From positions 2,533,452-2,597,451 of the forward strand of contig KI301992.1 in assembly GCA_000471045.1 (NCBI GenBank): a DNA stretch of 64,000 nt, in the 5' to 3' direction. This DNA is from an actinobacterium LLX17. GTDB lineage: Bacteria; Actinomycetota; Actinomycetes; Propionibacteriales; Nocardioidaceae. The notes below the pieces were generated by a model. It searched no databases. It saw nothing but the letters and a program-made list of their open reading frames with translations, and was not told the origin of the DNA. Below are positions 1 to 64,000 of the stretch, one piece after another; the stretch's first letter is position 1; the number at the start of each line of letters is the position of its first letter. The position numbers and the translations under genes were made by a program.

Positions 1-344
1 TCGGTCGCAGTGGCTACGAGTTCCTCGCCCTCCCGGGCCGGCGCGAGGAAAGTCACATCGGCGCCGGCGCCCACCACCGGGACACCGTGTGTGTTGCAGG
101 CGTAGGCGAAGGCCGTGTCAGCCAGCATGAACAGGTAGCCACCGTGGCAGATGCCGTGGCCGTTGACCATCGACGTGGTCACTAGCATGTGTGTCGTAGC
201 GAGTCCCGGGGCTACCTCACTGACCCTGATGTTGAGGCTGCGGCTGACCGCATCCCCCTTCTGCATCGCGGCGGCCTGCTGCTGTGCCCGCAACGCGGCG
301 TCAGCGTCCTTCAATGGTGTTTCCCCACCCATCGACGACATCAT
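1..344 (-). CDS. paaI: PaaI-type hotdog thioesterase (3' part beyond window)
   Basis: About 114 residues are visible; the C-terminus lies left of the window. Residues 61-77 read N-G-H-G-I-C-H-G-G-Y-L-F-M-L-A-D-T, the PaaI hotdog signature, with Asn61, the HGG turn around His67 and the catalytic-type Asp76. PaaI thioesterases release CoA from stalled ring-hydroxylated phenylacetyl-CoA intermediates in the cytoplasm. The start at 344 is chosen because ATGA overlaps the stop of the acyl-CoA ligase just upstream, so the two are translationally coupled; ATG codons at 341 and 332 are alternatives. Position at the end of a liv-ligase operon suggests it serves aromatic acid catabolism. A generic acyl-CoA thioesterase of the same fold is the alternative. 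Confidence 0.85.
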   Translation of the reverse strand, partial: MMSSMGGETPLKDADAALRAQQQAAAMQKGDAVSRSLNIRVSEVAPGLATTHMLVTTSMVNGHGICHGGYLFMLADTAFAYACNTHGVPVVGAGADVTFLAPAREGEELVATAT

Positions 345-1903
345 GGGACCTCAACCGCCGCCCCCGGCTCTCGGAACCAATCGCGGATCTCGCGCTTGAG
401 CAGCTTGCCCGTGGCGCCACGAGGCATTTGGTCGACGAAGACAATTCGCTTGGGCACCTCGAAGGTAGCCAGCCGGTCCCGGCAGAAGCGCCTCAGCTCT
501 TCCTCCGCAACCTCGCTCTGAACGACTACGACGGCGACGACGACCTCCCCCCAGCGATCATCCGGGGCACCAACGACCGACACCTCCCGCACGGCTGGGT
601 GCTCGGCTAGGACGTTCTCGACGACGACTGGGTAGACGTTGTACGCGCCGGTGATGATCAAGAACTTCTTGCGGTCGACGAGGTACAGATAGCCGCGCTC
701 GTCGAGCCGGCCGAGATCCCCAGTCTTGAGCCACCCCCCGCCGGGCAGCGCCTCTAGTGTCTCGGCGGGCATGCCGAGGTACTCGGTCATGACCGCCTCG
801 GACCGTACGACGATCTCACCGATGTCGCCGGGAGGCAACGTGTCACCCTGCTCGTCGACGATGCGAAGTTCCGTGTGCAGTGTTGGCCGCCCGCAGGACT
901 GCAACAAACCGGGGTCGTGTTCGAGGGCCCAGCGATGGTCGCCGTCGTGGAGCATCGCGAACCAACCGCCGACACCCTCGGTCGACCCGTACCACTGTTG
1001 GAGCGCACACCCGAACTCGTCGATCGCCCAGCGGACCAACGCCGGCGAGGCCGGCGCCGAGCCGTACATGATCATTCGTAGGCTCGAGATATCGGTCGCT
1101 GGCCGATCTGGGTGGTCGAGGATGTCGAGCATCATCGTGGGCACCAGCAATGTGGTGGTGACCCGCTCTGCTTCGATTAGCCGCAGCGCCTCGTCAGCCG
1201 AGAACTGAGGCATCAGCACGATGGTGCCGCCGACGAACACGTTCCACGTCGCCAGCAGGATCGGCACGCCCGCGGCCGGCAGACAGTGCAGGAACACGTC
1301 ATCAGTGCGCGCTCCACTCTGTAACCATGTGTTGAGTTGGGCCGCCACGACCGATCGTTGGCTCCAGACCACGCCCTTGGGGAACCCCGTCGATCCAGTG
1401 GTGTAGTGGATCGCGATCGCGTCCTCTTCCGCGATGTCCGGCCAGTCCTCCGGGACTAACGGTGCGTGCTCCGCCAGCAGGGTCTCATAGTCCAGTTCTT
1501 GGGTATGCTCGCCGTAACCGATGATCCGCCGCAAGTCCGGCAGGTTCGTCAGATCGACTTGGCTCAGGAGCTCCTCGGGAGTACCCCCCTCGACCACCAG
1601 CGCGGACACCCGAGCGTCACGGAGGATATGCTCAACTTCGCGCGCCGAGTAGCGCCAGTTGATAGAGGTGCGGATCGCGCCGGTGGTCGCGGCGCTGAAC
1701 CACACCTCCACGGTTGGAAGGCCGTCCCTCCCGAGGGTTGCGACTACGTCGCCTTGGTGAACCCCGAGAGCGGCCAGGGCGGCGGACAGCCGACCGACCC
1801 TGTCGACGGTCCCTCCCCAGGTGCGCCGGCTCTCGCCGGAAACGTACGCTGTCCGTTCCGGCCAGGTCCGCGCCTGAGCCGCCAAATAGTCCCGCAGAAG
1901 CAT
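341..1903 (-). CDS. Acyl-CoA ligase (AMP-forming, FadD-like)
   Basis: 520 aa, a full-length ANL-superfamily ligase that activates a carboxylic acid to its acyl-adenylate and then its CoA thioester. The phosphate-binding motif YTTGSTGFPKG is at residues 167-177, YGSTEG at 305-310, TGD with the following hinge DRKK at about 393-413, and the catalytic-lysine region PRGATGKLLK near the C-terminus. The stop overlaps the PaaI start by ATGA. It lies 207 bp downstream of livF in the same orientation, so it is probably part of the importer operon and would activate the acid that the ABC system brings in. Substrate is not deducible from sequence; an aromatic or short branched acid is suggested by the PaaI neighbour. 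Confidence 0.85.
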   Translation of the reverse strand: MLLRDYLAAQARTWPERTAYVSGESRRTWGGTVDRVGRLSAALAALGVHQGDVVATLGRDGLPTVEVWFSAATTGAIRTSINWRYSAREVEHILRDARVSALVVEGGTPEELLSQVDLTNLPDLRRIIGYGEHTQELDYETLLAEHAPLVPEDWPDIAEEDAIAIHYTTGSTGFPKGVVWSQRSVVAAQLNTWLQSGARTDDVFLHCLPAAGVPILLATWNVFVGGTIVLMPQFSADEALRLIEAERVTTTLLVPTMMLDILDHPDRPATDISSLRMIMYGSAPASPALVRWAIDEFGCALQQWYGSTEGVGGWFAMLHDGDHRWALEHDPGLLQSCGRPTLHTELRIVDEQGDTLPPGDIGEIVVRSEAVMTEYLGMPAETLEALPGGGWLKTGDLGRLDERGYLYLVDRKKFLIITGAYNVYPVVVENVLAEHPAVREVSVVGAPDDRWGEVVVAVVVVQSEVAEEELRRFCRDRLATFEVPKRIVFVDQMPRGATGKLLKREIRDWFREPGAAVEVP

Positions 1904-2110
1904 CGAGCTACCCTTTCACGTTGCGGCTTGGTCCCGGTCGGGACGGGAGTTCATGTGTACTGCCGACTGGTTTCATTGCGCTGCCGGCAGACGACCGGTA
2001 CGCAAAACTGCAACCGCGAGGAAGATCCCGCCACTGGCTCGGGTGGCCAGTTGCATTTCTGTGCAGCGCCGCCCCGCGTCTCGTGCCGAGCATCGGGATG
2101 GTTGCCCGGC

Positions 2111-2821
2111 TCACGCGCTGTCCGACAGGTACGAGCGCACGATCGCGTCGTTGGCCAGCAGTTGCTCGGGAGTTCCGACCATGCTGATCCGGCCTCGTTC
2201 CAACACCACGCCACGGTCGGCGATAGACAGCCCGGCCTCAACGTTCTGCTCCACCAGAAGCACCCCCATGTCGCCGCCGCGCAAGGCATCCAACGCTCGA
2301 AACAGGTCCCTGACCATCAGCGGCGCGAGCCCCAGCGAGGGCTCATCCAGGAGCAAAATCCTAGGATCTGACATGAGCCCACGGCCGATGGCTACCATCT
2401 GTTGCTGCCCGCCGGAGAGTGCCCAGGCCGGTCGGTCGAGGAACGTCATCAGCTCAGGGAACAGCTCCGACACTCGGTCCAGTCGCTGACGCACGGCCGC
2501 AGCGTTGATTCCGCGGGCGCTGACCAGCAGGTTCTCCCGCACGCTCAACGATGCGAACAGTCGGCGACCCTCCGGCACCCAAGCGATCCCACGGCGAGAT
2601 CGGGTTAGAGCTGAAGTCGATGTGAGGTCCTCGCCCGCCAGTTCCAGGCGGCCCGCCAGGCTCGGCAGGACCCCCATGATCGACTTCATGAGGGTCGACT
2701 TTCCGACGCCATTCGGTCCAAGCACCGCGACGATCTCGCCGGGCTCGATCGCCAAGTCGACGTCCTCGAGCACGGGCCGGCCGCGGTAGCCACAGGCCAT
2801 GCCGGTGATGCGGAGGGTCAT
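2111..2821 (-). CDS. livF: Branched-chain-type ABC importer, ATPase LivF
   Basis: 236 aa cytoplasmic ATP-binding subunit of a hydrophobic amino acid/aromatic acid (HAAT) importer. Walker A GPNGVGKST is near residue 35, signature LSGGQQQM near 138, Walker B RILLLDEPS near 155. Length is typical for LivF. The start overlaps the livG stop by ATGA. It drives uptake together with LivG, LivH, LivM and the lipoprotein LivK encoded just upstream. Confidence 0.9.
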   Translation of the reverse strand: MTLRITGMACGYRGRPVLEDVDLAIEPGEIVAVLGPNGVGKSTLMKSIMGVLPSLAGRLELAGEDLTSTSALTRSRRGIAWVPEGRRLFASLSVRENLLVSARGINAAAVRQRLDRVSELFPELMTFLDRPAWALSGGQQQMVAIGRGLMSDPRILLLDEPSLGLAPLMVRDLFRALDALRGGDMGVLLVEQNVEAGLSIADRGVVLERGRISMVGTPEQLLANDAIVRSYLSDSA

Positions 2822-3582
2822 ATCGTGCCTCCTGTGTAAGCTGCGATGACGACCGGGTCGCGGGTGACATTGTCAGGAGCCCCCCCTGCGATCAGCCGAC
2901 CTAAGTTCAGCACGTACATTTGGTCGGATATTCGGCGGACGAGACCGAGGTTGTGTTCCACCAGCACGATGCCCATGCCGTGCTCGCTTACCAAGCGCAG
3001 CAGCAGGTCACCAAGCCGGTCGGCCTCGCGCGAGTTGAGTCCAGCGGCCGGCTCGTCGAGGAGCAGCAACTCGGGTCGCCCGGCGAGCGCCCGGGCTATC
3101 TCCATGAGCCGCAACTGACCGTAGGACAGCGATCCCGCGAGGCGGTCCCGCACATCCGTCAAGCCTACGGTGGCGACGGCTTCCATGGCCGCCTCGTTCA
3201 TCTCCCGCTCCAGGCGACGCTGGGACGGCGTGCCTAGCATGTCCTGCAGGAATCCGAGGCGGACCCGGCCATGCGTTCCGAGGAGGACGTTGTCCTGCAC
3301 AGTGCGGCCCGGCATCACCCGGCTCGTTTGGAACGAGCGCCGAATGCCAAGTCGAGCGACGCTGTGCGGGCGTCCAAGCGGGAGGCCACTGTCGTCAACC
3401 CGCCCGCGCCCTCGCGTTGGTCGCTGCAGTCCTGACGCGATGTCGAGCAAACTCGACTTCCCCGCACCGTTCGGGCCGACGAGGCTGGTGATGGCACCAA
3501 CGCGGAAGCACAGGGTCACGTCATCAAGGGCACGAACCCCACCGTAGTCCATCCCGATCTCGGTCAGCTCCAACTGCTTCAC
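2818..3582 (-). CDS. livG: Branched-chain-type ABC importer, ATPase LivG
   Basis: 254 aa if the GTG at 3582 is used. That start forms a GTGA overlap with the livM stop and gives the normal LivG length and N-terminus (VKQLELTEIGMDYGG); the frame stays open to 3774 but the extra residues are low-complexity shadow of livM. Walker A GPNGAGKSS, signature LSYGQLRLMEIA and Walker B LLLLDEPAAGLNSRE are present, the last being the long LivG form. It is the second ATPase of the importer, pairing with LivF. Confidence 0.9.
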   Translation of the reverse strand: MKQLELTEIGMDYGGVRALDDVTLCFRVGAITSLVGPNGAGKSSLLDIASGLQRPTRGRGRVDDSGLPLGRPHSVARLGIRRSFQTSRVMPGRTVQDNVLLGTHGRVRLGFLQDMLGTPSQRRLEREMNEAAMEAVATVGLTDVRDRLAGSLSYGQLRLMEIARALAGRPELLLLDEPAAGLNSREADRLGDLLLRLVSEHGMGIVLVEHNLGLVRRISDQMYVLNLGRLIAGGAPDNVTRDPVVIAAYTGGTI

Positions 3583-4589
3583 CGCGCGGACCTCCGCCCG
3601 ATGAGGCGTCGGCCGACCGACCAGAGGTTCGTCGGGCGCGTCATGAGAGCCCGGCGCAACCTGTTGGCTGGCCGCGCGGGCTCTTCGGACTGCACGATCA
3701 TCAGCACGATGAGAAGCCCACCGAACACCAGGCCCACGTTCTCCTCCACATTCTCGAACGCGATCGGCAACCACTCGAACCCGCCCACCGCAACGACCGG
3801 CCAGACCAGCGCACCCATCCCGCCGAGCACTACAGCGACGATGAACTCGAGGGTCAGCGATAGCGAACTGAGCTCAGGGGTGATGAACCGCACCGTCGAC
3901 GCGAAGATGATTCCGCCTACTGCCGCGAAGACAGCGGACAGCACGAACATTTGACGCTTGACCCGCACGACGTCGACGGCCTGAGCAGCGGCCATCTTCT
4001 CGTCCAAGCCGATGGAGCCAGCGGCTCGACCGGTGCGCGAACCGCGGATGTTCCAGGCCAAGGCGAGCCCGACAGCTAGCGCTACCCATGCGAGCGCATA
4101 GGCATTCTCAGGCGTGTCCGCCGCGACGCCGCCTACCGACAAGGGTGTAACGGTCAACCCGTCGTCCCCGCCCGTGATCTCCCGGAGTGCGAAGATCACA
4201 TTCTCTACGATCAATCCAAGCCCGAGCGTCGCAACGGCAAAGAAGAAGCCAGCTAAGCGCAGTAGGACCCGGCCGAGCAGCCCCGCCACCACGCCGACCG
4301 CAGTGACGGCCACAACGGCTGCCAGCCACGGAGGCAGACCCGGCTCGGGTCCAGCCAGGATGGCGTAACCGTAGGCGCCGCCGGCGAAAAAGGCGGCGTG
4401 CCCCAACTGTAATTGGTGTGTGATGCCGAAGATCAGTGCTAGTCCTACCGTGGCGAGACCGAAGGCCGGGATGACGGTCAGCGTCTTGAGGTTGTAGGTC
4501 TGCCCGAGCACTGGGACAAGCAGTGCGTAGAGAAGGGCGCCAGTGACCAGGACGCCGGTGAAGACGCGCCAAGCGCCCGGGGCGAGCAT
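3579..4589 (-). CDS. livM: Branched-chain-type ABC importer, permease LivM
   Basis: 336 aa inner-membrane permease with about eight to nine hydrophobic segments and the family signature GLNLIFG-like region (ATVGLALIFGITHQLQLGHAAFFAGGAYGYA) early in the protein. The start overlaps the livH stop by one base (TGATG). The last 25 residues are basic and probably cytoplasmic. LivH and LivM together form the translocation pore. Confidence 0.88.
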   Translation of the reverse strand: MLAPGAWRVFTGVLVTGALLYALLVPVLGQTYNLKTLTVIPAFGLATVGLALIFGITHQLQLGHAAFFAGGAYGYAILAGPEPGLPPWLAAVVAVTAVGVVAGLLGRVLLRLAGFFFAVATLGLGLIVENVIFALREITGGDDGLTVTPLSVGGVAADTPENAYALAWVALAVGLALAWNIRGSRTGRAAGSIGLDEKMAAAQAVDVVRVKRQMFVLSAVFAAVGGIIFASTVRFITPELSSLSLTLEFIVAVVLGGMGALVWPVVAVGGFEWLPIAFENVEENVGLVFGGLLIVLMIVQSEEPARPANRLRRALMTRPTNLWSVGRRLIGRRSAR

Positions 4590-5470
4590 CAGTGCTGCTC
4601 CTTAGAAGAGGCGAGGATTCCGTTGGGCCGGACGAGCAGGACGAGAATTAGCAGCCCGAAGACCGACACGTCCTTCCAGTCGACTGAGTAGTAGCCGGCG
4701 GTGGCCGCCTCGGCAATCCCGAGGAGTAGCCCCCCCACCAGGGCGCCGAACGGCCTGTGAATGCCGCCGACTAGCGTGGCGACCAGGCCCTTGACCGCGA
4801 GCAAGGTTCCACCGGCGTAGTTCAGGAACAGCACAGGTGAGACGACGAACCCGACTACCGCGACCAGCATGAAAGCAATCCCGTGGGCGCCTGTGACCGT
4901 GCGGCGGGCATTGATGCCGACCGCGGTGGCCACTTCGGCGTCCGAGCTCACTGCACGCATGTCCCGCCCGACGGCGGTCCTCCACAGAACGAATGCCCAA
5001 GCGCCGAAGACGACCGCTGCAAGCAGCGTCACGTACAAGGCCTGGCCCGGCACGACGCTGCGATCGAAGAACACAGTGAAGACCTTCGGCACGCCAGGGA
5101 ACTGGGGCAGAGAGTAGATGTCGGTGGACCAGAAAAGCTTCCACAGGTTCTGCAGTACTAACGCAAGCCCGAAGGACAGCACGAGCACCCGCAGCGGCGA
5201 CCGGCTGCGCATACGTCGAATGAGCAGCATATCCGTGGCCGCGCCGATGGCGCCGCCCGCTACGGCGACGCCCAGGAGGCCGGTCCACAACGGCAGGCCA
5301 AGGCTGACTACGAGGGTGTAGCCCAACAGCGCGCCCAGCACTGCGCTCTCGCCTAGAGCGAGGTTGATCGTCCCGGTAACGCGGAAGATGAGGACAAAAG
5401 CCAGTCCCACCAGTGCGTATAGCAGACCGTTCTGAACGCCCGAGAGAAGGACTGTGAGCAGGAACTCCAT
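4589..5470 (-). CDS. livH: Branched-chain-type ABC importer, permease LivH
   Basis: 293 aa, highly hydrophobic, normal LivH length. It contains NGLLYALVGLAFVLIFRVTG followed by INLALGE, the LivH permease motif, and LVGGIHRPFGALVGGLLLGI near the end. It is 89 bp downstream of livK and immediately upstream of livM. It forms one half of the membrane channel. Confidence 0.9.
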   Translation of the reverse strand: MEFLLTVLLSGVQNGLLYALVGLAFVLIFRVTGTINLALGESAVLGALLGYTLVVSLGLPLWTGLLGVAVAGGAIGAATDMLLIRRMRSRSPLRVLVLSFGLALVLQNLWKLFWSTDIYSLPQFPGVPKVFTVFFDRSVVPGQALYVTLLAAVVFGAWAFVLWRTAVGRDMRAVSSDAEVATAVGINARRTVTGAHGIAFMLVAVVGFVVSPVLFLNYAGGTLLAVKGLVATLVGGIHRPFGALVGGLLLGIAEAATAGYYSVDWKDVSVFGLLILVLLVRPNGILASSKEQH

Positions 5471-5559
5471 ACGCTCTCAATCTCGACAGGTGGGTCGCTG
5501 AGGCAGGAAATGGCCACGGGGGGCAGGGTGTCGCCGAAGAGGCGCCGCCGTTCCCTGGG

Positions 5560-6816
5560 TCACGATTCACCTTCGGGCATGTCCAGCATCGATTCCAAGT
5601 GGAACCGGCCGTCCCGGTAGATGCCCATGATGATCGATTCCGGACCCATGCCGCGGTGCTGTTTCGGTCCGAAATTGTATACACCGTTGGCGCCTGGCAA
5701 AGCATCTTGGCTTTCGAACCAACTGACGATCTGATCCGTGCCGCGCCCCTCCTCGAGCACAGCGCTGCCGATCTGCGTGAGGGCGTCGTAGGTGGCGGCC
5801 GAGGCGAAGCTCGGCTCCTCGCCTGGGAACTTGGCCCGCAGCGCTTCGGTGAACGCCGCAGTGGCCTCGCTGCAGGCGTAGCCCTCCGGCAGCTCATCCG
5901 TGGCTGCAGCAAGCGGACAGAAGCCGGCCACATACAGCTTGTCGTTGGAGACCGCATCCTGCATGCCCTGCTCCACGGCGGGCAGGGCCTGCGAGTGGAG
6001 GGCGACCGCAGGCATCTCCAGGCCGGCCTGCTCGTAGGACGCGGCCATGACGATTCCCGCTCCGCCGGTCGCGCAGAGGACGACCATGTCCGCGTCTTCC
6101 GGTACCTTGGCCATCTGTGCGGCGGCCGACTGGGCGTCGATAGCCATCTCGTCCCGACCGAGCACCTCAAGCACGCGGGCGTCCTCGTACTCGGGAAGTT
6201 CGAGGAACTCGCGACAATCGTTGCCGGTCGCGTCGGCGGTGTTGATCACGTACGCGTCGGAGTAACCCTGCTCTTTACCCCAGGCGAAGATCCCCGACAT
6301 GACGTCCTCGGTTGTCGAGAGAGCGCCGAACATGGTTGGGTTTTGGTCCATGTCGCGCTCCCCGTAGCCGCCGCCGAGGTAGTAGAGGATCTTGCCGGAC
6401 TGGCGCACCAGGGGGTCGAGGGCGATAACCGAGGCCGAGATGGTCGGGCCGACGACCGCATCTACGCCCTCACGGTCGACAAGGCGTTCGTAACAGGCGA
6501 TCGCTTTCTGGGGATTGCTGGCTCCATCGCAAGTCACCGCTTCGAATGTCACGTCACCACCAGCGCGTGCGTTCAACTCGTCGAGCGCGACCTGATACCC
6601 CTGCTTCGTAGGCTCAGAAAACACCGATGCATTACCAGTCTCCTCGACAATGACGCCGAACTTGAAGACTCCGTCGCCCCCAGACTCCTCAGACTGGCCC
6701 GCGCCGCATGCCGCTGCGATCGATAGCGTCAGGAGGAGAAGCCCGACGGTCAAGAGCTTCCCTCCCCGTGAACCTCTTGAAGAACTATTTGTACGCAAAG
6801 TGAGCTCCTGCCTCAT
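5560..6816 (-). CDS. livK: ABC importer substrate-binding lipoprotein LivK
   Basis: 418 aa periplasmic-binding-fold (type 1) lipoprotein. The N-terminus is a signal peptide ending in a lipobox (LSIAAAC), with Cys37 as the lipidated residue, followed by a Ser/Gly/Glu linker. The mature part starts with VFKFGVIVEETGNASVF and continues with the two-lobed Leu/Ile/Val-binding fold. It is the first gene of the livKHMGF-ligase-paaI transcription unit; the 280 bp upstream are non-coding and carry a palindromic operator. The ligand is unknown; such receptors in aromatic-degradation loci bind aromatic or branched acids as often as amino acids. Confidence 0.87.
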   Translation of the reverse strand: MRQELTLRTNSSSRGSRGGKLLTVGLLLLTLSIAAACGAGQSEESGGDGVFKFGVIVEETGNASVFSEPTKQGYQVALDELNARAGGDVTFEAVTCDGASNPQKAIACYERLVDREGVDAVVGPTISASVIALDPLVRQSGKILYYLGGGYGERDMDQNPTMFGALSTTEDVMSGIFAWGKEQGYSDAYVINTADATGNDCREFLELPEYEDARVLEVLGRDEMAIDAQSAAAQMAKVPEDADMVVLCATGGAGIVMAASYEQAGLEMPAVALHSQALPAVEQGMQDAVSNDKLYVAGFCPLAAATDELPEGYACSEATAAFTEALRAKFPGEEPSFASAATYDALTQIGSAVLEEGRGTDQIVSWFESQDALPGANGVYNFGPKQHRGMGPESIIMGIYRDGRFHLESMLDMPEGES

Positions 6817-6873
6817 TGGTCGTCACGCGGTCGCATGCCGCTTGGTACTAGCGACACAAACTCCGCGACGTCC

Positions 6874-6891
6874 TAACCGAACGGTCGGTTA
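6874..6891. promoter_or_regulatory. Palindromic operator upstream of livK (TetR/PaaR-like)
   Basis: TAACCGAACGGTCGGTTA is a perfect 7-bp inverted repeat around ACGG, 58 bp upstream of the livK start. It fits the pattern ACCG-NN-CG-NN-CGGT. From memory this is the core of the PaaR (TetR family) operator described for phenylacetate genes in Corynebacterium glutamicum. The PaaI gene downstream makes that reading plausible. The regulator gene is not in the window. Confidence 0.6.
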
Positions 6892-7166
6892 ATAATGTCG
6901 GCGGTCTCTTCATGTGTCAAGGGTCACCATGTGCGCGGCCGCATGTCGGCATCAGGCAGGCGAAGCAATACAACGGTCATAGCAGTGGGCACTGTCGCGT
7001 GAGCGCCGGTGCCGCCGGGTGCGCCTGAACGATCGCGAACCGCCGACGATTAGGTTGGCAACGGGAACCTGTCGGTGAACGAGAGCTCGGGGTTGCCGGG
7101 ACTGCTGCACGAATAGGTGACATCTGATCTGTGGTGCCGGGAGGCGCCGCTGGAAGGATGTGCACC

Positions 7167-7475
7167 ATGCCCAAGCCCTATCCCCGTGAGTTCCGTGAGG
7201 ACGTCGTGCGGGTTGCTCGTGGTCGTGAGGCCGGGACTCGTCTGGCCGACATTGCCGCCGATTTCGGGATCAGTGAGACGTGCCTGTCGAACTGGATGAA
7301 GGCCGCCGACGTCGAGGACGGACTCAAGCCCGGCACCACCGCGACCGACAACGCCGAGCTGCGGGAGGCGAAGTAGCGGATCCGTCTCCTGGAGCAGGAG
7401 AACGAGGTCCTGCGCCGTGCTGCGGCTTATCTGTCTCAGGCGCATCTGCCGGGAAAAGGCTCTTCCCACTCGTGA
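7167..7475 (+). pseudogene. IS3 OrfA (HTH) interrupted by an amber codon
   Basis: ATG at 7167 with GGAAGG 10 bp upstream. The product begins MPKPYPREFREDVVRVAR, a helix-turn-helix transposase N-domain that binds the IS ends. TAG at 7374-7376 stops it after 69 residues. The same frame then continues with the expected leucine-zipper part (RIRLLEQENEVLRRAAAYL) to TGA at 7473-7475. A single-base change from AAG to TAG would explain the stop. It lies upstream of the frameshift site, so both OrfA and the OrfAB fusion are blocked unless the codon is suppressed. Confidence 0.8.
7451..7457 (+). other. Slippery heptamer for -1 frameshift in IS3
   Basis: G GGA AAA in the zero frame of orfA fits the X-XXY-YYZ rule. 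A slip to the -1 frame gives GGG AAA AGG CTC, which enters the OrfB reading frame exactly (G-K-R-L-F-P-L-V). This is where an OrfAB transposase would be made. Confidence 0.6.
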
Positions 7476-8332
7476 GAGAGCTGGCCGCCGACCGCATCCC
7501 GGTCACGGTCAGCTGCAGGGTGCTCGCGCTGTGTCGTCAGCAGTACTACCGCTGGCTCGCCGCCCCGGTCACCGACTCCGAGTGGGACAACGCCCACCTC
7601 GCGAACGCGATCCTGGCCGCGCATGACGACGACCCCCAGTACGGGTATCGCTTCCTCGTCGACGAGGTCCGCACCGCCGGGTTCGACGTCAGTGAGCGGA
7701 CGGTCTGGAAGATCTGCTCCGAGAACCGGTGGTGGTCATCGTTCGGCAAGAAGCGTGGCCGCAACGGCAAGAAGGCCGGCCCACCAGTGCACGACGATCG
7801 CTTGAACCGCATGTTCCTGGCGGGGCGGGCGAACCAAATCTGGCTGACCGACATCTCCGAACACCCGACCGGTGAGGGGAAGGTTTATCTCTGCGCGATC
7901 AAGGACACCTGGTCGAACCGGATCGTCGGCTACTCCATCAGCGACCGCATGACTTCCGAGCTCGCCGTCAGAGCGCTCGACAACGCCGTCGCCCGACGAG
8001 GTGACGTCGCTGGCTGCATCGTCCACTCCGACCGAGGATCGCAGTTCCGCAGCCGGCGGTTCATCGCCGCGATCGAAGGCCACGACCTGGTCGGATCGAT
8101 GGGCCGAGTCGGAGCAGCAGGCGACAACGCCGCCATGGAATCGTTCTTCGCCCTGCTCCAAAAGAACGTCCTCAACACCCGCCGCTGGGACACACGAGAA
8201 CAGCTCCGGATCGCGATCGTGACCTGGATCGAGAGGACCTACCACCGCCGCCGCAGGCAAGACGTCCTCGGCCGATTGACGCCCATCGAATGGGAAACCA
8301 TCATGAACCAGACCGTCACCCTGGCGGCCTAA
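7451..8332 (+). CDS. IS3-family transposase OrfB (DDE integrase core)
   Basis: About 293 aa from the frameshift point; the open frame itself extends back to 7280. It carries an HTH_21-type region (DPQYGYRFLVDEVRTAGF) and the rve integrase core: first Asp in WLTDISEHPT, second in IVHSDRGSQFRS, and Glu in GDNAAMESFFALLQKN, so all three DDE residues are present. It has no convincing start codon with a ribosome site of its own and would normally be translated as an OrfAB fusion. With orfA broken upstream, activity in cis is doubtful. Confidence 0.85.
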   Translation, partial: GKRLFPLVRELAADRIPVTVSCRVLALCRQQYYRWLAAPVTDSEWDNAHLANAILAAHDDDPQYGYRFLVDEVRTAGFDVSERTVWKICSENRWWSSFGKKRGRNGKKAGPPVHDDRLNRMFLAGRANQIWLTDISEHPTGEGKVYLCAIKDTWSNRIVGYSISDRMTSELAVRALDNAVARRGDVAGCIVHSDRGSQFRSRRFIAAIEGHDLVGSMGRVGAAGDNAAMESFFALLQKNVLNTRRWDTREQLRIAIVTWIERTYHRRRRQDVLGRLTPIEWETIMNQTVTLAA

Positions 8333-8364
8333 CCCCAACTGTCACCTATCGGTGCAGCAGTCCC

Positions 8365-8561
8365 AGGCTCCCGACCGCGTCGACAAGTCCGGCACCGTCA
8401 CCCTGCGCATCCACGGACAACTCCGCCACATCGGCATCGGCCGAACCCACGTCATCCTGCTCGTCCACGACCTCCACGTCCGAGTCGTCAACGCCACCAC
8501 CGGCGAGCTCCTCAGAGAGCTGGAAATCGACCCAGAACGCGACTACCAACCCCGCAAATAA
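8365..8561 (+). pseudogene. 3' remnant of an IS481-type transposase
   Basis: The frame ending at TAA 8559-8561 encodes about 65 residues beginning around DRVDKSGTVTLRIHGQL and ending TTGELLRELEIDPERDYQP. I recognise this as the C-terminal tail common to IS481-like integrase-core transposases (RVDK-G-VTLR, then VRVVNA-TGELLREL, then DP-RDYQP). The catalytic domain is absent; the IS3 right end abuts the fragment at 8364, so the IS3 element may have inserted into it. Confidence 0.65.
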
Positions 8562-8564
8562 AGA

Positions 8565-8596
8565 ACACCCGAACCCGCTTCCGCAGGTTCGGGTGT
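8565..8596. terminator. Hairpin terminator left of the first att site
   Basis: ACACCCGAACC and GGTTCGGGTGT form a perfect 11-bp stem around a 10-nt loop. It lies just after the IS481 remnant on the plus strand and just downstream of the tRNA-Ser 3' fragment on the minus strand, so it could be the original tRNA terminator. Confidence 0.7.
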
Positions 8597-8620
8597 CTCC
8601 GATCTCTTGAGAGATCACAA

Positions 8621-8643
8621 CGCGGTGGCGGTGGGATTTGAAC
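8621..8643 (-). other. Attachment-site core 1 (3' end of tRNA-Ser)
   Basis: A 23-bp sequence identical to 41224-41246 and in the same orientation. On the minus strand it reads GTTCAAATCCCACC, then GCCACC and G: a T-loop, the 3' T-stem, the 3' acceptor strand and a G discriminator, which together point to tRNA-Ser. The bases on the minus-strand 5' side do not pair as a T-stem, so only the tRNA end is present, as expected for the distal attachment site of an island that integrated into a tRNA gene. Confidence 0.65.
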
Positions 8644-8750
8644 TCGTTCTCGACGATTCTCTGACCTGCGGAGATGCAGGATTCGGTCTGGAATTGCAGT
8701 GATTCTGCATCATGCCGCTACCGCGCACTTCATGCCAGATCACGCAGAAA

Positions 8751-8769
8751 TGTGGGCAGAATGTGGGCA
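8751..8769 (+). repeat. Arm-site-like direct repeat pair (TGTGGGCA)x2
   Basis: TGTGGGCA-GAA-TGTGGGCA: two octamers 11 bp apart, so on the same face of the helix. Copies occur at 41042-41060 (spacer AAA) and 41343-41361 (spacer GAA). All flank the tRNA-like cores at 80-180 bp. The geometry suggests arm-type binding sites of a tyrosine integrase. Confidence 0.5.
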
Positions 8770-9140
8770 CGGATCGGTCTGCCGCGCGCCGATGACCACT
8801 CGGCATCGTCGCGTCCGGGCCACCTCGAGTGGGGAAGGACAGCGGGGCCGACGCGGCTTCCCCACCTCGTCACCCGCCGAAGCCAATCGTAGTGAAGCGT
8901 GCTCGGTAACGGCTGTCGCCCCTGCCTCTCTCCCCGCCGCGGGGATGGCAACGCCGGGGAGCTCCACGGCGGCGTGTGCCGTCGGATTCCATCCGCGCTC
9001 AGTGTTTCTTAAGTGCAGGCGCTGTCAGAGTATGGAGACGTGGTACTACGCATCTGCGATCAGAGACAGTCAGTCGCCCAAGCGTTTGGGCACTGACTTT
9101 GCGATGTGGCCACCAAACGCAGGGGCAGCCATGAGACGGT
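8770..9140. other. Non-coding island edge
   Basis: 370 bp between the arm-like repeats and the first island gene. I see no supported gene; short open frames on both strands lack ribosome sites and recognisable content. It presumably holds the promoter of the 9141 operon. Confidence 0.4.
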
Positions 9141-9605
9141 GTGAAGATGAGAGTGGCAGGCGTCCACATCACGGGGAGCGCGTTGAACATGCTGTTCGCC
9201 GACTGCGCCGGCGGAGGCACGGTCTATATCTCCTCCACACGCATCAAACCATCCAGCAGCCTGCCGGAGGCGCGGATGTTCGCGGACCTCGTCGAGCGCA
9301 TCACGGCGGAATTGCGCTCTCAGCAAGTCGAGGAGGTCGCACTGCTCGAGACGAGGAAGCGAAGCAGCCTCGCGTACAAGGATGCCTATGCGCGCGTCAT
9401 CTCCGTGGCCGCACTGATTTCGGCAGCCAACGGCGCGCAGGTGCCGTTCAATACGCACAAGACCGAAGTGGTGGGCAGGGAGCTCGAACTTCCCGCCAAG
9501 TCACTCCAGACGATCTCCCCGGAAACCATCGCAATTGACTTTAAGCCCACCTATTGGAGCGGTGGCATGGCCGAAGCAGCCGCCGTCGCTGCATTCCGCG
9601 CCTAG
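9141..9605 (+). CDS. Hypothetical protein, possible RNase-H-like fold
   Basis: 154 aa from GTG 9141; the ATG at 9147 is equally possible. No family is recognised with certainty. The start RVAGVHITGSALNMLFAD, the strand VEEVALLETRKR and the helix-rich middle resemble RuvC/RNase-H-like proteins, but a convincing set of acidic active-site residues is not visible. It ends 7 bp before the kinase gene, so the two are almost certainly one transcript. Its position directly inside an island attachment site suggests an accessory function such as phage defence, which is inference. Confidence 0.6.
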   Translation: MKMRVAGVHITGSALNMLFADCAGGGTVYISSTRIKPSSSLPEARMFADLVERITAELRSQQVEEVALLETRKRSSLAYKDAYARVISVAALISAANGAQVPFNTHKTEVVGRELELPAKSLQTISPETIAIDFKPTYWSGGMAEAAAVAAFRA

Positions 9606-9612
9606 GTCCCAG

Positions 9613-10743
9613 ATGAGTGTGAACCCCGTCGACACGTCAGCGCCCGCGGCGCCCGACGATCAGGCACGACGCGTCAACGAGCACGTCCTGCGGCTGCCCT
9701 ACGACTGCATCCGGTCAATTGCTGATGGCATCAACGAGGTCCGAGTATGGGACGACCCGTACCTGGGCTGTCAACACGTCGGCAAGCGGATCGACATCTC
9801 GAACATCCCCGATGACAGTCTGCCCGAGGCCGCGACCCTCCAGGCCGTCAGGCACGACAACATCGTGCCGATTCTCAGCGTCGCCCGCGTCGAGGATCCC
9901 AAATGGGACAAGGCTTCGATGCACGTAATCGAGATCATCACCCCGTTCTTCCCACGAGGGTCCGTCACCGACGCGCTCCTGGACGCTGTCACCTTCAGCA
10001 CCACCGAAGCGATCGCCGTTATTCAGGCGACGCTCCGCGGGCTGTCCTACCTCCACGACGTTCACGGGATCTGTCACCGCGACGTGAAGAGCAACAACAT
10101 CCTCCTGTGCGACGAGAAGGTCGCCCGGGTTGCCGATCTCGGCGTGGCCGGCCTGTTCGACGAGCACGGCGTCGCGACCGCTGTTCAAAACCCGACCCTG
10201 TACAGCTCGCCCGAGTTCGCTGGCACGAAGCAACTCACGGCCGCGTCCGACGTCTGGGGCGTCGGCCTCATGCTCCGTGAACTCCTGGGAGGGAACTTCG
10301 ACTATGCCAGTTACTCCACAGATCACGTCCTGAGCAGACAGGCCCGCCGCCAGGCGATCATTCCCGCGTCAGACCTCGTCCTGCCCATCTGGACGCCGGA
10401 CTCCCTGGCTCGCGTATACAACAAGGCCACCCAGCGAGACCCTGGCAAGCGCTACCAGACCGCGCGCGAGATGGACGAAGCCCTCAGCCGGGCGCTAGCC
10501 GTCGACTGGGTCGAGATCAGCGCCGACAAGCGGTGGGAGGCACCGTTCGTGCACCAGCCGGGCGTCCGCGTCGCCGTAACGGCTACGCACATGTCGCGCG
10601 CGAAGGTCATCAGAATGAAGGGTCTGGTCGACCGTGGCAACGGGTGGCGTCAGGCCATCAGCCCAGAGGACGTGACCGGGCTGCGCACGCCTCAAGCCCG
10701 GAAGTTCTTCAACCAGGCGTCGGTGATCGCGAGTGCCCGCTGA
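9613..10743 (+). CDS. Serine/threonine protein kinase-like protein
   Basis: 376 aa, cytoplasmic, no membrane segment. The kinase domain spans about residues 40-290: a divergent N-lobe, RHDNIVPIL helix-C region, catalytic loop CHRDVKSNN, metal-binding DLG in place of DFG, SPE in place of APE, and SDVWGVGLMLREL. Catalytic Asp, Asn and metal Asp are retained. About 85 residues follow the kinase domain with no recognised domain and no PASTA repeats, unlike housekeeping PknB kinases. Start ATG 9613 is 7 bp after the upstream gene. The 3' end overlaps the convergent gene by about 50 bp. Confidence 0.8.
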   Translation: MSVNPVDTSAPAAPDDQARRVNEHVLRLPYDCIRSIADGINEVRVWDDPYLGCQHVGKRIDISNIPDDSLPEAATLQAVRHDNIVPILSVARVEDPKWDKASMHVIEIITPFFPRGSVTDALLDAVTFSTTEAIAVIQATLRGLSYLHDVHGICHRDVKSNNILLCDEKVARVADLGVAGLFDEHGVATAVQNPTLYSSPEFAGTKQLTAASDVWGVGLMLRELLGGNFDYASYSTDHVLSRQARRQAIIPASDLVLPIWTPDSLARVYNKATQRDPGKRYQTAREMDEALSRALAVDWVEISADKRWEAPFVHQPGVRVAVTATHMSRAKVIRMKGLVDRGNGWRQAISPEDVTGLRTPQARKFFNQASVIASAR

Positions 10744-11147
10744 GCCGCAACCGAGACCGCCTCACGATCCAGCCCTGATAGCAGCATCTGTCGCCCCTGC
10801 GCCCGCCCTCGCTCCGTGACCATCCAGGCGGGGTCGTGACGTCCGCCCGATGGGGCGAGCCAACCGGCTACCACCAGTCGATACGTCGCATCGTCGACGA
10901 CTCGTGACGTGACACCGCGCTTCGGATCCCACATCGCACCAGTGAGGCTGTCGCCCCAGGGCGATTCGCTCAGCTGGTCCAGCAAGTGTTCGACCAGCAC
11001 TTGCACAGCCCAGGAATGGCGAGGCAAGAGCATGCCGTCAGCGGCGTCCTCGTAGGCGCAGATCGCTGCGCCTAGAAGCGCGTCCGAGCCAGCTAGGGCG
11101 CCGAACACAGGGATGTGCCCTGTGTCGAGACGCTCCGGCCTTCCCAT
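10692..11147 (-). CDS. Hypothetical protein, divergent partner of the HTH regulator
   Basis: 151 aa from ATG 11147 (MGRPERLDTGHIPVFGALAG). No family recognised. The middle looks like a winged-helix-like region (WDPKRGVTSRVVDDATYRLVVAGWLAP...DPAWMVTERGR), so a DNA-binding or regulatory role is possible. It converges on and overlaps the kinase gene and is transcribed away from the HTH gene at 11212 across a 64-bp intergenic region full of inverted repeats. It may be part of the kinase cassette. Confidence 0.6.
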   Translation of the reverse strand: MGRPERLDTGHIPVFGALAGSDALLGAAICAYEDAADGMLLPRHSWAVQVLVEHLLDQLSESPWGDSLTGAMWDPKRGVTSRVVDDATYRLVVAGWLAPSGGRHDPAWMVTERGRAQGRQMLLSGLDREAVSVAAQRALAITDAWLKNFRA

Positions 11148-11156
11148 GCCTTCATT

Positions 11157-11206
11157 GTTACATGTTTTCGGTAACTGGAAACACCTTTCATGTTTCGAGT
11201 AACATG
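11157..11206. promoter_or_regulatory. Divergent operator region with paired palindromes
   Basis: Between the two divergent starts lie GTTAC...GTAAC (arms 11158-11162 and 11170-11174) and CATGTT-TCGAGT-AACATG at 11189-11206, a perfect 6-bp inverted repeat. Both share the word CATGTTT. They are likely binding sites for the HTH protein encoded at 11212, giving autoregulation of both genes. Confidence 0.55.
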
Positions 11207-11211
11207 GTGAG

Positions 11212-11508
11212 GTGGGACGACCTCGAAATGCAATGGCACAGTTGTCGAAGACTGTCTTCGGCCAGGTCCACCGCCTCGTGATTATGGAAGCGCTGGCCCG
11301 CGCAGACGGTCCAATCAACCCGACCGAACTAGCTCAGCAGCTCGGTTTTGCTTCGCAGAGCGCCTTGCAAGCGTCGTTGCGTGACCTTGAGGAGGCGGGC
11401 CTCATCGAGCGGTGCCCGGACTCTGGCGGCCGGACGTACTACGACCGGGTGGACAGTGCCGGCTGGGCGTTCGCCGAAGAGTTGGCGGAGCGGTCGCGAG
11501 AGGCGTAG
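11212..11508 (+). CDS. Winged-helix (ArsR/MarR-like) transcriptional regulator
   Basis: 98 aa from GTG 11212. A winged-helix DNA-binding domain fills the protein: helices LSKTVFGQVHRLVIMEAL, PTELAQQLGFASQSALQASL as recognition helix region, LEEAGLIE, and wing GRTYYDRVD. No metal-binding cysteine pair is seen. The GTG follows GGTGAG closely, so translation may be nearly leaderless. It probably regulates itself and the divergent 10692 gene through the palindromes between them. Confidence 0.75.
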   Translation: MGRPRNAMAQLSKTVFGQVHRLVIMEALARADGPINPTELAQQLGFASQSALQASLRDLEEAGLIERCPDSGGRTYYDRVDSAGWAFAEELAERSREA

Positions 11509-11607
11509 GTCAGTGGCGAACTTTGCCACCGCAATATGTCTTACCGCGTAGATAATCTCGGGCTGTGACTATCGAACTGGCGGACACTCCAAGACGAGGT
11601 TGCGAAA

Positions 11608-11638
11608 GTTACGAAACAAGTTACGATAGTTTCGTAAC
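11608..11638 (+). promoter_or_regulatory. Operator of the HTH/PIN toxin-antitoxin operon
   Basis: GTTACGAAAC (11608-11617) and GTTTCGTAAC (11629-11638) are perfect inverted repeats, and a third half-site GTTACGA lies between them at 11620-11626. The array ends 13 bp before the antitoxin start and is probably the autoregulation site of the HTH antitoxin. The GTTAC word is shared with the 11158 operator. Confidence 0.6.
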
Positions 11639-11650
11639 GAGGAGTCAACC

Positions 11651-12199
11651 ATGACAGTACAACCGCTGGACCAGGAGACCTACCTGCCCGACGACGCCAA
11701 CGAGGTCGCCGCGGTCCTGAGCTTCATCAGTCGCCTCGAAGCCAAGACTGGCACTACGCCCGCGTCCCGCTACCTGATGAGCGGCCCTGGCGAGCACGAG
11801 CAAGTCGAGATCCCTGAGCACGCCTACCAAGTCCTCCGCCAGGTACTTCAGGCGATGCAGCGCGGGAAGGCGGTAACTGTCGCCCCACAAAACACGGTCC
11901 TGACCACGCAGCAGGCCGCGGATCTACTCGGCGTCAGCCGGCCCACGGTCGTGAAGCTTCTCGATGCCGGCCAGATCCCTTACGAGACTCCCGGCAAGCG
12001 TCGTCGGCTAGTGAAGCTCGACGATGTGCTCGCATACCGCGCCGCGCGCCGAGACGCGCAATACCAAGCGCTCATGGACACCGCGGCGGATTACGACGAC
12101 CCGGAATCGACCGAAGTGATGGCATCACGCTTGAAGAAGGTTCGCTCCGAACTTGGCGCTGCCCGCCGGGCAACCGCTCAGGCCACCACCGCAGGCTGA
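11651..12199 (+). CDS. HTH (excisionase/HTH_17-type) antitoxin
   Basis: 182 aa with GAGGAG 7 bp upstream of ATG 11651. Residues 80-135 form a MerR/excisionase-like helix-turn-helix (VLTTQQAADLLGVSRPTVVK followed by GKRRRLVKLDDVLAYRAAR). The N-terminal 70 residues may be the dimerisation or toxin-binding part. It overlaps or abuts the PIN-domain gene downstream, the usual order antitoxin then toxin. Repeat operators directly upstream support autoregulation. Confidence 0.82.
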   Translation: MTVQPLDQETYLPDDANEVAAVLSFISRLEAKTGTTPASRYLMSGPGEHEQVEIPEHAYQVLRQVLQAMQRGKAVTVAPQNTVLTTQQAADLLGVSRPTVVKLLDAGQIPYETPGKRRRLVKLDDVLAYRAARRDAQYQALMDTAADYDDPESTEVMASRLKKVRSELGAARRATAQATTAG

Positions 12200-12224
12200 C
12201 CTTTGTCGATGTGAGGATGGACGC

Positions 12225-12800
12225 CTGTTCGCGGCCGTCCTCGACACCTGCGTCCTCTGGCCGAGCCTGCAACGCGACTTCCTGCTCTCTCTGGCGATCG
12301 AAGGTCTCTATCGGCCGCTTTGGAGCGAAGCGATCCTTGAGGAACTGCATCGTCACGAGCAGCTGAAGTTGATCGACCGCGGCCACAACGAGACAGCCGC
12401 AGCAACTAAGGCCGACTACCTGCTCGATCAGATGCGCTCCGCCTTCGGAGACGCGATCGTTCAAGACTGGGAGGCTCTCGAAGGCTCGTTCGGTCTGCCC
12501 GACATCGACGACGAGCATGTCCTCGCCGCAGCAGTCGTCGGAGATGCCGGCGCGATCGTCACCGAGAACTTCAAGGACTTCCCGCCCACGGCGGTGCCGT
12601 CCACGACCCAGATCATCAGCGCCCGAGACTTCGCCGCCGACGCTGTCGATGTGAACCCCGCAAGCGCCCTCCGCGCCCTCGGCCAGCTGTCCACCCGTCA
12701 CACCCGAACCCCACACACCCCTGCAGAGATCCTCGACATCCTCGTCACTCGCTACGGGATGAATGAGGTCGACGAGATCCTGCGACCAATTGTCGACTGA
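12225..12800 (+). CDS. PIN-domain ribonuclease toxin (VapC-like)
   Basis: 191 aa if read from CTG 12225, where members of this family normally begin (M-F-A-A-V-L-D-T-C-V-L-W). No ATG, GTG or TTG in frame is nearby; the next is ATG 12153 inside the antitoxin gene, which would add 24 unlike residues. GTGAGGATGG lies just upstream as a possible ribosome site. PIN acidic residues are seen in VLDTCVLW, SEAILEEL, LPDIDDEHVLAAAV and VTENFKDF. The toxin likely cleaves RNA and is held by the HTH protein. An ATG-to-CTG change that weakens expression is possible. Confidence 0.78.
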   Translation: MFAAVLDTCVLWPSLQRDFLLSLAIEGLYRPLWSEAILEELHRHEQLKLIDRGHNETAAATKADYLLDQMRSAFGDAIVQDWEALEGSFGLPDIDDEHVLAAAVVGDAGAIVTENFKDFPPTAVPSTTQIISARDFAADAVDVNPASALRALGQLSTRHTRTPHTPAEILDILVTRYGMNEVDEILRPIVD

Positions 12801-12998
12801 CTCCCACCTGCCGAAGGAAGATTCCGATCCGCAGGTCGTCTGACTTCGAACCCACGGCATACGCAAACCTGCCCGCCACGGTCGTCAAATGTGGGCACGG
12901 GATCCACCGTCGCCCGGATCCGGCGGTCCTGTGTCTTAGCGATGGATGAGTCCTTGAAATCCACTCGCCCGATGCTCGCCGCGCCCGGTCCGGCCGTC
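12801..12998. other. Intergenic with one solitary TGTGGGCA
   Basis: No gene supported. A single TGTGGGCA followed by CGG at 12890-12897 matches the second octamer of the arm-like pairs; it may be a decayed island end between the toxin-antitoxin segment and the next block. Confidence 0.35.
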
Positions 12999-13995
12999 TC
13001 AGTCGCTGCCGTCGATCCAGGCGAAGAACTCGGATGCGGCGAAGACGGGCTTGCCGAGCTCGATGGCTTTGCGGGCCTTGCCGGACTGAGTGCCGGCCTC
13101 GGCGACGATCAGGACTTCGCACTTGCTCTTGGTGACGGTGTTGACCGGTTCGAGTCCGTGGGCGGTTGCGAGCTCGTTCATCTGAGCGCGTTCGAGTGGA
13201 CCTGCTGTGGGCGAGTGCATCGTTCCGGTGAAGCACACGCGGGCTCCCGGAACGAGCACGTCCGCGATCGAGTCCCGTTCCGAGTGTGCTTGTCCCAGTT
13301 CCTCGCCCGCGTCGAAACCGAGCATCTCGCCGACGACATGCAATCTGCGAACGAGCGCCGGTATAGTTCCGGTGAGGGTCGGGATGAAGTTGCGGAGACG
13401 ATTGGCCGCCGCGTGCCGGAGCGCGTCGTCGTCGGCAGCAGTGGGCGCTCTCTGCGCGCCGGCTCGGTGGTCGGGCTCGTCGCCGTCGAGCAGGACGGCG
13501 CTGAGGTCACGGCTGAGGTCGGGCTCGGCACTTGGGCGTCCCTGGTGAGGAGGTAGTTGACCTCTGCTGCGTCTTCGTCGGAATGGTCGAACTCCGTCGC
13601 GTCCGAACGGTCGAGACCTAGCCGATCGTGGGCGGACAGGGCCGCCCGAGCTCAAGCCATCGCCGTAGGCGCTTCGACCTCAGCAAGCTCGGCTGGCAGG
13701 AGGGCGTGACGCGGGAGATCAGAGCCCAGGGGCAGAGGTACGACTCGGCCGAGGCGCTTGAGTTCGAAGTCGATGAGGCCGAGCTGCTCGTCACTCTCGA
13801 GGCCGACGGGCGTACACCCGTCGAGGAGCGGTCCGAGGACGGCCCACGCTTCGGTGAGTGTGGGTGCGAACTGGATGTCGTCGACGCCGATGTCGTAGTC
13901 GTTCCGAGCGTTGGCGAGGTCGCGTTGCGGGTTGATGAGGGTGTTGATGCTCGCTGCTTCGCGGGGACTCGGGCTAGGCGCTGGAACTGTGAGCT
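12999..13995 (-). pseudogene. Decayed exonuclease/BRCT-domain gene
   Basis: Read on the minus strand, a first segment (about 13960-13630) encodes SINTLINPQRDLANARNDYD... and LIDFELKRLGRVVPLP, which I recognise as the exonuclease half (DNA polymerase III epsilon-like) of an actinobacterial exonuclease-BRCT protein. It hits TGA at about 13650 after EAPTAMA, reads on in frame to about 13520 (EVNYLLTRDAQVP), then needs a frameshift to join the last segment ending at 12999. That segment holds an intact BRCT domain (ADVLVPGARVCFTGTMHSP...KSKCEVLIVAEAGTQSGKARKA). The N-terminal catalytic motifs are missing. At least one nonsense change, one frameshift and a 5' truncation. Confidence 0.7.
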
Positions 13996-14160
13996 ATTTC
14001 TCCTCGACGATGGCCTTCATCGCCTTGCGGCCGTGGGTGGCGCCACCCATGTCGATCCAGATGGCGGCTGTCACGCCCCCGCTCTGCGCCGAAAATGCCG
14101 GCGAGAACGGGGGCGTGAGTTTGATCGACCATCAGGTCGACCACGGCAGAGCTGAGTCCT
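13996..14160. other. Short remnant region downstream of the hydrolase
   Basis: No intact gene. On the minus strand a short open stretch (about 14090-14010) reads AIWIDMGGATHGRKAMKAIVEEK and stops; it may be the tail of another lost gene. Confidence 0.3.
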
Positions 14161-15099
14161 TCACAGCTTGCTGTCGAAGAACGGGATGACCTTCTTCAGA
14201 GCCTCTCCGGCGCCCTTCGGCTGGTCGTAGAGGTCGTAGTGGGAGACGTCAGGCAGCTCAACGAGCTGCTTGTCCTCGGACTTGGCCTTCTCGTAGATCT
14301 CGTGCCCGTCGCCGTAGGCACCGAAGGCACCCTTCTTGTCGCCGATGACGACGAGCAGGGGCTGATCCAGGAGCTCGTCGGCCAGGTGGAACGCGTCCCA
14401 AGCCATCACGGTTGCTCCGTGAGCGACCTCGAACGTCGTACAACCGTTCTTCGCCTGCCCACGGTCCGTGCGGTAGTAGTCGTAGGCCTCGATGATGTCG
14501 ATGTCGCCGACCTGTTCAGCAGCCTCGGCAGAGCCGGGCAGGATGTCGTTCGCGACACTGTCGGCGCCGCGCGCCTCGGCCGTGCGCTGTTCAGCGATGC
14601 CCCGCAACGCGGCGAGCGGACCATCGCCCTGTCGTGCCATCTGACGCTGCATGCGACCGAAGTTCACACCGGTGATCGAGACGACCGCCTTGAACCGCTT
14701 CTCAGTCCGGGCAGACGCGAGCGTGTACCCACCACCACCACAGATCCCGAGGACGCCGATGCGGTCGGCGTCAACGTAGGGCAGGGTCACGAGGTGGTCG
14801 ATGACGCGGCTGAAGTCTTCGACACGCTCGGTCGGATTCTCCAGGAAGCGCGGCATGCCACCGCTCTCGCCTTGGAAGCTCGCGTCGAACGCAAGGACGA
14901 CATAACCCGCCTCGGCCAGCGCCGGGGCGTAGATGGTGCCGGAGGTCTGCTCCTTGCAGCTACCGATCGGGTGGGCCGCCACGATCGACGGATAGGTCGT
15001 GGACGGGTCGAAGTTCGGCGGGAGATGCAGGTCTGCCGCGATGTCCCAGTACATGTCGCGGTTGCGAATCGTCACGCGCTCGATGGTCGTGGTGGACAT
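14161..15099 (-). CDS. Alpha/beta-hydrolase (dienelactone hydrolase/YcjY-like)
   Basis: 312 aa from ATG 15099, which has GGAGCA 5 bp upstream; the frame is open further but without coding character. The nucleophile elbow is G-I-C-G-G-G-G, a cysteine nucleophile as in dienelactone hydrolase-like enzymes, and the C-terminal VSHYDLYDQPKGA supplies the histidine. No signal peptide. It is divergent from the XRE regulator at 15242, which probably controls it. Substrate unknown; carboxyl-ester or lactone hydrolysis is the family expectation. Confidence 0.8.
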   Translation of the reverse strand: MSTTTIERVTIRNRDMYWDIAADLHLPPNFDPSTTYPSIVAAHPIGSCKEQTSGTIYAPALAEAGYVVLAFDASFQGESGGMPRFLENPTERVEDFSRVIDHLVTLPYVDADRIGVLGICGGGGYTLASARTEKRFKAVVSITGVNFGRMQRQMARQGDGPLAALRGIAEQRTAEARGADSVANDILPGSAEAAEQVGDIDIIEAYDYYRTDRGQAKNGCTTFEVAHGATVMAWDAFHLADELLDQPLLVVIGDKKGAFGAYGDGHEIYEKAKSEDKQLVELPDVSHYDLYDQPKGAGEALKKVIPFFDSKL

Positions 15100-15241
15100 G
15101 GGTGCTCCTTTGCTCGCAGTGGGACCTTGTGTCCCTCTCGACCAGAGTGCGTCCGCCAGCGACTCGCACAACAGCCAGAGATCCCACCTAGGAACGATCT
15201 CTCCCAGGACAGAGAGCGCGCATCCACCTAGCGTGGACGAC

Positions 15242-16192
15242 ATGTCGACGTCACCCCAGATGCGCGCGCTCGGCGAGCTGTTCCGAGCCCGCCGGAGCGA
15301 GGTATCGCCCGCCGCGGTCCCTGCCCACGTCGTCAGCGCCGTCTCGCGTCGCCGCGTCCCGGGACTGCGACGGGAGGAGGTGGCGCAGGTCGTGGCCGTG
15401 AGCACCGACTATTACACCCGGGTCGAACAGGGGCGACTGATTCCGTCCGATCAGGTGTTCACGGCCCTCTGCCGGACGCTCGCGCTGACCTCGGAGCAGA
15501 CCGCATATGCCGAGGACCTCCTCAACCACGCTCGCGGCTATGTCGTGACAACCCCAGGACGGGAGGCGACCAACGACCGACTTCAGCTCCTCCTGAACCA
15601 GTTGACCGAGCTGCCCGCCCTTGTCCTCGGGCCACGAATGGACGTCCTGGCGTGGAACCCACCCGCCGCGGCGCTCATCACCGATTTCGCTCGTCTCGCC
15701 TCTGCCCGACGAAATTACGTCTCCATCATCTTCACCATGCCGGCCATGCGTCAGCTCTACGAGGACTGGACCTCAGTGGCACGCACCTGCGTCGGGATCT
15801 TGCGCAGCGAGGCGGCCGACAATCCCGACGACCCAGAGCTCGCCGCGCTCGTGGGCAGGCTCTCCATTGCCAGTGACGACTTCCGCCGTTGGTGGGCCGA
15901 GCACCGCGTGGCCATCCAGGACTTCGGCGCCAAGACCATGATTCACCCCTCCGCGGGCACGATGCATCTGAACTGGGACTCCTTCACCTACGCCGGCGCA
16001 GCGCGACAACAGCTCATCCTGTGGTCAGCCGACGCTGGGAGCGAGGACTCCCACGCCCTGGCGGAACTGGTCTCCGCTGCCTACCAGGCCGATAGGGAGA
16101 ACAGCCCGGACGACTCAGGACCGTCGGACGCCAGGGAGACCCTCAGTGTTCACGCCCACCGGAACAGGCCCGTTCGTACTCCGCCTCCGTGA
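15242..16192 (+). CDS. XRE-family regulator with MmyB-like ligand domain
   Basis: 316 aa from ATG 15242. Residues 1-80 hold the helix-turn-helix (LGELFRARRSEVSP, then VPGLRREEVAQVVAVSTDYYTRVEQGR). The remainder matches the MmyB/PAS-like ligand domain found in actinobacterial XRE regulators (PALVLGPRMDVLAWNPPAAAL and MRQLYEDW). Such proteins commonly sit next to and control a redox or hydrolase gene, here the divergent hydrolase. The 3' end overlaps the convergent cupin gene by 50 bp. Confidence 0.85.
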   Translation: MSTSPQMRALGELFRARRSEVSPAAVPAHVVSAVSRRRVPGLRREEVAQVVAVSTDYYTRVEQGRLIPSDQVFTALCRTLALTSEQTAYAEDLLNHARGYVVTTPGREATNDRLQLLLNQLTELPALVLGPRMDVLAWNPPAAALITDFARLASARRNYVSIIFTMPAMRQLYEDWTSVARTCVGILRSEAADNPDDPELAALVGRLSIASDDFRRWWAEHRVAIQDFGAKTMIHPSAGTMHLNWDSFTYAGAARQQLILWSADAGSEDSHALAELVSAAYQADRENSPDDSGPSDARETLSVHAHRNRPVRTPPP

Positions 16193-16544
16193 CATGCGGA
16201 CCCCAGGTCACGTCGTCGCCCTCCCAGATGGCGAGGTGCTTCATGAAGCGGTCAGGTACCGCCCCGTGCCAGTGCTCCTCCCCAGGCGGGGTGTGCACGG
16301 TGTCGCCCGGGCGCATCACGAAGACACGGTCCCGGGTGGCGACAAGACCATGCCCCTCGATCACGTGGAGCGTCTGCCCCAGGGCGTGGCTGTGCCACGC
16401 CGTGCGAGCACAGGGGACGAAGCGCACCATGTTGACGCGCATCAACGACGGCGCCTGGCCCAGGGCGATCATGTCGTAGTACACGTCACCGGTGAACAGG
16501 TCGGCAGGTCCCTTGACCGTTGGTCGCTGGTCGAGAAGCTCCAT
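16143..16544 (-). CDS. Cupin-domain protein
   Basis: 133 aa single-domain cupin. Motif 1 is HSHALGQTLHVIEGHG with two histidines, motif 2 is PGDTVHTPPGEEHWHGA. Metal-binding ligands are largely conserved, so an enzyme or metal-binding carrier is possible. Small cupins of this type often accompany dehydrogenases or carboxymuconolactone-type enzymes. It lies 65 bp downstream of the enoyl-CoA hydratase on the same strand and could be the last gene of that unit. Confidence 0.82.
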   Translation of the reverse strand: MELLDQRPTVKGPADLFTGDVYYDMIALGQAPSLMRVNMVRFVPCARTAWHSHALGQTLHVIEGHGLVATRDRVFVMRPGDTVHTPPGEEHWHGAVPDRFMKHLAIWEGDDVTWGPHVTEAEYERACSGGREH

Positions 16545-16609
16545 TCTTCCCCTCTAACGCCTGATTGTCGCCGATGTGTGCGGGACAGTCGTCACTGGCA
16601 CTCGATACC

Positions 16610-17359
16610 TCAGCGAGCGAACTTCGCCTGATAGGCCTGGAAGGCGGGTCGCGTGACCGCTGCCGCCTGCGCCCACGACTCCAGCTCGACCACCGCGTCG
16701 AACGACCCGCCCTCGGCGAGCCGTACGGCGCGCTTCATGTCTCGAGTCAGCTGTGGGTCGCGTGCAGCCCACCTGGTGGCCAGGGCCAACGCGTCGTCCT
16801 CGGGCTCGTCGACGAGACGGCTCACGAGTCCCGTGCGAAGAGCCTCGTGCGCGTCGATGCTCTGGGCGTCGAGAACAGCCATCATGGCGCGAGCCGAGCC
16901 CAGTCGATCGGTCAGGAACCATGTGCACCCACCGCCGGGATGCAGCCCGATGTCGGCGAAGGAGATCACGAACTTGGCCCGCGGCCCGGCCACGATCGTG
17001 TCGCACGCGAAGGCGATGTTGGCCCCTGCCCCTACGGCCACGCCGTTCACCGCCGCGATCGTCGGAATCTTCAGATCGCGAAGCCCGAGGAAGCGGGCGT
17101 AGACACCTTTGAGATCGTCGCGGATGTCGGCCGGCGGACGCGTCGTGTCCCCAAAGAGGCTCGACACGTCGGCACCCGCGCAGAATGCCTTGCCCTGGGC
17201 GGAGACCACCAGAGCTCGGGCATCCGCGTCGCGCGCGACGTCGGCGATCGCGACCGCGAGGTCGTCGAGCATGGGCAGGGTCAGCGCGTTGCGGCGGTCA
17301 GGGGCACTCAGCTCGATGTGCCGAACGCCGCCATCGGCATGGAGCTTCACCTCAGCCAT
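16610..17359 (-). CDS. Enoyl-CoA hydratase/isomerase family protein
   Basis: 249 aa, crotonase fold. The start ATG 17359 overlaps the acyl-CoA dehydrogenase stop by 8 bp; the longer frame to 17431 is inside that gene. CoA/oxyanion motifs are AQGKAFCAGADV and NGVAVGAGANIAFACD. At the usual catalytic-Glu positions it reads FADIGLHPGGG, with no Glu at the first site, so hydration by the classical Glu pair is doubtful and isomerase or another crotonase reaction is possible. It probably acts on the product of the dehydrogenase. Confidence 0.85.
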   Translation of the reverse strand: MAEVKLHADGGVRHIELSAPDRRNALTLPMLDDLAVAIADVARDADARALVVSAQGKAFCAGADVSSLFGDTTRPPADIRDDLKGVYARFLGLRDLKIPTIAAVNGVAVGAGANIAFACDTIVAGPRAKFVISFADIGLHPGGGCTWFLTDRLGSARAMMAVLDAQSIDAHEALRTGLVSRLVDEPEDDALALATRWAARDPQLTRDMKRAVRLAEGGSFDAVVELESWAQAAAVTRPAFQAYQAKFAR

Positions 17360-19526
17360 GAGTGCTCCAGGGGTCGCTGTCACCAAGACCCTGCTCAGCG
17401 TGCACGCACCAGTCCCACGTCCCCTCCGCACCTACGTCGGCTGCCGCCTCGGCGAGTCTTCTAGATGCGTCCCGCTCGCTGTACAGCTCGTCGCGCCACG
17501 ACCACAGTCGCAGGGTCGAGCGGTGCAGCGCGTGCTCTCGTGTGATGCCCATGGCCCCGAGGACCTGATGCGCCTTCTGTGCCACCTCGGTGGATGCACG
17601 CGACGCCACGATCCGGGCCGCGAGGATCCGCCAACCCTGGCCGTCAGCATCGAGCTCGTCGAGCGCCTCGACGAGTGCCGTCCGCGCGACGGCAAGCTCG
17701 GCGGCCATCCGCGCGATGGTGTGCGCGACGGCCTGGAAGGCGACCAGAGGACGCCCGAACTGCTCGCGGACCGCCGCGTGCTGGCGTGCTGCGTCGACCG
17801 CGGACTCCATCGCTCCCACGGTCATCGCCGCCAACAGCGTGAGCGATGTGCGCCTCAGGCGACCAGCGATCTCGGGATCGGTCAGCATCTCGGTGGCTGC
17901 GACTGCCGACATGCGGACCAGGTCCCGCGACTCGCCGGCGATGTTGGTCGCCGTCTCGATCTCGACACCGCTCGCCGCGAGGTCGACCATGGCCACACGA
18001 TCACCGTCCTCGGTCGCCACCAGGACCAGCACCTGCGCCGCGGCGGAAGCCCACGGGACGCAGTCCAGCTGGCCGTCGAGGGTCCAGGTGCCGCCGGACC
18101 GCGTCGCGCGCATCGTGCCCGTCGCGGCGATCGTCCGGATCTGAGAGTCACCGACCGCGATTCCTGCACTGCTGAGGAGGTGATTGGCGAGCGCCGTCTC
18201 GACCACCGGGGCCGAGGCGCCGGACCTGGCCATCGCGAAACCGACTGCTGCGAGGTCGCGAAGCGCGCCGCCGGAACCGCCAAGATCTTCGGGACTGCCG
18301 ATCGACGTCCAGCCCATCTCGTCGGCAACTGCCCACACCGAGGCGTATGAGTCCCTCTCGGTCTCACTGAGCGCTGCGAGCACCTTGGGCACGACATCCA
18401 GCACGTCGGGATCGAGACCTGGCGTCGTGCTGCTCTGACGACCCGCGTCCTTTCCCACGATCGAGAGCAGGACCTCGGTCGCTCCTCCACGCAAGGTCGA
18501 GGCGGGAGCGGCGACAATGGCGTCGGAGAGCAGGCTCGCCACGCCCGGCCGCGTGACCGGCGGCACGCCGATCGCATAACGGAAGTACTCCACGAGGTCC
18601 TGCTCGAACTCCGTTCCCTTGTGCTTGAGCAGAGCCGCCAGCAGCACCGGAGCCTCACCGGCATCCATCGCCTCGGAGATGTTGAGGGCCATGGCGCGCA
18701 GCGTGTGGAGCTGCGCCACCCGCTGACCCAGGCCGGCCTTCGGTGTCTGCGCCCGCTGGTCGAGGGCGAACGCCATCAGGGGATAGGTGCTCAGCACCCT
18801 TTCCATGCCTCCGCGCTCGAAGGACAGCTGTTCGGTGACCTGTTTCCATCCGTTGCCGGGCGTGCCGATCACATGGGCCTCGGGCACGAAGACGTCCTCG
18901 ATGATCGTCTCGTTGAAGTGATGCTGCCCGCTGAGGTCGAAGATCGGGCGGATCTCGACGCCCTCGGACGAGAGATCGACGATCAGCTCGGTGAGGCCTT
19001 CGTGCTTGCGCGCCGCGGACGCCGACCGTGCCAGGACGTACGCGTGCGTGGATCGGTGGGCGTGGCTCGTCCAGATCTTTCGGCCGGTCACCTGGTAGCC
19101 ACCCTCGACCGGCACAGCCTTGGTACGTACCGCCGCCAGGTCGGAACCCGACTCCGACTCACTCATTCCCAGACAGAAGGAGACCCCGCCGGAGGCAATC
19201 TTGGGCAGGAACTCCGCCTGCAGGGCCGGGCTGCCGTGGCGCAGGATCGCCGGGCCGATCTGGCGGTCAGAGATCCAGTGGGCGGCCACAGGAGCGCCGA
19301 GCCTGAGGAGCTCCTCAGTGACGATGAGGCGCTCGACGTTGGAAGCGTCACCCCCGCCGAACGCTTCGGGCCAGGTCAGTCCCACGAGCCCCGCATTCAC
19401 GAGACGCTGGGTGAAGTCCGGGTCGTACCCCCGCATCCAGGCGTCGCACTGCCCGTACTGAGGCACCTCGGCCTCTCGCACGATCCGCCGTACTTGTGCG
19501 CGCAGTTCCGCTTGGGTCAACTTCAT
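17352..19526 (-). CDS. Fused double acyl-CoA dehydrogenase (FadE34-like)
   Basis: 724 aa, twice the length of an ordinary acyl-CoA dehydrogenase. Domain 1 (about 1-370) has GLVGLTWPEAFGGG, the FAD region CLGMSESESGSDLAAVRT and SFERGGMERVL. A linker (about 370-400) is followed by domain 2 (400-720) with AVGFAMARSGASAPVVETAL, REQFGRPLVAFQAVAH and HQVLGAMGITREHALHRSTLRLWSWRDELY. This resembles FadE34 of mycobacteria, a fused form that works on steroid side-chain CoA esters. It oxidises an acyl-CoA to its 2,3-enoyl-CoA. Its promoter region carries a CATGATAT operator shared with the divergent GntR gene. Confidence 0.85.
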   Translation of the reverse strand: MKLTQAELRAQVRRIVREAEVPQYGQCDAWMRGYDPDFTQRLVNAGLVGLTWPEAFGGGDASNVERLIVTEELLRLGAPVAAHWISDRQIGPAILRHGSPALQAEFLPKIASGGVSFCLGMSESESGSDLAAVRTKAVPVEGGYQVTGRKIWTSHAHRSTHAYVLARSASAARKHEGLTELIVDLSSEGVEIRPIFDLSGQHHFNETIIEDVFVPEAHVIGTPGNGWKQVTEQLSFERGGMERVLSTYPLMAFALDQRAQTPKAGLGQRVAQLHTLRAMALNISEAMDAGEAPVLLAALLKHKGTEFEQDLVEYFRYAIGVPPVTRPGVASLLSDAIVAAPASTLRGGATEVLLSIVGKDAGRQSSTTPGLDPDVLDVVPKVLAALSETERDSYASVWAVADEMGWTSIGSPEDLGGSGGALRDLAAVGFAMARSGASAPVVETALANHLLSSAGIAVGDSQIRTIAATGTMRATRSGGTWTLDGQLDCVPWASAAAQVLVLVATEDGDRVAMVDLAASGVEIETATNIAGESRDLVRMSAVAATEMLTDPEIAGRLRRTSLTLLAAMTVGAMESAVDAARQHAAVREQFGRPLVAFQAVAHTIARMAAELAVARTALVEALDELDADGQGWRILAARIVASRASTEVAQKAHQVLGAMGITREHALHRSTLRLWSWRDELYSERDASRRLAEAAADVGAEGTWDWCVHAEQGLGDSDPWSTHG

Positions 19527-19585
19527 CGTCCGCCCTCTTTACTCAGCCGGCGGCGCGTCGCTCTCGGCGCTGGCGGCTCAAAACA

Positions 19586-19608
19586 CATGATATTGCTTAT
19601 CATGATAT
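19586..19608. promoter_or_regulatory. Operator of the catabolic regulon, site A
   Basis: CATGATAT at 19586-19593 and again at 19601-19608; the second copy overlaps the perfect palindrome TATCATGATA (19598-19607). It sits between the acyl-CoA dehydrogenase start and the GntR start, so it can control both. The same octamer recurs at 23332 and 25860. Confidence 0.6.
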
Positions 19609-19737
19609 CTACGATTGGACGGTTGGCAAGTGGCATCGTGCAACCATCTGATCGCGAGCGGCGCGCGGTTCGCGCTGCCATCGGTTCCTCGGTGCTGCAA
19701 AGATGTGATAATCATCAGCAGTGAAAGAAGGTGTTCG

Positions 19738-20475
19738 ATGAGTCGCTCAGCCACCCGTCCCCAGAAGACGGCGATGCTGGTTGCCCAGCGCATCGCAAGC
19801 TCGATCAACCAGCGCGGCAACGTCATCGGGGATCGACTTCCGCCCGAACGGGTCATGCTCGAGGAGTACAACATCGGGCGCGGGACCCTCCGAGAAGCCC
19901 TCCGATTCCTTGAAGTTCAAGGCATCATCACCCTCAAGCCCGGCCCTGGCGGCGGGCCCGTCGTCCAGAAGCCGGACAGTTCAAGTCTCGAGACGACGTT
20001 GACTCTGCTTCTGCAGTTCGAAAACGCCCCCTTTCGCACCATTGCGGAGTCGCGGGCAGGCCTGGAGCCGATGATGGCTCGACTCGCAGCGACCCGGATG
20101 AAGCCTGAGCTCAAGGACATGCTGACCGAGAGCGTCGCGGTCATGCGAGCGGACATCAACGATCAGAATGTCTTCTTGGAGCAGAACAAACGATTCCACG
20201 ACCTGATCGCTCAAGGTTCGGGCAATGCGATGTTCGGCTGCTTGGTGGACGCCCTGCTGGGCATTCTCGACGGGAGCGCGATCGGCATCGACTACCCGAT
20301 CAACAGACGGCTCGCGGTGGTAGAGGCGCACCAGGCCATCCACGACGCCATCATCACCAGTGACGCACACGAGGCGGCTCAGACCATGAGCCGTCATATC
20401 GACGAGTACTTGGAGTACGCGGAGCGAAAGTTTCCAGAGGTGCTCGAGGCGCCGATCGTCTGGGAAGGCCCCTGA
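19738..20475 (+). CDS. GntR-family regulator, FadR/FCD subfamily
   Basis: 245 aa from ATG 19738, with GAAAGAAGG just upstream. Residues 10-75 are a GntR winged helix (VIGDRLPPERVMLEEYNIGRG, then TLREALRFLEVQGIITLK with the wing GPGGGPVV). The C-terminal FCD domain has the expected metal/acyl-CoA-binding histidines and Asp (RFHDLIAQGSGN, VVEAHQAIHDAI, TMSRHIDEYL). FadR-type regulators usually bind acyl-CoA or organic acids and release DNA. Placed within the catabolic genes and next to site A, it is the probable regulator of this regulon. Confidence 0.87.
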   Translation: MSRSATRPQKTAMLVAQRIASSINQRGNVIGDRLPPERVMLEEYNIGRGTLREALRFLEVQGIITLKPGPGGGPVVQKPDSSSLETTLTLLLQFENAPFRTIAESRAGLEPMMARLAATRMKPELKDMLTESVAVMRADINDQNVFLEQNKRFHDLIAQGSGNAMFGCLVDALLGILDGSAIGIDYPINRRLAVVEAHQAIHDAIITSDAHEAAQTMSRHIDEYLEYAERKFPEVLEAPIVWEGP

Positions 20476-20511
20476 CCTGGGTCCATCCCCAGCGCTCGCG
20501 GCCTTCCGAGC

Positions 20512-21675
20512 TCAAGCCACGGTGTCCGACGATCGGAGCTCGGCGATCTCCCTCGCTGTCAGGCCCAGCTCCGAGAGGATGGCGTCGGTGTGCTCGCCGA
20601 CTCGCGGTGGACGCTCGGGCTCGCGGGTGCCGGCCACTGCGAACCGTGGGGACGGTGCCGGGTGAGGCATTCCGTCGACGTCCACGAACGCCGAGCGCTC
20701 TCGCAGGTGCGGGTCGTTCAGGGACTCCTCGAGGGACAGCACCGGAGCGAGACAGGCGTCCGTGCCGGCGGTCAGGTCCACCCACGCGTCCCTGGGACGC
20801 GTGGCGAAGTGTTCCGCGAGGAACTGCGTGATCTCATCCCATGCCACCGGGTCGTCCCGGCGGGCGAGGATGGGATGGCCTTCGAGTCCGATGCGCCGCT
20901 GCAGCTCGGCCCAGAACTGCGGTTCCATCGCTCCGACCGCGATGTCCTTGCCGTCGGCACAGCGGTAGGCCCTGTAGTACGGGGCGCCGCCGTCGAGGAA
21001 GTTGCTCTCCCGGTCGTCCTTCCACGTGCCTTGTGCCATGAATCCGCGAACCATGGCGTACAGAGAGCCGACCCCGTCCACGATGGACGCGTCGACCACG
21101 TCCCCCCGACCGGTGGAGCGGGCACGCAGGACGCCCGCGACGACGCCGAGCGCCAAGTACATGGCACCCCCGCCGAAGTCCCCCACGACGTTCACTGGCA
21201 CTGCGGGCGGGCGGTCGGCATGACCGATGGCGTGCAGACCTCCCGTCACTGCCAGATATGTGATGTCGTGACCCGCCGTGTGGGCGTAGGGTCCGTCCTG
21301 CCCCCACCCGGTCATTCGCCCGTACACGAGCGACTCGCGAACTGCGTGACACTCAACCGGCCCGAGGTGAAGTCGTTCGGCGACACCAGGTCGCATGCCT
21401 TCCAGCAGCACGTCGCTCTGTGCGACCAGCCGAAGCACGAGGTCCCGCCCGGCCGGTGTGCGGATGTCGACCGCAAGCGAGCGCCGAGAGCGACTCGTCA
21501 CGTCGAACTCTCGCCGGACTACCGGCGGCGCGTGCGGCCGATCGATGCGAATCACGTCGGCACCCAGGTCAGCCAAGACCATCGCGGCGAAGGGCGCCGG
21601 CCCGATGCCCGCGAGCTCAACAACCTTCACGCCGGAAAGCGGTCCGATGCCCATTGCGAACTTCCCCTCAACCAT
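20512..21675 (-). CDS. Alpha-methylacyl-CoA racemase (CaiB/BaiF, CoA-transferase III)
   Basis: 387 aa. The N-terminus has ELAGIGPAPFAAMVLADLGADVIRIDRP, the Amacr/MCR form rather than a CoA-transferase. The racemase residues His136 (AGHDITYLA) and Asp166 (VVGDFGGG) are in place. The enzyme interconverts 2R- and 2S-methylacyl-CoA so that methyl-branched chains can enter beta-oxidation. It overlaps the stop of the upstream ligase by 8 bp and is presumably co-translated. A family III CoA-transferase is the less likely alternative. Confidence 0.85.
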   Translation of the reverse strand: MVEGKFAMGIGPLSGVKVVELAGIGPAPFAAMVLADLGADVIRIDRPHAPPVVRREFDVTSRSRRSLAVDIRTPAGRDLVLRLVAQSDVLLEGMRPGVAERLHLGPVECHAVRESLVYGRMTGWGQDGPYAHTAGHDITYLAVTGGLHAIGHADRPPAVPVNVVGDFGGGAMYLALGVVAGVLRARSTGRGDVVDASIVDGVGSLYAMVRGFMAQGTWKDDRESNFLDGGAPYYRAYRCADGKDIAVGAMEPQFWAELQRRIGLEGHPILARRDDPVAWDEITQFLAEHFATRPRDAWVDLTAGTDACLAPVLSLEESLNDPHLRERSAFVDVDGMPHPAPSPRFAVAGTREPERPPRVGEHTDAILSELGLTAREIAELRSSDTVA

Positions 21676-23239
21676 TGACGAGCCGATCTTGGTGGTCCCA
21701 GTACCGAGCGCGCAGATCTCGACGCTGCAGCTTGCCCCCGGGGTTCTTGGGCAACGCTTCGACGAACTCGACGCGGCGAGGGAGCTTGTATCCAGCGATC
21801 TTCGCCCGACAGGCCTCGATGACTGATTCCTCAGTGAGATGCGCGTCCGGCTCCGCGACGATCACCGCCATCACCGACTCGCCCCAGCGCGGATGAGGCA
21901 CGCCCACGACGGCAACCTCCACCACACCAGGCATGGCTGAGATGACGCCTTCGACCTCGCTGGGAAACACGTTGAAGCCGCCGGAGACGATCATGTCCCT
22001 CTTGCGATCCACGATGAACAAGTAGCCGTCCTCGAGCCGGCCCACGTCGCCGGTGCCGTACCACCCACCCTCATGGATGATGTTCGCGGACTCCTCGGGT
22101 AGGCGCCAGTAACCGCGCATGATGGTGTCGGCTCTGACCCAGATCTCGCCAGCATCGCCGGTCGCAACATCGCGGCCATCGTCGTCCACCACCCGAACCT
22201 CGACGAACGGAGTGATGTGTCCGGCCGACCCCAGCTTCTTCGGCACCGTGTCGCCCTCGAAGTCGTGGTCTGCGCGCGAGAGGGAGGCGATGGGCATAGG
22301 AATCTCCGTCAGTCCGTACATCTGGACGAAGTTCGGCCCGAACACGCGCACCGCCCTGGCCAGTCTGTCCGCGGCGATCGGGGACCCGGCGTACAAGATG
22401 GTCCGGAGCGAGGAGGTGTCGTAGTCGCCCTCCTCGGCGGCCTCCGTCATGAGGTTGACGATCGTCGGCACCACGGGCATGGCGGTGATCCGGTATTTCT
22501 CCACCGCTTCGAGCGCTGACTTCGCCTCGAAGTCGCTCATGAAGACCTGCGTGGCACCGCGCACGGAGTAGAGCAGGCTCAGCCAGCCTGCCAGGTGACT
22601 GAGCGGGGCGATCTGCAGCACCGTGTCGGCCGGTGTCACGGGTGGGAGCTCAGCCATCATGTTGCGCAACGCCGCCAGGATCGACGACTGCGTGTGCATC
22701 ACACCCTTGGGGGCTCCTGTCGTACCTGACGTGTACGGCATCCAGGCGAGATCCTCGGCCCCGCTGTTTGCTGGTGCGACGCTCTCCGACGTCGCGAGGT
22801 CTGCGATCGAGTCCCATCCGGGCGATGTCGCTCCGGTCAGCACGAAGGCGTTGCTGCCGACAGCAGCGAGCTCATCCGCCACGCGTCTCGCATCTTCCAC
22901 GTCAACCACCACGACAGACGCCTCGGCGTTGGAGGCGATCGCCGCGATCTCCCTCGCATGGAGCCGGAAGCTCACGGCCACGCGCACCCCGCCGCGCCAC
23001 AGGAGGGCATGGTCGAGCACGAGGAACTCAGGGCTGTTCCGCAGGGCCACCACGACACGGTCGCCCACACCGACGCCGAGCCCGGCGAGTCCCCCCGCAG
23101 TTCTGGTCGCGAGCTCTTCCAGCTTCTCGTAGGTGACCGCGGCGCCGTCAGGCCGGATCATGGCGGTCTGGGGGGCGAACTGCCGGTAGCTGCGTCGCAA
23201 CAGTCCGGCAATCGTGTGCGCGGACGACGGTTGCATCAT
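21668..23239 (-). CDS. Acyl-CoA ligase (AMP-forming, FadD-like)
   Basis: 523 aa from ATG 23239 or 23236, directly after GGAGGA; the frame is open to 23344 but that part crosses the operator. ANL motifs: YTSGTTGAPKGVMHT, YGLTEIPMP, TGDVGRLEDGYLFIVDRKRD and KNPGGKLQRRDLR with the catalytic lysine. It would activate an acid for the racemase encoded next. It is transcribed away from the VOC gene across operator site B. Confidence 0.85.
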   Translation of the reverse strand: MMQPSSAHTIAGLLRRSYRQFAPQTAMIRPDGAAVTYEKLEELATRTAGGLAGLGVGVGDRVVVALRNSPEFLVLDHALLWRGGVRVAVSFRLHAREIAAIASNAEASVVVVDVEDARRVADELAAVGSNAFVLTGATSPGWDSIADLATSESVAPANSGAEDLAWMPYTSGTTGAPKGVMHTQSSILAALRNMMAELPPVTPADTVLQIAPLSHLAGWLSLLYSVRGATQVFMSDFEAKSALEAVEKYRITAMPVVPTIVNLMTEAAEEGDYDTSSLRTILYAGSPIAADRLARAVRVFGPNFVQMYGLTEIPMPIASLSRADHDFEGDTVPKKLGSAGHITPFVEVRVVDDDGRDVATGDAGEIWVRADTIMRGYWRLPEESANIIHEGGWYGTGDVGRLEDGYLFIVDRKRDMIVSGGFNVFPSEVEGVISAMPGVVEVAVVGVPHPRWGESVMAVIVAEPDAHLTEESVIEACRAKIAGYKLPRRVEFVEALPKNPGGKLQRRDLRARYWDHQDRLVNG

Positions 23240-23331
23240 TGATCCTCCTGGTGTCGGGGTCACGCGACCCCGGGCGCGATACCGGTCAAGCGGGACGGCG
23301 GGGCGAAAGTGGCAGGTGACAAGAAACATAG

Positions 23332-23339
23332 ATATCATG
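23332..23339. promoter_or_regulatory. Operator of the catabolic regulon, site B
   Basis: ATATCATG (CATGATAT on the minus strand), in the context GATATCATGATC, between the divergent ligase (start 23239) and VOC gene (start 23379). Same octamer as sites A and C. Confidence 0.55.
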
Positions 23340-23378
23340 ATCACCGATACCGCTCAACCCAATTTTCAGGAGTTTCCC

Positions 23379-23849
23379 TTGACAGAACCATCGAGCGCAC
23401 GCTTCAGCCACGCTGCCGTGATCGTTCCCCAGCTCGAGGAGGCCTCCCGGTTCTACGCGCGGCTCGTCGGCGCCAACTCCGTACGGGTCATGGAAATCCC
23501 GGAGCTGAAGCTGCGCAACGCGTTCATCCACGTGGGAGATCGCACCTACTTCGAGCTGATCCAGACTGCCTCGGGCGAACCGATGCGGGTTCTGGGCGAG
23601 GAGCTGGCCCACGGTCAGCAGATGATGTGCTTCGAGTGCCGAGACCTGCCGACCGCCGTCGAGCAGCTCCGAGCCGATGGTCACGACGTGATTGATCTGC
23701 CTCGATCTCCTGAGACCGCGACGCTGGCCTTCGACCGCGCGTGGATCCGGCGCCGGGTCCGCGGAGAGTTCCCCATCGAGCTGGTACCCGTGGGCGTCGT
23801 CGCCGAGCTGGTCGCCGCCAGCACCGAGATCTCCCTCGCCGACCTCTAG
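23379..23849 (+). CDS. VOC-superfamily (glyoxalase/epimerase-like) protein
   Basis: 156 aa from TTG 23379. I prefer this start because AGGAG lies 6 bp upstream and because the in-frame ATG at 23337 falls in the operator. The product begins MTEPSSARFSHAAVIVPQLEEASRFYARLVG, the first beta-alpha-beta unit of a vicinal-oxygen-chelate fold with a metal histidine (SHAAV), and has FIHVGDRTYFELIQ with the glutamate. It resembles methylmalonyl-CoA epimerase-like and glyoxalase-like proteins. A role as epimerase or lyase in the same pathway is plausible; substrate unknown. Confidence 0.75.
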   Translation: MTEPSSARFSHAAVIVPQLEEASRFYARLVGANSVRVMEIPELKLRNAFIHVGDRTYFELIQTASGEPMRVLGEELAHGQQMMCFECRDLPTAVEQLRADGHDVIDLPRSPETATLAFDRAWIRRRVRGEFPIELVPVGVVAELVAASTEISLADL

Positions 23850-23857
23850 CAGACCGA

Positions 23858-23892
23858 GGACGGGGGCTCCTCCGATGGGGGAGCCTCCGTCC
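23858..23892. terminator. Bidirectional terminator between VOC and hydrolase genes
   Basis: GGACGGGGGCTCC pairs with GGAGCCTCCGTCC through a 13-bp stem with one G-U pair and a 9-nt loop. It lies between two convergent genes and can stop both. Confidence 0.75.
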
Positions 23893-23896
23893 CGCC

Positions 23897-24940
23897 TCAG
23901 ACCGGCCGCCAGACCTCGACACCGTCGTGCATCACGGCCGCCACCTCACCTCGCTCGAGCAGGAGCTCGAGGTGGCACTGCGTCTCCATCACCGCGAGCG
24001 CGGCATCGTACGGGAGCATCGCGCCCAGAACCGTCTCTCGCCTGGTCCAGGTCAGCCGGTCCGCCACCTCGTACGCTGTCGAGCCTCCGTCTCCGAGCGA
24101 CGACAAGGTCCGGTGGAGGCGGTCTCGGTGATGCTCCATCAGCTCCTCGACGCGCGCGTGACTGCGTCGGTCCGCAGGCCCGTGGGCCGGCAGCAGCAGC
24201 GCGTCCGGCAGCTCGTCCCGGACGAGTTGCAATGACGCCAGGAAGTCACGCAGCGCACCGTCGTGGTGCACCGGCTGGAACCCGACCGAGGGCGTGATGG
24301 TCGGAAGCACGTGGTCGCCGGAGAAGAGCAGGCCGGCCTGGCGGTCGTGGAACACGAAGTGTCCATAGGTGTGTCCCGGGGTGGCCACCGCGGTGATGAC
24401 GCGATCGCCCACGCTGATCTCGTCGCCATCGTGCAGCCAGGCCGACGGCTCGGTCCACGAGTCCGAGGCCCGGGGCTGCGCGTCGAGCCACACCAACCAC
24501 TCCGGGATGAGGTGGGATGCTCCAGCCCTGGCCAGATGACGTACCTGCACCAGTCCGCCGGTTCCATCGACGCGCATCGTGGCCAGGTAGTCGGCCTCAC
24601 CCAGGCCGACGCGCACTCCGCATCCCCACTTCTGACGCCACGAGGCGGCCAGCGTGTAGTGGTCTCGATGCGCGTGAGTCACGAGGAACTCCGTGACGTC
24701 GCCCGGCGCTCGACCCAGCTCTGCCAGCGCCTCCGTCAGACGCTCCTCGGCTTCTGGGATGCCCCAGCCAGCATCGATGACGACCACACCGTCGCCACCC
24801 TCAATGACGTAGACGTTGACGGCCGTCAGAGCGTCCATCGGCAAGGGAAGAGGCACCCGATGAACGCCAGGCGCCACCTCTTCGGGGCCCGATACGACCC
24901 AGGGCATTGAGGACGTTCGAGGGCCTCTGACGTCAGGCAT
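23897..24940 (-). CDS. Metallo-beta-lactamase-fold hydrolase
   Basis: 347 aa from ATG 24940, which overlaps the SDR stop by 8 bp. The metal-binding motif is THAHRDHY (HxHxDH), with further ligands in ATPGHTYGHFVF and FSGDHVLPT and the C-terminal LLPAHGP. Length and domain order match MBL-fold thioesterases/hydrolases with a C-terminal helical region (LACTB2-like or glyoxalase II-like). In this setting it could cleave a CoA thioester or a lactone. Cytoplasmic; no signal peptide. Confidence 0.82.
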   Translation of the reverse strand: MPDVRGPRTSSMPWVVSGPEEVAPGVHRVPLPLPMDALTAVNVYVIEGGDGVVVIDAGWGIPEAEERLTEALAELGRAPGDVTEFLVTHAHRDHYTLAASWRQKWGCGVRVGLGEADYLATMRVDGTGGLVQVRHLARAGASHLIPEWLVWLDAQPRASDSWTEPSAWLHDGDEISVGDRVITAVATPGHTYGHFVFHDRQAGLLFSGDHVLPTITPSVGFQPVHHDGALRDFLASLQLVRDELPDALLLPAHGPADRRSHARVEELMEHHRDRLHRTLSSLGDGGSTAYEVADRLTWTRRETVLGAMLPYDAALAVMETQCHLELLLERGEVAAVMHDGVEVWRPV

Positions 24941-25796
24941 CAGACTGCTCTGACGCCTCATGCACCACAGCCGGCGTCCCGGTCGTCCCGAAGTTCATGC
25001 CGGTGACTCCATAGGAGAGGGAGTTCGTTCCCATCTGGGTCCCCAGTCGGTGCCCGATCGATGTGAGGCCACCGTCGACCGAGAGGGTCTCACCCGTCAC
25101 GAACCGCGTGGCCGGGTCGGTGAAGAACAAGATTCCGCGAGCGACGTGCTCGGGAAGACCCATCTCCGGCCACGGTTGCGCAGCCGCAAAGGCCTGCTCC
25201 GAGCGCGACCGCCCCCGCGGGTTCAGCGGCGTCTCGATCAGGCCGGGGTTCACATTGTTCACCGCGATCCGGTGCACGGCGAGCTCGGCCGCAAACACGC
25301 GGCTCATGTGGATGACGGCCGCCTTCGCAGCGGAGTACGCCTGAGGGCCGGCGTCGCCGACCACGCCGGCTGCCGAGCCGATCGACACGATCGATCCGCC
25401 CGTGCCCTGCTCGATCAGGACCCGAGCGGTGTGCTTGATGCCGAGGAAGACACCCCGGGTGACGATGGCGAACGTCGCGTCCCAGTCTTCGACCCGAAGG
25501 TCCACCAGCGGTCCGAAAGCGCCGCCGACCGCTGCGTTGTTGACGATCCCGTCCAGTCCCGAAAATGCCGCCGCGAAATCACCCACAGCGCGTTCCATCT
25601 GCTCCTCCACGGAGACGTCGACCTCCGCGACTCGCAGGACGCCGCGCTCGACGTGGTCGGCGAAGTCGTTCGTCAACGCCTTGAGCGCCCGGGGATTCAG
25701 ATCCATGACGCCCACGGAATCCCCTCGCGCCAGCATCAGCTCAACTGCGGCCCGTCCGATCCCGCTGGCTCCGCCCGTCACGATGAAACGTCCCAT
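24933..25796 (-). CDS. Short-chain dehydrogenase/reductase (SDR)
   Basis: 287 aa from ATG 25796 with AGGAGG 10 bp upstream. Classical SDR: cofactor motif TGGASGIG near residue 6, NNAA near 87, Ser in SIGSAAGVV, catalytic YSAAK, and PGLIETPLN. Asp in GVMDLN after the second strand indicates NAD(H). The C-terminal 35 residues after SVDGG exceed the usual length. First gene of a two-gene unit with the MBL hydrolase, divergent from the thiolase operon over operator site C. Confidence 0.87.
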   Translation of the reverse strand: MGRFIVTGGASGIGRAAVELMLARGDSVGVMDLNPRALKALTNDFADHVERGVLRVAEVDVSVEEQMERAVGDFAAAFSGLDGIVNNAAVGGAFGPLVDLRVEDWDATFAIVTRGVFLGIKHTARVLIEQGTGGSIVSIGSAAGVVGDAGPQAYSAAKAAVIHMSRVFAAELAVHRIAVNNVNPGLIETPLNPRGRSRSEQAFAAAQPWPEMGLPEHVARGILFFTDPATRFVTGETLSVDGGLTSIGHRLGTQMGTNSLSYGVTGMNFGTTGTPAVVHEASEQSDA

Positions 25797-25859
25797 GCTT
25801 CCTCCTAGGTCGGGGAGAGGGGGCGCATGCCCAGAAACCCTCATCCACTCTTATGATTG

Positions 25860-25867
25860 ATATCATG
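25860..25867. promoter_or_regulatory. Operator of the catabolic regulon, site C
   Basis: ATATCATG (CATGATAT on the minus strand), overlapping the inverted repeat ATGAT-TGAT-ATCAT (25853-25866). It lies between the divergent SDR (start 25796) and thiolase (start 25893). Confidence 0.55.
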
Positions 25868-25892
25868 ATCCTGAATATGGGAACATGAGGCC

Positions 25893-27077
25893 ATGCCTCC
25901 TTCTGCCTTCATCGTTGACGCGTTCCGCAGCCCCATGGGGCGCGGCAAAGCGGGAGGGGCGCTCGCTGACGTCCACCCGGTCGACCTGCTCGCTCAGACG
26001 CTGCAAGCGCTCTTCGCCCGCAACCCGTCACTTGACGCAGGAGAGGTCGACGACGTGATCGTCGGGTGCGTGTCGCAAGTGGGAGAGCAGTCGGCGACGC
26101 CTGGCCGAATGGCGTGGCTCGGCGCGGGCCTGCCGGTGCACGTGCCGTCAACGACGATCGACCGCAAATGCGGCTCGAGTCAGCAAGCCGTTCATTTCGC
26201 CGCCCAGGGCATCATGGCGGGTGCCTACGATGTCGTTGTTGCCGCGGGCGTCGAGTCCATGAGCCGCATCCCCATGGGGAGTGCACGGATGGGTGCGGAT
26301 CCCTTTGGCGAGGGAGTGGCTTCGCGCTTCGCGCCGGGACTCGTTCCACAGGGTGTATCTGCTGAGCTCGTGGCTCACCGGTGGTCCGTCTCCCGCGGGG
26401 AACAGGACGCGTTTGCGCTGGAGTCGCACCGTCGGGCAGCAGCCGCCGCTGACGGCGGCGCCTTCGATCGCGAGATCGTCTCGATCACGACGCCTCACGG
26501 CCGGGTGACTCGCGACGAGTCGATCCGTCGAGGCGGATCGCTCGAGAAGTTGGCCCAGCTCCCCACACCGTTTCGAACGCCCGAGCTGGAACAGCGCTTT
26601 CCCGAGCTGGAGTGGACCGTCACACCGGGAAACGCCTCGCAGATCACCGATGGCGCGGCGTGCGTGCTGCTCGTGAGTGACCGCGCCGCCCAACGCTTCG
26701 GTCTGACACCGCGAGCCCGGATCCACACGATGACGATCGCGGGCGATGACCCGCTCCTGATGCTGACTGCACCGATACCGGCCACCCGCAAGGCCCTGGC
26801 CCGCTCTGGCCTCACGCTCGACGACATCGACCACATCGAGGTGAACGAGGCCTTCGCGCCGGTCCCCCTGGCCTGGGCGAAGGAGTTCGGCATCGACCTG
26901 GCGAGGGTCAACCCCCGTGGGGGCGCCATCGCACTCGGCCACCCGCTGGGTGCGTCCGGCGCGCGGTGCATGACCACGATGCTGCATGCGCTCGAGGACG
27001 GCGATCAGACACTCGGCCTGCAGACGATCTGCGAGGCCGGCGGCATGGCGAATGCCACCATCCTGGAACGGATCTGA
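25893..27077 (+). CDS. Thiolase (acetyl-CoA acyltransferase)
   Basis: 394 aa, full length for the degradative thiolase family. The acyl-accepting Cys93 is in DRKCGSSQQAV, the NEAF motif (HIEVNEAFAPV) and GGAIALGHPLGASGAR supply the catalytic His, and CEAGGMANA gives the second Cys. It cleaves 3-ketoacyl-CoA with CoA to release acetyl- or propionyl-CoA. First gene of a three-gene operon with an SDR and an enoyl-CoA hydratase, a compact beta-oxidation set. Confidence 0.9.
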   Translation: MPPSAFIVDAFRSPMGRGKAGGALADVHPVDLLAQTLQALFARNPSLDAGEVDDVIVGCVSQVGEQSATPGRMAWLGAGLPVHVPSTTIDRKCGSSQQAVHFAAQGIMAGAYDVVVAAGVESMSRIPMGSARMGADPFGEGVASRFAPGLVPQGVSAELVAHRWSVSRGEQDAFALESHRRAAAAADGGAFDREIVSITTPHGRVTRDESIRRGGSLEKLAQLPTPFRTPELEQRFPELEWTVTPGNASQITDGAACVLLVSDRAAQRFGLTPRARIHTMTIAGDDPLLMLTAPIPATRKALARSGLTLDDIDHIEVNEAFAPVPLAWAKEFGIDLARVNPRGGAIALGHPLGASGARCMTTMLHALEDGDQTLGLQTICEAGGMANATILERI

Positions 27078-27086
27078 GGAGCACAG

Positions 27087-27845
27087 ATGGAACTGAAGGA
27101 CTCGTCGGCCATCGTCACTGGCGGCGCATCAGGCTTGGGGCTGGCCAGCGCGCGAAAGTTGGCCGCGCGCGGAGCTCGGGTCGTCATCATCGACCTCCCT
27201 TCGAGCGACGGTGAGGCGGTCGCCCGCGAGCTCGGGGGGTTGTTCGTTGGCGCCGACGTCCGGGACGCAGACGGAGTTTCCCGCGCCGTCTCCCTCGCAG
27301 CGGAACAGGCTCCCCTGCGTGCGCTCGTCCACTGCGCCGGTCGCGGAGGCGCGGTGCGCGTCGTCGAGAAGGACGGGACACCCGGCGACCAGGAGCTGTT
27401 CGACACGATCGTCGGCATCAACCTGTCCGGCACGTTCAACGTCCTCCGGCACGTCGCGAGCGAGATGGTGCGCAACGACGCGGTCGGAGGCGAGCGTGGC
27501 GTCTGCGTGCTGACCGCCTCGGTCGCTGCGTACGAGGGACAGATCAGCCAGACGCCGTACGCTGCGTCCAAGGCGGGTGTCGTGGGGATGACACTCGTTG
27601 CGGCGCGAGACCTGGCTTCTCGGCTGGTCCGCGTCAACACCATCGCTCCTGGGGTGTTCGACACTCCGATCCTCTCGCGCTTCAGCGACGAGATCCGACA
27701 GCGCCTTGCGTCGAACGTCCCCCATCCCAGCCGCCTGGGGCACGCTGACGAGTTCGCCGACCTGGCGCTGCACATGGTCGACAACGCCATGATCAACGGT
27801 GAGACAGTCCGCCTCGACGGCGCCATCCGGATGCCGCCGCGATGA
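27087..27845 (+). CDS. SDR, probable 3-hydroxyacyl-CoA dehydrogenase (type II-like)
   Basis: 252 aa, 9 bp after the thiolase with GAGGAG in front of ATG 27087. Motifs: TGGASGLGLASAR, HCAGRGG in place of NNAG, Ser in TASVAAYEGQ, YAASK, and APGVFDTPIL. Asp in VIIDLP favours NAD. The sequence follows the HSD17B10/type II 3-hydroxyacyl-CoA dehydrogenase pattern, which suits its position between thiolase and hydratase genes. The stop overlaps the next start by ATGA. Confidence 0.87.
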   Translation: MELKDSSAIVTGGASGLGLASARKLAARGARVVIIDLPSSDGEAVARELGGLFVGADVRDADGVSRAVSLAAEQAPLRALVHCAGRGGAVRVVEKDGTPGDQELFDTIVGINLSGTFNVLRHVASEMVRNDAVGGERGVCVLTASVAAYEGQISQTPYAASKAGVVGMTLVAARDLASRLVRVNTIAPGVFDTPILSRFSDEIRQRLASNVPHPSRLGHADEFADLALHMVDNAMINGETVRLDGAIRMPPR

Positions 27846-28615
27846 GCAAGGACGATGCCGAGCTGCTCGTGTCAGAGCAAGGCCGTGTGATGGTCCTGAC
27901 GCTCAACCGACCCCACGCTCGCAATGCACTCACCGAGGTCATGGCTCACCAGATCGCCGCAGCGCTGGACGAGCTTGACCGTCGCGACGACCTCACCGTG
28001 GCTGTACTGGCGGGCGCGGGCTCGGCCTTCTGCGCAGGAATGGATCTGAAGGGCTTCGCGCGAGGTGAGCGTCCCGTCGTGCCCGGCCGTGGTCTGGCCG
28101 GTTTCATCGCCGCCCGGCCACGCAAACCGCTGATCGCCGCCGTCGACGGCCCGGCGCTGGCTGGTGGCTTCGAAGTGGTCCTGGCCTGCGACCTGGTGGT
28201 CGCGTCGGAACGAGCGACCTTCGGCCTGCCCGAGGTCAAGCGTGGGCTGACCGCCGCCGGGGGCGGACTGATGCGCCTGCGGGAGCGCATCCCGTATCAC
28301 GTCGCACTGGAGCTCATCCTCACGGGGAACCCGCTCGACGTCGAGACTGCCCACCGGTACGGCCTGGTCAACCGCCTCGTTCCGGCCGGCACCGCCTTCG
28401 CGGCGGCGCTCGAGCTTGCCGAGATCGTGGCGGCAAATGCCCCTCTCGCCGTGGCGGCCTCGAAGCAGGTGTTCGTGGCTTCCCAGGACTGGCCCGAGAG
28501 CGAGCGCTTTGCGAGGCAGGAGAGCATCGTCGATCCGGTGCGGAAGTCGGCCGATGCTCGCGAAGGTGCGCTCGCCTTCACCGAGAAGCGCGTGCCTTCC
28601 TGGACGGGTCGCTGA
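27842..28615 (+). CDS. Enoyl-CoA hydratase
   Basis: 257 aa crotonase. Oxyanion-hole motifs AGAGSAFCAGMDL and DGPALAGGFEVVLACDLVV; first catalytic-Glu region LPEVKRGLTAAGGG retains a Glu. ATGA overlap with the SDR gene. It hydrates the 2-enoyl-CoA that the SDR then oxidises and the thiolase cleaves. Last gene of the operon, followed by hairpins. Confidence 0.88.
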   Translation: MSKDDAELLVSEQGRVMVLTLNRPHARNALTEVMAHQIAAALDELDRRDDLTVAVLAGAGSAFCAGMDLKGFARGERPVVPGRGLAGFIAARPRKPLIAAVDGPALAGGFEVVLACDLVVASERATFGLPEVKRGLTAAGGGLMRLRERIPYHVALELILTGNPLDVETAHRYGLVNRLVPAGTAFAAALELAEIVAANAPLAVAASKQVFVASQDWPESERFARQESIVDPVRKSADAREGALAFTEKRVPSWTGR

Positions 28616-28643
28616 CTCCCTGACCTCTGCCCTGTTCACCACC

Positions 28644-28686
28644 GCACAGGCCGTGCCCGCGTCATCGACGCCGGCGCGGCCTGTGC
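28644..28686 (+). terminator. Terminator after the thiolase operon
   Basis: GCACAGGCCG and CGGCCTGTGC form a perfect 10-bp stem (28644-28653 with 28677-28686), followed by TTTCTCG. Confidence 0.75.
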
Positions 28687-28716
28687 TTTCTCGTCCGCAT
28701 GGACCTTCAGGGAAAC

Positions 28717-28758
28717 GTCACGTGCCCCTGGCCACGACATCAGCCAGGGGCACGTGAC
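28717..28758. terminator. Second, 16-bp perfect hairpin, bidirectional terminator
   Basis: GTCACGTGCCCCTGGC (28717-28732) and GCCAGGGGCACGTGAC (28743-28758) pair perfectly around a 10-nt loop. It lies 18 bp before the stop of the convergent ABC gene, so it can end that operon as well. Confidence 0.75.
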
Positions 28759-28775
28759 GACTGCTCGAGGGGTGG

Positions 28776-30527
28776 CTACCGCGGATCTGGGATCCCCGTG
28801 GCCGCCGGGCGGCCGCCCTGCTGCCGGACCTCGTCGTCGTGAGCGATGGCTTCCGACCCGAAGTAGAGCTCCACGAGCTCCGGATCACGCAGGATCTCCT
28901 GCGCCGGTCCCACCTTGACGAGCTTGCCGTCCATCAGGAAAGCCACGTCGGTGCAGACAGACTCGATCACGGTGAGGCTGTGCTCCACCAAGCAGATCGT
29001 CGCGCCCGCATCGGCGAGTCGACGCAGGAGCGCAAGAATCGTCGCCCGTCCCTCTTCGTCCAGACCGGACATCGGCTCGTCGAGGAGGTAGCAGTCGGCA
29101 TCGGTGGACAGCAGTCGTCCGATCATCAGACGCTTCTGCTCGGCGTAGGACAGGTCCTTCGCCAGGGTGTTCGCCGCATGCCCGAGACCCAGCTGCTTCA
29201 GTGATCGCGCGACTCGTTCTCGCCGTTCCGACTCGTGCCGGCGCCCGAGGATCGCCGACGTGAACACCTGCTCGTCGCGCCTGGGGGTCGAGGGCAGCAT
29301 CAAGTTCTGCTGACAGGTCATGCCCATGAAGATCTTCATGTCCTGGAACGAACGCACGACCCCGCGGTCGACGCGCGCCTCGAGCGACTTTCCATTGAGG
29401 CGCTGGCCGTCGAGCAGGATGTCACCCTCGTCCGGCTCCAGCACCCCGCTGATCATGTTGAACAGAGTGGTCTTGCCCGCGCCGTTCGGCCCGATCAGGC
29501 CCGTGATCTGCCCGGGACGAAGCGTCAGCGAGACGTCCTGCACGGCCTTGAGGCCGCCGAACGCGATGCTGACGTTCCGCGTCTCCAGCACGACGCCCTT
29601 GCGGTCTCGTTCAGGTTCGGGTTCTTCGGGGCCGGTGCCGGCTGGGCCCTCGGCCGCTCGTTTCCTCCGTGGCAGCGAGAACGCGAGCCCTTGAGGACGG
29701 AAGCGCAGGATCAGCAGGAGCACCAAGCTGAAGATGATGGTGTTCGCGTCGCCTGCCAGGTTCGAGGGGAGGTCTACGAAGGTGAGTGCCTGCGGGACGG
29801 CGACCACGATGAATGCGCCGAAGTACGGGCCCCAGAAGACACCGAGGCCGCCAATGATCACGATCGCGAGGACCTCGATCGATCGATTCAACCCGAACTC
29901 TGAGGGGCTGATGAATCGCAGGTGCTGAGCGAAGAAAGCTCCGGCCAGCGACGCGAGCGCTGACGACGCCATGAAGGCCTGGACCTTCGTCATGCCAGTT
30001 CGCTTGCCCAGCGACCGAGCGGCGAGCTCATCTTCTCGAATGCCCTCGAGGACCCGGCCGAAGGGGGAACGGAGTGTCGAACGCGTTGCGAAGGTGACCA
30101 GGAGACAGAAGACCCAGACGAGGACGAGCAGCCCCTCACGGTTGAGGTCGGTGCCAAAGAAGGTCGGCGACGGGATACCGATCAGACCTGTCTTGCCACC
30201 CGTGGCGTCAGAGATGCCGAACAGTTCTTCGGCCACGTATTGAAGCCCCAGTGTCATCAGCACCAGATAGATTCCGGCGACCCGCCGCGCGGGTAGCCCC
30301 ACGAGCGCACCGACCGCACCACCGACGGCCGTGGCGATGATGGCAGCAGGAATGATCTCCAGCTCTTGGTCCCGCATCAGGATGCCGGCGGTGTAGGCCC
30401 CCAGGCCGAAGAACGCTGCATGTGATATCGACAGCAGGCCTGTGTAACCCAGCAGGAGGTTGTACGAGATGCCGAGCATCACGAAGATGCCGAACAGCGT
30501 CGTGAGGTTCAGCAGGTAGAAAGACAT
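28776..30527 (-). CDS. LivM-LivG fusion: ABC importer permease fused to ATPase
   Basis: 583 aa. Residues 1-290 are a LivM-type permease (GISYNLLLGYTGLLSISHAA near the start, eight or so hydrophobic segments). A charged linker rich in Glu/Pro/Arg (about 290-315) leads into a LivG-type ATPase: Walker A GPNGAGKTT, signature LSYAEQKRLMIGRLL with a variant LSGGQ, Walker B CYLLDEPMSGLDEEG. The fusion replaces two separate genes. It lies 37 bp downstream of livH. Confidence 0.88.
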   Translation of the reverse strand: MSFYLLNLTTLFGIFVMLGISYNLLLGYTGLLSISHAAFFGLGAYTAGILMRDQELEIIPAAIIATAVGGAVGALVGLPARRVAGIYLVLMTLGLQYVAEELFGISDATGGKTGLIGIPSPTFFGTDLNREGLLVLVWVFCLLVTFATRSTLRSPFGRVLEGIREDELAARSLGKRTGMTKVQAFMASSALASLAGAFFAQHLRFISPSEFGLNRSIEVLAIVIIGGLGVFWGPYFGAFIVVAVPQALTFVDLPSNLAGDANTIIFSLVLLLILRFRPQGLAFSLPRRKRAAEGPAGTGPEEPEPERDRKGVVLETRNVSIAFGGLKAVQDVSLTLRPGQITGLIGPNGAGKTTLFNMISGVLEPDEGDILLDGQRLNGKSLEARVDRGVVRSFQDMKIFMGMTCQQNLMLPSTPRRDEQVFTSAILGRRHESERRERVARSLKQLGLGHAANTLAKDLSYAEQKRLMIGRLLSTDADCYLLDEPMSGLDEEGRATILALLRRLADAGATICLVEHSLTVIESVCTDVAFLMDGKLVKVGPAQEILRDPELVELYFGSEAIAHDDEVRQQGGRPAATGIPDPR

Positions 30528-30564
30528 GTCGTCACCGTTCGTGGGGGCGGTTGGTGGCAGGTCG

Positions 30565-31449
30565 TCAGGCCACGCGCGTGGCGTGAACCCCGATGCCGTT
30601 CGGTCGCAGGAACATCAGGAGGAACAGGAGACCGAACAACGCGAGATGGGCCTCGCCGGAGTTGGTCACGTAGGACAGGAAGCTCTCGACCAGCCCGACA
30701 CCGATCCCTGCCAGCAACGCGCCCTGCATGTTGCCGACTCCGCCGATGGCGAGCGCGATGACCGACATCACGAGCAGCTCGAAGCCCATTCCGGGTGACG
30801 CCGCGTTCTGGGCTCCGACCAGGACGCCGGTGAGGCCGGCGATGGCACCGGCCATCACCATCAGCACCACGTACGTGCGTCCGACCCGGACTCCCCGCAG
30901 TCGGGCCAGCTCCGGATTGTCCCCGAGTGCCCGGAACGCGAGTCCCATGCGCGTGTACTTCTGCATCGCGAAGAGACCCGCGAAGACAACCGCACTGGCC
31001 ACGACGACCAAGACGTCGAAGGTCCTGATGTTGACGCCGAGGAGCTCGCCTTTCCAGCTCATGAACGAGTTCTGGGGGATCACCTTCGAGTCAGACCCGA
31101 ACGCCACGCTGAGCAAGCCCTGGCCCAAGGTCAGAACAGTCAGGGAGGCGACCATGAGCCCGAGCTCACCAGCGTTGGCCTTGCGCAGCGGCCGATAGAT
31201 GAAGAGCTCGATGACGAGGCCCGCGACGCCACCGGCGACGCAGGCCCCGAACACCGCCAGAGGCGCCGGAACTCCGAGCTCGAGAAACCACCACAGTCCG
31301 TATGCGCCCGTAGCGAGCGCACTGAGATTGGCAAGGTGAAAGATGCCGGTGGCCGCGAGCACCATGCTCAGGCCGTACGCGAACAGTCCGTACAGCAGGC
31401 CGAGCACCAAGCCGTTCTTGAACAGCTGTAATGCGAGTTCGGGTTCCAT
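30565..31449 (-). CDS. livH: Branched-chain-type ABC importer, permease LivH
   Basis: 294 aa, hydrophobic, with NGLVLGLLYGLFAYGLSMVL at the N-terminus and AIGGVGNMQGALLAGIGVGL near the end, both LivH features. It forms the pore with the LivM domain of the neighbouring fusion. It is 32 bp downstream of the livK gene. Confidence 0.88.
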   Translation of the reverse strand: MEPELALQLFKNGLVLGLLYGLFAYGLSMVLAATGIFHLANLSALATGAYGLWWFLELGVPAPLAVFGACVAGGVAGLVIELFIYRPLRKANAGELGLMVASLTVLTLGQGLLSVAFGSDSKVIPQNSFMSWKGELLGVNIRTFDVLVVVASAVVFAGLFAMQKYTRMGLAFRALGDNPELARLRGVRVGRTYVVLMVMAGAIAGLTGVLVGAQNAASPGMGFELLVMSVIALAIGGVGNMQGALLAGIGVGLVESFLSYVTNSGEAHLALFGLLFLLMFLRPNGIGVHATRVA

Positions 31450-31481
31450 GGAACGCCCTTCAGTTCAGTGGTGGCCGATGA

Positions 31482-32666
31482 TCACTCGAGGATGATGACT
31501 GGCTCGTCCTCGGCCACCGGGGCACCGGCGTCGTTGATCTTCAGCACCTGGACGTCGCCCTCCTGGGTGAGGTTGTCCTTGAAGTCGATCTCGCCCTGGA
31601 AGGGGACCGTGAAGGTGCCGCTCTTCATGGCCTCGATGATGTTCTCGCCGGTGACTTCCTTGCCGTCCGCCTTCAGGTTCTTCACGACCTCGGCGTAGAG
31701 GAACATGCTGTCGTAGAAGCTGATGCAGTAGGACAGGGCGACGGGATCGCGTCCCTGGTCGGCCTTGAACCGCTCGATGATCTCCGCGACCTTCGGGTCC
31801 TCGCGATCGAAGACCTTCACCGTCGAGTACACGATGCCGTCTGCGGCACGACCCGCCTCGCTGCGCACCGCAGAGTCACCCACGACTGCGTTGTAGGAGG
31901 TGATCTGACCGTCGAAGCCCTGGTCACGCAGAGCCTTGATGACCGCGCCACCCTCGGTCGACGTGGTGTAGACGTGGACGACCTCGGGGTCACTGTCAAG
32001 CACCTTGGTCACGGTCGAGGAGACATCCGTTGCCGCCGGCGCCACGCCTTCGAATGCCGCAACCTTTCCGCCCGCGTCCTCCCACGAGTCGCGCCACACC
32101 TTCGCGCCACCTTCGCCCGTCGGGTTGGTGACATAGATGACGGCCGCGTCGTTGAATCCCATCTCGTCGTGGACGTACGTCGCGAACTTCGACGCCTCCA
32201 CGCTCGCCAACGTGTAGAAGTTGGCCAGCAGGGGGCTGGCGTCCTCGAGCTCAGGAGCATTGGCTCCTGCGTTCACGACCGCGACGCCGAGATCCTCGGC
32301 CATCGGCGCCATCGCGTTGACGACGGAGCTCCATCCCGTGAACACGATCGGCACTTCCTCGACCGTGGCGAGCTTGTTGAACGTCGACACCCCCTTCTCG
32401 GCGGCGGCGCCGTTGTCCTCCATCTTCAGGTCCAGCTGAATGTCGTCGCCGGCATACTGCTCGTTCGCGTCGGCGATGCCGTACTCGACGAACACCGCGA
32501 AGTCCTTGCCCAGGCTCGCCTGGTCTCCGGTCAGGGCGAGAGCCACGCCCACCGGATAGGTTCCGTCGTCGGCAGCTTCACCGCCTCCCCCGCCACAGGC
32601 CGCGGTGAACGACAACGCCAATGCCGCGGACACGGCAAGGGCCGAACGTGCGCTTCGCTTGAACAT
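31482..32666 (-). CDS. livK: ABC importer substrate-binding lipoprotein LivK
   Basis: 394 aa. Signal peptide with lipobox LSFTAAC and Cys24 as lipid anchor, then a Gly/Glu linker and the type 1 periplasmic-binding fold (YPVGVALALTGDQASLGKDF). It is the receptor of the second HAAT-type importer of the window. Gene order here is livF-livK-livH-livMG. The catabolic genes around it suggest the ligand is a carboxylic acid rather than an amino acid; this is inference. Confidence 0.87.
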   Translation of the reverse strand: MFKRSARSALAVSAALALSFTAACGGGGGEAADDGTYPVGVALALTGDQASLGKDFAVFVEYGIADANEQYAGDDIQLDLKMEDNGAAAEKGVSTFNKLATVEEVPIVFTGWSSVVNAMAPMAEDLGVAVVNAGANAPELEDASPLLANFYTLASVEASKFATYVHDEMGFNDAAVIYVTNPTGEGGAKVWRDSWEDAGGKVAAFEGVAPAATDVSSTVTKVLDSDPEVVHVYTTSTEGGAVIKALRDQGFDGQITSYNAVVGDSAVRSEAGRAADGIVYSTVKVFDREDPKVAEIIERFKADQGRDPVALSYCISFYDSMFLYAEVVKNLKADGKEVTGENIIEAMKSGTFTVPFQGEIDFKDNLTQEGDVQVLKINDAGAPVAEDEPVIILE

Positions 32667-32711
32667 GAGATGACTTCCTGTCTGGTTTGAACATGACCTT
32701 GGTGCCGAGAC

Positions 32712-33452
32712 TCAGAAGAGTTCCAGCCAGTCCCGGGTCCGGAGCTCGTCCGGTGATCCCCTGAAGACCGTCCCCCCAAGCTTGATGACGTGAAGCCGGT
32801 CCGCGTACCGCATGAGGCGGGGAGCGTCCTGCTCGACGACGATGACGCTCGTGCCGATCTCGGTGTTGATGTGCGCGATGGCGTCAAGCACCTGATCGAC
32901 GAGCACCGGCGCCAAGCCGGTGGAAGGCTCGTCCAGCAGCATCACGTGAGGCTCCTGCACCATCGCGCAGGCAATCGCGAGCATTTGGCGCTGGCCACCG
33001 CTCATCTCGCCTGCGGGACGGTGACGACGTTCGTGCAGGAGAGGAAAGAGGTCGAAGGCCTGCTGCCAGGCCGCTCCCTCTCGGCGACTGCTGCTGAGCT
33101 GCAGGTGTTCAGTGACCGTCATGCTCGGAAACACCGTGTCGCCCTGCGGAACCATCGAGATGCCTCGCGAGACCGCCTCGGCGGCGCTCTGTCCTGTGAC
33201 GTCGCGACCATCGAGTCGGACAGCTCCACCGCTGGGGCGGACCAGTCCCAACAGCGCCTTGAGCAGGGTGGTCTTGCCCGCCCCGTTGTGGCCGAGCAAC
33301 CCGAGGAACTCACCCCGACGCAGATCCAGGTCGATACCGTTCAGGACCACGTGCTTGCCGTAGGCGACGGCCAGCTCGCTGACCTCGAGAACCGACTCGA
33401 CCGCCGAGCCGGCTGCAGCGGACTCGTTCCGATCCGAACTGGTGACGTTCAT
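32712..33452 (-). CDS. livF: Branched-chain-type ABC importer, ATPase LivF
   Basis: 246 aa if ATG 33452 (MNVTSSDRNESAAAG) is used; the frame extends upstream through an AT-rich palindrome that is more likely operator than coding. Walker A GHNGAGKTT, signature MSGGQRQMLAIA, Walker B HVMLLDEPSTGL. No clear ribosome site precedes the ATG codons in the AT-rich leader, so a leaderless start is possible. First gene of the importer operon. Confidence 0.86.
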   Translation of the reverse strand: MNVTSSDRNESAAAGSAVESVLEVSELAVAYGKHVVLNGIDLDLRRGEFLGLLGHNGAGKTTLLKALLGLVRPSGGAVRLDGRDVTGQSAAEAVSRGISMVPQGDTVFPSMTVTEHLQLSSSRREGAAWQQAFDLFPLLHERRHRPAGEMSGGQRQMLAIACAMVQEPHVMLLDEPSTGLAPVLVDQVLDAIAHINTEIGTSVIVVEQDAPRLMRYADRLHVIKLGGTVFRGSPDELRTRDWLELF

Positions 33453-33457
33453 CATAT

Positions 33458-33469
33458 TCATAATTATGA
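33458..33469. promoter_or_regulatory. AT-rich palindrome upstream of livF (candidate operator)
   Basis: TCATAATTATGA is a perfect 12-bp palindrome within an AT-rich island (33449-33475) in otherwise GC-rich DNA. It recalls the regulon octamer CATGATAT but is not identical, so it may be bound by the same GntR protein weakly or by another regulator. Confidence 0.4.
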
Positions 33470-33525
33470 TTACGATCACTCAGTTGTCAAGCCGGTCCGG
33501 TGGCCGAGACTGGAGGGCGCAGACG

Positions 33526-33561
33526 CGAGGGCGCCCCGGACTTCCGTCCGGGGCGCCCTCG
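33526..33561 (-). terminator. Strong 16-bp hairpin terminator of the ligase-BVMO-SDR operon
   Basis: CGAGGGCGCCCCGGAC (33526-33541) and GTCCGGGGCGCCCTCG (33546-33561) pair perfectly around TTCC, 22 bp after the SDR stop in the minus direction. Confidence 0.8.
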
Positions 33562-33583
33562 TTGCTGCAACGACACGTGGGCC

Positions 33584-34339
33584 TCAGGTGGCGGTGAAGC
33601 CCCCGTCGACACCCAACACTTGACCGCTGATCCAGCTGGCTTCATCGGACATCAGGAAAGCGCCGGCATGAGCGATGTCCGCGGAGCTGCCGAAGCGACC
33701 CAGGGGCACCCCTCGTCGCGCCACCTCCAAGGACTGTTCATCGAAGTAGCCCTGCTGGATGAACCAGTCCCACACACCTTCACCGTCGATCGGTCCGGCG
33801 GAGACCACATTGCAACGGATGTTGAACCGGCCCTCCTCGACCGATATGGCACGCGCGAGCATCTCGACACCCGCCTTGGGAATGGCCGACAGTGCGTCGC
33901 GCGTCGCGTAGCGCGTGGCGGCCATTGTGCTCACGGCCAGCATGGGGCCACCACCAGACGCCCTCATCGCCGGTAGCGCCGCGGTGAAGAAGTTGAAGCA
34001 GGCCTTCAGGTCCGAGTCGATCGCGTCCGAGAACTCCTCGGCACTCAACGTCGAGACGTAGCCGAGACGGATATGTGGGCCGGCGGCGTAGACCACGCCG
34101 CCCAGCTCGACCGGGGACTCCTCCACGATCCGTCGTGCCTGCGAAGGGTCGCTCAGGTCCGCCTGCGCCAGCCACACGTCATGTCCGTCCGCCCGCAGTT
34201 GTGCGGCGAGCTCGCCCACCCGCTCCGACGACGATCGATAGCCGAGCCCCACGTGCCAGCCTTGTCTCGCGAGCTCCTGTGCGAGCGCCGCACCGAGCGC
34301 ACCGGAAGCACCGGCGATGAGCACTCCACGCCCGGGCAC
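33584..34339 (-). CDS. Short-chain dehydrogenase/reductase
   Basis: 251 aa from GTG 34339, one base after the monooxygenase stop. SDR motifs: AGASGALG cofactor loop, Ser region VSTMAATRYATRDALSAIPKAG with a variant active site in which the YxxxK tyrosine is replaced by Ile (I-P-K), GVDGG at the end. The missing tyrosine suggests either an enoyl-ACP-reductase-like SDR or a catalytically altered member. The Gly-rich loop and the end of the fold are otherwise normal. Last gene of the operon from 40603. Confidence 0.75.
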   Translation of the reverse strand: MPGRGVLIAGASGALGAALAQELARQGWHVGLGYRSSSERVGELAAQLRADGHDVWLAQADLSDPSQARRIVEESPVELGGVVYAAGPHIRLGYVSTLSAEEFSDAIDSDLKACFNFFTAALPAMRASGGGPMLAVSTMAATRYATRDALSAIPKAGVEMLARAISVEEGRFNIRCNVVSAGPIDGEGVWDWFIQQGYFDEQSLEVARRGVPLGRFGSSADIAHAGAFLMSDEASWISGQVLGVDGGFTAT

Positions 34340-34340
34340 G

Positions 34341-36284
34341 TCAGAGCCGACCGGTCGACGCGAGGGAGGTGCGACCTCGGACCACGTAGTCGTCCATGCC
34401 CGCACGCTTCAGCATCCCGCGGTAGTCGACGATTCGCCATGGGATCACCGCCGTGATCCGGCCGTCCGGGTTGCGGTACCAGTTGTCCATTCCCGGATGT
34501 GTCCACACCATCCGCCGGTGGGCCTCGTCGACAGCAGAGACGTAGGCGTCGCAGACGTCCTGTCGACACTCGACCGAGGCCGCGCCTTCCTCCACCATGC
34601 GTGTGAGGATGCGGACGATGTAGTCCGACTGCATCTCGGCGATGCCGATGTAGCTACCGCCATGACCGAGCAGCGTGTTGGGTCCGCCCATGAAGAACAT
34701 GTTCGGCAGGTTGGGGCTGACGACCCCGAGATGAGCCCGCGCATCGTGCTCGCCCCACATCTCCACCGTGGTTCGTCCGTCGCGGCCGACCACGTTCATG
34801 GGGTACAGGAACCGGTCCGCGAAGAATCCCGTTGCGAAGACAATGACGTCGAACTCGTGGGCCGTTCCGCTCGCGTCGACGAGGCCCGTCGGCGTGATCT
34901 CGGAGACCCCAGCAGACACCAGCGTCGCGTGGTCCCGCCGCAGCATCTGGTACCAGCCGTTGTCGAGGAGCATGCGCTTGCCGAAGGGCGGGTAGTCCGG
35001 CACCGACTGCTCGATCAGGTCAGGCCGGCCCTCGAGCTGTTCCTCGATGTAACGCACGTAGTACCGCCGGTGGGCGGCGTTGATCGCATTGATCGACGAC
35101 CGGGGCTCTGGCCAGTCCTCATCGACCTGGAGCGAGGCATGGACGCGATCGTTGTACACCCAGTTCAACCTGGCTCTGTACCACTGCAGATACAGCGGCA
35201 CGTGCCCCATGAGGAAGTGCTCCGCGTCGTCGAACGACGAGAAGTAGATTCCTGCAGGGGCGATCCACTGCGGAGAGCGTTGGAAGACGGTCAGGCTCTC
35301 CACCTCGTCGATGATCGCCGGACCGATCTGCATCGCGCTTGCTCCAGCGCCGACCAGGGCGACACGCTTCCCGTTGAGGTCAAGGTCCTTCGGCCAGTAG
35401 CTGGAGTGGAACGCTTGTCCCTGGAACGTGTCCATTCCCGGCAGGTCCGGGACCTTCGGTCGGCTCAGCTGTCCCACACCGACGATGACGACCTCGGCGT
35501 CCCAGGTCACGATGCCCTCGGGCGTGTTCGCCGTGATGTGCCAGGTGGAGCTTGCGTCGTCCCAGATGACGTCGGTGACCTCGACACCGAACCGGGTGTG
35601 CTCGCGCACGTTGTTCTTGTCCGCCACGTCGACGAAGTAGCCATGGACCTCGTCGCGCTTCCCGTAGTGGGTGGTCCACTCGTAGTCGTGGAAGGAGTAG
35701 GAGTACAGGTAGCTCGGCGTGTCCACACCGCACCCGGGGTACCAGTTGTTCTGCCACGCGCCGCCGACCTCGGGCTCCTTCTCGAGCACGACGTGGTCGA
35801 TCCCCATCGCCTGGAGCCGGATCGATGCCACGATGCCCGAGGGTCCCGCACCGATCACCACCACCCGCATGTCCGAGTCGACTCCGGGGGTGCGCTCAGC
35901 GAGCTGCCGTGCACGGCCCGGCTGCACGTCGACATCGAGGATCTCCTCGATGAACTCGCCGTACTCCGTCGGCACGTCCTCACCGAAGGCGAACGTCGCC
36001 AGGTCTGCCAGCTCCGCCGCGCCGAGCGAGGACGCCTCCAGCGGTTCCTCATGACTCAAAACCAGCTCGAGCACCCCGTCGCGGATCTCCTGCTGGATGG
36101 CCTCGGGGAGCCCACCGTCTCGGTGGTCGTCCAGCCCCCGGGTACGGGTTGGGCGGTAGCGCTCGTCGCGCCACTTCGGGTCGGACGAGAGCTGGTTCAG
36201 CACGGCCACCAGGACCGGGATGTGTCCGAGCTTCAACGCCTCGCGGAGCCGGTCGACGGACTCCCCGTCGAGTGATGGGTTCAT
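34341..36284 (-). CDS. Type I Baeyer-Villiger (flavin) monooxygenase
   Basis: 647 aa from ATG 36284, with GGTGAG upstream. An N-terminal extension of about 135 residues precedes the FAD Rossmann motif GAGPSG (145-150). The BVMO fingerprint F-x-G-x3-H-x3-W-P is at 287-298 (FQGQAFHSSYWP), and the NADPH motif GAGASA at 312-317. The enzyme inserts oxygen next to a ketone using NADPH and O2, giving an ester or lactone. Its length class with the N-terminal extension matches BVMOs of large cyclic or steroid-like ketones. The hydrolases in the region could open the product. Confidence 0.88.
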   Translation of the reverse strand: MNPSLDGESVDRLREALKLGHIPVLVAVLNQLSSDPKWRDERYRPTRTRGLDDHRDGGLPEAIQQEIRDGVLELVLSHEEPLEASSLGAAELADLATFAFGEDVPTEYGEFIEEILDVDVQPGRARQLAERTPGVDSDMRVVVIGAGPSGIVASIRLQAMGIDHVVLEKEPEVGGAWQNNWYPGCGVDTPSYLYSYSFHDYEWTTHYGKRDEVHGYFVDVADKNNVREHTRFGVEVTDVIWDDASSTWHITANTPEGIVTWDAEVVIVGVGQLSRPKVPDLPGMDTFQGQAFHSSYWPKDLDLNGKRVALVGAGASAMQIGPAIIDEVESLTVFQRSPQWIAPAGIYFSSFDDAEHFLMGHVPLYLQWYRARLNWVYNDRVHASLQVDEDWPEPRSSINAINAAHRRYYVRYIEEQLEGRPDLIEQSVPDYPPFGKRMLLDNGWYQMLRRDHATLVSAGVSEITPTGLVDASGTAHEFDVIVFATGFFADRFLYPMNVVGRDGRTTVEMWGEHDARAHLGVVSPNLPNMFFMGGPNTLLGHGGSYIGIAEMQSDYIVRILTRMVEEGAASVECRQDVCDAYVSAVDEAHRRMVWTHPGMDNWYRNPDGRITAVIPWRIVDYRGMLKRAGMDDYVVRGRTSLASTGRL

Positions 36285-36337
36285 GGAGCTCACCTTTCGA
36301 GCACAGTGGTTTGATTCGGGCACAGTGGTTCGTTGAA

Positions 36338-37927
36338 TCAGGGTGTCGAGGGGACGTCGGTCCGGGTTCGCCGTTCAAGCTCACTGATGGCCCACGGTGC
36401 GATGTCGCGCTTGAGGATCTTCGCGTTGGCGTTGCGTGGGAGCGGTTCGGTGCGCACCAGCACGTGTCGTGGACGCTTGTATCCCGCGAGCGACTCCCGA
36501 CAGAGATCCGAGACCTTCTGGGTGTCGAACGACGGATCATCGACGACGACCACGGCCGCCACCGTCTCGCCGAACTTCTCGTCGGGGACTCCGACCACAG
36601 CGCACTCGCGGATGCCGTCGAGTCGCAGGACGATGTCCTCGACCTCCTTCGGATACACGTTGAGCCCGCCCGAGATGATCATGTCCTTCAGGCGTCCGGT
36701 GATGGTCACGTAGCCGTCCTCGTCGATGTCCACGAGGTCGCCGGTGTGATACCACCCGTCACGAAAGACCTGCTCGGTCTCTTGCGGCTTGCCGTGGTAG
36801 CCGATCATCGTGGCGAGGGATCGCACCAGCAGCTCCCCACTGCCCGCCTGAGCGATCGTGTCGTCGCCACGGCGCACAGCCACCTGCGTGAACGCCATCG
36901 GCCGGCCCGCCGAGCCCTCGTGATCTCGGGCCTCGGCGGCCTCCAGCACGCAGACGACCGGTGGAAACTCCGTGAATCCGTAGCCCTGGCAGAGAGCCAG
37001 GTCCGGCAGACGCTCACGAAACTTCTGCAGCAGTGGAAGCGGGACCGGGGCACTGCCCGTGAGAACCCATCGAAGAGCGGAGTCCCGAAGTCGGTTCACG
37101 ACCGTCTCGTCCTCGATCATCTCGGCCAGGAGGCTGGGTACGAGGAAGGTGTGGGTGACGTTCTCGTTGACCAGCATCTCGGTGACGGCCCGCGGCGTGG
37201 CTCCCCCAAGAGCGCGGATGTGGCTGGACCCGCCTGCCCACACCAACGCCAGAACCACCACGTGGAACCCGGCTGTCCACGAGAGTGACGAGAGGACCCC
37301 CGCGCGAGCGCTCGCGTCGAGGCCGAGCGCATTCCACTGACCCATCGAGTTCCACAGCACTCCGCCGTGCGAGTAGACCGCACCCTTCGGGGAACCGGTC
37401 GTGCCCGACGTGTAGTAGATCATGAACGGGTCGTGCAGGTCCGGACCGCAGAGCTCGACGTCGTCGCCGCCGGGACGCAGGATCGACTCGTAGGTGAGCG
37501 TGGCCCGAGCGGCAGCGGGCACGGCGGACGTCCCGACCTGAACGGCGAGGTCGAGTCTCGCCGAGGTCTGCACGACGCGTTCGGACACGTCGTCGTCGAA
37601 CACCAAGGCGCGGGCACCACTGTCTCGAAGCACGTGATCGATCTCCTGGGGCACCAGGAAGATGTTGACCGGGACGCCGACCAGCCCAGCGGCCGCCAGG
37701 CCGAAGAAGACCTCGACCCACTCGCGACGGTTGTTCATCATGACGGCGACACGGTCGCCTGGACGAAGTCCAGCCCGGACGAGTCCCTGAGCGAGTCCCA
37801 GCGCCGTGTCGCGAAGGTCGACGAAGGTCAACGGCTCACCGTTGCTGAACGAGAAGGCCACCTTCGAACCGGCCGGCGAGCTCGCGGTGCGATCGAGCAT
37901 GCCGAACACGTTGCGTTCCAGGGTCAT
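36338..37927 (-). CDS. Acyl-CoA ligase (AMP-forming, FadD-like)
   Basis: 529 aa from ATG 37927, which has GAGGTG 6 bp upstream; the frame also offers GTG 37936. Motifs: YTSGTTGSPKGAVYS, GYGFTEFPP, TGDLVDIDEDGYVTITGRLKD and PRNANAKILKRD with the catalytic lysine. One of three ligases in the island; each could serve a different intermediate of the degraded compound, such as the parent acid and a later ring-derived acid. Confidence 0.86.
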   Translation of the reverse strand: MTLERNVFGMLDRTASSPAGSKVAFSFSNGEPLTFVDLRDTALGLAQGLVRAGLRPGDRVAVMMNNRREWVEVFFGLAAAGLVGVPVNIFLVPQEIDHVLRDSGARALVFDDDVSERVVQTSARLDLAVQVGTSAVPAAARATLTYESILRPGGDDVELCGPDLHDPFMIYYTSGTTGSPKGAVYSHGGVLWNSMGQWNALGLDASARAGVLSSLSWTAGFHVVVLALVWAGGSSHIRALGGATPRAVTEMLVNENVTHTFLVPSLLAEMIEDETVVNRLRDSALRWVLTGSAPVPLPLLQKFRERLPDLALCQGYGFTEFPPVVCVLEAAEARDHEGSAGRPMAFTQVAVRRGDDTIAQAGSGELLVRSLATMIGYHGKPQETEQVFRDGWYHTGDLVDIDEDGYVTITGRLKDMIISGGLNVYPKEVEDIVLRLDGIRECAVVGVPDEKFGETVAAVVVVDDPSFDTQKVSDLCRESLAGYKRPRHVLVRTEPLPRNANAKILKRDIAPWAISELERRTRTDVPSTP

Positions 37928-37981
37928 GACGTCCACCTCGTGTCGATCATTCGTTGCATTCCAGACAGCGTCAGACTCCGC

Positions 37982-38791
37982 TCACTCACCATGGAAGACC
38001 GCCTTCCCCGCTCCGTTCTCGAGGAACGATCCAACGGCGTCAATGCGGTCTTGGGTGGCGAAGATCGCGTGGGTGACGTGCTGCTCGTACTCGAGCCCGA
38101 CATCGAGCGCGAGATCGAAGCTGCGGTCGACCGCCGCCTTCATGGCACGCAGCGCAAGCGGCGGCATGGGAACCAAGGTGGCCGCGAGACGGAGCGCGGC
38201 GGCGAGCGCCCCGCCCGCTTCAGTGACCTCGTCGACGAGGCCGACGCGATGCGCCTCGGCTCCGGAGATCGGCGTCCCCGTGAACATCAGCTTCTTGGCT
38301 ACCGAGGCTCCAACGATGCGGGGTAGTCGTTGGGTACCTCCCGCTGCCGGCATGATGCCCAGCTGGACCTCCGGGAGGCCCCAGGACGCATCGGAGCTGC
38401 TGACGCGGAAGTCGGCCGCGATCGCGAGCTCGAACCCGCCGCCGAGGACGTGACCCTCGGCCGCGGCGATGACCGGCTTGCCGATCGTGGCCACGGCGCT
38501 GGCCGCGCGAGAGATCCCGTCACCGTCGATCAACATGTCGGCCTGGGTGCGTGGCGCGAACTCCTTGATGTCGGCCCCAGCTGCAAGTGCCCGCTCGCCG
38601 CCGTACAGGACGACGGCACGGATGTCGCGGTCCGTGTCGATCCGTCGGCATACCGTGATCAGCGTGTCCTGCATGGATCTGTTCAGGGGGTTGAACTTGC
38701 CCCGCTCGAGGCGTACCACGGCCACGTGCTCGGGGATGTCGGACTGATCGGTCCGTGTCAGTACCTGTACACGTCCGTCGGGCTCACCCAT
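37982..38791 (-). CDS. Enoyl-CoA hydratase/isomerase
   Basis: 269 aa from ATG 38791, with GGAGG 8 bp upstream; the frame is open further but includes the end of the preceding gene. Motifs: GGERALAAGADIKEF, EGHVLGGGFELAIAADFRV and LPEVQLGIMPAAGGTQRLPR, with the first catalytic Glu present and GTQRLPR as in true hydratases. It lies between two ligase genes, 54 bp from the next. Confidence 0.87.
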   Translation of the reverse strand: MGEPDGRVQVLTRTDQSDIPEHVAVVRLERGKFNPLNRSMQDTLITVCRRIDTDRDIRAVVLYGGERALAAGADIKEFAPRTQADMLIDGDGISRAASAVATIGKPVIAAAEGHVLGGGFELAIAADFRVSSSDASWGLPEVQLGIMPAAGGTQRLPRIVGASVAKKLMFTGTPISGAEAHRVGLVDEVTEAGGALAAALRLAATLVPMPPLALRAMKAAVDRSFDLALDVGLEYEQHVTHAIFATQDRIDAVGSFLENGAGKAVFHGE

Positions 38792-38896
38792 GATCGATTC
38801 CTCCGGTCGTTGCGCCCGTGCGGTACGCGACTCTTGCTGTGTCCTCGCGAACGCAGCGCGTTCTGTGGGCAGAGCCGAACACGCTCTCGATGTCAC

Positions 38897-40603
38897 TCAC
38901 GCGTTCGTGTCAGCCATCGCGCTCAACTTGAACTTCTGGATCTTGCCGGTGGGAGTGCGTGGCAGGAGCTCGGAGCTGATGAAGCGAACCTGACGCGGAC
39001 GCTTGAAACCGGCCAGGTTCTCTCTGCAGAGCGCGTTGATCTCCTCTTCCGAGACCTCGAAGCCATCCCTGAGCACGAGCCACGCGCAACCGATCTCGCC
39101 CCACTTGACGTCCGGCACCCCCACCACGAATGCCTGACTGATCGCCGGATGACTGGTCAGGAGGTCCTCGACCTCCTTGGGCGCATAGTTCTCACCGCCG
39201 CTGCGGATGAGCTCCTTCTTGCGGCCCGTCAGCACGACAACGTCGCCTGGGAGCATCTTCCCCAGGTCTCCGGTGTGGACCCAGCCATTCCGGAACGTTT
39301 CCGCTGTCTCCTCGGGCTTGTTCCAGTAACCCCGTGCGTTCGTGGGCCCCCGCGAGATCAGCTCGCCCGCGGACCCCTCCGGCAGCTCTTCGCCCGTGGT
39401 CGGATCCACGACGCGCATCTCCGCCACCAAACCGCCTCGGTCAAGGAGGCCGGCGACGCCGGCGTACTTGATGCGTCCCACCGTCGAGGCGACGTGATCG
39501 ACCCCGTTCTCCGGACGCGACATCACCTGCCCGCCTCCGGTCTCGGTCATGCCGTACCCCGTGGTGACCTCACGCACGCCGAGCAGCGCAATGGCGCGCT
39601 CCCACAACCAGACCGGTGCCGTCGCGCCCGCGCACATCAGCCCCACGAGTGAGCCGTCATGGGACGGCGCACTCCGCGACTCCTCGCACAAGGCGACGAT
39701 CATGGTCGGTACGGTGACCAGCTCGTTCGGCTGATGGCGCTCGATGGACGTGAAGATGTCGTCCGGATCGAAGCTGAGCCGCGGAATCACAGCCCCGTGC
39801 GCGAACATGGCGGCGTTGAGAACTTCGTTGTTCGCGAACGCATGGAAGAGCGGCAGCGCGGAAAGGACCCGCCAGTGCGTTCCGAAGGCGCGGCTGAGAG
39901 CACCGCCGAATCCGACACGCGCATCCTGGTCATGAGTCCACATCACGCCCTTCGGACGCCCCGTGGTTCCTGACGTGTAGAAGATGATGCTGATGTCGTC
40001 GGGCCCCGCACGCCGGCTGTCAGGCGGAAGCCGACTTCCGTGCTGCGAAAGATCCTCAAAACGGGCCGCGCCGGCTCGAAGCGTGCCGCCGGTGTCCAGC
40101 TGGATCACTGACTGAAGAGCCGGGAGGTCCGAGCACGGCAGCTGCCCGCTGTCCCATCCCGGCGCGATGCGATCGAGCATCGCGAGGTAGTCGGTTCCCT
40201 TGTACTCGCTCATGGTGACGAGGAACGTGGACTCCGACTGGCGCAGGATGTACGAGATGTCATCGGCGGACGAGCCATAGTTGAGCGGCACGAAGACGGC
40301 GCCGACCTTCGAGAGCGCGTACTTGAGCGCGATGATCTCGGGATGATTGGCCATCAGGACGGCGACATGATCGCCGAAACCCACACCGCTTGCCATCAGC
40401 CCGGCTGCCACCTCTTCGACCCACCTGGACATCTCCTCGTAGGAGATGGTGCGGTCGTCTGTGACGACGAAATCCCTCGACGGGGACTCGTCGGCAACTG
40501 TCTCGAACCACTCGTGGATGGCGCGCGGAACCCACTCCGGGTATCGGCGCTCCAGCTCTGCTCTCCGCTCACTGGGAGCGGCCACGCCCATCCTCGTGCT
40601 CAT
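38897..40603 (-). CDS. Acyl-CoA ligase (AMP-forming)
   Basis: 568 aa, longer at the N-terminus than the other two. Motifs: YTSGTTGRPKGVMWTHDQD, GYGMTETGGG, TGDLGKMLPGDVVVLTGRKKE and PRTPTGKIQKFKL with the catalytic lysine. First gene of the operon running to 33584; the 40 bp upstream hold an AT-rich palindrome. It resembles medium-chain or cyclic acid CoA ligases, but the substrate cannot be read from sequence. Confidence 0.86.
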   Translation of the reverse strand: MSTRMGVAAPSERRAELERRYPEWVPRAIHEWFETVADESPSRDFVVTDDRTISYEEMSRWVEEVAAGLMASGVGFGDHVAVLMANHPEIIALKYALSKVGAVFVPLNYGSSADDISYILRQSESTFLVTMSEYKGTDYLAMLDRIAPGWDSGQLPCSDLPALQSVIQLDTGGTLRAGAARFEDLSQHGSRLPPDSRRAGPDDISIIFYTSGTTGRPKGVMWTHDQDARVGFGGALSRAFGTHWRVLSALPLFHAFANNEVLNAAMFAHGAVIPRLSFDPDDIFTSIERHQPNELVTVPTMIVALCEESRSAPSHDGSLVGLMCAGATAPVWLWERAIALLGVREVTTGYGMTETGGGQVMSRPENGVDHVASTVGRIKYAGVAGLLDRGGLVAEMRVVDPTTGEELPEGSAGELISRGPTNARGYWNKPEETAETFRNGWVHTGDLGKMLPGDVVVLTGRKKELIRSGGENYAPKEVEDLLTSHPAISQAFVVGVPDVKWGEIGCAWLVLRDGFEVSEEEINALCRENLAGFKRPRQVRFISSELLPRTPTGKIQKFKLSAMADTNA

Positions 40604-40642
40604 GCGCTGTCCTTCGGATTACGTTCGTCTAGTGACAGCAGA

Positions 40643-40653
40643 ATAATGATTAT
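40643..40653. promoter_or_regulatory. AT-rich palindrome upstream of the 40603 ligase (candidate operator)
   Basis: ATAAT-G-ATTAT, perfect 5-bp arms, in an AT-rich patch 40 bp before the start codon. Similar in kind to the livF palindrome at 33458. Confidence 0.4.
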
Positions 40654-40659
40654 ACTGAA

Positions 40660-41041
40660 TTTGGTCAATGTTTGGGCCGCGGGTGACTCCCGATCTGCCC
40701 GACGAACTGCAGTGCTCCCCGCCAAGACCACTCCAGGGCTGCCGGTGCGCCCGACTCAATGAACTACCGAGGGTTCTGATGCGACGGGCAGAACAGGATC
40801 AATAGAGCGCTCCCCAACGACCCGAACACCGAGCGGCGCCCGCCCTCACGAACTCGCCTACTCCATCCACGACGACGGCCCCCTCGCCAAGACGCTGAGA
40901 AACGATCGCAGTCACCGGATGCCGACGGCCACGCAAAGTTCCTCAGTTGACCCTCCCCCCTCAGATCTAGGAGATGAATCACCAAACGCCTTTGCTCCGT
41001 CACCACTCCCGCCCTCAGGAGGTCATCGCGCCTTCCAGCAA
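40660..41041. other. Non-coding right edge of island A
   Basis: No supported gene in about 380 bp; short frames here have no recognisable content. The region leads into the arm-like repeats at 41042. Confidence 0.4.
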
Positions 41042-41060
41042 TGTGGGCAAAATGTGGGCA
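41042..41060 (+). repeat. Arm-site-like direct repeat pair (TGTGGGCA)x2
   Basis: TGTGGGCA-AAA-TGTGGGCA, 11-bp phase, same orientation as the copies at 8751 and 41343. It lies to the left of the attachment cores at 41139 and 41224, as expected for the right end of island A. Confidence 0.5.
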
Positions 41061-41138
41061 CGGTCTCGGGTGATCCACCAGAGAAGAAGAGGCCTGCGAC
41101 GCGGAGTTCCAGTCGCCCTCGACGTCGAGTCCCCGGTC

Positions 41139-41152
41139 GTGGCGGTGGGATT
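41139..41152 (-). other. Degenerate attachment-core remnant
   Basis: GTGGCGGTGGGATT matches 14 consecutive bases of the 23-bp att core and then diverges (CCAGCC in place of TGAAC). It looks like the relic of an earlier integration or excision at the same tRNA site. Confidence 0.4.
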
Positions 41153-41175
41153 CCAGCCCAGCACCACAATCGAGA

Positions 41176-41218
41176 AGACCCCCGATAACACTGGAATCTC
41201 AGGGAAGATCGGGGGTCT
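41176..41218. terminator. Hairpin next to the second att core
   Basis: AGACCCCCGAT and ATCGGGGGTCT form an 11-bp stem around a 21-nt loop, 5 bp left of the core. Core 1 also has a terminator on the same side, so the pair tRNA end plus terminator appears to have been duplicated. Confidence 0.65.
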
Positions 41219-41223
41219 CGTCA

Positions 41224-41246
41224 CGCGGTGGCGGTGGGATTTGAAC
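41224..41246 (-). other. Attachment-site core 2 (3' end of tRNA-Ser)
   Basis: Identical over 23 bp to 8621-8643. On the minus strand it again reads as T-loop, T-stem 3' strand, acceptor 3' strand and G discriminator of tRNA-Ser, without the rest of the tRNA. It separates island A from the conjugative island B. Confidence 0.65.
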
Positions 41247-41342
41247 GCGTCCTGGGCCACGTCTGATCTGCACGGATGCCCCGATTCGGCTCGTACTCGG
41301 GGCGATTCGATCGTGTCAGGTTCACGCCGGATCAAGGAAAAG

Positions 41343-41361
41343 TGTGGGCAGAATGTGGGCA
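41343..41361 (+). repeat. Arm-site-like direct repeat pair (TGTGGGCA)x2
   Basis: TGTGGGCA-GAA-TGTGGGCA 119 bp to the right of core 2, the same arrangement as at core 1 (130 bp). It would be the left arm region of island B. Confidence 0.5.
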
Positions 41362-41477
41362 CGGACAAGGGCGCGTCCTTCAGTTCTCCGAACGCAGTGA
41401 TTTCAAGCGGGACCGAGCCCCGAGCTACGCACCGGCTATCGCCGCGTCGTTATCGTCGGAAAGCCAACTTCACAACT

Positions 41478-42770
41478 TCAACGCCGCAAGCCGCAGTCGA
41501 GCGGCGTCGGGCGCCGGTGCCTTTCAGGCGCACCGAGAGTGCGGGCGTTGCTCGACGTTGGAGTCTCGGCCGCCACCGCGCGGTACGGGAGGTCGAAGGC
41601 AGCCGATCGTCGGGCTACTTCGGACGTCGCCGCATAAGCAATGTCGATCGGCTCATTGAGTGACTTGCGAATGAGCTGTGGTAGGACGATCGAGCGTCGC
41701 CGATGAACATCGATTGGGGATACCGCGGCGCGGGTTTCGGAAGGGAATCTGTCCCTGACGAGGCGATTGACTGCCTGAGCGGGTGCGCGAAGTTCCTGGT
41801 CGTTGATGAGGTCCTTGACTGTCGCCGCCACTCCCATGGAGGTGGCGAGGTGGGAGGTGAAGGTCCCGATCACGTCGACGTCCTCTGCCCTTGTCGCGGG
41901 ACCCGCGACATTGTTGAACAGCGCCGCCACGGACTCAGCGGCGGGGATGACATCGGGTGAACTGGGGAGGAGGCCGAAAGCCAGTTCGCTTGAGATCGAA
42001 GCAACCTCAGACCAGGCGAGGGTCGCTCCGGTGATGGCCGGCGCCATGCGTTCGGCCGTCAGGTCATCGATGACGCCTAGTTCGTGCGCACGCGTCACGG
42101 CAGCGTTGAATGCGTCGAACACTCTCGTCTCGAGGAATGCGACCTGGTGCACGGTGATCGTCGATCGGTCGGTCATTAGTGCCCGGTGGGCGGTGAGGTC
42201 CCAACGGGCGAGCGCCGCGCCGAGCGCTACCGACGCCGACCCGGACGGCACGTCTGGCCTGAATGCACCGGTGAACGCCAGCGTTTCCATGGCCTTGAGT
42301 CGCTGATGGATGTCACTGGCCGACGCTTGTGCTGCTTGGGACTCGGGCACTCGGTGGAAGGCGAGATTGAAGGAATGTTCTCGAGTGGCTTCGGCAACCG
42401 TGTTCGCTCCCACCCAGAGGGTTGCAGCGATGAGGCGGTGAGCGGTCGCGACGTCATTGGTGGTCTGAGGCGGGGCGGACCGGTAGGAGCTTTGGAGGGC
42501 TGCGTGAACCGGCGCTAGTACTTGGCTGCGAGGGCCGTCTCCCGGCCAGGCGCGGTTCTGCAGCGATGATGCAAGGGCTTGGGACATGGAGTCGATACGA
42601 TCGACGGTCCCGTGAGGGTCGGCCGTCAAAAGCTCCGAAGTGGCGCGGCGGGCGACCCGGGTGATGCTCACCCAACCTCGGACGGCCTCCGCTGCGTCGA
42701 GACCGCCAACGCTTCGGGCGCGCAGCATGTGCGCGTGCGCAGACTTCAGGTGATCAAGCGAGCTCCGCAT
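41478..42770 (-). CDS. Hypothetical helical protein 1 of the ICE
   Basis: 430 aa, no family recognised. Soluble, Ala-rich and mainly helical; no signal peptide or membrane segment. The last 60 residues become Arg/Pro-rich and may lie beyond the folded part. ATG 42770 overlaps the preceding gene's stop by 17 bp, so it is the third gene of a minus-strand unit from 43919. No homologue is known to me; a role in element maintenance or transfer is possible. Confidence 0.6.
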   Translation of the reverse strand: MRSSLDHLKSAHAHMLRARSVGGLDAAEAVRGWVSITRVARRATSELLTADPHGTVDRIDSMSQALASSLQNRAWPGDGPRSQVLAPVHAALQSSYRSAPPQTTNDVATAHRLIAATLWVGANTVAEATREHSFNLAFHRVPESQAAQASASDIHQRLKAMETLAFTGAFRPDVPSGSASVALGAALARWDLTAHRALMTDRSTITVHQVAFLETRVFDAFNAAVTRAHELGVIDDLTAERMAPAITGATLAWSEVASISSELAFGLLPSSPDVIPAAESVAALFNNVAGPATRAEDVDVIGTFTSHLATSMGVAATVKDLINDQELRAPAQAVNRLVRDRFPSETRAAVSPIDVHRRRSIVLPQLIRKSLNEPIDIAYAATSEVARRSAAFDLPYRAVAAETPTSSNARTLGAPERHRRPTPLDCGLRR

Positions 42771-43125
42771 ATCGGCGCACTCCGCTCTGGACTCGCACTA
42801 CACCGTCGATCGCTAATTGGACGTCTCGGTTGAGGTCATGACCGACGAGGTTGATCAGCTCATTCCCAGCCGCCGGCAGATCGGCCATGCGGCTGACTTC
42901 CGGGTCGCTTGGGACTGGTGCAGGTAGCCCCGTCAACAACTGGAGTCGCTGGCACGCGAATAGCGCGTCGACACCGAGGCCGGAAATCTCCGATCCAACG
43001 AGAGGGCTCCGGTCCGCCATCGCGATCCGTGCGTGTAGGGCCTCGCGGTGAATGGCGGTCAGGACCTCGATGAGCCGCTCGGCGAGCTCAACGAGTCCGG
43101 GGGTGGAGTCAATCGTGTTGTTCAT
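42754..43125 (-). CDS. Hypothetical small helical protein 2 of the ICE
   Basis: 123 aa (MNNTIDSTPGLVELAERLIEV...). Predicted helical from its heptad-like leucines; nothing recognised. Overlaps the following 430-aa gene by 17 bp and lies 125 bp after the 222-aa gene. The three are probably expressed together. Confidence 0.55.
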   Translation of the reverse strand: MNNTIDSTPGLVELAERLIEVLTAIHREALHARIAMADRSPLVGSEISGLGVDALFACQRLQLLTGLPAPVPSDPEVSRMADLPAAGNELINLVGHDLNRDVQLAIDGVVRVQSGVRRYAELA

Positions 43126-43250
43126 GAACGGGCTTCCCTTCGATCAGGAAATTGGTCTCTCGAGCCTTCCCCTGCATGACGATCGGCGCCACGGGCTCGA
43201 GGTCGCCTGTGGACAGTGGCGCCTGGGGCTCCGAGATCGCGCTGCACAAG

Positions 43251-43919
43251 TCATCGAGGGATCCCGGTGGTCTGACCAGGTGCAACCTGCGAGTGGCGGA
43301 CACTCTCGAGCCCGTCGCTCCTCTTCGCGGACGACGCATCGTGCGGGACCCGAAGGTCGACGGGAAGCGTCACATGGCGATGGGCACTCTCGATGTCCGT
43401 GCCCAGCGTCCGGCCCAGCATCGGAAGGTCCTCGCATAGTCGATACGACGCCCGTCTTGCTCGCTCGATAGCCGACATGGCCGAGTCAAGCGATTCGCTG
43501 GTCACGTGCTTGACGTCGTCGCTGAACACCGAACTCGACGCGATCTTTGCCAGTGAGTCCTCAGCTTGGTCGATCCACATCTCCAGGAACCTCGCTGAAC
43601 GCGCGGCCTGCAGCGAGAGCGCCGTCATCGTGTGCGCATGGCCGTGACTCACGTCGCCGTTGCGGGCAGCCTCAACGTAGGCGGACTCAACACCGGTCAG
43701 GGGCGACCGAATCGTCTCGGCCTGGTCCCGCATCGGTCCGTCCAGGCTTCGGCGAAGGTCATCGGCTCGATCGGTCACGAGCAGGCTGTCGTCGAAGCGG
43801 TCATGGATCCGCTCGAGATCCAGGATCTCCTGGTGCACTAATGCCAACCGCTCGTGAAGGGCTTGGGCGGTCTGGTCGATCTGGCTGACCTGGTTGAGTG
43901 CGTCGGTCAGGTTGGTCAT
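43251..43919 (-). CDS. Hypothetical coiled-coil protein 3 of the ICE
   Basis: 222 aa from ATG 43919, which has GAGGAGG just upstream; the longer frame to 44129 lacks a ribosome site. The N-terminal 60 residues (TDALNQVSQIDQTAQALHER and LALVHQEILDLERIHDRF) look like a coiled coil. No recognised domain. First gene of the three-gene unit ending at 41478. Confidence 0.6.
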   Translation of the reverse strand: MTNLTDALNQVSQIDQTAQALHERLALVHQEILDLERIHDRFDDSLLVTDRADDLRRSLDGPMRDQAETIRSPLTGVESAYVEAARNGDVSHGHAHTMTALSLQAARSARFLEMWIDQAEDSLAKIASSSVFSDDVKHVTSESLDSAMSAIERARRASYRLCEDLPMLGRTLGTDIESAHRHVTLPVDLRVPHDASSAKRSDGLESVRHSQVAPGQTTGIPR

Positions 43920-44141
43920 CTCGCCTCCTCGGGGTGCTCTACTCCTCAAGGCCGCCACAGGGGTGTGGGTGGACACTCCCCTTGTCGCGACCGTGTTTTC
44001 GGCGGAGTCGAGCATGCGCAGGACTGGCTTGGAAAGCGAGTCCCTACAGACCAAGGTCCACGGCCGCGCCAGGCTGACGCGTAGCTCAGCGCAGATGCTC
44101 GGTGTTGCCCCGACGCTAGACAGCGTCATTCAGACCGCGCT

Positions 44142-45296
44142 CTAGAGCGGCGCGTCGTTGCGGATGTAGGCGCCGAAGCCGGGGATGGTGAAGCGCAACT
44201 CGCCCCTCGTTGCCGGCTCGATCAGGCCACGGTCGATCAATTCTTGCCGAACCCGGCTGATCGAGGTGGTGGAGGTTTCGAGGCGAGCGGCAATCTCGGC
44301 CCGGGCGATCGGACCGTCGCCGAGAGAGGCCATGGCCGTCAGGAAGCGGCGCTGCGGCTCGGTGGTCTTTGACATGCGAGATCGGAAGAGCGTGGTCATC
44401 TGTTGATCGGCGGACTCCATGCCCTGTCTGACATTTCCGACCTCAATCTGCCCACCAGCGGCCGGGCGGGCTGCCTCCCAAGTTGCCTCGCCGATCAACT
44501 GAACCCGATGCGGGTAGCCCTGCGCTGCAGACATTGCCTCCTCGATCGCTTGGTCAGACCAGGTGACGTCGAGGTCGTGCGCGGGAAGTCGCAGGGCCTC
44601 GGCGACAGCGACGTCCGTCAGTAGCCCGACCTCGGCGAACTTGGTGCGCTCGCCGAACGTCGCCGCCTCGGGAACCGCGCCGATCAGCGAGGGGAGGCCG
44701 GCGCCGATGACGGCGACGGGACAGCCCTCCGGGGCGCCGTCGAAGTGCTGCAGAGCGATCAGCAGCGATCGGCGATCACTGATCTTCGCCTCCTGGAACT
44801 CATCGACGAAAACGGCTAGGCCACCTCGATCGTGGCCGCGCGCGAACCGGCCAGCTTCCTCGAGGGCGGACTCGATGGCACCTGTGCTGCGGGCGCGGTC
44901 CGGGCCGGCGACTTCCACGCCGATCTTCGCGCCGGGAACGCCCAACTCGAGTTCAACTCTCTCCAGATGCTGCAGGAGGCCCTTGGCGCGTTCGCCGAAT
45001 GACTCGCGTTGAATCTCTGCGCTCAGGGATCGCGCGAGTTCCGGCATCATGTCGGCGTCGTCCCTCCCGGTGACCCATACGGTGAGGTATCCGCCCTCTC
45101 GTGCTTCGCCCTGCGCCTGACGAAGCAGCGAGGTCTTGCCCAGCCCTCGCGATCCGTAGAAGGCTAGGAGCGGTCCTCCCGATCGGCCTAGCGCGCTCAT
45201 GCGCGCGAGCCTGCTGCGGATCTCCTCGAGCTCCCGTCCGCGGCCAGCCAGGTAGCCGGGCGTGGCGCCCGGAGAGTACGGGCTCGGCAACACCAT
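44142..45296 (-). CDS. AAA+ ATPase with C-terminal winged helix (Orc1/Cdc6-like fold)
   Basis: 384 aa from ATG 45296, preceded by AAGGAGCG. Walker A YGSRGLGKTSLL at about 47-58, Walker B LAVFVDEFQEA at about 160, sensor region CPVAVIGAGLPSL. The C-terminal 80 residues form a winged helix (EIAARLETSTTSISRVRQEL and LIDRGLIE). Such ATPases on mobile elements act in replication, partition or target control. Its promoter contains GGATAA repeats that the protein or the nearby HTH regulator may bind. Confidence 0.8.
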   Translation of the reverse strand: MVLPSPYSPGATPGYLAGRGRELEEIRSRLARMSALGRSGGPLLAFYGSRGLGKTSLLRQAQGEAREGGYLTVWVTGRDDADMMPELARSLSAEIQRESFGERAKGLLQHLERVELELGVPGAKIGVEVAGPDRARSTGAIESALEEAGRFARGHDRGGLAVFVDEFQEAKISDRRSLLIALQHFDGAPEGCPVAVIGAGLPSLIGAVPEAATFGERTKFAEVGLLTDVAVAEALRLPAHDLDVTWSDQAIEEAMSAAQGYPHRVQLIGEATWEAARPAAGGQIEVGNVRQGMESADQQMTTLFRSRMSKTTEPQRRFLTAMASLGDGPIARAEIAARLETSTTSISRVRQELIDRGLIEPATRGELRFTIPGFGAYIRNDAPL

Positions 45297-45308
45297 GTGG
45301 CGCTCCTT

Positions 45309-45352
45309 GGATAACGACGGATAAATCAACTGGGTTTATCCGAGACTATCCG
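45309..45352. promoter_or_regulatory. GGATAA operator array upstream of the AAA+ gene
   Basis: GGATAAA (45319-45325) and TTTATCC (45335-45341) are perfect inverted repeats with a 9-bp spacer; further copies GGATAA (45309-45314) and a variant CTATCC (45347-45352) flank them. The array lies 12-55 bp upstream of the start and is probably an autoregulation or iteron-like site. Confidence 0.5.
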
Positions 45353-45486
45353 CGTCGGGACCCCGAGACAAGGCACTGCCGTCGAGTCCGACCGGCAGTT
45401 GATTCGCACCGGGCAGCTCGTAAGCGTCTTCTGCCCCCGTGAGCCTTGCCGGCGCCGCAGCTGGCGCGCCGGCGGTCTCCGCCAGC

Positions 45487-45825
45487 CTATGTCGCCGGGG
45501 GGATGCCGACGCCGATCCGAAGGTTGTCGATCAGCTGCTCGAGCTCACTCGAGACCACCGAGTAACGGCGCCGACGGGCATCCGGCTCATTCCGCGACGG
45601 ATGAACCCGCACAACCCCCAACTCCTCGAGCACAGGCAGGTGCTTTCGAAGCAGCGAGCGCTGGACGGAAAGACGCTCGGCCAACTCGGTCTGGCTGGCT
45701 GGACCGTCGATCAGAAGCGATCGAATCGCCGCGACCTTGACCCGATTGCCCAAGGCATCGATTGTGCGATCGACACCCTTAGGCAGATCGGGACGCACGA
45801 CGCTTGGCATATCGCACATTGTCAT
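45487..45825 (-). CDS. Winged-helix (ArsR-like) transcriptional regulator
   Basis: 112 aa. Helix-turn-helix and wing: NRVKVAAIRSLLIDGPASQT, ELAERLSVQRSLLRKHLPVLEELGVVRVH, then RRRRYSV. No metal-binding cysteine pair. It is divergent from the 105-aa gene at 45881 across 55 bp that hold a palindrome. Probably a regulator of the element's transfer or maintenance genes. Confidence 0.77.
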   Translation of the reverse strand: MTMCDMPSVVRPDLPKGVDRTIDALGNRVKVAAIRSLLIDGPASQTELAERLSVQRSLLRKHLPVLEELGVVRVHPSRNEPDARRRRYSVVSSELEQLIDNLRIGVGIPPAT

Positions 45826-45853
45826 CCGTGCTGTCGCGCAGCCATACTAGCGA

Positions 45854-45864
45854 TACTTTAAGTA
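45854..45864. promoter_or_regulatory. Palindromic operator between the ArsR-like and OB-like genes
   Basis: TACTT-T-AAGTA, perfect 5-bp arms; CGATAC (45851-45856) and GTATCG (45876-45881) add a second, outer inverted repeat that reaches the GTG start at 45881. Confidence 0.5.
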
Positions 45865-45880
45865 CCGCATCGGAGGTATC

Positions 45881-46198
45881 GTGAGTATTCAGGTGACAGC
45901 TCGTGGAGTGCTTCTCGGGACGCCCGAAATGTTCGAGTCGAACCGCGGACCCGAGGCCGCGGTGGCGTTCGGCACAAGTCAGAAAATCGACTTCGAGGGC
46001 CAAGACCTAACGATCGACGCAGTCCCAACCGGAGAACTCGCGTGCGGCGGCGAACTCGCCACCACGCTGATGGACTTCGAGAAAGGTGACCGGGTCGAGA
46101 TCCGCGGCGAGATGGTGTTCCGCTCGAACATGACGGCGGTGCTGGAAGGACGAGCCCATGGCCTAGTGACGTTTCGGGCCGAGACGGTTACCCGTTGA
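45881..46198 (+). CDS. Small hypothetical protein, possible OB-fold
   Basis: 105 aa from GTG 45881, with GGAGG 4 bp upstream. The pattern of beta-strand-like segments (FEKGDRVEIRGEMVFRSN and AHGLVTFRAETVTR) resembles an OB-fold single-strand-binding protein of plasmids, but conserved residues are too few to be sure. It stands between the regulator and the relaxase gene, a common place for accessory DNA-processing proteins. Confidence 0.55.
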   Translation: MSIQVTARGVLLGTPEMFESNRGPEAAVAFGTSQKIDFEGQDLTIDAVPTGELACGGELATTLMDFEKGDRVEIRGEMVFRSNMTAVLEGRAHGLVTFRAETVTR

Positions 46199-46303
46199 GC
46201 TAGGGTCAACGACCTGGCGGAGGCGACCTTCACGTCCCGCCCACCACCGCCTCAGCCAATTGAGCTCCCCGTCACACGATCCCAACGCTCGAGGTCTCGA
46301 TGG

Positions 46304-46654
46304 TCAACGACCAGGCGACGGGCCAGGATCCGGCTCCGTCGAAATCGGCCCCCGGCCCCGCGGCGGCGAAACGCCGGCCAAAGCCTTGAGGCGTCGCGCC
46401 TCGACCGCCGACAGGTCTGGGACCCATTCGCCGAGTTCAGCCAACTTGACGCCCTCGTCACGGATCAAGCGCAACAGAGCTTCACCGGCATCGCGCTCGT
46501 AGCGGCGGACTGCCTCGTCACGCTCACCGAGCGTGACCGACACCTGAACACCAAGCTCCGACTTGCGACGGTCAGCCATCATGCGCTCGCGCCTGCGTTC
46601 CCCCTGCTTCTCCAAGGCTCGCGCCCTGACCTGCTGTCGAACTGATCGACCCAT
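46304..46654 (-). CDS. Small basic accessory protein near the relaxase
   Basis: 116 aa, strongly basic N-terminus (MGRSVRQQVRARALEKQGER), a short conserved-looking centre with LGERDEAVRRYERDAGEALL, and a Pro/Gly-rich tail. No family recognised. Divergent from the relaxase gene across 200 bp that may hold oriT, so a DNA-binding accessory relaxosome protein is plausible. Confidence 0.55.
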   Translation of the reverse strand: MGRSVRQQVRARALEKQGERRRERMMADRRKSELGVQVSVTLGERDEAVRRYERDAGEALLRLIRDEGVKLAELGEWVPDLSAVEARRLKALAGVSPPRGRGPISTEPDPGPSPGR

Positions 46655-46855
46655 CTTCGTCTCCTCACCTTGACCTTCTGACCCTCAAGGCCCTGAACTC
46701 CACGCCGGTGGACAGGCCACCTCATACGGGCCGGCACCACACCGCGTACCCCCTCCCAGATCTCGAGCCACCAACTTCCACACACCTCTTGCATCTCTGG
46801 TAGTTGAAATCAGAACCAGTGACCACCGGGAGAAACTTCTCGGCCCTAGGCGGGC
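46655..46855. promoter_or_regulatory. Intergenic region upstream of the relaxase, candidate oriT
   Basis: 200 bp between divergent transfer genes. A small inverted repeat CTGGT (46797-46801) and ACCAG (46815-46819) with a 13-nt AT-richer loop lies 37 bp before the relaxase start. MobF relaxases usually nick close to their own gene, so this is the first place to look for oriT, but no nic consensus is recognised. Confidence 0.35.
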
Positions 46856-49800
46856 ATGACGATGTCCATCCACAAGCTCTCGGCCGGGTCGGGGTACGAC
46901 TACCTGACCCGTCAGGTCGCGGCCATGGACGGCACCGAGAAGGGCCACACCTCGCTGGCGTCGTACTACACCGAGAGCGGCGAGACCCCCGGACAGTGGA
47001 TCGGGTCCGGGCTGACTGGGATCGAGGGCCTGGAGGCTGGCGACGTCGTCACAGCCGAGCAGATGAAGGCGCTGTTCGGCTACGGGTTCCACCCGCTGGC
47101 CGATGAGCGCCTCGCCGCGCTCGAGGTCACCGCAGGACCGGCCGAGGTGTGCAAGGCGCAGCGGCTCGGCACGCCGTACAAGGTCTACGAGGCCGACGTC
47201 CCGCCCTACCGGATCGAGGTCGCCCGCCGGCTCGAGGACCTCAACCTCGCTGCCGGACGGCCCCGCGACGCAGTCGCCTCGGTCGACGAGCGCGCCCAGG
47301 TGCGCACCGAGGTCGCCCGCGAGTATTTCGAACGCGAGCACGGCAGAGCCCCGGACAATCCCCGGGAACTGGCGTCCGCGATCGCGCTCCACTCACGGCC
47401 GAAGACGACGGCCGTCGCCGGCTATGACCTGACGTTCTCGCCCGTCAAGAGCGTCTCAGCCCTCTGGGCCGTCGCCGACACGTCGACCGCAGCGACCATC
47501 GAGCGCGCGCACAACGCCGCCGTCAAGGACGCCCTGATGTTCATCGAGCGCGAAGCGCTCTACACCCGACTCGGCACCAACGGCGTCCGCCAAGTCGACG
47601 TTCACGGCCTAGTGGCCACCGCGTTCACCCACCGCGATTCGCGCGCCGGCGACCCCGACCTGCACACCCACGTCGCGGTCGCCAACAAGGTGCAGGCCGT
47701 CGAGGACGGCCGCTGGCGAGCCATCGACGGCCGGCTGATGTTCAAGGCCACGGTCGCGGCCTCCGAGGTCTACAACACCGCACTGGAACGGCACCTGTCT
47801 TCGAGTCTCGGGGTGCGGTTCGAGGAGCGACCCGGTGTCGATCAACGCAAACGACCGGTCCGTGAGATCGTCGGCGTCGACCCCCGCCTGAACGCCCGCT
47901 GGTCGACTAGGCGGCAGAGCATCGAGCGACGCCGTGACGACCTGGTCGCCACGTTCCAGGCCGAGCACGGCCGCCCGCCCACACCGGTGGAGACGTTCCA
48001 GCTCGCCCAGCAGGCGACGCTGGAGACGCGGGAGGCCAAGCACGAACCGCGTTCCCTCGTCGAGCAGCGCACCGTCTGGCACGCCGAGGCCGTTGAGGTC
48101 CTGGGTGGTGTTAGGGGCGTCGATGCAATGGTCCGTACCGCGACCGCGCCGCCTGTCGTTGACGCCGCACAAGCGGCCGGCCGGCGCGTCGATGCCGCGT
48201 GGGTCTCGACCGCGGCCGACCGCGTACTGGACCAGGTCCAGACCCGCCGCAGCACCTGGCAGCGTTGGCACCTGGTCGCCGAGGCGCAGCGCCAAGCCCG
48301 CCGCGGTGACGTCACCGCCGAGCAGATCCCAGCGCTGGTTGGTCTCATCGTGGAGGAGGCCACCAGCCGGTCAATGCTGATCAAGAGTGACCAGGACTCC
48401 ATCGACGAACCCGCCGAGCTGCGCCGCCTCGACGGCCAGAGCAAGTACGCCGTCGCCGGCTCAGACCTCTACACCTCCACGGAGATCCTGGCCGCTGAGC
48501 AGCGTCTGGTGGCCGCTGCTGGCCGTCACGACGGCCGCCGGATCGCACCCGAGACCGTTGAGCTCGCACTGCTGGAGAGCGCGGCCAACGGTGTCGAGCT
48601 CAACGCCGGCCAGGCCGCGATGGTCCGCGGCATGGCGACCAGCGGAGCCCGTGTGCAGGTCGGCATCGCCGCCGCCGGCACCGGCAAGACCACCGCCATG
48701 CAGGTCCTCGCCCGCGCGTGGGAAGAGGGTGGTGGCACCGTCATCGGCCTGGCCCCCTCGGCGGCGGCTGCCGCCGCGCTCGGGGACTCCATCGGCACCT
48801 CGACCGACACGCTCGCCAAGCTCGTCGATGACCTGGACCGGGGCGCATCGCCGGGCATGGTCGATGCGATCGGACCGGGCACCATGGTCGTGATCGACGA
48901 AGCTGGCATGGCCGACACACTCAGCCTCGACGTCGCGATCGCCGGCGTGCTGCAGCGCGGTGGGTCCGTGCGGCTGATCGGTGACGACCAGCAGCTCGCC
49001 GCCATCGGCGCCGGTGGTGTCCTGCGCGACATTATCGCCACGCACGGGGCGCAGCGCTTGTCCGAGCTGATGCGGTTCTCGGACCCCGCAGAGGGCGCCG
49101 CGACCATCGCACTGCGCGCCGGCCTGCCCGAAGCGCTGGGCTACTACTTCGACCAGCAGCGCGTCCACGTCGGCGACCTCGCGACGTCGACCGACGGTGT
49201 CTTCGACGGGTGGCTGACCGACCGCAGTCAGGGCAAGGACGCCATCATGCTGGCCCCGACCCGTGACCTGGTCGCCGACCTCAACGCTCGAGCGCGCACC
49301 GCCCGCATCATCGCTGGCGAGGTCGACCCGGCCCGCGCCGTGCGGCTGGCCGACGGCAGCACCGCCTCGGTCGGCGACGTCGTCCTGACCCGCCAGAACG
49401 ACCGCCGGCTGCGGTTGTCGCCAACGGACTGGGTCAAGAACGGTGACCGGTGGATCGTGACCGAAGCGGGCCGTGGGGCACTCGGCGTGCGGCACCTGGA
49501 GTCCGGACTGAACATCACCCTCCCGGCCACCTACGTCGCTCAGAACACCGAGCTGGGTTACGCCTCGACCGTCCACGCCGCCCAGGGCCTGACCGCCGAC
49601 ACGATGCACGGTCTGGTCATCGGCGAGGAGAGCCGCCAGCAGTTCTACACGATGATGACCCGCGGCCGGCACGAGAACCACGCCCACCTGGTAGTGGCAG
49701 CAGACGGTGATCCGCACTCCCTGATCCGTCCCGAGTCGATCCGCCAGGCCTCGGCCGCGGAGATCCTCGAAGGTGTCCTCGCCCGCGACGAGTCCCCCAA

Positions 49801-52537
49801 GTCGGCCACGACGATCGCCCACGAAGCAGCCGACCCGGCCGTCCAGCTGAACGCGGCGACCGACCGCTATGTCGACGCCCTCTACGTCGCCGCTGAGACC
49901 GTCATCGGCGTCGAGACCGTCGCCGGCATCGACAACGGGGCCAAGGTCTTGGTGCCCGGCATCGCCGACGAGGCAGCCTGGCCGGCCCTGCGCTCCCACC
50001 TGCTCCTGCTTCAGGCGCAAGGGGCAGACGCCGTCGGTGTGCTGGCCGATGCTGTTGCCGAGCGGGAGGTGGAGTCGGCCGACGACCGCGCCGCGGTGCT
50101 CGACTGGCGACTCGATCCCACCGGCCGCAGGGGCGCACCCACCGGGCCCCTGTCCTGGGTTCCTGGGATCCCCGGACGCATCGCTGCCGACCCAGTCTGG
50201 GGCCCCTACCTGGCTGGGCGCTCGGCTCGAGTCGAGGCCCTGGCCCTCGCGGTCCGGGACGGTGCCACCGCGGGCGACTCCCCGGCCTGGGCTCGCCAGA
50301 CCCGCATCTCACCGACCAGCGGCCTCGCCGGCGACGTGGCCGTGTGGCGCGCCGCGACCGGCGTCGACGAGACCGACCGGCGCCCCACCGGACCACGCCA
50401 GCAGCAGAAGGCCCAGGTCCTCCATCAGCGCGACCTCGACCGTCGCCTCAACGCCGGTCGCAGCCCCGCCATGGACGAGTGGGGCGCCCTGATCCACCGT
50501 CTCCACCCCCGCCTGGACACATTCACCCCTCTGCTCGCCGAACGGCTCGCCGCGATCAGCAGGTCAGGGGTGAACGCCGCCGACCTCCTCGAGCGCGCCG
50601 CAGGCGAAGGCCCGCTCCCCGACGAGCACGTGGCCGCGGCCTTGTGGTGGCGCATCGCCCGACACCTGTCCCCCGCCGTGGCGACCGAACAGGCGACCAG
50701 CGATGGCCACGTGAGTGCGCCGTGGTCCGGCCTTCTCCTGGAGCACCTCGGAGCCGAGGCGGCCGGGCAGGTCACCGAGTCGCCGTGGTGGCCGACCCTC
50801 GTGGCCACCGTCGATCGTGCCCCCGCCCGCGGTTGGGCCGTCGAGCAGCTGCTCGACCTCGCCAAGACCAGCGACGTCGACGACGTCGACCTGGCCCAGG
50901 CGATGATCTGGCGCATTGGGATCGTCACCGATCCGCCCCCGCTCGAGGACGAGCCGACGCCCGACGAGCACCTCCCACCCGAGGGAATCGACGACCTGTT
51001 TCCCCTCGACGAGCTCGCCCCGCCCGTCGCGGTCACCGACCGCACCGACCCCGTCGACGCACTCGCCGACGTTGCGCGCAACCGGGATCTCCTCGGCCCA
51101 CTCGAGCCGGCCGACACCGACTTCTGGCGCCAGTTCGACCGCGTCATGGAGGTCCAGTCCTCTCCCGTTCCCATCGACCGGCTCCGCGCGATCAACGAGG
51201 CCGCGGCCGACTACTTCAAGCAGCAGTTCACCGGCTCCTGGGCCCGCACCTACCTGCACGAACGACTCGGACTCGACCTCGCCGGCGACCAACGATTCCG
51301 ACCTGGCTACGCCCCGGCCGGGTGGACCAACCTGGTCGACCACCTGCGCACCCAGGGGTTCACCGACACCGAGATGGTCGCTGCCGGCGTCGCGAAGACC
51401 GCCTCGACTGGCCGGCTCATCGACCGCTTCCGCGACCGCGCCGTCCTGCCGGTCATCTCCGACGGCCAGATCCTCGGATTCGTCGGCCGCCGCAACCCGA
51501 CCGCGACCAGCGACAAAGCTGGACCGAAGTACCTCAACACCCCCGACACCGTCCTGTTCCACAAGGGCGCCCAGCTCTACGGCATCGGCGACGAACACAT
51601 GATGACCGGCGCCATCCCGGTCGTCGTAGAGGGACCGCTCGACGCGATCGCCGTCACGATCTCGTCCGCCTCAGCGTTCGTCGGAGTCGCCCCCCTCGGG
51701 ACCTCCATGACCGAGGAACAGGCCGCCCAACTCGCCCAGTTTGGTGCCGACCCGGTGATCGCGACCGACGGAGACCTCGCCGGACGGATCGCGGCCGAAC
51801 GCGCCATGTGGCTCCTGGCGCCCCAACAGCTGACGGCCCAGCTGTCGCCGATCCCCGCAGGCGACGACCCGGCCAACCTGCTCGAGAACAAGGGCGCAGC
51901 GCAACTCGTTGCCCTCCTGCAGCAGCCCACCGTCCTGGCCCGGACGCTCGTCGACGAGCGCTTGGCCAACATCACCGATCACGCTGCAGCACTCACCGGT
52001 GCCGCCGAGGTCATCGCCGCACTCCCAGCGCGCGACTGGGAAAACCTCATCGACCACGCCGCCCAAGGAGACGACAACACCGCCGCGGAGCTCCGCGGCC
52101 ATGTCGCGACCGCAGCCGCACGCTTCAACGACGACCCACGCGGCTACAGCACCGACCAACTCGCTCGGGTCAGCGACGTCCGACAGCGCCTCGAGGGTCA
52201 CAAGCACGCGGCTGTGGCTGACCGTTGGGCACCGCTCGGCCGCCAGCTCGACGCCCGCCTCACGGCTTGTCGGGACTGGCCAGCCACCGCGGCCCTCCTG
52301 CAAGAACTTCACGAACAGGGCCACGACGTCACTCGACTGTCTCAGCAGCTCGTTGCAAACGACCCGCTCGAGCCTGCCCCGGCCCGGGACCTCCGCTACC
52401 GCCTTGCCGAGCGACTGACCATCGAGCCGTCGTCCCTCTCCCGCTCGAGCACGGTGCCAACGACGCAGCGTCCCAACCCCGGCGCCGGGCCGATGACGAG
52501 ACCAAAGCACGGCCAGGATCGCGGCCCTCGCCGGTGA
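46856..52537 (+). CDS. traA: MobF relaxase-helicase-primase (TraA)
   Basis: 1893 aa. Residues 1-350: TrwC/TraI relaxase with N-terminal tyrosines (SGYDYLTRQ) and the 3-His metal site in AFTHRDSRAGDPDLHTHVAV (about 255-275). Residues 550-1000: superfamily I helicase with Walker A AAAGTGKTT (about 605), VVIDEAGMAD, LIGDDQQLAAI and YASTVHAAQG. Residues about 1445-1680: a DnaG-like primase part (LIDRFRDRAVLPVI, KYLNTPDTVLFHKG) and Toprim with VVEGPLDAIAVT, ATDGDLAGR and DDPANLL. It nicks oriT, unwinds the strand and may prime its complement in the recipient. Start ATG 46856 or 46862. Confidence 0.9.
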   Translation: MTMSIHKLSAGSGYDYLTRQVAAMDGTEKGHTSLASYYTESGETPGQWIGSGLTGIEGLEAGDVVTAEQMKALFGYGFHPLADERLAALEVTAGPAEVCKAQRLGTPYKVYEADVPPYRIEVARRLEDLNLAAGRPRDAVASVDERAQVRTEVAREYFEREHGRAPDNPRELASAIALHSRPKTTAVAGYDLTFSPVKSVSALWAVADTSTAATIERAHNAAVKDALMFIEREALYTRLGTNGVRQVDVHGLVATAFTHRDSRAGDPDLHTHVAVANKVQAVEDGRWRAIDGRLMFKATVAASEVYNTALERHLSSSLGVRFEERPGVDQRKRPVREIVGVDPRLNARWSTRRQSIERRRDDLVATFQAEHGRPPTPVETFQLAQQATLETREAKHEPRSLVEQRTVWHAEAVEVLGGVRGVDAMVRTATAPPVVDAAQAAGRRVDAAWVSTAADRVLDQVQTRRSTWQRWHLVAEAQRQARRGDVTAEQIPALVGLIVEEATSRSMLIKSDQDSIDEPAELRRLDGQSKYAVAGSDLYTSTEILAAEQRLVAAAGRHDGRRIAPETVELALLESAANGVELNAGQAAMVRGMATSGARVQVGIAAAGTGKTTAMQVLARAWEEGGGTVIGLAPSAAAAAALGDSIGTSTDTLAKLVDDLDRGASPGMVDAIGPGTMVVIDEAGMADTLSLDVAIAGVLQRGGSVRLIGDDQQLAAIGAGGVLRDIIATHGAQRLSELMRFSDPAEGAATIALRAGLPEALGYYFDQQRVHVGDLATSTDGVFDGWLTDRSQGKDAIMLAPTRDLVADLNARARTARIIAGEVDPARAVRLADGSTASVGDVVLTRQNDRRLRLSPTDWVKNGDRWIVTEAGRGALGVRHLESGLNITLPATYVAQNTELGYASTVHAAQGLTADTMHGLVIGEESRQQFYTMMTRGRHENHAHLVVAADGDPHSLIRPESIRQASAAEILEGVLARDESPKSATTIAHEAADPAVQLNAATDRYVDALYVAAETVIGVETVAGIDNGAKVLVPGIADEAAWPALRSHLLLLQAQGADAVGVLADAVAEREVESADDRAAVLDWRLDPTGRRGAPTGPLSWVPGIPGRIAADPVWGPYLAGRSARVEALALAVRDGATAGDSPAWARQTRISPTSGLAGDVAVWRAATGVDETDRRPTGPRQQQKAQVLHQRDLDRRLNAGRSPAMDEWGALIHRLHPRLDTFTPLLAERLAAISRSGVNAADLLERAAGEGPLPDEHVAAALWWRIARHLSPAVATEQATSDGHVSAPWSGLLLEHLGAEAAGQVTESPWWPTLVATVDRAPARGWAVEQLLDLAKTSDVDDVDLAQAMIWRIGIVTDPPPLEDEPTPDEHLPPEGIDDLFPLDELAPPVAVTDRTDPVDALADVARNRDLLGPLEPADTDFWRQFDRVMEVQSSPVPIDRLRAINEAAADYFKQQFTGSWARTYLHERLGLDLAGDQRFRPGYAPAGWTNLVDHLRTQGFTDTEMVAAGVAKTASTGRLIDRFRDRAVLPVISDGQILGFVGRRNPTATSDKAGPKYLNTPDTVLFHKGAQLYGIGDEHMMTGAIPVVVEGPLDAIAVTISSASAFVGVAPLGTSMTEEQAAQLAQFGADPVIATDGDLAGRIAAERAMWLLAPQQLTAQLSPIPAGDDPANLLENKGAAQLVALLQQPTVLARTLVDERLANITDHAAALTGAAEVIAALPARDWENLIDHAAQGDDNTAAELRGHVATAAARFNDDPRGYSTDQLARVSDVRQRLEGHKHAAVADRWAPLGRQLDARLTACRDWPATAALLQELHEQGHDVTRLSQQLVANDPLEPAPARDLRYRLAERLTIEPSSLSRSSTVPTTQRPNPGAGPMTRPKHGQDRGPRR

Positions 52538-52670
52538 ATGTTCTGACCTGGCAGAAGCGGTCCGCGCCGTCACAAGCGGCTTCGTTGTCCCTGTCCATCA
52601 CGAACGCCTGACGCCTATGGCAGCACGTTCAATCACCTGAACTCGCCGGTCAGCTATGGGTAGGACTTGC

Positions 52671-54173
52671 TCATGTGTCCTCTCCCAGATGATTGCTGAC
52701 GAACTGCTGCGCACCGTGGGGTAGAGACCCCCAATGCCCGCCGAAACCGAACGACTCGCCCCTCGCCGCGGTGTACACCTGCGCCATCGCCGTTGCAATC
52801 TCGCGCTCATCGGAAGTGGGGAACATCGCCGCGCGCGCCTCCGGATCGTCGGCGACGACCTCGAACGCTGGATCAGCCCTGTCCTGGTTCATCGCCGAGG
52901 CGGCCGCGTACCCGCTTCCGTGATGCTGACCCTCGGCCGCCACGATCAAGCAGTACAGAATGTCGAACTGGCACAGTGAATTGAAGAGCGCATCGTCGTG
53001 CGCGAGGTCGCCGGGGTCGGACACCGCGCCGTCGGGGACATCAGGACGCATTGCCGGTTGATCGCTCATCAGGACGCGCGCGGCGGAGATCATCATCCCG
53101 CCCTTGCCCTTCGGAAAGAGGTCCGCCCGGCTCGCGTCAACCTGACCGTGCCTGATCCAGGACGAATAGATGTACATGTCACCGCCGGGCGGGTACGGGC
53201 GAAGTGCGAGGTCGTGAACGGCCGCCCACTGTCGAAGGCGGACCGCAAGGCTGCCAAGGACGTACACGCGCGTGATGATGTCGAGTCGCGCGGCGGCGTT
53301 TCCGTGACCGAACTTGGCATAGGCGTCGAAGAGGCTGTCGATGGCTTTCGAGGCAACAGCGGCGCGCTCGAAGTACATCGCGTGAGCCGCGAGGATAGTG
53401 ATCTTGTCCAGAGCTGCCAGGTGCTCATCGGGGTTGCTGCTGACGAGTGCGGCGGCCCGTCCAAGGAATTGCCTCAGTCGGATGTCGCTGTCAACTTCCA
53501 AGTGGGATACCACCGCCTCGCCGAAGGCGTCGTCTGCCATCTCCAGAGACAGCGGGACGAGGGCAGGCCCAGGGCCGCCGGACCGCATGGCAGCGGCTAA
53601 GTCAGCGATCAGCGAGTCGACCTGTGCGCGGGCTTCCTCGCGGAGTCGTTGGTCACGGAGGCGCAGTAGGTCGTTCCAGTGCGCGTGGCGAAGCGGGGTG
53701 TTCTTGGCCCCTTCGCGGACCAGGACATCTCCCTCACGAAAGACCACGACTTGCTTGCCATTTGGGCCCGGAAACTGGCCCAACTTACTCATCGGCACGG
53801 GAAGCCCATCGCGGTGGTGCGGGAGGTGAATCAGGACAACTTCATGCCCATCGACTTCGTGGATCTGCGAGATCGCATGGACCTCGCCTTCGATGTACTT
53901 CCTGATCATGTCCCCCAACCGGGCACCGTCGAAGCGAGCACGATCGGTAATAGTGCCGGTCGGCAGAGCTAGGGTGCCGTCGTCGTTGACGCCGACAAGG
54001 ATGTAGCCGCCAGGTGGTCGATTGCTCATTGAGACCGCGTCTTTGACGAAATTCAGCTCGTCGTGCTTGTCCGTCAAGTCCAGTTCGGCTTTGAACTCCA
54101 GATGTGTCTGCTCGGGCAACCGAAGCAGCTCGACGAGCTTCTCCCGGTCAGTTCGGCCATCAACGATGATCAC
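52671..54173 (-). CDS. AlbA_2 (Schlafen-type) domain protein, cargo
   Basis: 500 aa. Residues about 20-150 match the divergent-AAA_4/AlbA_2 domain: EQTHLEFKAELDLTDKHDEL, FVKDAVSMSNRPPGGYILVG and VNDDG. The remaining 340 residues are helical with no recognised domain. It lies between the relaxase and the conjugation operon, in opposite orientation to the relaxase, and is not a known transfer gene. AlbA_2 proteins on mobile elements include regulators and phage-defence effectors; function here is unknown. Convergent with the relaxase over 133 bp without an obvious hairpin. Confidence 0.72.
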   Translation of the reverse strand: MIIVDGRTDREKLVELLRLPEQTHLEFKAELDLTDKHDELNFVKDAVSMSNRPPGGYILVGVNDDGTLALPTGTITDRARFDGARLGDMIRKYIEGEVHAISQIHEVDGHEVVLIHLPHHRDGLPVPMSKLGQFPGPNGKQVVVFREGDVLVREGAKNTPLRHAHWNDLLRLRDQRLREEARAQVDSLIADLAAAMRSGGPGPALVPLSLEMADDAFGEAVVSHLEVDSDIRLRQFLGRAAALVSSNPDEHLAALDKITILAAHAMYFERAAVASKAIDSLFDAYAKFGHGNAAARLDIITRVYVLGSLAVRLRQWAAVHDLALRPYPPGGDMYIYSSWIRHGQVDASRADLFPKGKGGMMISAARVLMSDQPAMRPDVPDGAVSDPGDLAHDDALFNSLCQFDILYCLIVAAEGQHHGSGYAAASAMNQDRADPAFEVVADDPEARAAMFPTSDEREIATAMAQVYTAARGESFGFGGHWGSLPHGAQQFVSNHLGEDT

Positions 54174-54385
54174 GTCAGATCACCGTGCCCGCCAGCGTCC
54201 GACATGCGCTAACACGACCGGCGCGGAGAGTGCCGAGACCTTCCGAAGGGACTGCCCGCGCAACGATCCGGCCGGGTGGCGACTGCGGATGCTTCTCGCT
54301 TCGTCAATCTTGCTCGTCCGAGGAGCTCCGTGCGAATGCCCCGCGATCATGGTCGAACTCTACGAGACCCGCCGGACAAGTGTGC

Positions 54386-55039
54386 CTACGTCATCACCTC
54401 GCCTGTTTCGGTGTCAACCAGGCTCAGGCGCGGGGCAGAGAGTTTCTGTGGGGCCGGCTCCTTGTCGGCGGCCGACTTCTGGACATCACCGGCGTACGCC
54501 GCGCTGCGGGCGGCGGACTCTTCCCGGCCCAAGTGGCGGTTGAAGCGACCTCGAGCGGGCCAGTCGCTCGCGTGGGTACGATCGCAGTGCGTCTTGACCC
54601 GAGCCTTCATCCGCTCGATGAAGTACGGCAGCGCGTAGCGGTGCCATTCCTCGAGCTCATTGCTCAAGAGTGCTTGTTGGGCGGTTCGTCGTTGGTCGGC
54701 CAAGACGGCGATCTCGTTGACCAGGTGGGCGTGCTTGGGCCAGCACGCCGGGATCGTGTCGGCCGGGTCGTAGACGTACTGGTGGTTGATCCAGACCACG
54801 ACGGCTTCCAGCCACGTCCAGAGGTCGGTGCGCATGGCCGGGTCGGTGCAGGTTGACGGGATCCAGGGGCGAGGCAGTGCTGAGGTGTCCCCCAGCGCTC
54901 GCAGCTGGTCGTCGGTGCCGTTGGCCGCGATGTCGAGCTCCCGGTATGCCAGCGCCACCCGGGGCGGTGGCTTCGGGAACGGTTGGACGAGCAGTGAGGC
55001 GTCTTCGGCGGCGTCGTTGGTTGATCTCACGAGTTCCAC
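54386..55039 (-). CDS. DUF4913-like protein of conjugative elements
   Basis: 217 aa. The centre (LWTWLEAVVVWINHQYVYDPADTIPACWPKHAHLVNEIAVLADQRRTA) matches the DUF4913 pattern of small proteins that accompany actinobacterial conjugation genes. Soluble; function unknown. It overlaps the coupling-protein stop by 13 bp and is the last gene of the minus-strand transfer operon. Confidence 0.7.
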   Translation of the reverse strand: MELVRSTNDAAEDASLLVQPFPKPPPRVALAYRELDIAANGTDDQLRALGDTSALPRPWIPSTCTDPAMRTDLWTWLEAVVVWINHQYVYDPADTIPACWPKHAHLVNEIAVLADQRRTAQQALLSNELEEWHRYALPYFIERMKARVKTHCDRTHASDWPARGRFNRHLGREESAARSAAYAGDVQKSAADKEPAPQKLSAPRLSLVDTETGEVMT

Positions 55040-56460
55040 CCCGAGAGCCCGCGTTGACGGGCCTGTTCGACCGCCGCGGTGGTGCGGGTCGAGACGGTGA
55101 TCTGACGCCGTCGCGCCTCATCTGTCTGAGCGCGAGTCGCCGCTTGCTGCTCGAGCAACTCCTTGCCGTCGCGCCCGTCGAGGCACCGCTTGAGCTTGGC
55201 GACGATCGGACGACCGTTCTCGGCGATCACGAGCGCGTGGCGTTCCTCGAGCTGGCGCACCTCGGCGCCGGTGAGGATTGGCATGTCGTCGCTGCTGGTG
55301 GTCCGTCCACCCGAGCCTGAGTGGCGGTTGCGGCGGGTCACGCGCACGGGGCCGAGGAGGTCGGAGACTTCCTGGTTGAAGGTGACGTCCTTGGAGCCTC
55401 CGAACAGGCACAGGACGTTGGTCAGACCGAACAGTGCCCGTGCCTCGTTCTCCCCGAAGATCGCGGCGAGTTGACGCCACGTCTGGGCGGCGTAGATGAA
55501 CGACAGGCCGAGCGCGCGCTCGTTGGCCATTCGGGTCCGCAGGGTCGGCAGGGGTGCCGTTGACGGCAGCTCGTCGAGCACGGCGGTCACCGGCGGACAA
55601 AGCCGCCCGTGCGGGGAGGCGCTGGCGAGCTCGAGCGCGGTATCGAGGACGTGCTCGGCCACGGCCGTCATCAGCGGCGATGCCGAGGCGTACGGGTCTT
55701 CTCGGCCGAGCAGGTAGATCGTGCCGCCCTGGGCCAGGATCTCGGCGAAGTTCGTGGCCCGTTGACGTGGGCCGGGAACGCAGCGACGCCGAATGTCGGC
55801 CTGGAAGAACAGCGCCATCGCCTGCTGCACCGTGGTGACGGTGTTGCCGGCCGTACGGTCGTCACCGTGCAGGGCGCCGTGCAGCAGCCCGTCCCAGTAC
55901 GGGGCGGCGTGAGGGTGCTCGCGCAGGACCTCCTCCGGCTCGGTGGCCGATCGCGGATTCGCCACCCACTCCAAGACGTGGTCGAGGTTCCGTCCCGACA
56001 GGGCAGCGGCGTGGAAGAACGCCTGGATCACCTTGGCTGCCTCGGCCGCGTAGAACCGGGACGCGTCGTCGCCGACGGCCGAACCCTTGACCGTCCCAGC
56101 GGTGAACGCTTTGGCCCGGCGCTCTGCGCGCATCGGATCGACACACCCCTCGATCGGATCGAAGACCATCTCGGGCAGCCCGGGCGCCAGACCGAACGGG
56201 TCGAGCACCACGCACGGACGTCCGTCCGTCGACCGGGCGCCGATAGTCAGCAGCAGGTCCTCGGCCTTCGTCATCGTCACGAGAGCGGCCCCGGGCGCGC
56301 CGAGGAGGGCCGGGACCAGCACGTCCAACGTCTTGCCCGACCCCTGGGGGCCGATCACGCCGGCGGTCCGGTCCCACGGCACCCACAACTCCTTGCCGGT
56401 CCGCGGCTCATGCGCCACACCCAGACGCCAGCCGACCTGTGACGGATCAAAGTTCCTCAT
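55027..56460 (-). CDS. Type IV coupling protein (VirD4/TraG-like ATPase)
   Basis: 477 aa. Walker A VIGPQGSGKTLDVLVPAL at about 35-50, Walker B VTAVLDELPSTAPLPTL, then FIYAAQTWRQL, the VirD4 pattern. The usual N-terminal membrane helices are absent from this protein and are supplied by the next gene upstream, a two-helix membrane protein. It links the relaxase-DNA complex to the secretion channel. ATGA overlap at 56457-56460. Confidence 0.87.
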   Translation of the reverse strand: MRNFDPSQVGWRLGVAHEPRTGKELWVPWDRTAGVIGPQGSGKTLDVLVPALLGAPGAALVTMTKAEDLLLTIGARSTDGRPCVVLDPFGLAPGLPEMVFDPIEGCVDPMRAERRAKAFTAGTVKGSAVGDDASRFYAAEAAKVIQAFFHAAALSGRNLDHVLEWVANPRSATEPEEVLREHPHAAPYWDGLLHGALHGDDRTAGNTVTTVQQAMALFFQADIRRRCVPGPRQRATNFAEILAQGGTIYLLGREDPYASASPLMTAVAEHVLDTALELASASPHGRLCPPVTAVLDELPSTAPLPTLRTRMANERALGLSFIYAAQTWRQLAAIFGENEARALFGLTNVLCLFGGSKDVTFNQEVSDLLGPVRVTRRNRHSGSGGRTTSSDDMPILTGAEVRQLEERHALVIAENGRPIVAKLKRCLDGRDGKELLEQQAATRAQTDEARRRQITVSTRTTAAVEQARQRGLSGWNS

Positions 56461-56927
56461 CGTCCCCTCCGCTGGGTAGCCGGGTAGAGGTCAGGACGCA
56501 CGATGTGAGCGTGGCGGCGAAGACGCGTCAACCCCAGCAGCTCCTCAGCCTCGGTGGGGTCGGCCATCCCGTGCAGGCGGCTGGGCCCCCACCGGCGAAG
56601 GCCCCACACGATGGCGACGGTGATCCCCGCGAGGACGGCCGTCTCGACGACGACCAGCCAAGCCCAAAGGGCTCCCGGGGATGCCGCGTTCGGTGGCGGG
56701 TCGCTCAGCCCGGCCGTGGAGTCGCCGCCGAGGACCGCTGGCCAGCTCGTCAGCAGGGCACCGCCGTCGGGGAACAGCAGCGAGGTACCGGAGAACCAGT
56801 TGGCCACCGCGCGGCCGACGTGCACGCCCAGGATGAGCGCGAACACGACGCCGATCGCCACGGCGAGCGGGATCTCCCACGTCCACGGGTACGGGTTGGT
56901 GCGGCGGGGCTGCTGAATCTTCGTCAC
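56457..56927 (-). CDS. Two-helix membrane protein, partner of the coupling protein
   Basis: 156 aa. Hydrophobic segments at about 17-38 (WEIPLAVAIGVVFALILGVH) and 89-108 (LWAWLVVVETAVLAGITVAI). The C-terminal 50 residues are cytoplasmic and charged. It probably anchors the soluble VirD4-like ATPase, i.e. a split coupling protein, or is a separate T4SS membrane component. Confidence 0.7.
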   Translation of the reverse strand: MTKIQQPRRTNPYPWTWEIPLAVAIGVVFALILGVHVGRAVANWFSGTSLLFPDGGALLTSWPAVLGGDSTAGLSDPPPNAASPGALWAWLVVVETAVLAGITVAIVWGLRRWGPSRLHGMADPTEAEELLGLTRLRRHAHIVRPDLYPATQRRGR

Positions 56928-56960
56928 ATACTTCCAAGGCCACCGAAGCCGCCTGGGTGG

Positions 56961-58076
56961 TCACGCTGCCGGCATCACGCTCGTTGAATCGCAGGTGCCA
57001 GCCCCGGGGGTCAGGGACCCGCCGCCGTACTCCTGGGCGTAGAAGAGGACGTCGTTGACGTACCACTCGGCGTGGTTGTAGGCCCACAGAGCGTCGCGGA
57101 CACCCCGGCCACCGTGGGCGACCCCACTGGCGGTCAGGTAGTTGGCCGCCGAATAGATGCTGTCGGCCGGGTTGTTGATGTCCACCACACCGTCACCGTT
57201 CCCGTCGACACCATAGGCATTGAAGGTCGCGGGCATGAACTGCATGTGGCCCTGCGCGCCGGCGCTCGAGGTCGCGGTCAGCGCCCCATGCCGGGTCTCC
57301 ACCATGCCGATCGCAGCCAGCAACGTCCACGGCAGCGAGTACGCCTTCGCGGCCGCCATGTACAGCTGCTTGATGTTCTCCGGGATCGGGGCGGCAGGAG
57401 TGTCGAGGGAGTGACGGCGCTCGCCGCCCGGCGCCGGAAGCGAGAACGTCGCCGGAGTAGCACCGGTGCCAGGAGCCGCAGGTGCTGGTGCCGGTGCTGG
57501 TGCGGCCTCCACGGGCGCCCGGCCGTCGAGCGCGGCCCCGTGCGACTCCATCCAGGGGGACGGATTGATGGGCTTGCCGTTCTGAATGACCTCGAAGTGC
57601 AGGTGCGAGCCCGTGGAGAAGCCCGTTGAGCCTTCCGTGCCGATCGGCGTGCCCCCCTGGACCGCCTGGCCGACCTTGACCTGCGGCTGCGTCACGAAGT
57701 GGGCATAGCGCGTGGAGACGCCGCCGCCGTGGTCGATGACGACCTGGTTGCCGTAGGCGTTGTTCCACCCGCTGGTGGTGACGGTGCCGCCGGCCGCCGC
57801 GACGATCGTCTTGGAGCCCTGGCCGACCAGGTCGATACCGGTGTGCAGTTTGTTGACGCGCAGTACGGGATGAAATCGGGGGCCGAAGTGGCTCGTGACC
57901 CGGTAAGCGCTGGTCATCGGCGTTCGCCACTCCCCTGCGCTGACGAGGGTGATACCACCGCACGTCGGCGAGGTCGCTGCCGAACTCGTCACTGCACCCG
58001 CGATGGCCATGGCCGCCATCAGCGGCGGGAATACGACGGCAACAGCCGCCACGATGGCCATCTGGACCGGCTTCAT
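56961..58076 (-). CDS. Cell-wall hydrolase: M23 endopeptidase plus lytic transglycosylase
   Basis: 371 aa from ATG 58076 (TGATG overlap with the ATPase gene). An N-terminal membrane/signal segment (MAIVAAVAVVFPPLMAAM) is followed by an M23 LytM domain with TSHFGPRFHPVLRVNKLHTG and HLHFEV, a Pro/Ala linker, and an SLT domain with catalytic Glu in AAIGMVETRHG and GAQGHMQFMPATF. Both activities open peptidoglycan locally so that the conjugation channel can cross the wall. Confidence 0.88.
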   Translation of the reverse strand: MKPVQMAIVAAVAVVFPPLMAAMAIAGAVTSSAATSPTCGGITLVSAGEWRTPMTSAYRVTSHFGPRFHPVLRVNKLHTGIDLVGQGSKTIVAAAGGTVTTSGWNNAYGNQVVIDHGGGVSTRYAHFVTQPQVKVGQAVQGGTPIGTEGSTGFSTGSHLHFEVIQNGKPINPSPWMESHGAALDGRAPVEAAPAPAPAPAAPGTGATPATFSLPAPGGERRHSLDTPAAPIPENIKQLYMAAAKAYSLPWTLLAAIGMVETRHGALTATSSAGAQGHMQFMPATFNAYGVDGNGDGVVDINNPADSIYSAANYLTASGVAHGGRGVRDALWAYNHAEWYVNDVLFYAQEYGGGSLTPGAGTCDSTSVMPAA

Positions 58077-59596
58077 CAGCTCGCCGCAGCCAGGTTCTCG
58101 TTCGTGTAGGTCAGTTCCTTCTCGAGCGGGTGCAGGACGGTCTGGACCTTGTACTGCTGGTCTCCGACACACCACAGCGCCCGGCCCTTGCCCTGCATCG
58201 CCCATCCGGTCACCGCGTCGCGCGCTATCCGGCCGAGACCGAGCAGCTTCTCGAGCTCCACGGCGACTCCGTGGTCTTGACCGTGGAGGATCTTGGTGTC
58301 GACCAGGTGCAACAGATCCTTGGCGATGGTCTGCGCTTGGCTCCCGGAGTCGCCGGCCGAGAGCAGGTCGGCGGGCTTGTGCATCACGGCCCACTGGACG
58401 TCGCCGGCGCTGCGCGACAGTCGCAGGTCGGCGTCGAAACTCTTGACGGCTTCGGTGCCCAGGCGCAGCTGCTTCCACGACTCGTCGCGCACGACCACGC
58501 GCAGGTCGCCGGGTGCGGCGACCTCGCGCATGCCGCGGCCCCAGGAGTTGAGGCACGTCAGGGCGATCCCGACCGCCTCGTCGCCGAGCGGTTCCAGGCG
58601 CGACAGGCTCAGCGACTGGATGGGAGCCAACCAGTCGAGCTCGATGTTGGAGTGGTCGTCGAACAGGCCGGCGAGCGCGCCGGAGACGAGTTGGCCCAGG
58701 GCGTCGCGCAGCAGGCGGGTCTCGTCGAGGAAGTGCCGCTCGGACTCGTACCGGGTGGCTTCGATGAGCTCGGGCGGTGGCGAGTTCAACAGGTGCCACA
58801 GGTGCGGGATGGTGGTCTCGCGCAGCGTGCTGTAGCCGCTGGCGTACCCCGTGGCCATCTGGAGGGCCTGCTTGACCACGACCTCGTCAGTCGGGCCGAA
58901 CGGGACCCGCTCGGAGCCGATCCGCTGGGAGCCGACCAGGCCACGCACGAGGGTCAGCCAGCGGCTGAACACCACGGCGGCACGTTTCTGCGCCTCGTCA
59001 GCGTCCAGCTGCTCCCACCCGTGACCGAGTGGTCCGATCGCTAGGGGGTTGATGCGTGCGGACAGGCCGTGGCCGATGCTGAACGGTTCGACGCCCAGCG
59101 CACGGCACAAGACCTCGTACTCGTCCTTGACGTCGCCGACGATCAGGGTGCGGTAGCCGAAGTCCATCATTCGAAGGCAGAAAGCCTTGGTGGTGGCGGA
59201 CTTCCCGACGCCGGGTTTGCCGAAGATCATCACGTTGTTGTTGGTGACCGGGATCCGCTCGTCCAGAACCCAGCCGACCGGATCGGCGTAGAACGCACCT
59301 CCGGAGAGCTCGTCGAAACCCATCTGCGCGCCGGTCGGTGGAAGGCCGGGGGTCGAGATCCACGGCCACAGGGCGGGCGCCTGGTCCGAGGTCATCCGCC
59401 ACTGCGAGACCGGCGCGCGGTTGGGCGCCCAACCGCGATCGCGGGCGAACGGGCCTCGAGTGGTCGCCGGACGGAACAGGCGCGGGTCCTTCGCGGCCGG
59501 CGCCTGGCGCGGAATAGCCGGGAGGGTGTGGCCGAAGTCGGCCAGGAGCCGGTCGACGTCACGGCCCGTGCCTCGCCGGCCGGCGCGGGCGCTCAC
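58076..59596 (-). CDS. VirB4/TraC-like T4SS ATPase
   Basis: 506 aa. Walker A MIFGKPGVGKSATTK at about 122-136; the phrase DPVGWVLDERIPVTNNNV before it and VVRDESWKQLRLG (Walker B-like) later are typical of the actinobacterial VirB4 form. It powers assembly of the channel. ATGA overlap with the SCO6880 gene at 59593-59596. Confidence 0.85.
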   Translation of the reverse strand: MSARAGRRGTGRDVDRLLADFGHTLPAIPRQAPAAKDPRLFRPATTRGPFARDRGWAPNRAPVSQWRMTSDQAPALWPWISTPGLPPTGAQMGFDELSGGAFYADPVGWVLDERIPVTNNNVMIFGKPGVGKSATTKAFCLRMMDFGYRTLIVGDVKDEYEVLCRALGVEPFSIGHGLSARINPLAIGPLGHGWEQLDADEAQKRAAVVFSRWLTLVRGLVGSQRIGSERVPFGPTDEVVVKQALQMATGYASGYSTLRETTIPHLWHLLNSPPPELIEATRYESERHFLDETRLLRDALGQLVSGALAGLFDDHSNIELDWLAPIQSLSLSRLEPLGDEAVGIALTCLNSWGRGMREVAAPGDLRVVVRDESWKQLRLGTEAVKSFDADLRLSRSAGDVQWAVMHKPADLLSAGDSGSQAQTIAKDLLHLVDTKILHGQDHGVAVELEKLLGLGRIARDAVTGWAMQGKGRALWCVGDQQYKVQTVLHPLEKELTYTNENLAAAS

Positions 59597-61095
59597 TGCG
59601 CGCCTCGAGCCAGAGAGACGCCGAGCGGGATCGTCGAGCTGGCAAAAGCGACGTCCTGGGCCAGATCGAGGCGCAGCGGCGCGAACCCGGCACGGCGGAC
59701 GGATGAATCCAGGCGGCGACCGAACTCACCGACCCGGGCGGTCTTGGGGACGGTCACGGTCGCCACGGCGTAGGGCTGCGTCAGCGCGCTCCCGTGAGCG
59801 AGCTTGGTGTCGATGCCGCGAACCTTCTTGGACTGCTCCCGCTCGCGGGCGCGTTGCTTCACCTTCCCCTTCTCACGGAGTGCGTCGGCGATGTCGGCGC
59901 CGGTCTCGCTCGATCGGGTCTGGCGCTCTGCGCGAGCCTGCGTCAAGACGGGGAACGCGACCACGAAGCTACGTCGCTCAGCAGGCTCTGTGGGGACGAG
60001 GATCGGCGCCAGCGCTCCCATCACCGCGCCCTTGTCGGGCAGCTTGATCGTGGCCGAGATCGAGTTCCAGCAGTCGTGCGAGTAGTGCCGGACAACCGGG
60101 TCGGCACCAGAGGGGCCAGCCATGGCCCAGGGCACGTCGGCGGCAACTCCGGGAGTGCCCTGGGCCTCTCGCAGAGCGTCGACAATGCCGGCGCGGTCGC
60201 CCGGGGCAAAGCCCGTGCGGCACGCTGCCGACAGCTCCGGTGAGGTCAACCAGACCACGTCGGCCATCCCGACGGCTCCGCGCAGCCCGGCCTCGATCTC
60301 ACCGGCCAGCAAGTACAAGACCCGGGCACGTCCGTCGAGTCCGCCGCCGGCCTCCTTGGCCTCTTTAGCCAGGCGCGACTCCGACACCACCATCGTCACG
60401 AAGGTCTCGGTGCGCACGGCCGCCCCGGTGAAGACCTCGTGCATCTCGTCGTTGACGCGGTGCGCCAGCTGGGGGCCGTCAACCTTCCGATGGGACTCCA
60501 CCCACTGCCGACGCTCCGCCCCATCGTCGGGGACCGATCGGACCATGAACAGGACCTCGTCGATCAGCTCGGTGCGCGAGCAGACCTCGAGCAGGTTCGC
60601 GAGGCCCGCGCCGAACCGATCGCGGGTCGCCTCGTCGGCCATTCGGATGCCCGGGTGCGCGACCGACGCAGTCAGGGCCCAGGTACGAGTGGCGTGATTC
60701 TGGATGATCGCCAGACGGGTCTGTGCGGGACCAGCGGGAGGACCCTCGTGGATCTCGATGCCAGTCAGGGCTCCCGGAAGGTCGACCTTCTCGAGGTCGC
60801 TCGGCTGCCCCTTCGCTGCTCGGGAGCGGTACCGAGTACGTCCGGTGATCAATCCGATGGCGAAGGCCGTGGTGGCCGCCAACCATCCGGTCGCCGACCG
60901 TCCACGCACCGGCACCACGACGATCAACGCCACGAGGACGAACACGAGGGCCAGGGTGAACGCCGTGATCCACTCGCTCTTGCTGATCGCGATGAGGGTC
61001 GGGAACGCCGCGGCGACCAACGTCGCGGCCTGTACGCCCGAGAGTCCGAGCACCCAGCCGACCTTGGCTCGGCTGTACTCGTTGTAGATCGTCAT
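59593..61095 (-). CDS. SCO6880-family conjugation protein
   Basis: 500 aa. Two membrane helices at about 18-65 (GVQAATLVAAAFPTLIAISK and WITAFTLALVFVLVALIVVV) with a third at about 75-90, then a large cytoplasmic part. The start NEYSRAKVGWVLGLSG and the length match the SCO6880 family, which is always next to the VirB4-like gene in actinobacterial conjugation loci. It is thought to correspond to VirB3/PrgI plus the N-terminal part of VirB4. Confidence 0.85.
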   Translation of the reverse strand: MTIYNEYSRAKVGWVLGLSGVQAATLVAAAFPTLIAISKSEWITAFTLALVFVLVALIVVVPVRGRSATGWLAATTAFAIGLITGRTRYRSRAAKGQPSDLEKVDLPGALTGIEIHEGPPAGPAQTRLAIIQNHATRTWALTASVAHPGIRMADEATRDRFGAGLANLLEVCSRTELIDEVLFMVRSVPDDGAERRQWVESHRKVDGPQLAHRVNDEMHEVFTGAAVRTETFVTMVVSESRLAKEAKEAGGGLDGRARVLYLLAGEIEAGLRGAVGMADVVWLTSPELSAACRTGFAPGDRAGIVDALREAQGTPGVAADVPWAMAGPSGADPVVRHYSHDCWNSISATIKLPDKGAVMGALAPILVPTEPAERRSFVVAFPVLTQARAERQTRSSETGADIADALREKGKVKQRAREREQSKKVRGIDTKLAHGSALTQPYAVATVTVPKTARVGEFGRRLDSSVRRAGFAPLRLDLAQDVAFASSTIPLGVSLARGAQ

Positions 61096-61147
61096 CGGTG
61101 GGACTTCCTCTCATCGCCGGTGCGGACTGTTGCTCCTCGCTAGCTGC

Positions 61148-62617
61148 TCATGCGACCGGTGGGACCGATCCCGCCGCGCTGGCGGCACCAGCTCCGGCGC
61201 CGGCGGCCCCTCCGGCGCCGGCGGCCCCACCTCCGCCCGAAGACCCTCCGGGACCGGGCAGGCTCGGTGCGGGCGCCGACGGCGCTCCCGACGTCGACGG
61301 GGCGCTCGGCAGTGAGGGTCCGGGGCCCCCGTTCGAGGAGTCCTTGTCCTGGTCCGGCGAGTTGTTCTCGCCGGTGTCGCCGCGCTGATCGGGGTTGAAC
61401 GACTGCGGCCCGCGCTGATAGTCCGGGAAGTACGACCCGTCGCCCACGGCCGTCTGGTTCATCTCGTCGGCGCCGATGGAGGCCAACTTGCCCGACATGG
61501 CGGCGACCTTGTTCATCCCCTGCCCGTAGGCGCCGCCCATCTTCGCGAGGGCGCCGGTCAACCGGCTCGTGGTGGCATCGCTACCCTGCTGCTCGCCTTC
61601 GGACTGCCCCGAGGACGCGGTCGATGACGCGGTCGAGCTGGTGCCGCCCCCTGCACTGCTCTGACCACCCAGAAGACCGCCGATCCCGCCGACCGCCTGC
61701 AGTCCGGCTCGCATCTGGGCGCCGCTGCTGGTGCCCGGGTCGACGAACGCCAGGAGCCGGAACAGCACCACCGGGCTACCCAGCGAGATCACCACGATGA
61801 CGACGCCGGGGAGCATCGATCCGATGGTCTGGTCGATGCCAGCTTCCATGTTCTTGCCGACGCCCTCGCAGAGCTTCACTCCGATGCCGATGACCAGAAC
61901 GCTCAGGACAGGAGTCAGGGCGGCGGCGTGGAACCAGCGCACCGACTTCCAAAACCACGCTTGGCCGGCATCTGAGACCAGGCCCGCGGCGGCGATCGGG
62001 GTAGTCGCGGCCAGGATCATCAGGGAGGCTCCGCGGATGAGCATGACGACGAAGTGCCCGATTGCGGCGAGCCACAGGAAGGCGCCCAGGACCGCGAGGA
62101 CGGTGGCCATCCCGGCCTCCACTCCCCCGTAGAGCATGAGCATGATGCCGCTCTCAGGCGGGAGGGGGGACCAGTCGCTCCAGGAGTCGACGTTGAGCAT
62201 TGCGTCCATCAGCGCGTGAGTGATGCCTCCGCAGGCGGCTACCAGCACTGTGCCGTAGGTGATCCAGCAGAACCACACGGCGATGAACTGCGCTCCGCCG
62301 ATCAGCACCTTGCCCAGACTCTTGCCGTCCCGTTTGCCGGCGGCCAGTCCGATCTGCCAGAACGCCATCAGCAGCACCAGGGCGCCGGCGCCCCAGAACG
62401 TCGTTTGGTAGACCTGTGCGGCGGGACCGTCCTCGGACAGGTCGGGAGTCAGGAAGGCGTCGACGGCGCTGAGGCACAGGCGCAAGATCCAGAGCCCGGA
62501 GTCGAAGATGGCCATCATGGCGCCGACCCAGGCGCTCGCAGCTGCGTCGGTCGCGACGCCGCCGATGATGCCGAAAGGGTTGAACTTGCCGAGCTCGTCC
62601 AGGATGTCTTCGCGCAT
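61148..62617 (-). CDS. VirB6/TrbL-like polytopic membrane protein
   Basis: 489 aa. Six or more hydrophobic segments between residues 30 and 300 (GALVLLMAFWQIGLAAG, LGAFLWLAAIGHFVVMLIRG, GVVIVVISLGSPVVLFRLLAF). The last 170 residues are a Ser/Gly/Gln/Pro-rich, low-complexity tail ending in Gly-Ala runs. This is the inner-membrane channel protein of the T4SS. The tail may be extracellular or disordered. Confidence 0.8.
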   Translation of the reverse strand: MREDILDELGKFNPFGIIGGVATDAAASAWVGAMMAIFDSGLWILRLCLSAVDAFLTPDLSEDGPAAQVYQTTFWGAGALVLLMAFWQIGLAAGKRDGKSLGKVLIGGAQFIAVWFCWITYGTVLVAACGGITHALMDAMLNVDSWSDWSPLPPESGIMLMLYGGVEAGMATVLAVLGAFLWLAAIGHFVVMLIRGASLMILAATTPIAAAGLVSDAGQAWFWKSVRWFHAAALTPVLSVLVIGIGVKLCEGVGKNMEAGIDQTIGSMLPGVVIVVISLGSPVVLFRLLAFVDPGTSSGAQMRAGLQAVGGIGGLLGGQSSAGGGTSSTASSTASSGQSEGEQQGSDATTSRLTGALAKMGGAYGQGMNKVAAMSGKLASIGADEMNQTAVGDGSYFPDYQRGPQSFNPDQRGDTGENNSPDQDKDSSNGGPGPSLPSAPSTSGAPSAPAPSLPGPGGSSGGGGAAGAGGAAGAGAGAASAAGSVPPVA

Positions 62618-62620
62618 GGT

Positions 62621-63442
62621 TCATCGACCGCCTTCGACGTAGGTCTGCCAGCCGGCGTCGAGGCTGCGCTGCGAACCGGGCCAGGTCGAGGGAGCGAGGG
62701 CAGGAGGATCGCCGGCGCCGATCTGCCAACGGTCGCCTTCCCATTCCATGCGCTCGCAGTGGCCGAAGCCGAATCGCACCTTCTGGGTCACCACAACCTG
62801 CACGTCGAGCTGCACGCACGCCAGAACCCACGCATCACCATCAGTGCCCTTGATCTGAGCGCCCACGGGTGCGACGGTCATGGCGATCTCGCCGTCACCA
62901 TCGATGGTGCCCGCCGAGGCGTGGAAGGACTGGATGGCCAGCAGGATCGGCCAGCTCCCGAAGTCAGCCCCCGAGTCCGCCCAGGCCTCGTGGACCGCGC
63001 GGGCGCCGTCCACGCTCATCGCCGGCAACACCGTGGTGACGATGGCCGCCAACTGACCGATCGCCCCTTCGGGGGTCTGTGGAAAACCAGTCGGCACTCC
63101 GATCTCGCCGACGCCGGTGGGAGCAGGGATCGCGATCGCCGGGGTGGTCTCGAGGGTCGTCGGAGCGAATTTGAGATCGTCGGCTGTCGCCTCGAGCATC
63201 GGCGCGGCCGCCACGGCGTCTCGGTAGTCCTCGCCACGCACCCCGTCGGGTCCGACCGGGAACTCCTCGGCGAGGTCAGCTACCTCGTCGCTCGAGAGAG
63301 CGGCGGTGATCGCCTGGACGACCGTCAGGGTCAGCCCGGCAACAAGCAGCAGGACGGTGGCGAGGACACCGGCCAGCAGCGCCATGAGTTTGCGCCGAGA
63401 CCAGGGCTCGCCCACCTCGCCGGGCTGCGTTTTCACACGCAT
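62621..63442 (-). CDS. Single-pass conjugation envelope protein
   Basis: 273 aa from ATG 63442, overlapping the preceding gene by 10 bp. One membrane helix at about 17-45 (LMALLAGVLATVLLLVAGLT), then an extracytoplasmic domain. The region ALSSDEVADLAEEFPV and the C-terminal small domain VACVQLDVQVVVTQKVRFGF are reminiscent of TcpC/VirB8-like proteins, but this is not certain. The frame runs on upstream without coding character. Confidence 0.7.
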   Translation of the reverse strand: MRVKTQPGEVGEPWSRRKLMALLAGVLATVLLLVAGLTLTVVQAITAALSSDEVADLAEEFPVGPDGVRGEDYRDAVAAAPMLEATADDLKFAPTTLETTPAIAIPAPTGVGEIGVPTGFPQTPEGAIGQLAAIVTTVLPAMSVDGARAVHEAWADSGADFGSWPILLAIQSFHASAGTIDGDGEIAMTVAPVGAQIKGTDGDAWVLACVQLDVQVVVTQKVRFGFGHCERMEWEGDRWQIGAGDPPALAPSTWPGSQRSLDAGWQTYVEGGR

Positions 63443-63726
63443 CCGTCCCCCAGGAACCCGTTCAGGATGCCGGGCAGGATGAGGTAGGCGATCGCCGCGC
63501 CCAGCACGACGAACACCGAGATGATCCCCACCTTGGACGCGTGCGGCATCGAGAAGACCCGGCCGCCGACGACGGCGCCGACGGCGACGGCCATTCCGGC
63601 GATCATGAGCGCGATGACGCCCCACAAGATGTAGCCGTGAAGCTCGTCGACGTGGACCTGGGCTCCGGGAGGAGCCACGGGGCAGACGGCGGCGAGGGAG
63701 GAAGAGAAGTCGGTCTTGGTGATCAT
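63433..63726 (-). CDS. Small two-helix membrane protein of the T4SS
   Basis: 97 aa with two hydrophobic segments (ILWGVIALMIAGMAVAVGAV and GIISVFVVLGAAIAYLILPG), similar in size and topology to VirB2/TrbC-type pilin-like or PrgI-like subunits. The start overlaps the upstream stop by ATGA. Confidence 0.7.
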   Translation of the reverse strand: MITKTDFSSSLAAVCPVAPPGAQVHVDELHGYILWGVIALMIAGMAVAVGAVVGGRVFSMPHASKVGIISVFVVLGAAIAYLILPGILNGFLGDGCV

Positions 63727-64000
63727 GAGTGGTTCCTTTCGAGGTCGACCCCGGCCAGTCCGGAGACGATGGGTTGAACTGCCCGCACCAGGTGTGCGGG
63801 CAGGGGGTCTCCGGTGATGCCTCCGGCCGCCAAGCGACGGTCGAGTGGGAGCACGCGGACGCGGCCGGCACGGTCAAGCTCGAGGGCCTTGCTGGCGAGT
63901 GCGGTCGAGGCCACGGCGGGCCACCGCTTTCGCGGCGGACCGAGCACGAGAGCCGAGACGCCGGCATAGTTACGGCCGCACAGGTGCAGGGCCGTGTCCA
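63723..64000 (-). CDS. Hypothetical conjugation protein (5' part beyond window)
   Basis: Only the C-terminal 92 residues are visible (ending VQPIVSGLAGVDLERNHS). The frame is open to the window edge. Nothing recognised; it belongs to the minus-strand transfer operon by its ATGA overlap at 63723-63726. Confidence 0.55.
   Translation of the reverse strand, partial: DTALHLCGRNYAGVSALVLGPPRKRWPAVASTALASKALELDRAGRVRVLPLDRRLAAGGITGDPLPAHLVRAVQPIVSGLAGVDLERNHS

Follow-up and report, generated by a model that had tools for sequence, protein, structure and literature searches.

Gene content and organization of the cassette

Four genes lie at the locus, within the 64-kb stretch of DNA analyzed here (the window): a gene for a 154-aa protein, a soluble Ser/Thr kinase gene 7 bp downstream of it, a hypothetical gene converging on the kinase, and a gene for a wHTH regulator (Table 1). 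All four open reading frames, which had been listed in the first-pass annotation of this DNA, were verified, and the hypothetical gene indeed converges on the kinase, with its 3′ end overlapping that of the kinase gene. For the first gene we prefer the ATG at 9147 as the start, since it gives a better fit to the “MRVxG” start of the homologs. The cassette had been placed directly inside the end of an island, and such an edge is plausible in view of two diverged repeat copies, at 8620 and 41223-41365, which are 70% identical over 155 bp (blastn), with the terminal 24 and 23 bp being identical. The first identical end (24 bp) resembles a tRNA 3′ end by eye; a tRNA scan found no tRNA genes in the 64-kb window. 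An HTH/PIN pair with a layout similar to that of toxin-antitoxin (TA) genes is located downstream of the cassette, and conjugation genes are present farther along in the window.

Table 1. Features of the cassette and its flank, in window positions
Feature	Position	Strand	Description
Pseudo-RuvC	9141..9605	+	154 aa; annotated start GTG, probable start ATG 9147
Soluble Ser/Thr protein kinase	9613..10743	+	376 aa; conserved C-terminal extension
Convergent core gene	10692..11144	-	about 150 aa; tentatively winged-helix
Kinase/convergent-gene antisense 3′ overlap	10692..10743		52 bp; third codon positions opposed
Operator-like intergenic stretch	11145..11211		67 bp; GTTAC/GTAAC palindromes
wHTH regulator (MarR/ArsR-like), optional fourth gene	11212..11508	+	Pfam match
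Attachment-site-like repeat outside the cassette	8620..8774, second copy 41223-41365		blastn

A predicted RuvC fold without the first catalytic aspartate

For the 154-aa protein and for the window’s convergent protein alike, searches of Pfam, NCBIfam, PADLOC and PHROG gave no credible match. The AF2 model of the 154-aa protein has a pLDDT of 90.3 and a pTM of 0.87, and its structural match is RuvC (Z 18.0, over 148 of 154 aa), so that the RNase-H-like fold proposed earlier can be specified as that of the Holliday-junction resolvase. While this fold extends over nearly the full length, the catalytic Asp7 is found in 0/15 aligned members, as opposed to 4/4 distinct genuine RuvC proteins; one C-terminal catalytic Asp is left in just the two alphaproteobacterial proteins of that alignment, and a member outside it (locus L062) has His at the Asp7 position, as judged by eye. 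The genomic context differs from that of the resolvase as well: instead of ruvA and ruvB, the protein has a kinase as its neighbor, and in all 16 loci found (14 actinobacterial and 2 on alphaproteobacterial plasmids) the kinase gene adjoins a gene of this kind, as the proposed pairing would have it, with ruvABC surroundings being absent. The true RuvC of the window’s genome is encoded at a separate locus. Judged by the modeled structure, the 154-aa protein is a RuvC-fold relative without the first catalytic Asp, and is referred to here as pseudo-RuvC.

The loss of Asp7, the kinase context and the separate true RuvC rule out a housekeeping RuvC, and the structural check called for in the first-pass annotation returned a catalytically degenerate relative. 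On the same grounds an active nuclease effector is unlikely, as pseudo-RuvC is nuclease-like in fold only; the earlier view of a kinase accompanied by a nuclease-like protein therefore stands with regard to the fold, but not to catalysis. A phage origin was rejected, with no relatives found in viral contigs by pattern-based scans or in phage records by tblastn of the 154-aa protein. Pseudo-RuvC profiles also match genuine ruvC genes, which were left out of the counts (10 among 13 profile matches, 9 of them recognized by motif and one by eye, and 3 among 6 matches of another search).

The kinase and its relation to known systems

The window kinase matches PF00069 (E 2e-29) and, as described earlier, contains the HRD and DLG motifs; no PASTA domain was reported in the Pfam/NCBIfam search, again in agreement with the earlier description. 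Its catalytic residues (Lys58, Glu72, HxDxKxxN and DxG) are invariant in 14/14 aligned kinases, and the canonical glycine-rich loop is missing in the first ~8 actinobacterial kinases of the set. The PADLOC matches, to PD-T4-6 (E 2.9e-33) and Stk2 (E 6.5e-12) for the window and, as the top match, to mad6 (E 1e-41) for the Methylocystis kinase, are confined to the kinase domain. Three known kinases could be rejected for the window protein: the PASTA kinase PknB/Stk1 (96.5 bits against an NCBIfam equivalog cut-off of 450, and no PASTA domain reported), MAD6 of MADS (64.8 bits against an NCBIfam cut-off of 460), and PglW of BREX (14.4 bits against a cut-off of 990, the 376-aa protein not being a NERD nuclease-pseudokinase-kinase multidomain one).

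The single-gene defense kinases Stk2, which reportedly acts through abortive infection, and PD-T4-6 share with the cassette a soluble Ser/Thr kinase domain, but here pseudo-RuvC and a third gene accompany the kinase at every actinobacterial locus found. MADS, a methylation-associated system, likewise includes a kinase, MAD6; its full operon, however, was recognized at no locus, and the one mad2 match, in L039, is a methyltransferase-type stretch. The kinase-kinase-phosphatase module KKP (PMC11341870) is said to have mobile-element-borne Ser/Thr kinases with an anti-phage effect, whereas the cassette has one kinase and no recognized phosphatase. PglW of BREX type 2 and DndF are similar in coupling a kinase to DNA-targeting defense, yet these, as far as they are described in PMC12839542, are fused multidomain proteins, in contrast to the separate small proteins of the cassette; in the same account, such kinases are suggested to act as suicidal back-up effectors, and an abortive mode of action has been proposed for PglW.

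The convergent gene, its antisense overlap and the optional regulator

The convergent protein was modeled by AF2 with a pLDDT of 89.6, and the model gave moderate matches to winged-helix proteins (best Z 9.4), while Foldseek returned nothing at E ≤ 0.001 and a PDB sequence search with the family profile nothing credible (aldo/keto reductases at E 0.02, AdcR at 0.32). We tentatively regard it as a winged-helix protein. Its gene is present in every actinobacterial locus found (14/14), and on this sequence-based ground it is considered the third core part of the cassette rather than a bystander. In each of these loci (13 measured together and L062 separately) it overlaps the 3′ end of the kinase gene by 52-136 bp, always equal to 1 mod 3. 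In an antisense control with L031 and L032, codon-position patterns alone did not distinguish the strands in this phase; we take the gene to be coding because of protein conservation outside the overlap and recovery of held-out members by its profile. The conserved, phase-locked overlap suggests selection on coupled expression of both genes.

The fourth gene is less constant. The wHTH protein of the window matches MarR_2/ArsR models (Pfam MarR_2, E 8e-9), and its gene is kept in 3/14 actinobacterial loci, the syntenic homologs in L039 and L040 being 58% and 55% identical to it. Thus, the proposed co-occurrence of four genes holds for three of them (14/14 loci), but extends to the wHTH gene in 2 of the 13 loci other than the window. 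This gene does diverge over palindromes, as had been noted, although from the convergent gene and not from the kinase. The GTTAC/GTAAC palindromes occur there in three copies in 80 bp (11145-11224), compared with 0.03 per 70 bp across the window, and also in three copies in 72 bp in L039 and in one copy in 125 bp in L040.

Distribution and correlated identities of the three proteins

Pseudo-RuvC was found in 7 of the 391 genomes of the window’s order, and the remaining 384 contained no convergent-gene match above 25 bits; the seven strong convergent-profile matches are members of that profile and match by construction, so that only the absence elsewhere is informative. Another 11 of the 18 matches to this profile were weak and partial (20-25 bits) and were left out of the counts, and a further search gave weak matches in four genomes (E 1e-3 to 5e-3). 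As a single query, the 154-aa protein had no match in plasmids and genome contigs. A second genome-contig scan, which used strict kinase patterns and is not a census, yielded two loci from 50 stretches. The relatives known by name are Streptomyces, including the cassette-bearing Streptomyces sp. TP-A0356, and Curtobacterium; together with gene content, they point to Actinomycetota as the phylum of the window. Two loci held out of the profiles, L014 and L062, were nevertheless recovered by the profiles of both new families, and, together with the homologous sets elsewhere, this indicates that the cassette is more than a chance arrangement. The identity matrices of the three proteins across 13 loci are correlated with r of 0.90-0.92, a level reached in 0/5000 permutations. 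The first-pass annotation did not recognize the combination, and our literature search likewise found no description of pseudo-RuvC, kinase and convergent gene together.

On two alphaproteobacterial plasmids (L016 and L018), a distant RuvC-like protein and a kinase are encoded within type I restriction operons, and a profile search found no convergent-family ORF at either. In a direct BLAST comparison, the Methylocystis protein gave no significant match (E 0.075), and homology is claimed on the basis of gene order and hhalign, which aligned the actinobacterial and alphaproteobacterial small proteins with a probability of 91 and E 9e-7. We are unsure whether the latter belong to the pseudo-RuvC family, since the actinobacterial profile scores them (E 9e-6 and 0.009) no better than genuine RuvC (E 4e-7 and 0.002), and they could, judging by these scores, be an offshoot of RuvC in their own right that has a kinase as its partner. 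Among 129 plasmids with kinase matches, six were inspected, and in three of these a small RuvC-like gene precedes the kinase; in the other three, neither new family was found by profile. In one of the latter, from Rhizobium, the kinase match is an unrelated large multidomain protein.

Genomic neighborhood and alternative roles

Immune genes adjoin or surround the cassette at 8/16 loci, although the neighbors were hand-picked and have no matched control loci. They include QatABCD in L043, QatA and QatD (the two tested) in L040, a PaeR7I-type restriction-modification (RM) system in L007, RmrA and RmrT of Rosmerta in L031, with 97-98% identical copies in L032, PDC-M19 genes, a candidate system only, in L044, and the type I RM operons of L016 and L018. 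Among the hand-picked neighbors at the other eight loci, the window included, no immune operon was recognized.

Such neighbors are also found beside CapK and CapS, an ssDNA-activated kinase and a DNA-binding repressor which, as far as described in PMC13373217, control adjacent immune or RM operons. By analogy, the cassette could be a controller rather than an effector: pseudo-RuvC and the kinase would sense DNA damage, and the kinase would phosphorylate either the convergent protein or the wHTH, acting as a winged-helix repressor, and thereby free the promoter of the neighboring immune operon. We consider this rather unlikely. The kinase gene beside a DNA-binding-type protein, the proximity to Qat, Rosmerta and RM genes, and the clustering of GTTAC/GTAAC words in the DNA that separates the wHTH gene from the convergent gene (window and L039), reminiscent of the palindromic operators of CapK/CapS, would all agree with it. 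However, in the same account CapK belongs to the GHKL kinases and CapS combines STAS and wHTH domains, whereas the cassette combines a Hanks-type kinase (PF00069) with pseudo-RuvC and an overlapping convergent gene, and no GHKL or STAS family was reported for its proteins in the window; furthermore, half of the loci have no recognized immune operon to control, and the restriction-embedded ones have no convergent-family ORF.

Signs of mobility are also frequent, with integrases at L027 and L062, TniQ at L014 and L031, and a tRNA gene no more than 2.5 kb away from five of the 12 cassette loci scanned. This limit was chosen afterwards, and the P value for tRNA proximity, computed with an assumed density and n = 14, is a rough one; scans of part of the window’s genome and of L014, L016 and L018 found no tRNA. 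In genome G250, an insertion that carries a transposase-like ORF splits the kinase gene. This interruption, along with the sporadic distribution (7/391), plasmid location, nearby integrases, the conserved antisense overlap and the TA-like pair following the cassette in the window, might point to an addiction module resembling toxin-antitoxin systems, in which the kinase would be the toxin, the convergent protein its antitoxin and pseudo-RuvC an adaptor, with maintenance of the mobile element as the chief benefit. We find it quite unlikely, as a RuvC-like partner and kinase reside inside RM operons without the convergent gene, simple addiction offers no obvious function for pseudo-RuvC, and immune neighbors are frequent. 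Integrase, resolvase, TniQ and tRNA neighbors, and the conjugation genes in the window, might instead indicate that the cassette regulates DNA-damage-triggered excision or transfer of its element, the defense genes being merely co-carried; this seems highly unlikely, since the mobile genes vary by locus (tyrosine integrase, TniQ, IS, or none recognized) and a related pair lies inside type I RM operons.

A candidate kinase-based defense module

The reading that we put forward, on the basis of neighborhoods and analogy and as plausible rather than established, is that the cassette is a mobile, three-gene, kinase-based anti-phage module. The arrangement reported in the first-pass annotation is confirmed, and its interpretation as a whole is partly supported. 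In this module, pseudo-RuvC would bind branched or abnormal DNA arising from phage replication or from restriction of invading DNA, and, once bound, would activate the kinase, which would phosphorylate host or phage proteins and halt growth, resulting in abortive infection. The convergent protein, as a repressor and/or antagonist, would keep the module off, and the antisense overlap would impede simultaneous full expression of its gene and the kinase. In type I restriction operons, the related pair would do without a convergent partner and would back up restriction, to which it would be coupled. In its most specific form, which we regard as rather unlikely to hold in every part, a dead Holliday-junction resolvase would have been repurposed as a DNA-structure sensor that relays branched phage DNA to a eukaryote-like kinase and shutdown, with a convergent winged-helix partner holding the system off and a related core serving in type I restriction operons of another phylum.

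A phase-locked, conserved antisense overlap at the 3′ end of a kinase gene is unusual in itself. If the defense reading is correct, the kinase-based defense modules would gain two protein families for which the databases offer no usable match, and it becomes testable whether a bacterial immune kinase may be triggered by a dead junction resolvase.

The cassette and its RuvC-like protein

The first-pass annotation had proposed an RNase-H-like protein and a Ser/Thr kinase with divergent regulators, located at an island edge, as a candidate new defence system, and all four of its genes are present at the ORF positions described (see table). For the 154-aa protein and the convergent protein, searches of Pfam, PADLOC, NCBIfam and PHROGs gave no credible match. 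Lys58, Glu72, HxDxKxxN and DxG are invariant in all 14 aligned kinases, i.e. the catalytic residues are intact; scored as a PASTA kinase, MAD6 or PglW, the window kinase fell far below the curated cut-offs.

Features of the window in and around the cassette (window positions)
Feature	Position	Details
IS3-type transposase	7131-8332	HTH_Tnp_1 and rve integrase core; just left of att-like repeat
att-like direct repeat, first copy	8620-8774	0.4 kb outside cassette
Palindrome	9076-9091	GCCCAA-GCGT-TTGGGC; 6-bp arms; 50 bp 5′ of pseudo-RuvC ORF
Pseudo-RuvC, 154-aa ORF	9141-9605	7 bp before kinase
Ser/Thr kinase, 376 aa	9613-10743	PF00069, E 2e-29
Convergent gene	10692-11144	Strand opposite to kinase; 52 bp shared with kinase 3′ end
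Small MarR/ArsR-like winged-helix (wHTH) gene	11212-11508	Divergent from convergent gene
HTH_17/excisionase-type gene, then PIN-domain gene	11651-12800	Toxin-antitoxin-like pair directly past cassette
att-like repeat, third partial copy	41036	
att-like direct repeat, second copy	41223-41365	
1893-aa fusion of TrwC relaxase with helicase and primase/Toprim domains; TraG/T4SS coupling protein	46856-64000	Likely to belong to an integrative conjugative element

The structure of the 154-aa protein, predicted from 12 family members with a mean pLDDT of 90.3 and a pTM of 0.87, has RuvC resolvases as its closest solved counterparts (Foldseek E 1e-9; Z 18.0, rmsd 2.2 over 148 of 154 residues), and a sequence search of the PDB with the family reached RuvC at E 0.006. 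Family profiles also picked up genuine ruvC genes, three in the phylum scan, with ruvA/ruvB-like neighbours as judged by eye, and ten in the class scan. All 15 family members lack the first catalytic aspartate of RuvC, Asp7, which the 4 distinct genuine RuvC proteins in the same alignment all have; the C-terminal aspartate pair is also gone, with one Asp left in two alphaproteobacterial proteins only. Judging from the model and the alignment, the protein is a pseudo-RuvC. The description “nuclease-like” thus holds for its fold but not for its likely activity, because these aspartates are lost and the genome encodes its own full-length RuvC at a separate place. The structural matches further include TEFM and Spt6/Tex domains; these are not known to be catalytic and provide a precedent for a binding role of a RuvC fold.

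A conserved three-gene unit

Relatives came from genomes of the order, class and phylum, from two Streptomyces genomes and from plasmids (6 of 129 records with kinase hits examined). Apart from the window, the 14 actinobacterial loci (L, stretch with a relative; G, genome of origin) comprise L007/L002 (G250), L026 (G609), L027 (G430), L039 (G788), L040 (G915), L041 (G961), L042 (G888), L043 (G925), L044 (G1064), L062 (G068), the near-identical Streptomyces pair L031 and L032, and L014 from Curtobacterium plasmid NZ_CP106880. Pseudo-RuvC, kinase and convergent gene occur in identical order at all 14, and profiles built without L014 and L062 recovered their pseudo-RuvC (E 2e-28 and 5e-28) and convergent proteins (E 1e-19 and 1e-22). 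The distribution is sporadic: the pseudo-RuvC profile matched 7 of 391 genomes of the order, six of them outside its building set, and the cassette was present in 3 of 394 genomes of the class and 3 of 396 of the phylum, after removal of ten and three true RuvC, respectively. In an equal-sized draw of the order with the same handles, the convergent-gene profile gave no match above 25 bits beyond these seven genomes, which match it by construction. Identity matrices of the three proteins across 13 loci (L007 left out) correlated at r 0.90-0.92, a level reached in 0 of 5000 permutations. In G250, an insertion carrying a DDE-transposase-like ORF (weak Pfam match) splits the kinase gene (L007, 7761-9245), while pseudo-RuvC and the convergent gene remain open.

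A different form was found on plasmids of Methylocystis parvus and Novosphingobium resinovorum (L016 and L018), in which a small protein and a kinase lie within a type I restriction operon, in the order S-M-(GIY-YIG)-S-[153-155 aa]-kinase-HsdR-metalloprotease; only the Methylocystis operon contains the GIY-YIG gene. Plain BLAST detected no homology between this small protein and pseudo-RuvC, but profile comparison aligned it with the family over 142 columns (probability 91, E 9e-7). It is RuvC-like and devoid of Asp7, a putative closer relative of the actinobacterial pseudo-RuvC that scores like genuine RuvC with the actinobacterial profile (E 9e-6 and 0.009 versus 4e-7 and 0.002). No ORF of the convergent family was found in either locus.

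Antisense overlap and the convergent protein

At all 14 loci, the convergent gene and the 3′ end of the kinase gene share 52-136 bp, and the length of this overlap is invariably 1 mod 3, so that third codon positions of both genes face each other. The L014 copy (6993-7451) is missing from the incomplete gene table of the plasmid collection, perhaps because of this overlap. Between L031 and L032, the convergent gene beyond the overlap shows 12, 4 and 28 changes at codon positions 1, 2 and 3. The third-position pattern alone is no proof of the coding strand; it is conservation of the protein among distant loci that proves it. Since the loci are kin, the shared phase is inherited and does not constitute independent evidence; what is notable is its persistence through divergence down to identities of 18% (pseudo-RuvC), 23% (kinase) and 9% (convergent protein).

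The model of the convergent protein (pLDDT 89.6, pTM 0.82) displays a winged-helix-like core and a long C-terminal helix. It matches MukE (Z 9.4) and MarR/MntR/DtxR-type repressors (Z about 7.5-8.7) moderately, and Foldseek returned nothing at E <= 0.001, so we assign it only tentatively to winged-helix proteins. Syntenic homologues of the wHTH gene at L039 (58%) and L040 (55%) bring its occurrence, with the window, to 3 of 14 loci. Between the convergent and wHTH genes, GTTAC/GTAAC words occur three times in 80 bp in the window and three times in 72 bp at L039, compared with a background frequency of 0.03-0.07 per 70 bp; the 125 bp at L040 contain one, plus a degenerate partner recognized by eye.

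Genomic neighbourhood and possible function

Eight of the 16 loci are flanked by or embedded in immune genes, with neighbours picked by hand and without a matched control: Qat at L043, where all four genes were tested, and at L040, where QatA and QatD were, a restriction-modification pair of PaeR7I type with a type IIG fragment at L007, RmrA and RmrT of the Rosmerta system directly 5′ of the cassette at L031 and as near-identical copies at L032, PDC-M19 candidate genes at L044, and type I restriction-modification genes around the kinase pair at L016 and L018. The very different cassettes of L040 and L043 each lie just 3′ of qatD, on the convergent-gene side. No immune genes were recognized among the hand-picked neighbours in the window, L014, L026, L027, L039, L041, L042 and L062. 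Mobility is suggested by integrases at L027 and L062, by TniQ at L014 and L031, by a tRNA gene within 2.5 kb of the cassette at 5 of 12 cassette loci scanned (L039, L041, L042, L062 and L027) and, in the window, by the att-like repeat near the cassette. The first and second copies of this repeat, whose ends are identical over 24 and 23 bp, bound about 32.6 kb that include the cassette and a CoA-ligase/ABC-transporter cluster (identified by eye). The PIN-domain gene matches an RSP_2648-family model below its cut-off, and tblastn with the HTH_17/PIN pair found no match in the other cassette loci.

The gene set, predicted folds, intact kinase residues, Asp7 loss and linkage are established; beyond them, we envisage that pseudo-RuvC would recognize abnormal DNA and activate the kinase, which may stop growth via its substrates, with the convergent protein restraining the module. 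The main rival, drawn by analogy, is a controller: in CapK/CapS, an ssDNA-activated kinase phosphorylates the repressor of an adjoining immune operon (PMC13373217). Both the operator-like palindromes and the immune neighbours also fit such a role. Two observations favour the kinase as an effector by itself: no convergent gene accompanies the restriction-embedded form, and some loci have no recognized immune operon. PglW and DndF kinases have been proposed as suicidal back-up effectors (PMC12839542). Pairing of a kinase with a RuvC-like protein was not described in the literature searched, outside which lie most subscription papers and bioRxiv preprints, and an earlier report is possible. By analogy, the cassette would belong with kinase-based defence modules, among which its enzyme type is familiar, but neither the sensor-like partner nor the convergent gene with its overlap is.
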